A program made the translations under genes and the position numbers. Of a stretch of 64,000 nucleotides of DNA, positions 1-64,000 are shown piece by piece. The stretch lies in contig OX387202.1 of the NCBI GenBank assembly GCA_947561715.1, positions 4,725,001 through 4,789,000 of the forward strand. The letters run 5' to 3'. The notes under the pieces were generated by a model, which did not search any database, had not been told where the DNA came from, and saw only the letters and a program-made list of their open reading frames with translations. The stretch's first letter is position 1, and each line of letters begins with the position of its first letter. This DNA comes from Ascidia mentula (Eukaryota > Chordata > Ascidiacea > Phlebobranchia > Ascidiidae).

Positions 1-857
1 AATCAGGTAATTCTAAATCTGTAGTTTGACGAATTAGAGCAAAATGTGCCCCTATCTAAGTTGGAAAAACTAAGTAAAATATTAGTTCTACTCCAATTTG
101 CGGTTTTATCAAAACTGTTGATGTGTTCAACGCCTTTTTTATTCGGGACGATTTTTCACCAAAACCGGTGAATTGTATTTTCTAGTTTAAACAGCACGAA
201 ACTTTAAACTGAATTGTTTTTATGCTGGTAATTCTAATTTAAGAATAACCTTCTAATTTTTCATTTAATTTTAATTCTAATCTAATTTAAAAACGCCTCA
301 ATAAAACCATTGTTTACCCTTGCTTCTGCTTGTAGCTCGAAAATTACCTTTTAGTGCATGCATAGGCGTAGAGTTTTGCCCATCAACGGGGGTGCGGTGA
401 AGAAAAATTAATGCCGTTAGAAGGTCGTTTGCACGCTATAATATACAAGTTAAAGCGTCGTCTATGTTAACAATGTGTTTGGCCGACAAAAACTGGACGA
501 AGCCTGGTTTTCTTCCATCTACACGTTCGTCACCAACGTAATTGTAGGTCGCGAAACTGCGTGTTAAGTACTTTTATGAGTGTAATCAGAAAAGAAATGC
601 GCCTTCATCAAAGAAACGCGATGCGATTGTGTGCTTAAATTTAAAAAAAGGTTGGGGGTGCGCTGTACAAGCCGTACTCCAGGCCAGTGAGTGCATGTGT
701 TATTATTTAAATGGTTTTATGCATCACATAGCAATTTTTAGAAACATTATTTATTCTAGCTAACCATTTGCTTCGGAAAGTGTTAAAAAAATTGTTTATT
801 TTAATTGACTTTAGACTTGCTTATTTAGTACACAAGGAAAGTCTGTACAGCAACAAG
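1..857. other. Upstream region of SEC63
   Basis: No coding region is supported here. A 3' splice acceptor (pyrimidine-rich then CTAG) lies at 751-759, about 100 bases before the SEC63 ATG, so the mature 5' end may begin near 760 by cis- or trans-splicing. I see no clear TATA box and no recognisable repeat. Confidence 0.4.
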
Positions 858-3059
858 ATGGCACAACAGATTTCCTATGATGAAAAAGGCTCCACTTTTT
901 TATACTTTCTGCTTTCATTTTTTGCAATGATTCTTATTCCCCTGACTTACCTGATGTGGCCAAAAACATTAAAGGAAGAAGAAAGACAAGTTTGGAGCCA
1001 GCGTGATATTCATGGCAAAAGCAAATGGTACAAGAAAAAGCAGGAAGAATTACGAAGAAAGAAATCGAAACCTAGCATTAGAAAAATTCTTCTTGTCTTG
1101 GCTTGGATTGGCTTTTTGTGGTTGGTGTATAAAGTTTCAACCATTGAAAATGACCACATAGAATATAATCCTTATGAGGTTTTGGGTGTTAGCGAAGATG
1201 CAGGAAAAAGTGAGCTGAAAAAAGTTTACTATCAACTTTCCAAAGAAAACCATCCTGATAAAGGCGGAGATCCTGAAAAGTTCATGAGAATCCGAAAAGC
1301 TTACGAAGCACTCACCGATGAAGAAACAATGCAGAATTGGCGTGAATACGGCAACCCCGATGGTCCCCAGGCCATGGAGTTTGGAATAGCTTTGCCCAAA
1401 TGGATTGTTGAAACCCAAAACTCTTTTGTTGTTTTAAGCATTTATATGTTTCTATTCATGATAGCATTGCCTTTGGTGGTTGGAATTTGGTGGAATCGGT
1501 CCATCAAGTACACTAAAGAACAGGTTTTGCTTGACACAACCCAGCTGTTTTATCACTACATCAACAAGACCCCCACTATGAACCTGAAACGTGCCTTGAT
1601 GATATTTTCTGGTTCCTTTGAATTTAGCCATGACCATAACACGGAAGTGAGGCCTCCATCGAGAGAGGATAATGAAGATATTCCCGACCTAATCAGTGAA
1701 TTAGAGCACGACTTTAACATTGTGGAAAATGCCAAGGACAGGCCATTTAACTTTCCATATAGCGTCAAGTCTAGGGTTCTTATTTACAGCCACCTTTGCA
1801 GGTTGGACATCAACTCCGCTATTATCCAAAAAGACGTTGACTATGTACTGCGGAAAAGTCCTCTTTTGATTCAGGAAATGGTAAATTGCATCGCACAACT
1901 TACCACCATGGCACACTGGAACAAAGCTAATCTACCAAGATTGGAAACCCTAGAAAATGTTATGAAACTAGCCCCTATGATGGTACAAGGATTAAGAGAC
2001 AACAAATCATCTCTTCTCCAGTTGCCTTATTTCAACGATGAGTTTGTAAAATTTTGCTACCAGCACAAGCGACAGTCTGTCCGTGGGCTAAGAAGCCTTG
2101 TCGAATTACGTGAAAGTGATCGTCGACAGATGTTAAGAAGAATGGGTGACGAGGAATATGACACTATGCTCTCTGTCCTACGTTCCTTTCCACTGGTAGA
2201 TCTGGATGTAACCACCCAAGTTATAGATGATGAAGAGGCTCACGTCATTACAGCCGGTGCCATTGTCACAGTTACAGTCTCCATGAAACGACGATGTCTT
2301 GGAGACCTTCAAGAACTTGATGCCAGTCCCGAAGTTGAAGTGGTGGATGAAGAAGAACAGGAGTTGCAAGAAAAGCAGCCCAAGTTGAAAGCATGGCAAA
2401 AACAAGGAAAGAAGAAAAAGGTAATGAAGAAAAAGAAACCAGCAAAAGGTGCAAAGAAACCAGTGAAGAAGTTGGAGAAAAAGGCTGAGGAAACTAATGG
2501 TCCTGTTACGGAAGTTCCAATGAAGAACAAAGAGGAAGCAGATACATCTGGAAGTGACTCTGAAAGATCTGACTCGGACTCAGAACCAGAACATAATGAT
2601 GAGAAGGATGATAGAGAATGGCAGGCAATGCAGTCCTCCTACAGAAGGAAAGAAAAAGTTGCCCTTGAAGTAAAAGATAAAAAAACTCACACCGTCTATG
2701 CCCCTTATATGCCCGTAGAAAAACAAGAGTGGTGGTGGTTGTATGTTTGTGATCGTAAAAAGCATCTTCTTCTAACTTCTCCAGTGCTGGTGACAAATCT
2801 CCGCGAAGAAGAGGAAACTGAATTAAAGTTCCCGGCCCCAACAAAACCAGGACGATACACTTACACGGTTTGGCTGAGATCCGATTCATATTTCGAGTGT
2901 GACCAAAAATTTGATTTGAAGTTGGACGTAAAGGAGGCAAAACCAGTGATCGAGGATCATCCACAGTGGAATATTTCTGGTGATGAAGGAGATGGAAATG
3001 CTGATGAGAGTGAAGATGAGGGAATTTCATCAGAGGAACAATCATCATCAGAAGAATAA
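858..3059 (+). CDS. SEC63: SEC63 homologue, ER translocon J-protein
   Basis: Encodes 733 residues, close to the roughly 760 of vertebrate SEC63. It is an ER membrane protein that recruits BiP to the Sec61 channel through a lumenal J domain. Visible parts in order: TM1 (about 13-33), TM2 (about 76-93), J domain with HPD at 132-134 followed by KGG, TM3 (about 190-210) ending in GIWW, the Sec63/Brl region with LLQLP, a lysine-rich linker, a C-terminal beta domain with KQEWWWLY and ELKFPAP, and an acidic Ser/Glu tail. The ATG at 858 is chosen because MAQQ aligns with the known N terminus; the frame is open further upstream but only non-ATG starts lie there. The coding region has no intron, unlike vertebrate SEC63. 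A polyA signal AATAAA lies at 3566-3571. Identity is very secure. Confidence 0.97.
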   Translation: MAQQISYDEKGSTFLYFLLSFFAMILIPLTYLMWPKTLKEEERQVWSQRDIHGKSKWYKKKQEELRRKKSKPSIRKILLVLAWIGFLWLVYKVSTIENDHIEYNPYEVLGVSEDAGKSELKKVYYQLSKENHPDKGGDPEKFMRIRKAYEALTDEETMQNWREYGNPDGPQAMEFGIALPKWIVETQNSFVVLSIYMFLFMIALPLVVGIWWNRSIKYTKEQVLLDTTQLFYHYINKTPTMNLKRALMIFSGSFEFSHDHNTEVRPPSREDNEDIPDLISELEHDFNIVENAKDRPFNFPYSVKSRVLIYSHLCRLDINSAIIQKDVDYVLRKSPLLIQEMVNCIAQLTTMAHWNKANLPRLETLENVMKLAPMMVQGLRDNKSSLLQLPYFNDEFVKFCYQHKRQSVRGLRSLVELRESDRRQMLRRMGDEEYDTMLSVLRSFPLVDLDVTTQVIDDEEAHVITAGAIVTVTVSMKRRCLGDLQELDASPEVEVVDEEEQELQEKQPKLKAWQKQGKKKKVMKKKKPAKGAKKPVKKLEKKAEETNGPVTEVPMKNKEEADTSGSDSERSDSDSEPEHNDEKDDREWQAMQSSYRRKEKVALEVKDKKTHTVYAPYMPVEKQEWWWLYVCDRKKHLLLTSPVLVTNLREEEETELKFPAPTKPGRYTYTVWLRSDSYFECDQKFDLKLDVKEAKPVIEDHPQWNISGDEGDGNADESEDEGISSEEQSSSEE

Positions 3060-5015
3060 AAAACTCTTTGTTTCATTTGGGAATGGGAGAAATTTCACTG
3101 TTACTTTTTTGAACTTTGCATAGTATATGTGTGCACATTAATTGTTTTGTCCATTTTTGCAGAATGTGAAAAATTTTTGCTGCGGTTTGTGTATTTATCG
3201 AGTTGAATTTTTGTGAGGGGTTCGTCAAAATAAGAACTATTATTTTAAACAACCAACTGAACCATGTGCAATCTTTTTGTGTACGGTAAGAATGTGTTCA
3301 ATGAAACACTTGTAATAAGCTTATCACAGTTGCAAATTTACAAACAATAGAATTCTGTTTACGATTATGTTTAGTTTCTTTGAAGTTTTGCAAAATTTAC
3401 CTGTTTGAGAATAGCCCACACTTTTTAAGTGCTTGTGTCCATTTAAATGCACCCGAGTTTTGACAATTATGCAACACCATGCTTTGTATGCTGCTCTGTT
3501 CAGTTTTGATGTTTATATCAACTTGTTGTACTTTTGCGCATGTTTGGAGAACAGAAAATAGGGTGAATAAAGATGAAGTGACAATATTTTTTGGTTAATT
3601 TATTTTTTTAATATAAATGCAAACAAAACTTACTAAAAGTCAAATGTGAAAATATCAAAATAAGGATGTCAATAGCCATGAAAACAAAATTACAGGAGCA
3701 CAAAACTACAATGATAATTCAGTCAGGTGCACAATTTTGTCTTCAAAAAAACATAAGATGACGGCGTTTAATCTCGGTATTGAACTTTATGATAGCTCAA
3801 AAAGTTAGTCAGACAGACACATAAAGTACCAAGACAATTTTCCAAAAAATCTCATTTTGTGACACAGTGAGCTTTTAGCCCGCAGCCCAAGCTGCCAGAC
3901 AGGAAAACAGCTGATTTGAGTGACGTATAAAGCGACCACGTGGCTTACAGCGGCAAGGCAGCAATACTGCGTTGCGTATTATGACGCTTTGCACAAGCAT
4001 TTGCCAGGATGAGTTGCTTCCCGGCATATGTTGTTGCAGCATAGTGGTTCCCAACTTACATGAAGCAGTAACGTACTCATGCCTGACGAAATGTTACGAC
4101 GACGTTAACCCTTTTGAGACATTTGTAGTGTTGACTGTATTTTCACAGACAATATTCGCTTGCGTTATACAAAAAAAATGTTTTATCAGTGTAACAGCAT
4201 ACGTACGCATAAAACAAATTCGACGCGTAACACCTAGCTGAGTGTTATAAAGTAACCTAGGGGATGAAGTAACAAACATTTTGAGATCGCTTACGATTTT
4301 TCAAATTCGACTATATTTGCTATAATCACGTAAAGGTGCTCGCGTACCACCTGGAATGCCGTCGCGTACCACTAGTGGTACCACGCGTACCATTGGTTGG
4401 GAAACACTGTTGTAGCATATTGTGATGAAGACTTTTGGGTGCGAAACACTTTATTTTTATTTTAGAATACTGCTGATGGTTTGTTCGATAATCGATTACT
4501 TGGTTCATGTAGAATAAATCAACTTGTTGAGTATTATGATAAAATTGTTGATTTTGAACAAACATTGCCATTTAATATTGCCTAGGTCTATGTAAAATGA
4601 AGAAAAAAAATTTTTGCTTTGTTTATTTCGATAGGCGGTAAATGCTACACAAAAACACATCTGTAAATGTGGAAATCAATAAAGTTCATTAGCACTCCAG
4701 CCAAGCTAATGTTTAGGCCTACCTGACGCAAATACCTGATATTTATTAGACCCCAGTTTAATGTTTCCAAGCGAACGCCAACTAAAGCACAATATTTATT
4801 ATATATGTTTTATTTACCGGCAATTCAAATCAAATAGAGCATACATGGAGATTAAGTATTACTGATATGGACTGTCCTATATGATATAGTGATAGGATAT
4901 CGTAGTTGTTTTCGTCGCAACACCCCAACGTTCAAAAACACCAAAAAGTATAGGAGAAATAAAATACCAGACAAGAACCAAGCATTGCAGGGGTATGAAA
5001 TAGACATGAACTATT
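3060..5015. other. Convergent 3' region between SEC63 and the pseudokinase gene
   Basis: Holds the SEC63 3' UTR up to about 3590, a hAT-type MITE (4042-4409), and the 3' flank of the minus-strand pseudokinase gene, with a minus-strand AATAAA near 4795-4800. No other gene is visible. Confidence 0.5.
4042..4409. mobile_element. hAT-type MITE with 8-bp target duplication
   Basis: The left end TAGTGGTTCCCAACTT and the right end, whose reverse complement is CAGTGTTTCCCAACCA, form imperfect terminal inverted repeats of about 16 bp. The 8-bp flanks TTGCAGCA (4034-4041) and TTGTAGCA (4410-4417) differ at one base, as expected for an aged hAT target-site duplication. The right subterminal part carries several CGCGTACCA repeats. 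It is too short to encode a transposase, so it is non-autonomous. Confidence 0.8.
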
Positions 5016-7432
5016 TTATCCGAAGAAAGCTTGAACTCCAATGGAAATAAGGACCACGAAAACAACAAAAAGAACGATGATCCAGTTCCGTAACCCTGAG
5101 AACATGTAACTGAGGTGTAATGTACAGAACGCCATATGTAAGTGTAAGTGAAACCGTATCTGTAGCTTCAAATTTCGATGTTTTGCGTCCTTTGTTTATG
5201 TTTGGAACGTCATACCTGATAAGTTATTTGAAATCCTACGTAATATGTTGGATGTTTGAGGATTGTCTGGAACTTCTTCATTTGTGGATGCTTCTGTAAC
5301 TGAAATTTACAAGATTTTGAGGAATGCCATTTTCTTTCTCAAAAAACTTAGCATGGAAAAATAAATCTAATATTAGCTCCAGGTTGGACATGTCAGGTCT
5401 CATCAGTGCAGGTGGTGTTGCTTGCACCAGGTGCACTGATTCATTGATCGTATATCAGTGTATCTGGACAGAGACTATTCCACTTTGTTGCTCGTCGAAC
5501 CGTAAGGCACCAAACTAGGTATGAAGTACTGTAGTACATACTGTGGCCAAGCAACTGCTTGGGCCACCAATACTGTCGTCAGTCACCAGTTGCACTGATG
5601 ATACGGATAGGTCGAAACAGTGCATACCTGTCTGGAGCTTACTGATAATTATTGGTTCATTGCTTGTACTTCCTAATAGAATTGTGTCTACCCGTGGTTA
5701 CCAGTTTCTATGTTGGTTTGTTCACTTTGTGTTATTCCGTCCACCGTTTCACAAGTTGAGTCGGTGCCAGGGTGAACTCGTCCAGGCTCTGAAGGTTGAC
5801 GCTGGGTTTCTAAACCAGATTATTTCGTTTTTTTTGGTTTTAAAAATGGTAAATAGATATGGTCACTCATGCAAACATTGGTAGAGTGCATGGCTTTAGA
5901 ATAAATCTGTATTTTATGTTTGGAAAATTTGGTAGTTTAGTTGAGTTTAGAAAAAACAAACCTGAATCACTAATGCCGGGAATTGCGACGTCAACTTCCA
6001 CATCTCGGTGGTCCAAGTTTTGCGCAGAAGGATTTCCGTCACCCATCTCTGATTGAAAACACATATTTTTCTCGGCTATTTAAGAAGAACAAATTATCAA
6101 CAAACCTCCAAAAGTGTTCGTTTGCGTGGAATACAAAGAAAGAGGGTGGGTGTACATTTCTCGCTTGGGGCATTCTAAGCCCATTTCCTCAACAACAACA
6201 CGTCGTTGTTCATCGATAGTTTCTGTGTTTAGCTGTGCGAAAATTTTCTGCAACTTCTCGCTCGTTTCAGTCATGGTTGGTCGTTTTCTGGGATCTTGTT
6301 GCCAGCAGTTCATCATCATTTCTTCAAGCGAATCCACGATTGAAGTTTCATCGATGGTTAGAGTTGTTTTCAACGTTTGTATCTCGTTACAGTCCGGCCG
6401 GCCACCGCTTATGATGAAGTTTTTGAAGTCATCCTTGTTCGTTACTTGTGGCTCCCGGCGGGTTAGAAATATGTAGATTATCAACGCAAAACTATAAACA
6501 TCAAGTTGTTTATCGTCAACTAAAGTTGGGTCTTGCATTTTTTCCGGCGCACAAAAGTATGTGGCTAACTCAAACTCGTTCCCTTTGCTGCCACCAAGTG
6601 TGTCTAACTCACTAGCGCCAAAACTGATAAACTTGCAGGTCAGATTATGAGTAATCATGAACTGCTCTGTTGTAATGTTACCGTAAACCGAATTGTTAAG
6701 TTTTACAGTCTGGCGAAACGCAAGTGCTTTTGCCACATCAGTTAACAACTGAACCCGCAACGATACAGGTAGACGTACAGATTTGTTTGACAGAAGCCGT
6801 GTTAGGGTACCTCCATAACAATGTTCGACAACAACTCCTAATGATAATCCCCATTTGACCAATCCAAAGATACAAACGATGTTCTCATGTTTGCGTTCCT
6901 GGATCACTTTTAGATCGGAAATTAGTCTGAAAAACAAATAAAACAGGGGAATTCCCTCTTTGTAAATATGCATTGAAACTTATGGTCTTTACTTATTTTC
7001 CTTGGCCTTAAAATCATGAGTGTTTCCACTTCTTGAAACGACTTTAATGACGACAAATTTTTCAGATACTTGATCAATACCAAAAAGAATGTGTCTAACT
7101 AGCTTGCTTGATTCGCAATCGCATAAGATATTTTTCGGGTCGAACTCTTTTAACTGCATGACCACACAAACACTACGGATAATGCTGTAATAGCTGTTTC
7201 CTGGACTAGCCGCAATCGATTCTGTTGAATGCCTTAATTCGTCGTTGGAAATATTGTATTCGACTTGATTTTCCAGTGCGAGGCAAACATAATGGGTTTT
7301 AATACTTCTGCTGCCTCCAAACCACAACAACTTACAACTACTTTCATTGTCCATTGTGACGTAAACAATAAGTGGAATACATGCTTTGTTCAGTTGTTGA
7401 GTCTCTTTACACATTCTGTAAATTGATATCAT
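5016..7432 (-). CDS. Tail-anchored RIPK/TKL-like pseudokinase
   Basis: Proposed exons (minus): 7432-6993, 6926-6106, 6048-5962, 5809-5702, 5672-5628, 5299-5216, 5095-5016; 1665 nt, 554 residues, all phases closing. After a 115-residue N-terminal part with no domain I recognise comes a kinase fold. The beta-3 lysine is kept (VVIK, K130) and HENIV, CAPEK and DVYSF are clear. The catalytic loop HRD is replaced by YGN (228-230) and DFG by SFG (248-250), so phosphotransfer is unlikely. Four short exons follow, all phase 1-1, coding for a Ser/Thr/Glu-rich linker. The last exon ends in RNWIIVLFVVFVVLISIG, a hydrophobic helix a few residues from the stop, the layout of a tail anchor. Start is either M1 or M7 (7412-7414), the latter just after an acceptor-like TTTACAG. 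The family is inferred; further small exons may lie in 5300-5627. Confidence 0.7.
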
Positions 7433-9137
7433 TCTTTTGTTGGGAGCCGACAGAATGGCGACAAATTAACTTTTTTTCCCCAAAGGATACATTGGCTTAA
7501 ACTTACAGTTTACTGTTCAAATAGGGCTGAACGAAGAAAAGTGTGTGCATTATTTTAATATGACTATAGTTTTCACAAAAGCTGCATTTGTCTAAACAAA
7601 TATGCTTAGTAAATATGTCACTTCATGGAATGTGTAGATTGATCACAGTTCAAAGCAAGTAGCTAATTACCCATGCGCCAATATTAAATAGTCTTTGTGC
7701 CTTGAATCGTTTAGATAGACAACTCCCTAATTCTTTGGTGCGAAACACAGACAACTGAAATGAATCACATAAGGTTTGAAAGTTTAACGCAAATCGCTTG
7801 GCGCGCGCGGTTAAAAACATCCGTCGGTTTCAATGTTTACAAAACTTTGTAGGAAAGTCTTCAGATCACGAACGAAACTACTGTGGTTTCACATGCGTAA
7901 CTAACATGTGTGTTGTGGGTGCATGGCTTGGAAAATATGGTTTCGGTTGTGGAAAACGAAACTGTTGCTGATAAAAATAACTGTATGTCGGCATTGAAAA
8001 GTAATCAGCAGTTTTGATTTCTTTCTCGGTTTAGCTTCTAAAGTTTGAATATTTTTGCACGATAACTGGATCAACGCTTTCGGAACGTGACAGCTGAAAA
8101 TAGCTGTGTTAAAGGCAAGAACGACAAGTTCAATAATCCAAAGTTGCTTTTTGAAAATTGAGCTTTATGACTAATTGTTATATATGTATAACGTACATAG
8201 GCTATGATCTTGATGGCATATTGTAAGTATTAAGAACCGCTGGTATAAAGGATGTCTTCTCGGTTGCATCGTAACCGTTCCTGGTGAATTTGAAAATTTG
8301 AAAAGTGGAGAATACTTAGAACGACACAATGCGACCCGCGCGCCATTCAGCTTTTATCATGCATTCTAATTGACGTCAGAACTTTCAACCAAGGTGTACG
8401 TAAGCACTTCACAACGAAGGTATAGACAACCGTGACCAAAACATTTGCCTTTGCCCTCCATGTTTACGCAATACAATAACTTGACGTTTGTTAAACTTCG
8501 TGACAAAAGAGATGATTATTACGTAGCTATTGCTTCAAATATCAATCAGTTTTACATTTCAATTAATAGAACATTTGTATCTCTACCATATATAACATTA
8601 CATGTAAGATTATCTAATTTCGTAAAACACTAAATTAAGTCCTAATAATATAAAACTACAAAATAACTTCTTATACAAATAAACACAAATTTATTCTAAA
8701 CTTATCGGAAGCCCTTGTTTTAACTCGAAATTTATTCTTGGCGGTGGTGGATAGAGAGTAGCCGTATTCAAATTCTCGCGTCGTGCCGATCATTGCTATT
8801 AATAATCAACAACAATCGACTAAACTGTAGCTTAACGCAGCGTGCGACGCCGAGGCAGAAGTCTTGTCGTGTTGCAGGTCAATCTATAGTCATATAATGG
8901 TCGAAGACGTAGTGATTCGAAAGGTGGCGTTTGCGTTGCAATTTTGCTTTGCTTTTTTTCGTAAGTGGTTGCGTAATTTCGGGTTAGGATATTAAAGACG
9001 AGTCTCTTTTGATGTTCGGAGAATTAAAAAATTCAACTTACAGTAAGAAATTAACTGGTGGTCAGCAAACTTTGAGGACGGAACTTATTTAATTGATATC
9101 AACATTTCCAATATGCGCCTGATGCATTTTTCTTGTG

Positions 9138-9200
9138 GCCGAGTATTGGTTGTTGGAATATTGGCAGACAAGCAGTAGCCGAGTATTGGTTGTTAGAATC
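9138..9200. repeat. Two-copy direct repeat
   Basis: GCCGAGTATTGGTTGTT followed by A or G and GAAT occurs twice, with starts about 40 bases apart. It is a minor local duplication of no evident function. Confidence 0.6.
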
Positions 9201-9815
9201 TAATACGTCAAATTGATTTAGTTCAATGGATTTCAATTGTTCAGTTTCGTATAAAGAGAACTGCAAACTCAAACTGGGTAATAAATTCACAAGCAGCCAA
9301 ACAAGGTAATTGTAAATAAGGGACAAAATTATATCAAGCAAGATTAAAATTAAATGTTGATTCGTTTGGCGAGATTTATTTAAATGCGTGATTATTGTTG
9401 CGTCATTTTCTGTCTGTCACATATATGTAAGTTTCTAAATATGCAACGCAGGAGCGGTGACTATTTAAAGTCACGCTCATGTTTAATTTGCGCGAGGTTG
9501 TTACGTTCCGGAAAGTTTGCATGACAGAAATAGCTTGCACGTGCTGCAACGTATAAATGGACGAGCTTTTCCGGCACCGTATTTATTCTTTACTCGAGCG
9601 TTCGACGTTAATATCGATTGTGAAATTTATAGAAGTGAAAGATAGTAACAGACGATGAAAATATATTTAGTTTTATAACCTTTTATATGCATTTTACTTA
9701 GCGCCAGAGAGGTATTAGCCGCATTGCATTGCTTAATTGGACGAAAAAACATATTTTGTTGTTGTTGTTGCTGGGCGAGAATATTTAACGGAAATTTTAT
9801 TGAAAAGATCCAGCC

Positions 9816-10001
9816 GAGTGGTTCTCAACCTTTTTGACACCCTGTCAGGTCCCGCCAGAACCACTGTATGTCCCCAAAGCATTTGTTTTCGCAACTGCAA
9901 TCTTACTAAAATGCTCACAGATATGAATTATAGCCTACATGTACAAGGTTTATTGAAATATATTGCTATACTCAATAATTGCCTCACTTTAAGAACCACT
10001 G
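9816..10001. mobile_element. Short hAT-type MITE
   Basis: The left end GAGTGGTTCTCAACCTTTTT matches the common hAT terminus. The right end reads CAGTGGTTCTTAAAG on the reverse strand. Flanks ATCCAGCC and ATCTAGCA match at 6 of 8 positions, consistent with an old 8-bp duplication. At 186 bp it cannot code for a transposase. It sits about 85 bases before the start codon of the first PPxY-family gene. Confidence 0.75.
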
Positions 10002-10085
10002 ATCTAGCAGGTGACCTTTTAGTAGATAATCTTAATATATTCATTCTTGCCATGCAGACTTTCAAATAAGCATTTTGTCAACATT

Positions 10086-12636
10086 ATGGCTGAAATTTCT
10101 ATGTTACCTGTTTCAACTTTCTATACAACCTACCCAAGAAACTTATTCCATAAAGATAAAAACGGCTTGCTTCATCACGATTCAAGTAAAGTCACAGTGT
10201 TTGGAGACATAGAAGATGTTTTCAGTGACAATCACCCAAGGTAAAGATTTAAACGATGTAAATTTGTAACAATATGTCATTCCCAGTGCGATTATGTCCA
10301 TCCCAGTGCGCCAACTACCTAAACATTCTTTTTGCAGAATTTTATATTTTGTACACGCAAAAAATTCCGAACACCAATATACGAAGTGCTGGTAGCACGC
10401 AAAAATAAATAGCCTATTACCATCTTAAATTGCGGTGCTGTTATTCGAAGAAATTTCCGAAACTAGAAAAATTCCACATGGTTATAATCACTCACGCCTG
10501 TCTATTTATAGCCACATTACGCTTGACGGATCATCAAATGACCTGAAGGCGTGGAAAACAGCTCTTATGGAGAAACCAATTGTGTTCTTAGTCACCATGA
10601 GCTTTGTGGATCCGGCAACAGATGCTTGCAGAGACACAGGTACACATACATGGGCAATGCTTACTTTATGTTTGTGATTAATTTGGGATATTTACCATGT
10701 CGCAGTCATTAACCGAATCACGCAAAATAAGTGTTTTTTATTGTTTAGATAACAATTGCCCATTATGCATAATGACGTAACAATAAAATGTTTACCTTCA
10801 AAGTTGGTTCCTTTGTCTCCTGAGTTTTCAACATGCTTGTCTTTCAACATAAGCTTGCGATTGTATATTTCGTTGTAAATGAAAGAACAAAAGAATTTAT
10901 TTACCAGACGATGTTAATTTCCTCGCGTTAAATGGCGATTTATTAAAAATAAGTGGGAAGATGTCTTCAAAAATAAATAAAGTATTTGTTGAAAATAAAC
11001 AAGCCATAAAAGTATGTGTAATAATTTTTTCAAAGTTTTTTAGAAAACACATCACAATGACTTGTTACATTGTCAATATTTTGCAGGTGAATATGTTGTG
11101 TTTATAAATTCCCTCGATACCTCCATGCAACATCAAATGCAAGAAGCCTTCGGTCGATGCGAGGGCATTCATAACGCACGGAAAAAGTTTAGTTTAAAAG
11201 TAAGTTTATAAATGATGAGATGGACTTTGTTTGTCCACTTAAAAATCAAGTAGTGTAACATTGGCATATAGTCGTTAAAACTAGATTAAAGGGTTAAACA
11301 AGCAAGAAATTGTACGCTTTAAAATCCTAATTTTTTAAAACTCACACCAAACGTTTTTATTTGTTTGCAGATTTCAATTCATAACATCTTGCGCAAGTGG
11401 TATGCAAACCAGCACCCAGACAACACCAGCAGTCGATGTGTGATAGAGGGTGGATCTGTGATCCTATCATCGTGGTCACGTGGGTGCGCAGATTGTGAAA
11501 GTCACCCCTTTCTAATTGGAGGTTGCCTTCCCGTGGCAATATTTTACGGCATTCCGTGTTTGGTATGTGATTCCAATAATACTTAACACAGTAAACATTG
11601 TGTATGCAACTACTTGCATCACAATATTGCAGACAGAGTTTCCTCTATAGTTTAGTCCGGCATATAAAACTGTGCTTGAAACTGGCCATGAGCTGCATGT
11701 TTCCTAAGGTAAAGATTGACTGGCCCGTGAACCCAAAACTTCCAAATAAAACGAAATGAATAGCCTTGACACTGCGCTACTGGTTATTTTATTAACAACG
11801 CAAAAAGTTGTGGTAATTAATATCTTGATTAAATAAATTTACTGGCGCGTTGACATCGGGGCAAAGGGCTTCCTGGGAAATTTGAAATTGAATTGCGGGG
11901 ATGCCATATTGCTTGTCATGCGATGAATCATCATCATAGTCTTATAGTTTTACAACTAACGGTTCTGTTATCAATACGTAGTGTTTTTTTAAGGGTATAT
12001 AATTTTTCATTTAGATTTACCGCGCTGTCAAACACAAGAAACTCAGACTCCAGTTGGAGAGTGCGGAATTCTCTCCAAATTCATCCTGTGCGGGTCAGGA
12101 TTCAGTTTTTGAAAGTTCGTCACAACTAGAAAGGCAATCAAATGAAAATGGCGCAACAACAAGTAAGACACCTTCTATGTTTGTTAAATTGGTTGTTTGT
12201 CTTTTGAAATCTATTTAAATGTGTACATTTATTCGCTCTTGCTATATGAAGACTTTTACTGCAGATAAACATTTCTCATCTGCGTGTATTTTTAATAAAT
12301 TCTACGTACTACTGAAAAATCCACGCACGAAAAAAAATTATAAATTTCTTTCAATAATCACGACAAAACTACATACAGTTTGTGGTAAAACTCCCAATAG
12401 TGTGTTGCTATAGTAAACATCACAACCTTAAAAAATGGGCTGTGAGTTTCGATACCCTGTACTTATATTGGAAATGTCGTCGGCTGTAACTCACAACACT
12501 CATATTTTTAGATGAAAGCAATATAACTTTCCTTCCAAATTGCATCAACTTTTTTAACGATGATCCACCTGCTTATGAAACATTGTCATATCCTTCACCA
12601 CCTCCCTATGAAGCTGCTGCAAACACAAATAACTGA
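10086..12636 (+). CDS. PPxY-tail membrane-associated protein, paralogue A
   Basis: Exons 10086-10240, 10512-10639, 11087-11199, 11371-11562, 12015-12162, 12512-12636; 286 residues, intron phases 2,1,0,0,1. I do not recognise the family. Exon 1 carries a basic/histidine stretch (LLHHDSSKVTVFGD). Exons 2-3 look alpha/beta and include EYVVFIN. Exon 4 has RKWYANQ, a Cys-x-x-Cys pair and a hydrophobic segment GGCLPVAIFYGIP, followed in exon 5 by IYRAVKHK, which suggests a membrane hairpin or one membrane pass. Exon 6 is a low-complexity tail with two PPxY motifs (PPAYE and PPPYE), ligands for WW domains such as those of Nedd4-type ubiquitin ligases. A 3' acceptor (CATGCAG) precedes the ATG by about 30 bases. 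AATAAA lies at 12684-12689. It pairs with paralogue B as one subfamily. Confidence 0.85.
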
Positions 12637-14261
12637 AGAATTTTTTATATTTTTGTTTGTTTTTTCAGCGTGTTTTTTTTATAAATAAACAATGGTCTAC
12701 AGACTACTTGTATACCACATTGAGAGGTAAAGGAATGCTTGTAAATAATGCCACAGGCTTAAGCTTGGCTTGCACAAAAATGTTGTTGCAAACGACAAGT
12801 TTTCCGACTTTGAAACCCTCCACACTACAATTCTTTTGTATATCACATAGACTCGATTTGTCAATTTTCTTAATTTCTAGTAACATAGTTTTGTAGCAAA
12901 TAAACATAACGGAAACACTCCCAGCATAAATTACCTCCAAGGCTTTTCTTGAGCCTGTTAAGTGTTTATTTGTTGCATAATATTTCGAACTAAAAGATCG
13001 GATAATGCATTGCTTGCATCTCTCATGCAATATCATTTAAACGTCACAATAGCAAGTAATTACGCAAAGCAATGGCTGAGCAACCCGAACAACGCAAAGT
13101 GTTTGCGTTTTCAGTGTAATTCATGACGCTTTTATGACGTATATAAAAGTTTTTATGAGAACATAATGGAATAATGCGTGCGCAACAAGTTTTATGTGTC
13201 ATATTTTTTGTTTCAAAAGTTGTACAGACTGCCTTGGTGCCGATAGTTTGTTGCAATTAACATTTCACCAACAACAAACGGAAATCGGTATAAAAATTTC
13301 GAAGAGCATCATGTTGGCGATGACTCACGCAACGATTGTGTCGTCACAAACATGAGTATGTGGTGAAACTACGGGGGGAAGTAACCCTACTTTCTGAGGG
13401 GGGGGCGTTTCAAAAATTTTTCCCTAGGCAAACGTCCCCGAAACACAACCGCAAAATGTGTTACCTTTTGAATTACCTTTTTGTTTGCTCGTTAATGTTG
13501 AATTTATCAACCTGATCACTCAAAAAAGGATACATTTGCAAACACTGTAAACTGCCTACGCCAAATGAGAGTAACTATTAGTTCTTTTTTTCACAAAAGC
13601 GTCCCAGCGTAATTAAACTTAAAATGTACACACGTTTAGCCAAACACATGATAATAACCAAATTTATGCGAGAAAATGCAAATACAACTTATGAGGCAAA
13701 ATGTGGTTCATTGCAAAATTTATTCACTGAAGCCAAGCTAAATCAATAGTTTTGTTTGGCTGAAATTTACGTCATCCGTTAAATTCGGAATAGTTACAAC
13801 AAGCAACAGCAAGCGGTTCTTGCTCCAACGTGAGTCAATTCACGCACAACATGCCGAATGGTGACTATACCAATGTTTCTTGCCAACATACCAGTGGTCG
13901 CACGCACTTTCGGTTGCCCAAATACTGTATAAAAGCGCAACGCGGTTAAGCAAGCTCCATACATATGCTGAAATACTATTGTTAGCTTAGTTCGTTTGCG
14001 TTTGTATATTTTCAATGCTAATTGTGACGTAAAAAGAAAGAAATGGAAATGTCATTTAATCAGTAGTGTACAAGCCTGGTGGATTGTTTGTATTGTTATT
14101 TCGTCAAAGAAATTATATAAAGAAGTATTAAAAATGTTTTCAATCATTCGATTGGTTTATGTGGGAAGGTTAAAAGTACTGTTACTGAGTGTCTTGTACA
14201 AAACTGAAATGAACTAAATTTCTGTAGCTTTTACAGGTTGGCAAAAAACATAAGCTTAAAC
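12637..14261. other. Spacer between paralogues A and B
   Basis: Holds the 3' UTR of paralogue A and the 5' flank of paralogue B, with an acceptor-like TTTTACAG at 14230-14237. A G-rich run occurs near 13398. Open frames on either strand show no protein-like features. Confidence 0.4.
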
Positions 14262-16390
14262 ATGAGTGAAATAGTTGTGTCCTTACTTTCCACTTTCAAT
14301 GCCACTTACCCCCGCAGCTACTTCTACAAAGATGAGAACGGTTTGTTTCACTACGATTCAAGCAAAGTCACAGTGTTCGGTGACCTTGAAGATATCTTTT
14401 ACGACAATTATCCGAGGTATGCGTTGTAATTGGCAATTTTGTTATTCATTTCTGAGTAATTTATATTTGAGCATTGGTCGCTTGTGAAAGTAAATAAAAA
14501 TGTTCAAATTTCAAGGTAAGAATGTCCTTAGCATGGGAAATTCATTGCATTGTATCCTGTAGGTTTCAATTATCCATTCATGAAATTAAACAGCTTTTTT
14601 CTGTGTTTCAGTCACGTAAAATTGGAAAATTCATCAGAGTGTTTAAACCACTGGAAGAAGACTCTCACAGAAAAACCCCTCGTGTTTCTGGTCAGCATTT
14701 GCAGAGTGGACGCCGCCACTGAAACGTGCAGAAGTAGAGGTATTAAGTCACTGTGCAAAATTTGTGTAAGAAGATCTCGCGTTCCAAACAAGCATAACTT
14801 ATAGTAGATCTAAGTCTACACTGATAAAAGCTTTGGCGTTCAATTTTTATTCAGTTATTCAGACACAAAATGTCTTTGTGACGAAAAATCTTGTAATTCT
14901 ACAAATACATGTCAATCCTAATTGAACGCATTGAGTTGACACAAAACATTTACAAATGCCAGTTTAAATACCGGGACTGGAATATAACAAAACTTGTTGC
15001 TTTTCTTCAGGCGAATATGTTGTGTTCATTAAGTCACCCCACGTCGTTCTGCGATCACAAATTCTCGAAGCTTTTTGTCAATGTGAAAATTTTCGAACTA
15101 AAGGAAAAAAGTTCAGTTTGAATGTAAGAGAAAATGATTATTTTCTTATTTTAAGCTTGTTTTAATCTAGACCTTTTTGTCGCTTGGCACTATTTTACCC
15201 CCACTGTATTACTAAGTTAACATTATTTATTTTGAAAGATATCACAATCTTTACCCACATATTTCATATTTTTACACTTGCATAAAAACCTTTATTGTCA
15301 GTTATGCTTTCAAACACAATTAACTTTACGAATTGTATATATCAGCATGCAGTTACCACCAAAAAACAATTTAACTTGTGAAAATCGTTTTACATAACAA
15401 ACCCTATTAAGCACTTATACTTTTTTTCCCAGATTTCAGTCCAACGTATCTTGCATAAATGGTATGCAAGCCATTTCCCTCGAAACATGGGATACAGCAT
15501 CATACAGGGAGCTTCTGTCACGTTTTCCACATGGTCGAAAACAGCAAGTGATTGCGTCACCCACCCCTTATTTTGGGGGGGTTGTCTTCCGTTGGCGATT
15601 TTTTGTGGTGTTCCATATTTTGTAAGTTATTATGGAAAATTTAGGCGTTTTCAATCAGGAATTTATACATTCACTGTGAGTGAATGCAATACCATATGCT
15701 TAAAATATGTACAGTTCCTATTGTAAACATACAGTTTTTTTTAAATTAATGACGTGTATTTACAGTTTAAACAAAATTATTAGTTACAATATCGCCCACC
15801 ACCACCGTTATACAGCAACACTTTTCCTATTGTTCAGATCTATCGCGCCGCTAAACACAAAAATGTGAATGTGGAACTGGAATTTGCCGAGGTGGTTGAC
15901 GCTACTCTAAATTTAAGCATGTCGGGCAGTATGGATGTTTTTCTTGAATCGATTCGAAGTGCTGAGGCAAGGAGGGGAGCCGCCGACCTTTTCGGTGAGT
16001 CAAAATATTTTTTTAAGTGATTCCACTCAGATGAAAATTACCATTTCAGTTGATAAAGTTAGTTTGCTATTTACTAGAGGCAGTGCAAACTTTGTTTCTC
16101 GCTGGTCCGTAGCCTATAGCAAGTGGGTCAATTGAAATCAACATACAATCTTAAAACACTGCCATACGACAAATAATTTGCGATAAATTTTGCCGCTAAT
16201 ATTCTCAAATTTTTTAAACTTTAATCCACACTGACAAAATCTTTTTTATTGTACATTTGCAGATGCAACCAACGTTCTACTTCGGAGCGCGTATAACAAC
16301 AATCCATTAAACGAAAGCCCGCCCGCATACGAAACTTTGTCTGAATCTTTACCGCCACCATACGACTTCGTTGTCGGAGAAACATCGTAA
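14262..16390 (+). CDS. PPxY-tail membrane-associated protein, paralogue B
   Basis: Exons 14262-14416, 14612-14739, 15011-15123, 15433-15621, 15838-15994, 16263-16390; 289 residues. Exons 1-3 have exactly the lengths seen in paralogue A (155, 128, 113), and the intron phases are identical. Conserved blocks include HYDSSKVTVFGD, EYVVFIK, HKWYAS, GGCLPLAIFCGVPY and IYRAAKHK. The tail again carries two PPxY motifs (PPAYE and PPPYD), and both A and B contain an ETLS spacer between them. Function is unknown. By motif, it is a candidate membrane-bound adaptor for a WW-domain protein. An acceptor TTTTACAG stands about 24 bases before the ATG, so the message could be trans-spliced. Confidence 0.85.
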
Positions 16391-17074
16391 AAAAATGAGA
16401 TATGCAAAAACTTGAGGATTTTTTTCAGCGTAATGCCTTTCTTTTTTATTTTTCTGCAAATGTTAAATTAATGACTTTTCTACCTCGTATATGCAAGTGC
16501 ACACTTATAGTCACCCGATTATTGCAATCAGGGTCAAGACGGTGTAAAATTATTTCGTGTTCCTTCTGTAAATGTGAGTCTCCTTAATTTGTTGCAAAAA
16601 GGTGTATTTGATTTTTTGTATTTTAAACAAATGAAATGATTTCAAGATTGTCCTACAGTCTGTTTCAAGTATTTTAAAGTCTGCAAGCTCGATTGACTCA
16701 TGTGCTGTTTATTATTCGGCCTTACTTTAATAACATCAGCCAGTCCCACGTAAAGGTCTCACATGGCCAACAGAACCAACAAGAGAGAGCCCACAGCTGA
16801 CGTGTCTGGCGGGCACGGAAACATAAACCAATCACAACTAACTGGAAGCTTTGGTTCTTATAGGCCTATACTCACGCTATATATCGTTACTAGAGATAAC
16901 TCGACCGGAGATTTCTTTTATTTCCCATCTTGGTTTGAAATCTGAAAGATATTGAAAAAATTGCCATGAGTCTAAATCAGTTGTTCTCCGCCACCAGCTG
17001 CGCTGATCGTTGTGTGGGTCCACTATACAGTAAAAGCTAATAAGCCCTGTGCCCCCTGCTTATCCATCGTTCGG

Positions 17075-17200
17075 TGGACCACAGAGGTCCTGTTCTTTTT
17101 TTGACCAAACCGGGATTTAAACCCTTATGGCCTCGAAGCCCGATCAAGTTTTCTTCTTGGTATACGGGTCAGGGGCTTGACCAATGCTGCCAATCACCCG
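17075..17200 (-). repeat. tRNA-like or SINE-like fragment
   Basis: On the minus strand the sequence contains a degenerate B-box (GGGTTTAAATCCCGGT) in a tRNA-like setting, but no complete cloverleaf is apparent. It is probably a decayed tRNA-derived repeat. Confidence 0.35.
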
Positions 17201-17256
17201 CCTGTAGAGGCCCAGTTCACTGTTGAAAAACCCCATGGACTTAATAAGTTTGGCGT

Positions 17257-17500
17257 CTGTCATCGGAAAATACTACTACAGCGGGTCACAAAGTTTTCGC
17301 CAAACCTGATTCACATATCTGTGCAAAATTGAAAACTTTTCGAGTATTAAATGGTTAGATGTGACCAGGACAACCACCTGTTATTTTAGGTTATATATTT
17401 GAATTGAAATACTACATTAAACTACGGCGTTTGTAGTCGCACAGATTTTTATGTTACATATGCATGGATCAAGTCGGACCAAAACTTGTTGACTCAGTTC
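17257..17500. repeat. Dispersed inverted-repeat element, copy 1
   Basis: Closely matches 53610-53830 over more than 200 bases, including GTTATATATTTGAATT and CACAGATTT. The ends are inverted: GTCACAAAGTTTTCG near 17285 and, on the reverse strand, GAGTCAACAAGTTTTGG ending near 17496. This is a short non-coding element, probably a MITE. Confidence 0.7.
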
Positions 17501-18121
17501 AAGAGTATCTCCCTCTTTATTATCCATAGAAATGTTTCTCCAACGTTAAAAAATTATGACGCGAATCGCTGCAGCTCGTCGCTTTGGAGAAAAAAATGAT
17601 GAAAGGAAAAAAGCCGAAACCATAATAACTTAATACGATTCTAAGCTATTTGGGACCAAACTTGGGTACTGTTGTACGTTTTTCGTGTCTTTTAACAATT
17701 GACGCATGGCATCTTTGTCACATTTAAGTATAAATAACCGAGCTAAAGATACTTAGGTGACTACATCATTCATAAATGATACATTGTGATTGCCTCAGGC
17801 ATTTCTATCCTGTTTTATACATTTAGGCGTCACATCATGTGGTTCCTCTTCAAGTTGATGTCCCGATGTTTATGGCTTAGGTTTTGCTGACTTGCTGTGT
17901 CATAACTTGAAAATTTTAAATTAGTTTGAGACAACAGACAAACACTTTATTTTTCATTTGTAATTGCTGACATAGCGTATGCAAGTCAAAGTTTTTTTAG
18001 GGTTTAATTAAAATGTAGCGTAGTTAGTGGCAGTGTAGCCATTTTTAAATATCAATAAATTGTTTTACTACATGAAATATACATAACCAGCAGCACTTCT
18101 TTCATGTGACACAAGTTAACC

Positions 18122-18250
18122 TTCAATTCAATTTTAAATGTTACTAGATAAATAAGAACTGAAGATGCTTTAATAAAAAGCGAAACATGTTTTCTAAAAC
18201 CAGAAGCGTGGACACAAAGTTGTTATAGTAACATTTAAAATTCATTTTGA
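18122..18250 (+). repeat. Foldback element with hammerhead-like core
   Basis: AATTTTAAATGTTACTA near 18130 and its inverse TAGTAACATTTAAAATT near 18226 bracket the element. Inside, 18159-18186 reads CTGAAGATG, a GCTTT/AAAGC hairpin, then GAAAC. The same arrangement recurs in other elements of this window. Confidence 0.6.
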
Positions 18251-18386
18251 AATATATTAGAAACTAATTCATTCACACAGTAGGTGTAATAAGCATTTAC
18301 TAGGAAATGATGAATTTCTACTTTTAATTTACTGCAGATTGTGTATTTACCTTTAAAATTTCTGCGATTTTGCACTTCCTTCCATA

Positions 18387-21300
18387 ATGTCTGTTACGAC
18401 TGGAAGTCAAGGTGAACCAGTCCAGATTGGTGTGACTTTGTTGGAAAGATTTATGGAATGTTCCCCTCAGCACTTCCAGACTGGACCTGATGGCAAACTT
18501 CACCATGATCCACGCAAAGTGAACGTATTTTCCCATGATAGGAAAGTGTTTGCGGACACATATGGAGAGTAAGTCGATGTCATTTGTATGTGACTGATAA
18601 CCAGTATGTATTTAGGGATGCTTTGAAGAACTACAGCAATATGTTTTTTTTAAATTGTTACTGATGTTGCCAGGCTTGTTTATGTTACACAACATTGTCC
18701 ACATTGCTTGATTTACATGTCATACCTCATGATAAAGGCAGCTGCATAACATAACAGAAACATCGATAAAATAAAGTTTGCCAGAAGATTAGTATTCACC
18801 ATAGGCTATGACTAAATTGCCAATTTTAGACTTGGAAACATAAAACAAACCAGAGTTAGGCAAAAACATTAAGTAATCTAAGTCAGATCCATAAAAATCT
18901 GTCTGCGTATGTATGTATGGATCACTGTCACTTTATTTACTGCATAACACCACATAATGTGAAATAATAAATAATCATTACAGGAGTGTTTAATGTTGCT
19001 TTTGTTAAGGGAACTTAAACTCGATGATCCGTCTGAGTTTGCGATGATTAAGCATCGACTTCTCACCCAACCAACATTTTTACAAGTTGTCTTGAAAAAG
19101 GAGAAGAAATCTGGGAACACAAGATACATCACACGGGGTATGTTTGCTTTGCCCTGGTTGAACTATGTATTGTGTTTCGATTGTATTTTGTATTATAATA
19201 TATACAGAGTTTGGTGAAATATTGGCAACCAACCAAAATATAATTTAAAAGAAAAATGCTTAAGTACTGCTGTCTCAGAAATGTTTGTATCTAGGGCCGT
19301 TCAGGCTTTTTTAAGCAGTCTTAAATGTAATCAGTGTTCAAAAATTCTGCGAGTAATTGAGTTTCGTGTAAATATGGTCACTTTTAACAGACTATCTGGT
19401 TTTCCTAAGTTGTAGTTAAGTACAACACAGATGATGAATACAGTGTGTTTTGAACATTTGCTTCTCATCCTTTGGTCTTCTTGTTCAGTGTTGTTGTTGG
19501 GTTTTGCAATTCTGTTGAATTTTGTAACAGGTAACTTTGTGATATACCTCAACAACACACATCCCTTCATACAACAACAATTACGAGATAAATTGGATGA
19601 ATGTGAACATCTCCTTTCCAGAAACAAGAACTTTGCACTTGAGGTATGTCTAAATTCTGACACTGGTTTTCTTGGAAGGATCATTTGCATTTATAAATCC
19701 TCAGTGCTATCAATGACAATTGTTATGTATATTTAATAATTTATTTGAATAAGAAAAACTGTTGGGGATAAAAATACAATTAATTGATTATTCATAGATT
19801 TGGGAAATAGATTTGCCTTTTCCTGCATAGTAAAATCAGTGCTGTTTATTTTACTCAAAATCGCTTAACTTCATATTATTTATTGCACTAAAATATTTGA
19901 CAAATATGTTGGTCTGTCATGACCCAGTTAAACGTGAAAGCATTAATTTTGACACAACGAGACAGAATGAAATACACATATTAGCATTCAACCAAATTAT
20001 CAGTTGTATTTAAAATATAAGACTTCTCAGTATCTGTTATGTTAAAAGATGGCAAATAAAACGTTGGTTATATATGTTTAAACAAAATTCACTTATCGGG
20101 TAATTTAAAAGCACCGCGCTTGCCCAGGACAGCATTCCTCAGTATTATTTCAGTGACCCAAACATGTTGCAAACAACAGTTGACCATGGCCCAAATCTTT
20201 TACTGACTATACTTTCTGATTCCAACAATGATTAACGCATTGGGGTTGATATACTAGCAAGTTATTTTCTTGTGCACACATTTTGGTTTTGCAAAGTATA
20301 GTTTATGAAAGCCAACTAAGGGTTTCCATGTAAGTTGTTGATAATAATCTGGAACTAAGTCTTTGGTGATGAAGTGTTCATGGAATGATTATGTATGGAG
20401 TAATCTGCTCGGTGAATTATACTCACATGTCTGTTTTGGATGATTGTAAGCAAATGCATTACTGTTCTAATTATTAACTCACAGACAACAAAAAATATAA
20501 TTCCTGTCTTTTTGTATGAGGAGAGTTTTGTGTGTGTGTTAATAATTCTGTTTCCATGCAAAACATCTTGGTCATATGTTCAAAAAAGTATCAATATTGT
20601 CTGAGTATATTTATCAAACACATGCAAACCACTTCAAAAATAAACAGAACAATTATTATGGTCATTGCCAATGTTGAAAGGAAAGCATTTGTTTATAATT
20701 AAGACCTTGTGTTTAGATTGATCTTGGACCAGCTTTAAAGGCTTGGTACAAGACAAGGTTTGCTCATATGTCTGGATCTTATTCTGCCGATGGCTCCAAT
20801 TTCTGTATCACAAACTACAGTCAGAAATGTCATTTATGTTACAACCCAATTATGTGGATTGGTTGCCTTCCATTCATGCTTGTTCTCGGACCTCCATATT
20901 GTGTAAGTATGCTCATTTATATTTCTGAGTACAATGAAATTCATTCTGTAATTTACAAACTTCATGTCAAATATTGAACTTTTCGATCTGTGAAAAGCAA
21001 AAATAACTTTTACTACATCGGCGAGGCATATACAATATTATTACCGGTTGTCTACTTTATTGTGTGTTTTTTGTATATAAATAGCTTGTTTTCCAAATTC
21101 CAAAATCTTCTGCAGTACCTGAGGATCTGTCTAGTGTGACAGAGTTCTAGCGGAACTCAGTTTGAGAAACAATTTTTTATGACATAGTCCTAGCATTTTG
21201 TCAGAGATTCACTGCAAGACTAAATTAAGTTTTTTGTGCAAAATATAAAGAATTTTGTGTTATCATGTGAGTTATCTTTTGAAAATCTTTTGTTAGATTT

Positions 21301-21977
21301 TCAGAGCAGCAAAGGTGAACGACCTTGACTGTCCTGTTCGTGCCAATGTCACCTATCTTGAGGGTGTGAGTCCTGCAGAGCGCCACCAACTGGCCGTAAT
21401 GCTTGCGCAGGCTTACGTACGTGGGCTGAATGCTGGAAATGCAATGCAAACAGGTTTGCCAATAAACATTAATTTTAAGACATGAACTTACTGAAGTAAG
21501 TTAAGAAACTCCTGTATATGTGCATTGATCTTGTAATTGCTTTGTTACCCAATTGGAAAATGACAACTTTACCAATGAAAATCCAGAGACACTTAGATTA
21601 ATTGTAGGATTTTTTCCAGATACATTTGCATTAAAATAGATATCTTTTCCCCCTTATTCTATTGACAGTAAGTTAAAATAAAAGAGCTTCCTAAAATGCA
21701 ACATATAAGGTAATAATAAAAGTATTGCTATTATTGAAAGTCTGAAGTAAGGACATATTTTTAACATGCCAAACTCTCAAATTTAAAACATAATGCACAA
21801 TTTAAACGTTAGAAGTTACACACTATATCTCATCCCTCAGTTCACAAACTGCTTTATTCCGGTGTCACTGTATACAACTTTCTTGTGTAGTGATTATACT
21901 GTTTCATATTTGCAGCGCCAGCTATGCCTCCACCGTATTCAGATAACCCTCCACCACCAGCATATGGTCAAATATGA
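18387..21977 (+). CDS. PPxY-tail membrane-associated protein, paralogue C
   Basis: Exons 18387-18568, 19010-19137, 19531-19643, 20717-20902, 21297-21453, 21916-21977; 275 residues, phases 2,1,0,0,1 as in A and B. Exon 1 is longer and carries GKLHHDPRKVNVF, the counterpart of the LLHHDSSKVTVF block of A. Exon 3 keeps FVIYLNN and DECE. Exon 4 keeps LKAWYKTRF, a CHLC pair and the hydrophobic WIGCLPFMLVLGPPY. Exon 5 begins IFRAAK and ends in an alanine-rich helix-like stretch. The tail has PPPYS and PPAYG, two WW-domain ligands. AATAAA lies at 23026-23031. Function unknown; it forms a second subfamily with paralogue D. Confidence 0.85.
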
Positions 21978-23457
21978 AACCGTGTCTACTTTTCAGTATT
22001 ATTGATGTCTTGAATATTCTCTTTACCAATATGCCTTTCATGGAAACCTAATTTAAAATTTAAACAAGAAAGCCAAAGCCAATATGCTGCTATACATTAT
22101 GTGGAAATGTTTTAAACATGACTGCTTCCATCATCATTGCAATTTGAGAAATCCAAGAGAGCGTCAGAGTTGAGCGTGTTGTTATGTTGCTTGTCTTCCC
22201 CAGCGCTCGCTTGGTTGCATTCTTATATTGCACTGGCGATGGACGCAGTCGTGTTCGAAACCTTTGCACATAATGTATAGCAGCATATTAACTTTGGCTT
22301 TCTTGTTTAATTAATAAACTCCAGGTTTTTTGCACCGAAGTACATTTGGAAATGCTTTAAACATTGTTAAAGGCACCTTTGAACTTAATAGCTTAAGGGT
22401 ATTTGGAAATTTCGATGTAACCACAGTTACTTTAAATTTGTCACATCAATTTGTTTGTATATTTTCCAACATGTGTTTAAAGTGCATGTAAACAGCCAGG
22501 CAATGTTAGTAACACAAGTCTTTGCAGAATCACTTACTGTATAAAACTGTCTTCTTCGCAAGGATTTTGTAAATACTCTATATCTTTGCCATTTAGTGGT
22601 ATTGGAGTGCATATTAATTCATTGATTGGAGATCCTCATGCAATTGTTTGCATAATAGATTTGTTCACTTATTCTGTGCATTTGTATTTGTCTGTCTCTT
22701 TCCAAGCTTTGTGTTCCAAAGCATCACATTGTTTCCATGTTTCTGTTAATTCTTTTACTTTATCATTTTTTGCAAAGCAAACACATATCTCAAAAACACT
22801 TTGAATTATGATCTTTTAGCTGCCAATGTTAGTGCATTTTGTGCCCAAATGGAATCCCAAGATATTCATAGGAAAAAAGTATTTGTCTGTTTTTTTCACA
22901 AGTTTCATTATTTTTTATGTCTAAAGTGCCCGTGTTTTTCTGAGTACAAATTTCCTTTTTTGAAATGTAAATATTGTTGTGTACCAAACTTGCAATTCAA
23001 TGTTGTACTTTTGCTTTTCCTAATCAATAAAACCTTAACGCAATACAAAGGCTTTGACAGGTAACAGTTCGAACTTTATTTTACATTTACAGTTGATATG
23101 TTTTGTGGTATTTGCACATCAATAAAGGTTCTGGTTTTGGCAGAATATAAGGCATTTTGTTTAATATCCGCCCGAAGAACCGAAACTGATGACGGTGCGT
23201 ACATACACGTTTATTCCTAAATATAAAACGACTGTCCGGACATGTTAGGGAATTGATCACGCTTAACATGGGTTTTCCCGATGCGAGGTAGCAAGAAAAC
23301 ACATGACCACTAAATACATATTTGCTCCCACGTAACTCTTGTACAAACACTGTACAGATAAACATACTGAGGTTTCGAGTTGGTCGTCAACTTGCTATAA
23401 AGCAGACAGCAGTAGTAAAAATTACGTATTTTCAAGTTTTGTTGTAGTTTAGTCGTG
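21978..23457. other. Spacer between paralogues C and D
   Basis: Holds the 3' UTR of paralogue C with an inverted-repeat element (22061-22309) inside it, and the short 5' flank of paralogue D with an acceptor-like TTGTTGTAG near 23441-23449. No other gene is seen. Confidence 0.45.
22061..22309 (+). mobile_element. MITE-like element with about 43-bp inverted ends
   Basis: The left arm starts TAAACAAGAAAGCCAAAGCC and the right arm (22267-22309) is its near-complete inverse, reading CACATAATGTATAGCAGC then ending TTTCTTGTTTA. Inside, 22236-22261 shows GCGATG, a hairpin-like GACGC/GTGTT, then CGAAAC. The termini resemble those of the smaller element at 63645-63767. It lies in the 3' UTR region of paralogue C. 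Confidence 0.75.
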
Positions 23458-25661
23458 ATGTCAATAGCCCCTGGAAACAGAGGCCAACAGATCGAGGTTG
23501 GCGTGACGTTGCTTGATAGATTTTTAAAATGCTCCTCTCAGCATTTTAAACCTGGGCAAGATGGCAAACTTCACCATGATCCACGCAAAGCCAATGTTTT
23601 TGCCCACGATAATCAAGTATTTGCAGATACATATGGAGAGTAAGTTTACCAACTCATCTATTTCTGCAATCTTGTTTTAATATTTCGTGAAACTATAACG
23701 ACCCATGGTCAAAGCACATATTTCGACCAATTAAGAGCTTGATCGACTTGGGAAAAGTTTTGGTGGCCATAATAAGCGTCTCTACAGCACTTGGTTATTA
23801 TATTTCCAATCAATAATTCTTGTCAAACTTGCTTGCAAACATACGAATTGCTCAAGTTACCATGATGCCCGGCCACATTTGTTACGTCTATATTGATATC
23901 TTGCAATCATAAAAACCCAACCAAAAGCATTTACTACAAAAAAAGGCCTTCTCCAACACATATAGCTAATGCTCCAATGCTAACTGTTCTTTAACTTTAA
24001 GAAATATTTGTGCGTTTCAAGGGAATTGAAAATAACAAATGTATCAGAATTTGAGACAATAAAGCAAAGACTTCTGACTGTACCAACTTATCTTCATGTT
24101 GTGTTGAAAAAAAAGGAGAGAGTTTTAAATGGATGGCACATTACAACAGGTATGCAAAAAAAACTTTTGTCAAATTTTCAGTTGGTCAATATATTTGCCA
24201 ATTTTTAGCAAAAAGTTTTGCCGGAATCTTGATGGCCCAAAACATATTTTTTACAGGTAAATTTGTGATGTATATCAACAGCACCAATCCTGCCATACAG
24301 CAACAATTAAAAGATAAACTGGATGAATGTGAACAGTCCCTTGCTGCTGGAAAAAGCTTTGCACTAGAGGTGATGTTGTGCAACCTGTTTTAAGTTTTTC
24401 AAGATAAGCAGAATTGTAAAACCATTTTTTTGTAAGAACTAAAAACCATAAGATAAATAAACTTAAATGGGAATAGTATTTAGTTCCTGCAATAATTAAA
24501 AATTAAGCACAACATTATGCTCCCATATGGTGAGCTGAATGAAACATTACTGCTTACCATATGTGCAACAATAGCTTATATTTCTGATTGTGTTTTTAGA
24601 TTAATCTTGGACCATTGCTGAAATGTTGGTATAAATCAAGGTTTAAAGATAATTTTCATACAAATTACACCGTTACTGGTTCCAAATTCTGCATAACAAA
24701 CTCCAGCAAGAAATGTGATTTATGTTTCAATCCGGCCATGTGGATATTTTGTCTGCCCATTATGCTTGTTTTTGGAATTCCATACCGTGTAAGTGCTGTT
24801 TATGACTGAATCCTTTAACTAAAGCAGAATCATTTGATGAAAAAAACCTTGAAGACAGTGACAGGAACTTTTATTGTCCAAAAGAAATTTACGAAAATTT
24901 TCTCCACCAATTCAAACAACTTTGAAACCAGCAATTTTAACAATGCTAGACCAAATTATATACTACATGTTTTTTATAAAAAAATATTTTTCTTTTCAGC
25001 AATTTTTTGAAGATTTGACTAATGCAACACTAAATTTGTTGAATATTGTTTTTGTAATTGGTATAGTTTATCAAAATCCTTAATAATTAAGGTTAAACAT
25101 TATAAAATGATATTTTTGTCAGAGAAGCCTTGTAAGATAAGTTCACAAACACATTTATGCACTCATTTACATTGAAAATAGTTTCCACTCTGCTGGTGTA
25201 CATGTTGTGCCGGTAAAGATTTTCTGCAAATCTTTGTGCAGATATTCAGAGCAGAACATATGGACGACCTTCAATGTGAAGTTCATGCGAAAGTTTCCTA
25301 TCTTGAAGGGGTGAGCCAAGCTAAACTTCGTCAATTTGCTGCCATCGTTGCAGAAGCTTATGCTCATGGAGTGAATGCTGGAAGCTCAAGACAAGCAGGT
25401 ATGAAATCAAAACTATCTTACTCTCACAAAAATGTGACACAAGATAAAATAACAGTAACAAATAAATTTCAAACGCACTGATTAAAACATAGTTATTTGA
25501 CCCTATTGTTTGTAACATTGCTTCATTCTGATTAGTTTTCAGTTTGTATATGATGCAACTCCAAGCAATGTGTTTTCTTGGTTAAAGCAAATTATGTTAA
25601 TTTTGCATCAACAGCACAAGCCATACCTCCACCTTATTCAGCCTTCCCCACCAACCAGTAA
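23458..25661 (+). CDS. PPxY-tail membrane-associated protein, paralogue D
   Basis: Exons 23458-23639, 24022-24149, 24257-24369, 24600-24788, 25242-25398, 25615-25661; 271 residues with the family's intron phases. It is closest to paralogue C: GKLHHDPRKANVF in exon 1, FVMYINS and DECEQ in exon 3, LKCWYKSRF, CDLC and FCLPIMLVFGIPYR in exon 4, IFRAEHMDDL in exon 5. The tail is the shortest of the four and keeps only one PPxY (PPPYS). Introns 2 and 3 are much shorter than in C. AATAAA lies at 25825-25830. Function unknown; by motif, a likely WW-domain partner at a membrane. Confidence 0.85.
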
Positions 25662-28236
25662 ATGGTCTAACAAGAACCTAATTTTACACATTTTGTTTTC
25701 AGTGTTATTTTGATCAATGAGCATTGTTCATTTAATTGCTTTCCTTTTGAAAATCCATATGTCGATTTTTTTACAAGTATTTCAGAAGTTTTTTTGGCAA
25801 GAATGATTTTGAAACTTTTTGAAAAATAAAAGAATGTTTAAATCTAGGGGATATATATGCAAAATATTTATTACACATTCACCTATTTGTGCTTCGCATA
25901 ATATTCCTGGTTGAGGCAAAATATGTTACTCATTTTGGCGCTATTTTTTATGTAGGTCACCGGGGGTTTCTGTTTAGTAAAATAACATACCCCCAAGTTT
26001 TGTAAGAAATCATCTATTGTGGTTATCTGTGACTTTTTCTTTTAAAATCATTTATTTCAGGTTCCCTTGCCATTACTGACAAAGCAATTGAAAGGTTACA
26101 TATTTTTTATCAATGTAGATTAAGTGCAATCCATGTGTAAACGGGATGTGTTTTTTGACCAGTATTTTTTTGACTGTATTTTGCCCTTGATTTATGTGCA
26201 TTTTGGCAATAATGAAGCAATTGTAACATAAAAACTAAAAGTGAGATTTGATCATAAAGATACATAATTCAAAAACTATCACTTGTGTTGTTTGTTTACT
26301 GGAAAAAACGAAGGCGTCCACTTGGAAAAAAAAATTTATCATTAGTATTTTGTGTAAAGTCCACTTCCCGGTTTGTGTATTGCTAATATTTGTCTCTAGA
26401 ATGAAATCAAAAAACACTATTTTGTCCAGTTTCCAAAGTTGCGTGGTGTGTTTTTATCTCTAGTGCCTCATAACCTGCTTTACTGTCATAACAATGTGCA
26501 TTTTGTTGTGCCTTACCTTGCAATTTTTTGTTTTGTTTTGAATGAAAAATGCCAATGTGATTCGCCCTGTAGAATCCAGCTTTTCCCCTTATTTGGTGTT
26601 TTGTTAAACAATTTTCCCCTTATTTGGTGAGCGCGACCAGTGACTCAACGTCGGTTCTTGTTAAAACGAACATTCACCCACTACAGCAAATAATCAACAA
26701 CAATATCAGTAGCGCTGCATACGTACCAACTTTTTGGGTTCAGGTCCAAATTAAACTCTTTATTCAAATATTAACAGCCCTATATCTTATTCAATAGCTG
26801 GCTGATTTAAAAAGGTAAACACAATAAATTAAATTCAAGCTGAACTATCCAAGTACAGCACAAGCACATTCATTACTGGCATTAAAAGCGTGGCCAGCGT
26901 ACGTTGCAATCCCGCGCACTGTTACGTCACAGACGCCAAGCGTCACAAAGCAAGTGGCGGGAATAAACATAAAGAACATAAATCTCACTGTAACAATAAG
27001 GTCTGAAAATTTGGTTCAACTAGCCACTTTCCTCGAGAATTACTTATTGCTGGGTTTACCTTTGCCACTGCCATGTTAAGTACTGGCTGTAGAAGGGAAT
27101 TCAGTTTGTCATTCTCAATATTTTTATGAGTGTCGTTCACAACAAGAAACACATATCCGAAATGAAAGCACTATGACCCAGAAATAGCAAAGTTAGAATG
27201 CGTTTCACCAAGTATCAGTCCACCAACAGATGACAATCACTATTTCACACCCAAATACAACGGAAACTTACACTTTGCAGTGATCCCAATCCCAAGGACC
27301 CAAAGTCGATCTAAATATCAAGAACAAGCAAAAAAAGCATTGTGGCTGCCACCATTGTGACGTCACATATAACACTGGCTTACCATAATGGTATAAGTAT
27401 ATGGTATTACCATAGTATAATCGCATGGTAGAGCAAGGGCTCCTCTTTTCTTTGTTTCTTTATTCTCTTGGAGAATCTTCGTCATGCATGATTTCTAGGA
27501 GATCAGATGCAACTTTTTGCATGTAGAGAGATAGGAAACTCGCAAACAAATTGGAACTGCTTTAACTGTGAGGTTTAAAGGCATTGCAGCCAAGCTGGAT
27601 CAGCCACTTTTCCCGACAAGTCGGAGCGAGATCTGAAAAAACAATCTCCCGGTGAGGTTTGAACTCACGACCCTGGGCTAACTCAACCAACTGAGCTGCA
27701 GGAGCTCAGTGGTTACACGGGGTATATTGTGGCCAAGGTAAACTGGTACACAAGCTCACAACTTGCCAGGCAAACTTTATATATACGTGGGGTGCTCTAC
27801 CACTATAATCAAAAACATTACTAAAAATTATGGTTGGTCAGCTTTGCAAATCCTATATGCTACATCTTACAATCTTAACTGTAAGCTAATAAAACCCATA
27901 GGTGTCTATTTACAAAGGCAAATTGATATTTGCCTGGTGCGGTTGTTAAATTGATTTAAATCAAATAATACAGGGGAATCTTTCTTTCATTGCGGCATGG
28001 ATTTTTTCACCAGAATCAACACAGCATAATTTCCCCAAATATATTTTGTCGTCGAAATCTTCTACAAGTGACACTAAACATGATGTTGTTACAAATTTTT
28101 AAGCACATTTTCGCATGAATTTTCACAACAAAAATCATATCTTAAAAGGTCTCGAAAATTATTATTTTTTTTAATTTAATGTTAGTGCTCTTAGTTACTA
28201 AATCATGAGTACAGCTCATGTAGTAACTTTAAACGC
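25662..28236. other. Intergenic region 3' of the PPxY array
   Basis: Contains the 3' UTR of paralogue D, a short direct duplication of TTTTCCCCTTATTTGGTG (26581 and 26612), palindromic ATGGTATTACCATA-like sequence near 27400, and a tRNA-derived fragment (27645-27717). No coding exon is supported. Confidence 0.45.
27645..27717 (-). repeat. tRNA-derived SINE or tRNA pseudogene
   Basis: On the minus strand there is an A-box-like GCTCAGTTGGTTGAG followed by a B-box-like GTGAGTTCAAACCTCAC that forms a good T-arm, then CGGGAGA. The 5' acceptor strand does not pair with the 3' strand, so this is not a working tRNA gene. Confidence 0.6.
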
Positions 28237-31200
28237 CTAAAATACACCCAGCAACAACATCGCAGTAGCTAGAATCACAACCGATGCTAAAAACAACTCG
28301 TTGTCCTCGGGATTGACTTCCTTCAGCTTTTCGTTCAAGATTTCTGCAAATCAAGGAGCAATAAGTTATTGGTTGTTACACATTCGGCGAAATCACAGTA
28401 CTTTTATTAAACACTTTTTTGTTGATAAGTAGGCTACGAAAATCAATGAATTCTTAGGGGCACAGATCACGGATTTCCTCATAATTCTGAGTATAAAGAG
28501 ACTGGCCCATACATATTGTTATTAACATTGTCATGTTTAAAAGAAAACGTTTCGGCAAAACCTTATGCCATCATCAGTTTGAATGATGCGGTTGGTTGGT
28601 ATAGCTCCTGATAGATTTTTCATTGACCGCAAGTGCCGTCGATCTTTTCAAATGTTTCTTTCCACATGAAAAAGTTTTTCCACACGAAAAAATTTGAGAA
28701 CCACTGATTTCAATTGTTACGCGGCGCCCTTGGAAACTCAATCGCACCAGGGCATCGTCGCGCACAGTTCGAGAACCTCGGGTTTAAATATATACCTGAA
28801 CTACTGTGGTAAATTTCCATCCAAGTGCACTTAGTACACAAAGTTAAGATAGGTTGCAAACTGACCATCTCAGGACAAGATCCTGTTGAATTTTGACAGA
28901 TGGTGACGTCACAATGAAGATAGATCGCTTGTTGGTCGTCTGTGACGTTTGTCCACACGAAAGTTTCGAGTTTAAAGCTTGCGTTATTTGTCTGGTAGTT
29001 TCGAATCACCATCTTCCTGTTTGGACCTTCATTGTCAGTAGATGGCGCTGCGCATCTGAATTCACGATAAATGGGGGTTTGTATTCTTATCTACTATCGA
29101 GGGTTAGACTCCATCACTGCAGTAGATGCAAGTATGAATCCAGACAACCAAACTAAAATCCTCAAAACAGTAAAAGTATATCGAATTCAGAACACGACTA
29201 AATGAACGTGTTAGTTTGAAACTAGAAATATTAATGTTCTCACCCAGCTTCAATGATAGGATATGAGAGTGAGTCAGCAGAGTCCTCTACGTGTGTAGCC
29301 CAACAATCCTCTGCCTTTTAACACGTATTATTATTCATCAAGCAAAAGCTTTTTGTAAAAAAAAATAAGTGGGTGCAGTTGCTAACCTGGACGATAAAAT
29401 CTGTTTCCAGTTCTGGAATTCCATTCATTTTAACCACAGCAAAGATATAGTTGTGGGACGATTATTGGAGAGCTTTCATCCACTGGCTCACTGAATCCCT
29501 CGTCACTGTAGACGTTCAATGAAACATTAAACTCACCAGATATAAAACCACCATCCACTTCTATTTCACTGCAAATAACATATAATGGTTAGGCTAAGGA
29601 ACATCAACAACAGATTTACTCATAATTTGTAGAATGAAGAGACTGGCCCACACTGCAGAAAACAATACAAAAATGTCACAATGTTTTATGCAATATTGGT
29701 CAGTATCTTCATTCTCAGAATTATGGTTAGTTTTTTATAAAAAAATATTCCACAACCAGTAATGGTGTCATGTGGTACACGTGATCTGTAGCCTTAACCA
29801 ATCAAAGCAAAGCAAAACAAAACTACACATTTTCATCTGGAAAACGAAGCAAAACATTTTGTACTTTCGTAAAAGTAGTGAATAGAGGGGGAATGCTCAA
29901 TGCATACAATGTCTTTAACATTGACAATCCCGATACTCACTTTATTGCAGGTTGAACAACTTCTGACAAGAGATTGTAATTTGCAGTGAAGTTACAAGTC
30001 ATACTGATGCTGTGTGAAACGTATCGTTGAATTGCTTTGGAAGAATCCATTGCTTTGGCGTCACGAACGATGAACGTAAAGATCAGATGGTCGTCTCGTG
30101 TCTAAAATGAAAATAATAAATAAATACCCGGGCTGGTTTGAACGTTAAGCGTGTATTTTTATACGTGTAAATTGTCCTGCTTTGGCACTCTTTGAGAAGA
30201 CTGACTTTTATATTATAACGTAGACGACGATGCCGCAAGAACAAACTAATGTACTCGTTTCATCGTGTCTATTTTCTTCACCCGAATTTGCGCCTGTTTT
30301 TTCTATCACTTTGTCATTCACACCTGATGAAGCGAGGGTTACTCGCGAGAGCTCGTGTACGTTATAATATAAAAGTCAGTCTTCTCAAGGAATCAATTGT
30401 TTTATTTTGGAAACTTTTTCAACGCGTGTATATTTCTTATTTTTCAACAACACACATACCTCGTATATGAATTCACATCGCGTCAAGTTGAAGCGAAATA
30501 TCGGTGCAGCATCGTTAGTTTTGCATTTGTCTGGTACTCATCAAGGTTGGTTTTATGTTCGGAACTGATGTAAAGAACATCACCACTCTCGTATGTAAGT
30601 CTCGCCAGATTGTCCTGACTTCGAATTCTAAATGTCATGAATTTAAAAAAATATTTGCCCAACTATCTTTTCTGGATCGCGAAATGGGCAAAATACACCC
30701 TTCTTATCCAATTTTATGTAAAGTGGATAGAGACACTTAAACTTATTTTAGGAAAAACACACGTTAACATGTTGACATTTTGGCAATAACTTGTGCCATG
30801 GTAATAACTAATGCGAAAACATGACGACATTTTGGCATCTATTGTTTTCTGCATACTGTGCCACGACCCTTTATCATCTGTATATTATCAAGTAAATTAT
30901 ACACACGGTATAACCCTGTTGATTCTTTCGTAAACGTGCTAAAGTCGAAATGAACAATGAGTCATATTCACAATCCTAGCGTGTGTTCATACGATGTAAC
31001 TGACACATTGCAGTCATTAATCACATTATGTTTAAAAAATCAATCATTTCTTACGTTATCTCAATCTCTTCTTCGCATTTAATCCCCGTGATGTTCTCCG
31101 GAACAATTACAGAACCTGAATCAGACAAAAAAGACATCTAAAAAAATTGAACAAAAGATAAAAAAGGGGACAAACTTAGATAAGTTTTATTCGCACCAAC

Positions 31201-33253
31201 AATTAGGTTTGTGTCGCTGTTTCCGGAGACATTTTGATTTCTGTAGAAATGACCTTCAGTCAATAATAAAATGTTCATCTTATTCTAATCGCGTGCCGGC
31301 TGTTATGCAATCAGACTTCATCGGGTTTATAATGCAGCGCACAAACATGTAGAAAAAGATATTTTACCCAGTGTACGATCTTCAAGTTAGTTGTTCTTTT
31401 ACAAGCGCCATGACAGTATTGAATGCAAGTGATAACAATGAGACAATTTGTCAAATATCGCGATGCATTTCCGTTGTTTTCAAACTGGACAAACGCGTGG
31501 GTTATTTTGAAACTGGGCGAACAGAAGGAGACTCGTTTCTTGGACTTTTACATTTTTTTTGGTTAAATACATGTTTGGGTGTCCTACCATTACCATAGAT
31601 GTATCATCGTTGTATATAGGTAACAGGCGAAGCGTCGGTGTACGAAACCGACATTTAATTGTGTAAGAAGTTCAGTTCCATTAGCGCGAGTTTTGGTAGT
31701 AAAAATATCAAGAAAATCTAACAAAATGATACTTTCGACAACGATGCTGAAGCCAGTTTGAGAAGAAACAGCATCAGCCAGAAAAGCGACTCGAATATTG
31801 GTTCCAGTTGTTGTAAACAATTGTGGTGAAGTAGAACCAGACAACCTGAGGGAGTTCGCTCCTGGCTCGTCAGATGAAATCTAACAGTTAACAGGTTGAC
31901 GATATGTTATCAATGTTTGGTGTTGATAATGTCAGGTATAATTGAACTCAATTCCAAAAGCTCCGCTTGCAAAAAGCACCGAAATACTCATTATTAAAAG
32001 GTACACATTGTGACTGGTCAGAGATGATGCGCATTATCCTAAGCATAGTAGAAACACGCAAAAAACATGTCGTCGGTCGTATCGCCTTACACATAGGCAA
32101 ACGACGCAAATTCCGTTTCGTGTCACTTTGTTGCGTAACAATCCACGAGACACTTGTGTTTGTCCTGATTGTGACAATGATAATAAAGGTCATTTGAAAG
32201 TAGCTTAACGCATAGTATAATGTGTGTGTTTTTTCTGACAATAATTTTTAAATTAAACGAAATACAGGGGTGACAATACATGCGTTGTTACCCCTGTTTG
32301 TTTGTGATGGGTGACATGTCACCCCTAAATCGACGCCTATGATCCTAAGCAACGATTATCGACCGAAAATCGATCACAATAAAAAGTTTTAATTGCCAGA
32401 AGACTTGATGTGAGTTTTACATAATATAATGATGCTAAACGTGGTCAGACTCACGTAGAGAAGATCATAGTTGACGTCTGTGGAAAAGTCCATGATGTTG
32501 AAGGTGAATCTTTGTCTGGCTCCCGTAGTCAAATCCCAAATACTAGTTGTCTGCATATCATAATTGCTCGGGTAATTTGGTGACTTAATCTGTGCAGGAA
32601 AAGCCTAAACATTCTGTTGCTGAATGCGTAATGGAATACCTGAAAAATTAAATATTATAAAAAATCGCAATAAACTGGTAACTTTCATGCAGCAATAAAT
32701 GACATTGAAGTCCTTTGGGTGCTATTGTGTATATTGAAGTAGCAATGCCTGTGTAATGTCGATTCGCTTCATTCTGTTATAGGTACTATATAAAATTGTG
32801 TATATTTTGTACATTTGCTGCGAAATGTGTCGTTTTGTAACACGTTTATGCATCTGCATTTTGCAATAATTGTGTATGGTGTACTTTGTAAGATTTAACT
32901 TACTTTCGCAAAACTCGATCGTCATTAATCGACTTGTTTCATTTGTCTTGCAAATTAATTTGAATTCGCCTGTAGATGAATAGGTCGTTCCAGTTGAAGA
33001 TCCGTCGCCAATCAAAGATAGTTTCCACCAGGAGCATCGTAAACCTAACAAATAATTTGTTTGTCTAAACAACTTACAAAATCTGATCAAAGGATCGATC
33101 ACAGATTAAACTTAACTTTAGAAATCTTGTAAAATCCCGTGTTAGCTTTTTTTTTATTATAAGCATTAAAAAATATTGAGCTCTCTTATAGTAATTTTAC
33201 TTACGTTTTCCAAGAAGCAGCATCAAGGTTGTCACAAACATTTTGTAATGCAT
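28237..33253 (-). CDS. CUB and zona pellucida (ZP) domain membrane protein, frame-broken
   Basis: Minus-strand exons: 33253-33205 (signal peptide, MFVTTLMLLLG), 33044-32904 (Cys-rich), 32589-32455 and 31880-31733 (CUB, with IKSPNYPSNYD, DFSTDVNYD and GFSIVVE), 31115-31055, 30627-30460, 30101-29941 and 29568-29387 (ZP part), about 29100-28867 (IYLHCDVTIC, a ZP-C signature), 28829-28796, 28343-28237 (C-terminal TM, ASVVILATAMLLLG). The architecture resembles vertebrate CUZD1 and fits a secreted-surface or egg-coat-type protein. Odd points: the frame shifts by one base near 30537 (before VPDKC), again near 29440, and the 5' part of the 29100-28867 exon has stops. The join between exons 2 and 3 does not close in phase, so an exon is missed there. 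Either the gene is decaying or the sequence has errors. Confidence 0.6.
28477..28605 (-). repeat. Dispersed repeat, copy 1, with hammerhead-like core
   Basis: Matches 45549-45672 along most of its length: AAAGACTGGCCCA-type start, TTAACATT and CATGTTTAAA, then the core at 28549-28577. On the minus strand the core reads CTGATGATGGCA, a loop, TGCC, GAAAC. It lies in an intron of the CUB-ZP gene. Confidence 0.7.
28694..28705. mobile_element. Possible hAT end fragment
   Basis: GAGAACCACTG matches the terminal motif of hAT-type elements seen elsewhere in the window. No partner end was found, so this is at most a fragment. Confidence 0.25.
29619..29735. mobile_element. Short foldback element related to the 28477 repeat
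   Basis: The left end CATAATTTGTAGAATGAAGA and the right end TCTTCATTCTCAGAATTATG are inverted copies. The left end continues into GAGACTGGCCCA, as in the repeats at 28477 and 45549, so it looks like an internally deleted relative. It lies in an intron of the CUB-ZP gene. Confidence 0.6.
30192..30388 (+). mobile_element. MITE-like element with perfect 30-bp inverted ends
   Basis: TTGAGAAGACTGACTTTTAT and the next 10 bases at the left end are repeated without a mismatch, in inverse, at 30359-30388. Inside, 30324-30350 reads CTGATGA, a GCGAG/CTCGC hairpin, then GAGA. The perfect ends suggest a recent insertion or gene conversion between the arms. It lies in an intron of the CUB-ZP gene. Confidence 0.8.
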
Positions 33254-34536
33254 CTTCTACTATTTGACTCTTTCACGACAATAACACTAAACAATATAAC
33301 CACAGTTATAATTATACCCAATCTGTCCCACAGTTAGAACTTCTACCCCAATCTGGCCTAAAACAATTAGATGTCCGAACGCGGTACGAAGATATGTTTC
33401 CTGGTGAGTAATATCCTGTCGTCCGAACGAAGAAGAAGGTATGTATTAATTGTCACCCATGTAGAACAATTAAGCTTCCTATACAAATTGATTATTATTC
33501 GTATCCATAACTTAAAAACTACCGCGGTTTTTAAATTGCATAATGCGAAAGATTCCAAGCTTATACTTTTCTTGTAGTACAACTAGTTTACAAATTTTGT
33601 TGAGCATAGGCCTACACATATTGTGCTTCACCACAAGTTTAAAGTCACTATCGAGTACACATATATTAATGCATCAAAATTTAGTAGTTTGTATTTTGGT
33701 TTTTACGTTAGAATAGTTATTTACAGCTGATCTGCAATCGTTTGAGCTTCGTTTACTATACACTCACCACGGAAGAATGAAAGGTTAATTTCGAAGTGAC
33801 AAGGGTTAGAATTTGGTATACAAATAGTGTCTCAACAGCCAACAAGCACAGTTGCACACCCAAAATAATTTATAATAGCCCTTAACCTTTAAACAGTTTT
33901 TTGCAATCTTGTTTTTTGAATAATTGTTCTATTCATAAAATATTTGTGTTTTTCAACTACCAGTCCACGTTTTGTCTTACTGATGTCACACAGTATATAT
34001 TCTTCTCACATAGAATGGTTTTCTTTTGGTGCCAGGTGCTAACCTTTGCATTATAAGATATTGTTCTTTTAATAATTGGTCCTATTAGTTACCTTTCAAT
34101 TCAGATTTCATAAATTCAATGGGCGTAAAATTTTTGACTATCGTTAACTGCTAAAAGTTTAAGACTGCTCTAAACACAGCTGCTGAGAAGTTGTCGCCTC
34201 ATTATGAACAACGACATTTATGCCACACTGTCTTACAACTTTCAGAATATTATTAAAATTAACTGCATTTTTCAAGATATCGGTTTGTCGATCCATTTAG
34301 ATTTGGAGGCATGAGAAATCTCTGCTGTAAAATTCACAAATCCCAGGTTTTTATCCATTTTCTGCAAAACATTCTCGACTTAATTTTTTGCCAAAAACTT
34401 TTTTTATGGAAAAATATCTAGTTTTCTTATTTTTGTTTCAATAAGAATTCCTCAAAAGTTAGTTTCAGATAAGAGCACATGACCGTAACATTTACCCCTA
34501 ATTCCTGAAAAGTCTCAATCAGTAACACATTTACGT

Positions 34537-34618
34537 TCGCTCTCGGTGGGACTCGAACTTTCGATCCTGGGCATTCAGGATGTGTCACTTTAGTGTTCGC
34601 TGAATGGGGAATTCCCCG
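34537..34618 (-). repeat. tRNA-like fragment
   Basis: On the minus strand AAGTTCGAGTCCCACCGAGAG resembles a tRNA T-arm and 3' acceptor strand. The remaining cloverleaf is not convincing, so a tRNA-derived SINE or pseudogene is likely. Confidence 0.45.
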
Positions 34619-34679
34619 AACCAATATAGAGGTGGCAAATTGTCGGTCTTTCCAATCATGAATTCACTCAAGATTAGTA

Positions 34680-34740
34680 ACTGGGTTGGTGGATTAGGAC
34701 CTCGGGTATGTTGAGAGTTCAAACTTCACCGGGAGGAAGT
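34680..34740 (+). repeat. tRNA-like fragment
   Basis: GAGAGTTCAAACTTCACCGGGAGG resembles the T-arm and 3' end of the tRNA-like piece at 27645 on the other strand. It is incomplete and probably belongs to the same SINE-like family. Confidence 0.4.
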
Positions 34741-36226
34741 GTGATTACGAGATAATGACCAAAGTATATGTGTTCACGTGCACCCTGGGTAATTATTCAT
34801 AATTCACGAGTTTACATTCAAATACTTTGTCATACGCCTGGGATTTATTGCGCCAGGAAAGTAAAAAATGTCCGGAAATCTACCCATTAAAATTTACATA
34901 TTCATAATAGGGATCAACATAGTTGCACACATAGGTTGGTACACGAAGTCATTAGACATAATTTTAGAAATAGTACGTAGAGTGTGGTTACAGACCCTAT
35001 GCAACACACTGTATTTTAGCATCAGCCACACCTGGTAAACTCCATCACAGCAAAACCAACTCCACTTGTGTTTGAAGGAACATGCAAATATTGTGATATT
35101 TCTGCATTGCCTTGGTAACAAAACAATTGCACAACGCTAGGTTGAAAGTTTATTTGTGTTTCAGGGGACGAGGTTTACAACACCAGCACCTACCACATCA
35201 ATAACAGTACAAGGGTTTGGTCTGAGATACCACCAAGGTGGTTCAAAAAGCCATGGCACTGTTTATAACATTGTACGTTTTTGTGGCAAGTTTTTGCCAA
35301 TTGCTTGCAACATATTATCATTACTTTGGGCACTAAAAATCCAGCAAAAGTTTACGTTCAGACAGAATATTTTCATCCTGTGGATATGTGAAAGGTGGAA
35401 CATACTAGTGGGAATCTTTGCCTTCTAAACACGAAGAGTTATTATAATAACAAGCAATTTACAAATATTCGGATCCATCAGGTCAACAAGAAATTCACAA
35501 CACAATGAGAAAAGAACAGCATGTCTAATTTACATTGAGTGCGTGTTTGTTAGACTTCAGCTCAAACATTGAAGGACGTTGTTACAACACAAATAAAATC
35601 TACCAAATAATATGCGTACAAAATCTAACAGTTAATAACAAAGGGCTGTTTGAAGCAGTCATGCTATACATTTCCCTAATCTAATACAATCAAAACGGGT
35701 TTCTTAAGAATCTTAACTATGCAAGTATGGGAGCCCAAGTAAAAAAACAAAAAAATTTGCCCATTTGGGAGAAAATTTGAAAAGGTTTTGCAGTAAGTCG
35801 TTGAAAGGCATTGCACATAAAATGGTAAGAAACCAAAAAAATTCTTTTGGAAAACTTTTATGTGAACAAAATAAGAATGTACTTTTGTTGGAATTAGGAA
35901 CTCTTTGAATTTTAATAGATTACCAAACTACATGGATAAATTAGAAGTTAAGTTTTTATGTAGATATTAAAGATTAAAGCGTAAACTAAACGTTGAAGAA
36001 AATATGTTAAACCCAACTTCCAAACTACAAAGAAATCAACTTTTTTAGAAAAAAGTTGCAATTTTGAACAAAAACAAGCCCAAACCAGAGTAAATCTGCA
36101 TATGTAGAAAACAACAATCAGCATTAAATGTGGGGCACGAAGGAGCGCTGTTGCCACTGACAACAAGAAGGAAATCTATGTACCCAATAGTGCAGAGCAC
36201 GAGCAATGAAATATGGTCGTGGGTGT

Positions 36227-39177
<2,951 letters not shown>

Positions 39178-41469
39178 TGTCGTTTACTGCTGAAGATCAG
39201 TGACTTATTAAAGAAATAAATACTAAAACCTGTAATCAGAAAACAACTTTCTACAATGCATACAATCTAAACCAATGTCCCCAACCCTTATTAAATCTCA
39301 TTTCTCATGACCCAAGCTAAAAAGTCATGCAGTTAGTATGACTCATAAACAAAGCTATATCATTCTTTAATGTGATACTATCCCCAAAAGAAATTATTAA
39401 CTGCAAAAGCCAAATGTTTTGCAAAGTACAGAAGCAATCTTACAAGATTTATTTGTATTTGATCGCTTTATTTACAACAAATGACACAAAAACGTTTTTA
39501 TTCTTACAACCCCCCATAGGGTTCACCCTCCCACAAAACAATATGACAAAATTACTTTGCAACCATTGATCTAACTAATTAATGAAGTCACTATCTCATT
39601 TAAAGTGTAAAAACACAATTCCAGATTTTGTTTTTAGCGGTAAGAGTTCCAGATTTTTAAGATGTTTGACTTTTCCTTTGCACACAAATTTTACCAAACT
39701 GAGCAGAAATATACCAACAAATGCAGAAAAATAACAAATTCCCTGCGTAAATTAGGCAAACTTTTCAATCTAGCAATGGCATTAGCTCATTTCAAAACAC
39801 TTTTGGTATTAAATGATGGCAGCATAGTGCTGGCAATGTGTCAGTGTCGCCACATGACATAGACTTCACACACACAAACACGAGACACGTACACTACACA
39901 GTACTACACGAACTGACCAACTGATGCAAGTGACACGAGCAAAATAGACGTATCCAATAGATGATACTTGAATTAGCTTAGCCAAACTGTTTATTATGCC
40001 TTAGAAGCCGTGCGAATTTCAAAGAAACTGCAGTTCTTCTTCAACATCGATCCAAAAACACTCACTGACGTTTCAACCAAGTCAGCTTGGTCTATGACGT
40101 CAGAAAGACATGAGATAAGCTAACATCCATAATCTGGTTGCCATTCTTTAAATTATTTTGTTGGTAAGTTGTTTATGATCTTACTTGAAAATATAATGTT
40201 TGCAAAAAAAAAATGGCCGGAAATTGGACCAAAATGTAGTGTTTCTCCAACTTTTTTCATAGGAACGCAACAACAACAAAAAGACATTTTTTCGAATCAT
40301 GATCGGGAACTGAATCTGAATTCGTATTGAGAAAAAAAAACGAACTGGGTAATTCAAACCCAACTAAACCTCTTTCGAACAAATTCGTCTTTGCGTTGAG
40401 ACAGTACTACCCAGTTTGAAATTGCACAAGCAAACGTTTTATTTCATGAAGTTTTTATATGATTTGTCAAAGCCATCTCTTTTTTTTCCAACGTTTTGAT
40501 ATAAATTTGATAATTTACGTTATAATTACGTTTCAAATTCGAAATAAAACAGTAACGTGGAACCGAATCTGAATCTTTGAAATACTCTGAATGGTTAGTT
40601 TGAAAAAAACCCGAACCGGAACTGAATCCACATGACACGCGGTTCGATTCCTCAGTTGTGAGTAAAAGTTATTTGCTGCCTTCATTATATTTAATAGTGT
40701 TGACTATCCATTGATTTATATCTATTTGAGATTTCTGAATTCCTTGAAAGAAAATAAAATTAAATCAAGCTTAATTAGCCACTTTCTGTTGTAATCTGCT
40801 GTATATTTTGAGTTGTCAACCCCACAGAAAAAATTACATCTCTGTTGCCCTCTAGTAAAAAAACAAACATCTAGAACGATCCACGCTACCGGTTGACAAA
40901 GAATTGCCGTTGTTTCTTGTGAATGGTTGGTGAACGAGTTATATAATTTTACTGTTATATGCCGATAGAAGTAAATACCAGACGCGAGGGTTTGTTTGTT
41001 AAAATACAGTTAACCACATAAAGCTGTTTTGTCTTCCTTTTGGTGTGGTTTAGTTGTTTTAAATAAATTTAATGACGCTGCATTTTTTAAAGCAAATTTT
41101 GTGATATTTTAGTCCAGGACGAAATTGACTTTTAAATGTTGTCATTAAACCAACCCTGTATCGAAAAAACTAAATACAAAATACTTATTGTGTACAGCAA
41201 TGCTATATATAACAGTTATACAGTACATGTACAGTATTCCGTTTGTCTCCTTAAGAATTATTAAAATATAGGCTATATATGATGTAGGTTAAATAGTTTG
41301 TAGCGTAGTCTAGGCATATTTAGACAATGGAAAATGTGCTTTACAAGTAGTTTTACAATTATTGTAAGTAGTTATGTCATGCAAAATCATACTTTTCAGG
41401 ATTCTCTATATTATATTTATTGTTATATTCTGTAGTTAGCTAATTTATTAACTAAACGCCAGCACCAAC
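39178..41469. other. Divergent region between RAB2 and DNAJA
   Basis: Contains 5' flanking DNA of both genes and AT-rich sequence. An acceptor-like TATTCTGTAG near 41425-41434 may be the 5' end of the DNAJA message. No other gene or clear repeat is seen. Confidence 0.4.
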
Positions 41470-44428
41470 ATGGTGAAGGACACGCAGTTATATGATGTAT
41501 TGGGCGTTAGTCCCAGTGCTTCCGATTCTGAAATGAAAAAAGCGTATCGCAAACTTGCCATGAAGTACCATCCTGATAAGAATCCTGACGATCAAGAAGC
41601 TAATGATAAGGTGCATAAAGTTTATGAAACAAAATTATTAAAAGCTAATTGTTAATTAAGTTATTAATTAACAGTTTTACATTGATTTTGTCTATGCTTG
41701 TTTTTCTGTTGTAGAGGACAGAAAAATATGTTTATCTCGAAACTGAAAACTTTTATGATCTTGTTGTAATTTTTTATGCAGTTCAAAGAACTATCAGCTG
41801 CGTATGAAATCCTAAGTGACCCAAAGAAAAAGAAAATATATGACGAAGGTGGTCTAAAAGCAGTCAAAGAGGGTGGTGGACATGATGGACATTCAGGCTT
41901 CGATATTTTCGACATGTTTTTTGGTACGCACAATGTAAATCTGTATATATACATATATATACAACTTGCATACAAGATAAGATCAAACAGGCTTATTCTT
42001 TTTAATTCAAGTGTGAAGTGTGTCACAATCCACTGTTTTCAAGTTTTTAAACAGTATTAAAAGAATGTATCTGTTTTCGTAATTTTTGTTGATAAATTTA
42101 AAAGTAAATAAGAAATATTCACCCAATTTTAGGTGGGGGTGGAAGACGACACCAAGCACACAAAGGAAAAGATGTCGTTCACCAGTTAAAAGTTTCCTTG
42201 GAAGACATGTACAATGGCACAACAAAACGTCTTTCCCTGCAGAAAAATGTAATCTGTGAAAAGTGTAAAGGCAGAGGTGGAAAAGAAGGAGCTGTTAGTA
42301 AGTGTATGACATGTCGTGGGACTGGAATTCAAGTAAAGGTTCACCAAATTGGACCCGGAATGATGCAACAGGTTGGTGTACAGACTACACAATTAACAAT
42401 TCAAACTGTTGTAACTTTTACCATTGAAAGCAGAAGTTTTTATTTGCATCTGAATGTACAGTTTAAATGAATTTGATTTGTGTGCCAACACAAAGCTGAA
42501 TAAAATGTTACTGTCAATTTATGTAAAAAGCACTTTCACCATTTATACTGTTTGTCTTTACAAGTGCCAAACCTTTGTTTGTGTTGTAAGCAGTAAAGTG
42601 TTCAAACAAAACAATGCATGCAACCATTACTCACAGGGTTTTGTAATTGTGTGTCTCAGGGCAATTGCGTTTGTTTATGTTTGCAATGTTTTCCCACCAC
42701 AGATTCAATCTATGTGTCGTGAGTGTGACGGAAAGGGGGAGAGAATCAACGCAAAAGATCGTTGCAAAACCTGCAATGGAAAAAAAGTTCTCAAGCAGAG
42801 CAAGATACTTGAAGTTCATGTTGATAAAGGTGGGATTGGAGAAACAGTTAAAATACACAAGCATTCAATGTGACTTACCCTAAAACCTCAACATATTTCA
42901 AGACTTTATTGCTAGCTACATACATACATATCTATATATATTGTAACTAACAGACTCAAGTTTTTGATTGTATTTAATGCCTTTTCAAAACCTTGCTATG
43001 TTTTGTTGCTTAGGGATGACCGAGGGTCATAAGGTTATGTTCCATGGAGAGGGTGATCAGGAACCAGACCTTGAACCGGGAGATGTTGTAATTGTCCTCG
43101 TTGAAAAAGAACACGATATTTTCCACAGGTAAGGTTTCAGTGGCTATTTATCAGGTTGTGATTTTTTTATTGCCTGATTGTCAGACAAAAGTGAAAGTTG
43201 GGCAATATTATATCGTTTATACTTTGTGTGGCCAATATGGTGGTGGCCAAGGCAAGCCTGCACTCTGGTCCGATTTTTTTTTTGCTTGGCGAGCGAGAGT
43301 AAAGTACATCCATTGCTTTTGTGGATTGTTAGATTATATAAAACAACTCATTCTCTGTTATGATAAACTGTATCAAAAAAATAAATCAACCTATTTTAAT
43401 AATTTAACAGAAACATTACACACATTTAATCGGTTTCTTTATGTTCATTTATTTTTGCTCTTAAGTTACTAATGTGCAGAATATCTCTGCAGACAAAATG
43501 AAGATCTTTTAATGAAAATGGAAATCTCAATAACAGAGGCATTGTGTGGATTTCAGAGGGTCATAAAAACTTTGGACAACAGGGAAATAGTTATTAACAC
43601 GATTCCTGGTATGACTTGTTTATTAATATCCTTATGTTTGTGCAATTATGCTAATATTGATCAAAATAAATGAAATTGAAGAGGTGTCTGCTGCTTTCCA
43701 ATAATTTTGATGCGAAGATAATTTTACTTTGGAACTACTAAACTTCTTTCTCGAGTGAGATCGACAAATATAAACAAACAAAAAATATGCCTTGTCTGTC
43801 ACAGCAAAAATATACCCATATATTAATGCATTTACTTGACAGGGGAAGTGATCAAGTATGGAGACATCAAGTGTGTTTTGGGCGAGGGAATGCCTATTTA
43901 CCGGGACCCATTCGAGAAGGGACGACTTGTAATCCAGTTCAAGATCAACTTCCCTCCAGACAGGTGGACGACCCCTGAAAATATTAAAAAACTCGAAAAA
44001 CTTCTTCCGGCGAAAGATGAGGTTCTCATCACGGACCACATGGAAGAAGTGAACCTTCATGAGTAAGTATTGCAAATTAACTTACTGTTTTAAGTGAGCT
44101 GCACACAGGCCCACTGGTTTAAATAAAAGGTGGGTCAAAGCAGTGACTCTTAACTGCAGCCCACTTTTATTAATCAATGCCTGTTTAGAAAAAAATTGTG
44201 GGTACCTTAGTACTTACACTTGTATACACTTTAGTTGTATATATGGTTTGCACTTCAACATTAAAAGAATAATTCAGGTGTTTTAATTTTCCACTGTAAC
44301 AAATTCTGTAACTAATAATTTAATGTTCCAGTTTTGATGAAAATCACAAAAGTCGCGGTGGTCGTAATGTTTACGATGAGGATGACGAAGAAGCCCAACC
44401 TCGCGGCATGCAGTGCGCCACTCACTAA
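41470..44428 (+). CDS. DNAJA: DNAJA-type Hsp40 co-chaperone
   Basis: Exons 41470-41610, 41782-41923, 42133-42371, 42703-42829, 43014-43128, 43493-43608, 43843-44062, 44332-44428; 398 residues, within the family range of about 397-412. It is a type I J-protein that delivers clients to Hsp70 and stimulates its ATPase. The J domain has HPD at 34-36. A short Gly-rich stretch ([20 protein letters not shown]) is followed by the zinc domain with four Cys-x-x-Cys repeats ([30 protein letters not shown]). The C-terminal domains include HIGEGDQEP-type sequence (HGEGDQEP) and EALCGFQ. It ends in CATH, a CaaX-type farnesylation box matching CQTS and CAHQ of vertebrate A1 and A2. The zinc region is closer to A1/A4 than to A2. 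AATAAA lies at 44962-44967. Confidence 0.94.
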
Positions 44429-47360
44429 AACTAAATGCAAACTACTGTGGTGTATCTTGCAGTAGTTGTGCATCAAACCAGACTTAAACCTAACTTAGAC
44501 CAGGAACACAGCTTGGCTGACGCGTCATGTAATTGTATGTACCTTTGTGGGGCGACAAAAAATCCTTTGTAATGCTGGGGATATGGCAAGATTTGCAAAG
44601 TTCGTTTATAAGAGTTGTTAGTGGCTCATTTAAGAATGGTTTTGTATGTTTTGCTCAAATAATCTTTGAGCTATATTCAAATATTTTGATTTTTTTATGT
44701 ACAGCCAATGCACATGGTTATTGAAATTGTTTCAAAACCACCAAAATTGTTTCAAACCACTACAATAATTTATTCCTGTCCGAAGTAATCATTTCTATTT
44801 AACCTTTTGATGTCACAGACAGCTGGAAATAACTGGCCTTTCACACTTTACCACAATTAACAGCTGGCAACAGTATTAACCTAAATATCTTGCATTTGAT
44901 CTCCAAAACATGGGTTCATGTTTTCAAAACCTTCACAGCAGTTTTCAGATGTATGTTTCTGAATAAAATTAGGTCATCTTTGTTTCTCTAAGTGGGGCAA
45001 GCAACATTGTTTTTCCAATTTGCTATGGTATGAAAACTTTACCTTATGTAATGCAAACTTTCTGTGGTTACAAAACGTCAATGGGTGTTCAAATGGACCA
45101 TTATCTTGTTGTTCACATGCACAATTGATCAATAACCCCTTTTTAAAAATGAAAAAGCTTTTGTAATGCTTCTGTGCATTGTCCAGGATTGCTTCAATGC
45201 ATTTCAACTGTGGCCTATGTTGTTGTTCTTGTTGGCGTCGCCGTCATTGCTTTGTTTGCAATTTTCAAGTAGGAAATTCCTTTGTTTGATTTTGATTCCA
45301 CAAATGTTTTTTTTCTTCCCCGTTCTGAAACTTACTATGTCGCATTGTGACGTAACGAACACAATGCCCTGTGCTTGTCCATTGTCGTTGACCCTTCTGT
45401 GTGCGTTTTAATCCAATTTTCGTTGCTTTTCCAAACACGTGACAATATTTGTAAGTGTAAATAAACGAAAAACAGCTGAGAGTTGCAGCATTGGTAGAAT
45501 TAATATATGCTATTAGTTGTACGGCAGACGTGCATAACATACCAAAAGGTCTGAGCATAAAAAGACTGGCCCATCTTGCTATTAACATTATCATGTTTAA
45601 AAAACGTTTTGGCGAAAACTTATGCCATCATCAGTTTGAATGACGCGGTTGGTGTAGCTCCCATCATTATAAGGAGCTGACCTGACCGACGTCACAGATA
45701 AGGCTTGCGCGGGTTTCATACCAAAAGGTAATTTGCAAATATTTATATTACATCAATGTATATGCGTAGTGCAATGACATTTTTGGGTTTCACTATTTTT
45801 AATTTAAAGTAGTGAACTGCGTTTGTTGGTGTTTTTATCTATATTTATTGGATGATATTAAGATGTACCCAACCTTGTTGGCTGAATAATCAACTCAACT
45901 ACTGACCGGAAAACCATAGGATATAGGTTGATTTTCACACAAACTAAAACACTAGTTTTTGCAAAAACTATCCAAGCAATAGGTACGAATGGTTCAATAC
46001 CACAATGCCGATGAATTCACATTTTATAAAGCTCAACTTTCAGAATACTAGCGTCTGTCCGAATGCAGTCAAAAGCACAACAGAGAAAAATTACCGATCA
46101 CCTCGGCAGGAGTCAATGGGCAGAATTCCCTCAAAACAAGATTCAACTACATTTTTCATACCTGCCTTTATTGATTGTGATCTGGAACAAGTTTGCATTA
46201 GAATTAAGATAATTATGGCAACCTAGCCGTCTTACAGTTTTTATACGTCTTGCAGTATCACATTCCAAACAATAGATGCTATATTACATGGCCTCATGTG
46301 ACAACAGGAAGATAAGCGAAAAGGGTTTGTGTTTGGTCGTTTTATGAAGTAGTTTTAATTTGTAGTGCTTTGGAATGTCTTCAAAGGTACGTGCTGGTGT
46401 CTTTTTTGCCAGACTAAAATGAGTTTTTTTTTGTAAGTAGCTTCTTATAACAGCTGTCAGAATTATTTTGTGCTGCATAACACAAAATACGTCCCCAAAC
46501 AAGTTAAGCATGCTTTGTTTCTTCTGGATGCTACACGAAACTATAAATTCATGACATTACCATACGGTTCTAACTAATCCTATTTCGAAAAAAACATGTG
46601 TTGAAAACTGTAAAACGACAAATTAGGACTGCTGTGCATTAGGACATGAATAATAAAGTTTTATTACGGCTCAGGTTCCAGCACAAGTTTTATTGTACAT
46701 CGCTGTTTTTTTGAAACACACTGAAATAAAAATTTTACGCGGCAAAAAACATCATACACCGAACTGACAAAAGTGTACAGCAAAATACTAAAATTGTTTT
46801 CAAACTCTATCAAAATTGCAAATTATTACATTAGGATCATGCAATCTTTTTGTTGATGCGCCAAAATCGCAACACAACGGTTGTAAATTTGTTTGCTTTG
46901 GCGTTTAAACAAACTTAACGGTGCAAAAATATTTCAAAAATTCACTAAATTAATTCGTCGACGAATATAGTGCAAGGAAAATAAAGAGGAAAGTCGTCAA
47001 CAGATCGCAGACAAGACAAAGGAAAATCTACGTTCACCGATGATATTTAATTGTTAGAATATATTCAGATTTTGCTCGGGTTGCTTCGTTTATAAATTTA
47101 TCAATTAAATGAAATTAACAATCTATAAAAGATGAATATTATAGATGGTTTCCACCTGGGAGCTTGAAAATATGTGATGTGATTTCATTTGTCTCAAGTT
47201 AGTCATCAAGCACACAAGCTGTTTGTTTTATGTTTTTTTTTGGTTAACTTGACATCACAAACGCAGCAGACATAATTTCAATGTCCATTTTGGCATTCCT
47301 AGAATGCAACAATATCACGTGGAAAGTTGGTCGCTACTCGACACGACAAGAATGACGTCA
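44429..47360. other. Convergent 3' region between DNAJA and MLCK
   Basis: Holds the DNAJA 3' UTR, a dispersed repeat with a hammerhead-like core (45549-45672), and the likely MLCK 3' UTR with a minus-strand AATAAA at 46689-46694. No further gene is seen. Confidence 0.45.
45549..45672 (-). repeat. Dispersed repeat, copy 2, with hammerhead-like core
   Basis: Homologous to 28477-28605. On the minus strand the core (45606-45634) reads CTGATGATGGCA, a loop, CGCC, then AAAAC; the expected GAAA is AAAA here. It is intergenic, downstream of DNAJA. Confidence 0.7.
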
Positions 47361-54899
<7,539 letters not shown>

Positions 54900-56133
54900 G
54901 GCTGCTGCATCAATCTAAACAGTTTCGGAAAACGCGGCCTTCACAATAAGTTGTAGTCCAAATGACTATGTATCCATCTACACAAGTAACTGTGAGTATT
55001 TACTTTCACAAACCTCTACGACATGCAATTAAAGTACCTTTGCTCAAAACTTTTTTGTCTCTAATCTATTCTGGATGTTGAATAATACCCATGGACTTTT
55101 CTCTAACACTACTCAGATTAGATCTGTTGCGAAACTCCCCAACTTCCCCTTGTGCTGTGACGCAGCCAGTCCGATTGTGACGTAATTAGGTGCGAAATGA
55201 CGTGATTTACCTGACGTGCCGACGACAGCTGTAACCGGGCAAAGAAAGGATGCACGACCATCACGCCTTTATCGGCTTATTTTAAGTTATATTTTGTTAA
55301 TATTCATTTGCTACTTGGACAAGAGTTCAATCAAGAGTATATTTGTAGTTCAATTATTGCGAATGGTCATTTTATTTTACTAAACATACAAACGGTTTAA
55401 CAAAATGTAATAAAACACTTACAAGAAGATTAAATACGATACTTCTTGGTTTTGGATAACTTGAAATGAGTATCTGAAAACTGAATAACGAATAGCCTAC
55501 ATATCTATTTTTACGAATTTTTTTGAAACGTTTGGATATAAAAATTATTTCCAAGAATTTATCACATATTTTGAGTTAAGTTTTACTCAAGGGCATGATA
55601 CTATTGGTAAAACGCAGAAGCTATGTTTATTGATTTCGTTGCACAAATTATTAAACTTTTACCCCTTCAGTGTTTAAAACTTTTTACCTCAAGGGTATTT
55701 CCCTGTAACTGAATGCAGCGCTAAATTTACGAATTTTTGTTTGTTCAATTTCGCTTGTTGTTTCTTATTTAAATGTGAAACTGGTTTGGCTTTGATTGCT
55801 CGTTGCATTGTCCAATAAGACTTTTTGAATAGTTAATTTGTTTAAAAAACAAACAGTGCATAGTACGTATTGTGGAAGTGTACATTTGGCATATCAGATC
55901 AGACCATTGGCGTTACCGTTAGACCCACCCTGGGCGCCTGACTCGATAACCTAAGAAGTTTCATCCATGTTCATGACATTTCAACTTTTTCATGGCTCAT
56001 TTACATTTTAACTTTCTATGCAAAAAAGCATGATGCAATGTATCAAAAAAGTAACCGTAACCACTTATGGACTTGTATTTGTTGAATGCATGTTTTCCCT
56101 ATTGTATGTTAGTTGGTAGTTTGACATGCAAGC
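54900..56133. other. Divergent region between MLCK and CEP72
   Basis: On the MLCK side an acceptor AACTGTTTAG ends near 54915, just before an out-of-frame ATG (54908-54910) and the MLCK start. Two CRE-like TGACG sequences occur near 55160-55200. An acceptor-like TGTTAG near 56107-56112 precedes the CEP72 ATG. No other gene is seen. Confidence 0.4.
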
Positions 56134-59100
56134 ATGGCTACAATACTAGAAATAACTGAAGAGTGGATCAAGGATCGGATTCAACTGGACCACGACAATT
56201 TAGGTGAGTTTAAACAACTTTATTTGACACTTTTTTATCATACAAGCCGAATGTTATCTTTTTGCCAAAACAAACTCTACAAATTATTGCTATGAGTGTT
56301 GCTTTTACAGATGATGTAAAATCTCTTGCACTTCCTGGGACTTACCATGAAAAAATCTGCAAACTTGGATTTTCATTGCAAAATTTTACCAGACTTTTGC
56401 ATCTGGATTTATCAAAGAATAATCTTGTTTCCCTCAAGGTAAAAGGCGGGGATGAAGCATGTTAAATTTCGCTATATGCTGATTTTTTTAACTAGAACTT
56501 AAGTGTGCCATGTTTTGTGTACCACTGATGTAAATGCACTGCAACCATCAGTTATTTTAAGGATTTTTAATATAATTTCCCAGGGTTTGGAACATCTCAG
56601 CTTATTGGAACAACTCAATCTTTATTACAACAAAGTACAAAATCTTAAGGAAATCTTCAGATTGAGAAAAAACCAAAATCTTCGTGACGTAGATCTCAGA
56701 CTTAACCCAGTAACAGGAAATGAACCAGACTATCGTCTTTTCATTGCTCACATGTTACCGTTACTCAGAAGACTTGGTGGGTTTTCTGGCAATTCTGTAA
56801 AACAATGATTGTAAAAATCAAACCTTAAAAGATGAACAATGATCCTAATGCTAAAATGCAAATGCAGTGTTTGTAGTGATTCAAACAAATTGTGATAATT
56901 GCAATGATGGAAAAAATCAAAACAAACTTAATATGTTTTACAACTTTTTGTGCAGATGACCGTCCAGTGAGAGACAGTGAACGTAAAGCTGCATTTCTTC
57001 ATTTTTCTGCCACCGAGGTATTGTTCTATTTTTTCTGCAGTTTACTAGGTTTCCATGAAAGCCACTTCAGAATTTATGTGAATACTTAAACATAATTTTA
57101 TTTACCAACAAACATAGCAATAAGGAAAAAAGGAAACAAGTTAAACATTTCAAAATGGTAAAAAGGGCTCCAAGCTCCCCAAATTCTGTGGTTGGCTTTG
57201 AATTGATTTTCCTGTCTTACCCCCATTGTTTACTGTTTAGTTACCAGATATGTTTGATGGTGATGAAGGAAGTAGAAGCGTTACATCAAAAGTTCCATTT
57301 TTGATGGAAAATGACCAGTCAAGGCAACCAAGAGTCAATTACGTGAAAAGCCTTGTGCAAAAACCAACTGGTAATTAACATTAATGTTTATATATACTTG
57401 TTTTCATGATTTCTGGAATTTATTTGCTAAATACAACAATTTGTTGAAATTTTTGGTATATGTTACATTAAAAAATTATTGATACAACTCTTGTTTTGCA
57501 TAACTTTTGCTCAGTGATGCATGACAATGACACAGTGAGTGATGTCATCGATTTTGTCAATCACAGCTTGGGCAGAACAAACACCCAACAAAATCCCAAC
57601 TATCCACTAGAAATGCACACAAAATCAGGTATTGCTAAACTGTGTTTGTGTAAGGATTTGTCAAAACATGATATATTATCTAGTGCATGTACCAAAAATT
57701 TTGGGACTTAAGTTTGAACATGATTACGTCTTGATGTAAAACAGTATTTAGGTTAATAAACAAAAACTCACACTTTAGTTGTATAATTTTTACCCACATT
57801 CTACTGTTTTGGGCCAATAAAATTATCTTCAGGCCCATTTCTGATGGCATAAACATGTTGCCTTTTTCCCTAGATAAGGAGTCTCCATTTAACAGAATAT
57901 TTAAAGAATGATCCAAACATTCCCAAAGCCGAGGTTTATTTAGTTTAGCGAGTGATCACAATAGCCTCCTGTGTGTTTCTATTGTCCACGCTACTATAGG
58001 GCGTTAATAGCTTTGTTATCGTCCGTTAGCGCTCAAATTTGGATACTAGTCGAGTTGGGTTGCAGTTAACTGGATCGTAGCTCAGGTTGCGTTATATGTA
58101 TTTAGTCATTAGTATCAAGTGAAAATATGTGTGCGGTCGAACCAAGTTTGTGAAGTTTGATTGTATGTTGACATAATACAGTATGTTCGTATACATGGTA
58201 GCCGCTAAATTTTAACAAAACGCGCTATGCGTTGTTGAACAGAAAAGGGTGCAAAAGTCACGGAGTTAATTGCTGAGACGTTTGTAAACATAGAAAACAT
58301 CGTTTTCAATTATGTTTGTGAACTACAGTATGACCAATGTGCGATATTGCGTTCATGGCAACTAATTAATGTTGTTTAATTCGCAGTAGGTTGCAATGTC
58401 TACAATACAACTTTTGCCATGTTGCAATTGAAATAAATTGTTCACCGACTTAAATTTGTTGATTATTTGTTTTCAGATCTTGTAAAAATTGTCCGCAAGG
58501 AAACAGAGGAAGAAGATAGAAGGCGTGAATTTGACGAAGATTTTGGGTGAGTTTTGTTTTTTGTTTGCAAAAATATTGCCGATGTGAACAAAAAGGGGAT
58601 CCATAATTCGAAAAACTTGGTATATTTATTTAATACGTTGTAATAAACTTATAATGGCATAAGTTATTGCCAAAGAAACAAAACAGTGCTATGATATGGA
58701 GTATCTGCAATATGGAGCGGTATTTTTTTCCTTAGAATTTTAAGTAAATCCGTTGATGTTGTTTCTAATTTATTGCTTCAATGTATGGTGGTGAGTTATA
58801 CGTTATCTTACTTGTAGTTCACCTTGCAAAGAAGACAGCAACGATACGTTGAAGTTTGAGGACGAGGAATCAGCTTATACTCAGTACAAGAGTGTTGCTA
58901 ACTACACTCCACATCCTGGTACTGTTATGTTTTCATGTTTGTGTAACTTTTCGGTACAACTTTTTTTTGTTGTTTTACCGTCTTAGTGTTTCTAAACCTT
59001 CTAGTTTTGGGCGAAAAAGTTTCAGAAACATTTATTTACTCTAGTTAGCTGCACACATCGCTCACTGTTTCGATATATCAGGCCTCTGTCTGGTTGGTTA

Positions 59101-62100
59101 GTTAGAGTGTTGCTAACTACATCCCATATGGATAGAGTTTGTGCATATCTGATGTTGAATCAACATATCGACGTCCCCAACTTACAGGTACCACAGATCC
59201 ACCCCCAACTGTCAATCAACCAACTGTCGTCCCGCCCAAAATGTCACATGCTTCATCCATAGCAAGCGACTCGAGCTACGATGATTTCAGGGGACTCCCC
59301 GAAGGCAAGAAACTCAGCTTTGGTGTAAGTCGGTAAATTTGTTTTGGACGAACTCCAGTTTTTATGACGCCTCATTCTGTGGCCAGGAATCCACAACGGC
59401 ACAGGAAATATCGCGACGTAAGAACCTGACACAAATCACGTTCATCGAAGGCTTGTTGAACTTGGTTGACCGCTACTGGAACGGATCAAAGTCGCTTCAT
59501 TATCATCAGAAGTTTCAAAGTAGGCAACTGTTGTCGTCACTTCTCCTGAAATACGTGTTTGCAAACAGATTACCTTTTACCATTTTCCTCTTGAAAGAAA
59601 ACTAAAAAAATCTAGTAATTCTGGGAAATATGAATTTAGTTGTGTTAGTAATTACAGAAATATTTTACTTTTAATCGAGCATGTCAAAGTATTCTTGCTT
59701 GCGGGGTATTTCTATATGTGAGTGCAGGATTTAAATGGGGAACTTAATAAAACATTACATGTTTTTCATATTAAGTCTTACTTGTGATTGCCGAAATTTT
59801 CAATTGTTTTGTGTTTCAAGGTTTGGTTCAAAGACCGTTAGAGCAATACGAATCTGAATTATCGTCAGCAAGAGAAGTCCAACTAAAAGTAAGTTGAAAG
59901 AAATATTAGGAAAAACCGGCACTCGTCGTATTATTGTGACGACAAAAACTGCTGACAATGAACATTATAAGTTTTTTGTCAAAACAAAGCATCAAGTGCA
60001 GGTGGAAATGCATCAATAGCTGAAATAAAACTGCTCCTATGTCCAATGTGAGACATAAACGTATAAACTACGTTTTTTAGGTCCTCCAGGATAAAATTTC
60101 CACCCAACAAACAGAAATCCGTTCCCTCCACCAGCAGCTCCACAGCGCCACCAAACAGACGCAAAACGTCCAGACACAAGAAGGAGAATTGTCCAATGCA
60201 AGAACTGAACTGGTGAGTTGAATTTTCGCACTTTTTCAGCCAAAGCTTATATTACGGTATAGAACCGCGCAAGCATATAAATTAGGCTTGCCGAACTAAT
60301 TGCAGTCGATGGCCTATAGTTATATGCTTCTGATCGTGAATCTCAAACAGCATATGATTCTATCCAACTTGTAATTTGTCAACGATGTTATTTGCTACAT
60401 AGGGGCTTTGAAACACGAATCGGAAACTTGACCTTTATTGTACACGATTTAAAAAAATAAGAAAGCATTTCATTTATTTGCGTGGTTGTAATGTTTTAGT
60501 TTTCTCGCAGGAATCGGTAAAGTCCCGCCTCAACTTAACAACAAGTGACAACAAAATACTCCGCGGTAAAGTTGCTCAACTCGAAGCTGACTTGAAGTTG
60601 GCGAACCACAAGGTATTTATTTTCTCTGTTCTAGAATCACTGACTTCTGCATGTTTTAATGCATCGTCATAGAGTTGTGCACGTCATGATATGATCGTTA
60701 TGTGAAGCATTTGAAACATTTTTTTGCGTTGTGGGACGGGTTAGATTAGAGGTTCCCAAATGTGGCGTCGTTTTAACTTTGTTGTGGCGTCGCAAACTGA
60801 TATTGAAGACTCGGGACAAATTTTATTTTAGTAACAAACTACGTGACCTCTTAGCTGTTGCGCTGATTTTTATATAATGTTTTTTTTTTGTTTAAATAAA
60901 ATTTTCAATTCGAAATAATAATTCGAATGAAGGTAACACACGTAAGCAAAGTCTGTAGATAAAGGTCAACGCTATAAAAACTGTGGACCTAATATCACTA
61001 AAAAAACGTCACAATTTTCCGGTTCCGTCGTTGTAACATTTTGTTAGGACGAGTACGTCACGAGTTCCCGAAAGTTGGGAGCCACTGTGTTACGTAGATG
61101 TCGTTTTCTATGATACGGAGACTTCACAAGTAACTTAACGTTTGTGTGAAGAACGTGGATCAGAGCAACGAACGCCTCAAGTCTGTGGAAGCCGAGAATC
61201 GCGAACTGACGGAAAAAGTAGTGAAACTTAGAACGAAGATGGAACAATATGAGAAGTTGACCAAACTCACTGAAATGTTGCAGGATAGTCACCGGTAAGC
61301 ACATCACAATCCCATTGTTGTGGAATAAAATATAAAACCGGAGGTGCAAACGGTTACGCGTGCCATTTTTTGTGACCTTTTAGACGTGATACATTTCGGC
61401 AAAGAAACCTAACATTGTTGGATCTAAAGCATCGTGTAATTAAGGACGCCACGTATTTTCCAACATTTAAGGTCAACATCAGCACGCATGCCATTTTTAA
61501 ACCCATATGAAGTGTGTTGTATACCCATGGACTAAACCTAAATTACACATTTCAGTTTGTACAATGCGCCGTGTCAGATAAATAACTTTCTAAATTATGC
61601 AGTGTTCAGTTGCAAAATAAGCTAAAAAATTGGGTTAAAAAAATTTTCAACTTATTAAAGAATGTGATTTCTATTCTGCTAACGAAAATGTTTTGAAGCA
61701 ACCAATCTCTGAATAATATTAGCAGATTTATTCGAAAAGTCTCGCTTTTGTGACGTAAGCATCGTTTCTGTAAACATAAAATAGTAAAAAACAATGAAAC
61801 GCACACAAAAGCTGAACTATGGATCATAAAATCGAAAACCAAATCGATTCTTGTCGTAGTAATTTGATGTTGTAGACAAAGAGATAATAATTAACCAAGG
61901 GTCAGATTCTCCTGCAATCAACGAGCAAGCCCTCAAGGAAAATATTCGAGTGAAGAAACCAAAAATTAAAGAAATTATTTTCTGTTTCAGCTCTTTGGTG
62001 ACCACTAACGAGCACTTGTTGAGCGAATTAGAGGACGCTAGAAGGCGCCATCAGAGCGAGGTGGAACAGTTAAAATGGAGTTACGATAAACTTAAATCCA

Positions 62101-62147
62101 CCAAACGCATGACCAATGGCCACAGCATGTTAAACGGCGAGCTGTGA
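56134..62147 (+). CDS. CEP72: CEP72, centrosomal leucine-rich repeat protein
   Basis: Exons 56134-56203, 56311-56438, 56584-56776, 56956-57017, 57241-57370, 57515-57628, 58477-58546, 58818-58918, 59188-59324, 59387-59519, 59821-59888, 60081-60212, 60511-60612, 61152-61294, 61991-62147; 1740 nt, 579 residues (human 647), all phases closing. In vertebrates CEP72 is a centrosome and centriolar-satellite protein that helps recruit Kizuna and gamma-tubulin material. N-terminal leucine-rich repeats show LPGTYHEKI, LDLSKNNLVSL, LNLYYN and RLNPV, followed by the cap DDRPVRDSERKA. A poorly conserved middle carries acidic stretches. The region FIEGLLNLVDRYWNGSKSLH matches CEP72 strongly. The C-terminal half is coiled coil, ending with LTEMLQDSHRSLVTTNEHLL and QLKWSYDKLK. 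AATAAA lies at 62189-62194. Confidence 0.94.
60747..61087. mobile_element. hAT-type MITE in a CEP72 intron
   Basis: The left end TAGAGGTTCCCAAATG and the right end (reverse strand CAGTGGCTCCCAACTTT) are imperfect inverted repeats of the hAT type. The 8-bp flanks GGTTAGAT and TGTTACGT match at 5 of 8, so the duplication is old or only approximate. It is non-coding. Confidence 0.55.
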
Positions 62148-64000
62148 TTGGTTGTCGCCAATAGCAACTGTCCCAGCGTATGCAATTGAATAAATTGAAG
62201 AGGTTTCGCAAAATATTTTCTTCAAAACTTTTTTATTCAAACTTTACGTCAACGAAACATGTGGTAGATTTTTACGGCACGCGATATAAATTTTTTAATT
62301 AACTAACTGTTAAAACATAACCATTCATGCTTGGGTGTTTTTTTTTGGTGCCAATCACAAGCTGTGGCGTAGTTACCATGGTGACAGAATCAATCACAAC
62401 GTAAGCAAACCTTGTTAGTTTCAAAATCGTCAACAGTTGCTCCATGTTTGCTGCTTTCCGTGTAAATATTCAGTACTTTTGTGTTTTATGCTTTGGTTCG
62501 AGTGACGTCATGTAATCATTCGGTAATCCAAGCTCTTCTTTCCTGTTTCGATTCATATTGCGAGTGCACTGTATTTTTCCACTAATTATAACTGTTGTGT
62601 TGTTCCTTTTGTAATTCCATATTTGTTATCGGTCCGTATACCTTCGTGTTTTATTTGAATAGTAAACAATGCGAGAATTTAAAAACTTGTAAAACTCTTT
62701 CAACGGATTTAAAATAGTGTTTATAAATTATTTCTACTTTGTCGGGATTCGAATTAACGACCCTTGGTGGTTCAAGACAAACCCGAACAGACTAAAGTTG
62801 CGGGAACTCAACGATCCGCCGAACCACAGTGCTCAATTTAAAAAGAAGTGCGTAACTTGTGAGGTGACCCCAACCATTAATCACACATCTGGAAACTGCA
62901 ATAGTTTTAACACTTTAGATTGTACAAGAACAGCTTCCCAACTTTCATTAACTACTGACAACCCTCACTCCTATTACAAACTGTTCTGAGAGGAAAAATT
63001 TCCTCACGTGTAACGTCCGTATATCACTGAGGCAACTAAATGGCCACGCCGTGAGATACGAAAATAAAATTCAGCTTCATTGAAAATTGTGACCCACTCT
63101 GAGAATGCCATGAAATTACGTAAGCTTGAAACAAATTTAAACGACGCATTACCAGTTAGTCGTGGTGCCCATTTGGAAACCTCTGTACAAGAACCGTTAT
63201 CTTCAACCACAGGTATAACAGGCAAGAATTATATTTAAATCAGATATTTTGTATTGATTACTTTATTGTATAACATTCAATACACGAATCACATGCGTAT
63301 TTTCGATAAACATTTTATTTACATGCAAAAGGTTCGCACATGCGTAATGGACACGGGGTGTCCACAAAATTCAGCTGAATGGTCGCCAAATAGTTTGCAA
63401 ATAACATAGAAGATACACTTGGTAGGGAATTTGTGTTGTTTTTTTCGATACACCTTGATTTAAAAACAAACAAAATTATGAAAGCGAAATGTCCGCTGCG
63501 CACTATGTTTTACTGCGCTCTTAGCATGGAATTTACTCGACGGAAATGATGTTTGTTGTTCAATAAGGTTAAACAGCAAAAATAGATTCCCATTTTAAGG
63601 CATAATATGATCATGTCGGGTGCAAAGAACTTAGAGTTAAATACTTTAAACAGGAAAACCAAAGCCACTATGGTTTTAAACATTGTTGGTAGACGTTTCA
63701 AACACTTGCTGCGTTCATCATCAGTACATGAGTTAACAGCATAATAGCTTTAGCTTTTCTGTTTAAAATATTTATGTCAATAAACAGCAATGGTGTGCCA
63801 TGTTATGGCCATGGGCAGTTAGACACCCCTGTAAAGTACAAACGAACACATAATCAGCAATGTTTGGGACAGTATTAATTCGAAATGGAATAAACAATCG
63901 ATCTAAAAGTAAAAATACAATACAACAATTTTAATTTTAAAACACAAAAGCTTGAGCAGTTTGATATATACAAAGCCTCAAGATTTCGCTATACACCAGT
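62148..64000. other. Region downstream of CEP72
   Basis: Contains the short CEP72 3' UTR and AT-rich intergenic DNA. A B-box-like GTCGGGATTCGAATTAACGA lies near 62742, and a small MITE at 63645-63767. The minus-strand open frame at 63004-63225 could hide an exon of a neighbouring gene, but no domain or clean exon borders support it. Confidence 0.4.
63645..63767 (-). mobile_element. Short MITE-like element with hammerhead-like core
   Basis: TTTAAACAGGAAAACCAAAG at the left and AGCTTTTCTGTTTAAA at the right form inverted ends of about 27 bp with a few mismatches. The core (63695-63724) reads, on the minus strand, CTGATGATG, an AACGC/GTGTT hairpin, TGAAAC. The ends resemble those of the 22061-22309 element. 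Confidence 0.7.

Follow-up and report, generated by a model that had tools for sequence, protein, structure and literature searches.

A constrained tandem family of PPxY-tailed genes in Ascidia mentula, tentatively read as membrane adaptors for Nedd4-type ligases

Four genes, here named A to D, lie in tandem on the same strand of a 64,000-nucleotide stretch of the Ascidia mentula genome (the window, meaning the whole stretch analyzed). They are real genes under constraint, and sequence comparison indicates that they belong to a family of six genes found, arranged in two clusters on one chromosome. The predicted proteins combine an N-terminal domain, a single hydrophobic segment and a C-terminal tail with PPxY motifs. 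We propose, tentatively, that they are cytosolic membrane-hairpin adaptors that recruit Nedd4-type ligases.

The spliced models of the array, rebuilt from the sequence, are as follows.

Gene A, 10086-12636, plus strand: 286 aa, exons 10086-10240, 10512-10639, 11087-11199, 11371-11562, 12015-12162 and 12512-12636
Gene B, 14262-16390, plus strand: 289 aa, exons 14262-14416, 14612-14739, 15011-15123, 15433-15621, 15838-15994 and 16263-16390
Gene C, 18387-21977, plus strand: 275 aa, exons 18387-18568, 19010-19137, 19531-19643, 20717-20902, 21297-21453 and 21916-21977
Gene D, 23458-25661, plus strand: 271 aa, exons 23458-23639, 24022-24149, 24257-24369, 24600-24788, 25242-25398 and 25615-25661

These models bear out the original prediction of a same-strand quartet of six-exon genes at 10086-25661, with intron phases 2,1,0,0,1 in all four genes. 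The exon lengths claimed there were also recovered: exon 2 measures 128 nt and exon 3 113 nt in every member, and exon 5 measures 157 nt in B, C and D and 148 nt in A. The coding sequence of gene B is 870 nt long, with its stop at 16390. All 20 introns are of the GT-AG type. Exon boundaries were set by eye at GT/AG sites and this agreement is therefore partly built in; the common phases, lengths and open frames were not criteria. The rest of the window holds no extra family copy, as the six matches outside the model exons all have E values above 1.

The array is made of two pairs, A/B and C/D, with 49% and 60% protein identity, respectively, and 25-29% identity across pairs (BLASTP). For C versus D we obtained a dN of 0.28 and a dS of 1.13, that is, a dN/dS ratio of about 0.24, and this pair looks to be under purifying selection. 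For A versus B, dN is 0.44 and dS is saturated. If we set aside an intergenic inverted repeat and a stretch where the compared flanks overlap, nucleotide similarity is limited to exons 1, 3, 4 and 5 in the C/D pair and to exon 1 in the A/B pair, where 33 of 51 residues are identical. It is on splicing, paralogy, the excess of dS over dN in C/D and the concentration of similarity on exons that we base the statement that A to D are real and constrained.

Two diverged paralogues, E and F, came to light when the whole assembly (195.8 Mb in 79 contigs) was searched with C as query. They lie on the minus strand at C70:14.490-14.496 Mb, on the contig that holds the array and about 9.7 Mb away from it.

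Gene E, C70:14492752-14490431, minus strand: model of seven exons
Gene F, C70:14495879-14493566, minus strand: partial model with a candidate tail exon

The idea of a genuine four-gene array thus stands, and its equation with the whole family does not. Intron phases in E are 2,1,0,0 over the first four introns, and its in-frame model ends with ...LPSYEEPPPSYSEV... In F, exon 1 measures 182 nt and exon 3 113 nt, and a candidate tail exon downstream contains QPPSYEDALAES; in the model, the junction after exon 2 is out of frame and the 3' part, with the tail exon, has not been linked in frame to the rest. The E/F locus was missed with A as query, and a genome search with E produced no seventh gene. 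Three weak matches were obtained elsewhere with C or A as query, at C1:6810883 (E value 0.028, with five stops), C1:21827459 (0.26) and C70:11110513 (0.115).

The six-member alignment shows which residues are common to the family. In the numbering of C, the invariant columns are M1, F22, F30, D41, K44, F48, F55, K75, L78, P82, V87, Q120, E129, F138, L140, I142, L148 and W151, followed by C191, P193 and R206 at the hydrophobic segment. The only invariant polar residues of the N-terminal domain are D41, K44, K75, Q120 and E129, a set that we could assign to no known active site. Among the motifs that had been listed for the array, C-x-P inside the hydrophobic segment holds in six of six members, and the PPxY tail in the five in-frame models, A to E, with a candidate in F. 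The others are not family-wide once E and F are added: HHD reads HYD in B, RHD in E and HQD in F; WY becomes WF in E; and the Cys pair lacks its first residue in B and E and both residues in F.

The hydrophobic segment, containing C-L-P in the array, is located as follows, with the 19-residue Kyte-Doolittle mean given for each gene.

Gene A, 11509-11562, plus strand: hydrophobic segment running on into exon 5, mean 2.12
Gene B, 15568-15621, plus strand: hydrophobic segment running on into exon 5, mean 1.75
Gene C, 20849-20902, plus strand: hydrophobic segment running on into exon 5, mean 1.73
Gene D, 24723-24779, plus strand: hydrophobic segment, mean 1.91

Each of proteins A to E has exactly one such strongly hydrophobic segment: the best 19-mer has a mean of 1.73-2.12 and the runner-up 0.82-1.16. 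A proline lies near the middle of the segment in all five, and hydropathy reveals no strongly hydrophobic N-terminus in any of them. Given this lack of a signal peptide, a single segment broken by proline and PPxY motifs that need the cytosol to meet WW domains, the proteins are best read as monotopic with both ends cytosolic. The segment, broken by C-x-P and closed by the invariant Arg, would then most likely form a monotopic membrane hairpin. By hydropathy alone, a hairpin, a single span and a buried core helix look the same. The N-terminal domain, of about 140 residues, is probably of the alpha/beta type, judging from its sequence. For exon 4 taken alone (62 aa, four aligned rows), structure prediction gave a helix, a beta hairpin, a strand and a helix at a pLDDT of 63; with this low-confidence model, Foldseek returned no fold match (best E value 1.3).

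PPxY motifs are C-terminal in all five in-frame models (A to E), as originally claimed for A to D, and one is found within the candidate tail exon of F.

Gene A, 12565-12609, plus strand: paired PPAY (12565-12576) and PPPY (12598-12609), block conserved with B
Gene B, 16319-16363, plus strand: paired PPAY (16319-16330) and PPPY (16352-16363), block conserved with A
Gene C, 21927-21965, plus strand: PPPY (21927-21938) and PPAY (21954-21965) in the model
Gene D, 25626-25637, plus strand: single PPPY in the model

A, B, C and E each have a pair of PY-type motifs with a spacing of 7 to 11 residues, and D and the candidate exon of F have one motif each. The motif is short: when the whole sequences of A to E are shuffled, PPxY turns up in 1.9-7.0% of cases, and when only the final 30 residues of each are shuffled, in 2.6-12%. 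The argument is therefore carried by conservation and not by presence. Exon 6 has diverged to 15 identical residues of 41 between A and B, yet all eight PPxY residues match (hypergeometric P 6.7e-5). Over the block PPAYETLS plus PPPY, which was picked post hoc, 12 of 12 residues are identical versus 3 of 29 elsewhere (P 5.8e-8). This comparison bears out the tail as a feature of the family and indicates that PPxY is selectively retained there. Since paralogues share ancestry, counts of PPxY conservation among them are not independent.

The original prediction could name no known family, and this stands for Pfam, NCBIfam, PHROGs and the PDB. In a Pfam scan of A to E at E values up to 5, where HMMER filters remove most matches above 0.1, the MLANA family (PF14991) matched the tails of A and B with E values of 0.0055 and 0.0039 and scores of 17.4 and 17.9 bits, against a cut-off of 27 bits. 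In both proteins the likeness is confined to the part of the tail with PPAYE..LS..PPPY, and MLANA was not found in C, D or E. Three other Pfam matches among A to D have E values of 0.1 to 0.2; E has no match, and the LITAF zinc-binding domain is not listed for any of the five. No NCBIfam or PHROGs match is common to more than one of the four array members, the weak single matches being O-ClC in NCBIfam (0.0024, one of four members) and one at 0.034 in PHROGs. Sequence matches in the PDB are likewise weak: haptoglobin for C (0.046), triosephosphate isomerase for A (0.06) and CDC123 (0.65 with A, 0.18 with a six-row profile). A four-sequence profile retrieved HIV gp120 chains at 6.8e-5, with 228 distinct sequences at E values up to 10, all of them Env among the 60 matches listed. 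We rejected this relationship as chance over many near-identical entries, since gp120 is not listed at E values up to 10 for C or A taken singly and fades to 5.4e-3 with the six-row profile.

A prokaryotic or viral origin was also rejected: 53 and 38 pattern-matched stretches were found in viral, bacterial and archaeal contigs, of which tblastn confirmed none. These collections being viral, bacterial and archaeal only, they have no bearing on distribution among animals. A DnaJ gene in the window prompted a comparison with the Botryllus fuhc genes, made by published description only; the published account places HSP40L close to DNAJC21 and assigns disordered regions to BHF (PMC12065747), and no link emerged. 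In searches of the ascidian, Ciona and tunicate literature on PPxY-WW interactions or tandem families, no such family appears in the titles and abstract openings retrieved, which is not proof that it is unpublished.

Potential partners are encoded in the same genome, where exon matches number 38 for WW and 70 for HECT. We picked by eye, from the tables of WW and HECT matches, four places where a WW match is followed, in the same orientation and at most about 10 kb on, by a HECT match: C67:2.519-2.523, C67:9.804-9.813, C70:15.794-15.804 and C70:8.497-8.502 Mb. These may represent four candidate genes with the WW-plus-HECT order of Nedd4. For many of the WW matches there is no HECT match in the vicinity; these include what looks like a double-WW gene present four times at C2:0.988-1.038 Mb.

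Of the possible functions, that of an adaptor for a Nedd4-type ligase is held likeliest on the basis of the topology reading, the precedents of LITAF and NDFIP2, the PY pairs and the WW-HECT candidates. The original suggestion of a membrane adaptor for ubiquitylation or trafficking is partly supported. In such a mechanism, both N and C termini would face the cytosol and the N-terminal domain would pick the cargo or the membrane site. Behind the hydrophobic segment comes a poorly conserved linker with one or two PPxY-type motifs at its end. Through this tail the protein would engage the WW domains of a Nedd4-type HECT ligase and bring the enzyme to the endosomal or plasma membrane, and the close motif pair of A, B, C and E could help to relieve autoinhibition of the ligase. 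Topology, fold, WW binding, ligase recruitment and the cargo role are all properties that we infer for these proteins. The single motif of D, the unjoined tail exon of F and the weak exon 4 model weaken the adaptor reading.

The PPxY tail might instead direct the ubiquitylation of its own protein and its delivery to lysosomes or related organelles, so that the family members would be ligase substrates. Such a role of the tail has been reported for Melan-A, a small single-span protein. We consider this unlikely: the below-threshold match of the A and B tails to MLANA points in this direction, but it concerns the tail only, and adaptors have the same motif. A similarly low probability attaches to a tail serving a WW protein outside the HECT class (YAP-, WWOX- or MAGI-like, or from the four-copy WW array on C2), which would make the family scaffolds or Hippo regulators. 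The many WW matches far from any HECT match, double-WW copies included, are consistent with such partners; however, nothing ties the PPxY array to the WW array, and closely spaced PPxY motifs at a membrane fit Nedd4-type adaptors equally.

Quite improbable, in our view, is a soluble intracellular protein such as an enzyme or a signalling domain, with the segment as a core helix and PPxY as a regulatory degron. A segment of merely 19 residues or so with an internal proline, next to an N-terminal domain as well conserved as exon 1 of A and B, would agree with this, but hydropathy means of up to 2.1 and the basic end are in keeping with insertion into a membrane, the HHD motif does not keep its His, and we could assign the invariant polar residues to no known catalytic set. 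Finally, it is very improbable, though conceivable, that the family represents monotopic adaptors of a new fold co-evolving, through their paired PPxY motifs, with the four-copy double-WW array on another contig, as a lineage-made system of adaptors and readers for the sorting of membrane proteins. Should the proteins be merely substrates or scaffolds, they would still form an uncharacterized, constrained gene family that Pfam misses. Should the adaptor reading be true, six natural variants in one genome would bear on the N-terminal domain and on the number of PPxY motifs.

Among known systems, Melan-A (MART-1) resembles A and B in its tail profile and differs in that the likeness involves the tail only, below the Pfam cut-off. 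LITAF/SIMPLE is described as monotopic with both ends cytosolic, a topology also reported for CDIP1 (PMC5095921), and its two PPxY motifs bind Itch and relocate it to lysosomes (PMC3033906). As far as these descriptions go, the family resembles LITAF in having a short hydrophobic segment beside cysteines and PPxY motifs, and it resembles LITAF and CDIP1 in a monotopic topology that is proposed only for the family here. In contrast to LITAF, where PPxY is N-terminal, the motifs are at the C terminus behind a large N-terminal domain, a Pfam match to the LITAF domain is lacking in A to E, and the LITAF arrangement of zinc-type cysteines on either side of the segment is absent from the six-member alignment, where the upstream pair is incomplete in B and E and missing in F and no downstream pair is conserved.

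NDFIP1 and NDFIP2 are likewise membrane proteins with several PPxY-type motifs that recruit and activate Nedd4-type ligases, and several PY motifs of NDFIP2 are reported to be needed to disinhibit WWP2 (PMC12720080). Ndfips are described as having three transmembrane segments (PMC8811627), versus one hydrophobic segment in A to E, and no sequence match links the two. ENTREP/FAM189A2, TMEM127, CYYR1 and the alpha-arrestins are described as proteins of differing folds that converge on PPxY use of Nedd4-type ligases, ENTREP, for instance, binding ITCH through PPxY and activating it (PMC8811627); the Pfam scan of A to E gave no domain in common with them. Its single segment sets the family apart from the Ndfips, the missing Pfam match and the cysteine pattern from LITAF-domain proteins, and the restriction of the likeness to the tail from Melan-A. 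The family may nevertheless work like LITAF or Ndfip while belonging to neither, in which case it would be another family to have arrived independently, by convergence, at the use of PPxY motifs for recruiting Nedd4-type ligases at membranes.

Among the 65 listed ORFs of the window, 10 were taken in by the Pfam scan. The features in and around the PPxY-tailed array (genes A-D) are as follows, in window positions:

732-3059, plus strand: SEC63-like gene, a single open frame with DnaJ and a Sec63 Brl domain
6080-6979, minus strand: ORF with a protein-kinase domain (PF07714, E = 1.3e-21)
6989-7465, minus strand: another ORF beside the kinase ORF, from the ORF list
22052-22318: inverted repeat directly 3' of gene C (arms of 99 nt, 84% complementary; loop of 69 nt)
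28713-29090, minus strand: ZP-C domain exon (E = 3.5e-8)
41770-42873, plus strand: DnaJ-type chaperone gene, with a DnaJ domain in the domain scan and zinc-finger-like CxxCxGxG repeats in the ORF list

The ORF adjoining the kinase frame has no Pfam match at E values up to 0.01. The inverted repeat is MITE-like. By eye, we also observed near copies of a stretch, AGCTGCAGACAGATGGCCACTGTTTCGACCTAAAAGGTCTCATCAGTGCAGC, in an intron of the diverged paralogue E and 3' of the candidate tail exon of paralogue F; this stretch is probably a mobile element.

On another contig of the same genome, an apparent WW gene is present in four tandem copies (G000:C2:987586-1037767, minus strand; L054-L057). Each has at least two apparent WW domains (LPDGWEVRVDKK.. 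and ..FYFVDHNTRTTTWKDPR), their two exons being placed in the same gene on proximity alone, and the array genes contain a long exon of 277-310 codons. The genome search returned no HECT match near these copies. This looks like a locally expanded WW family, which could be a partner of PPxY tails.
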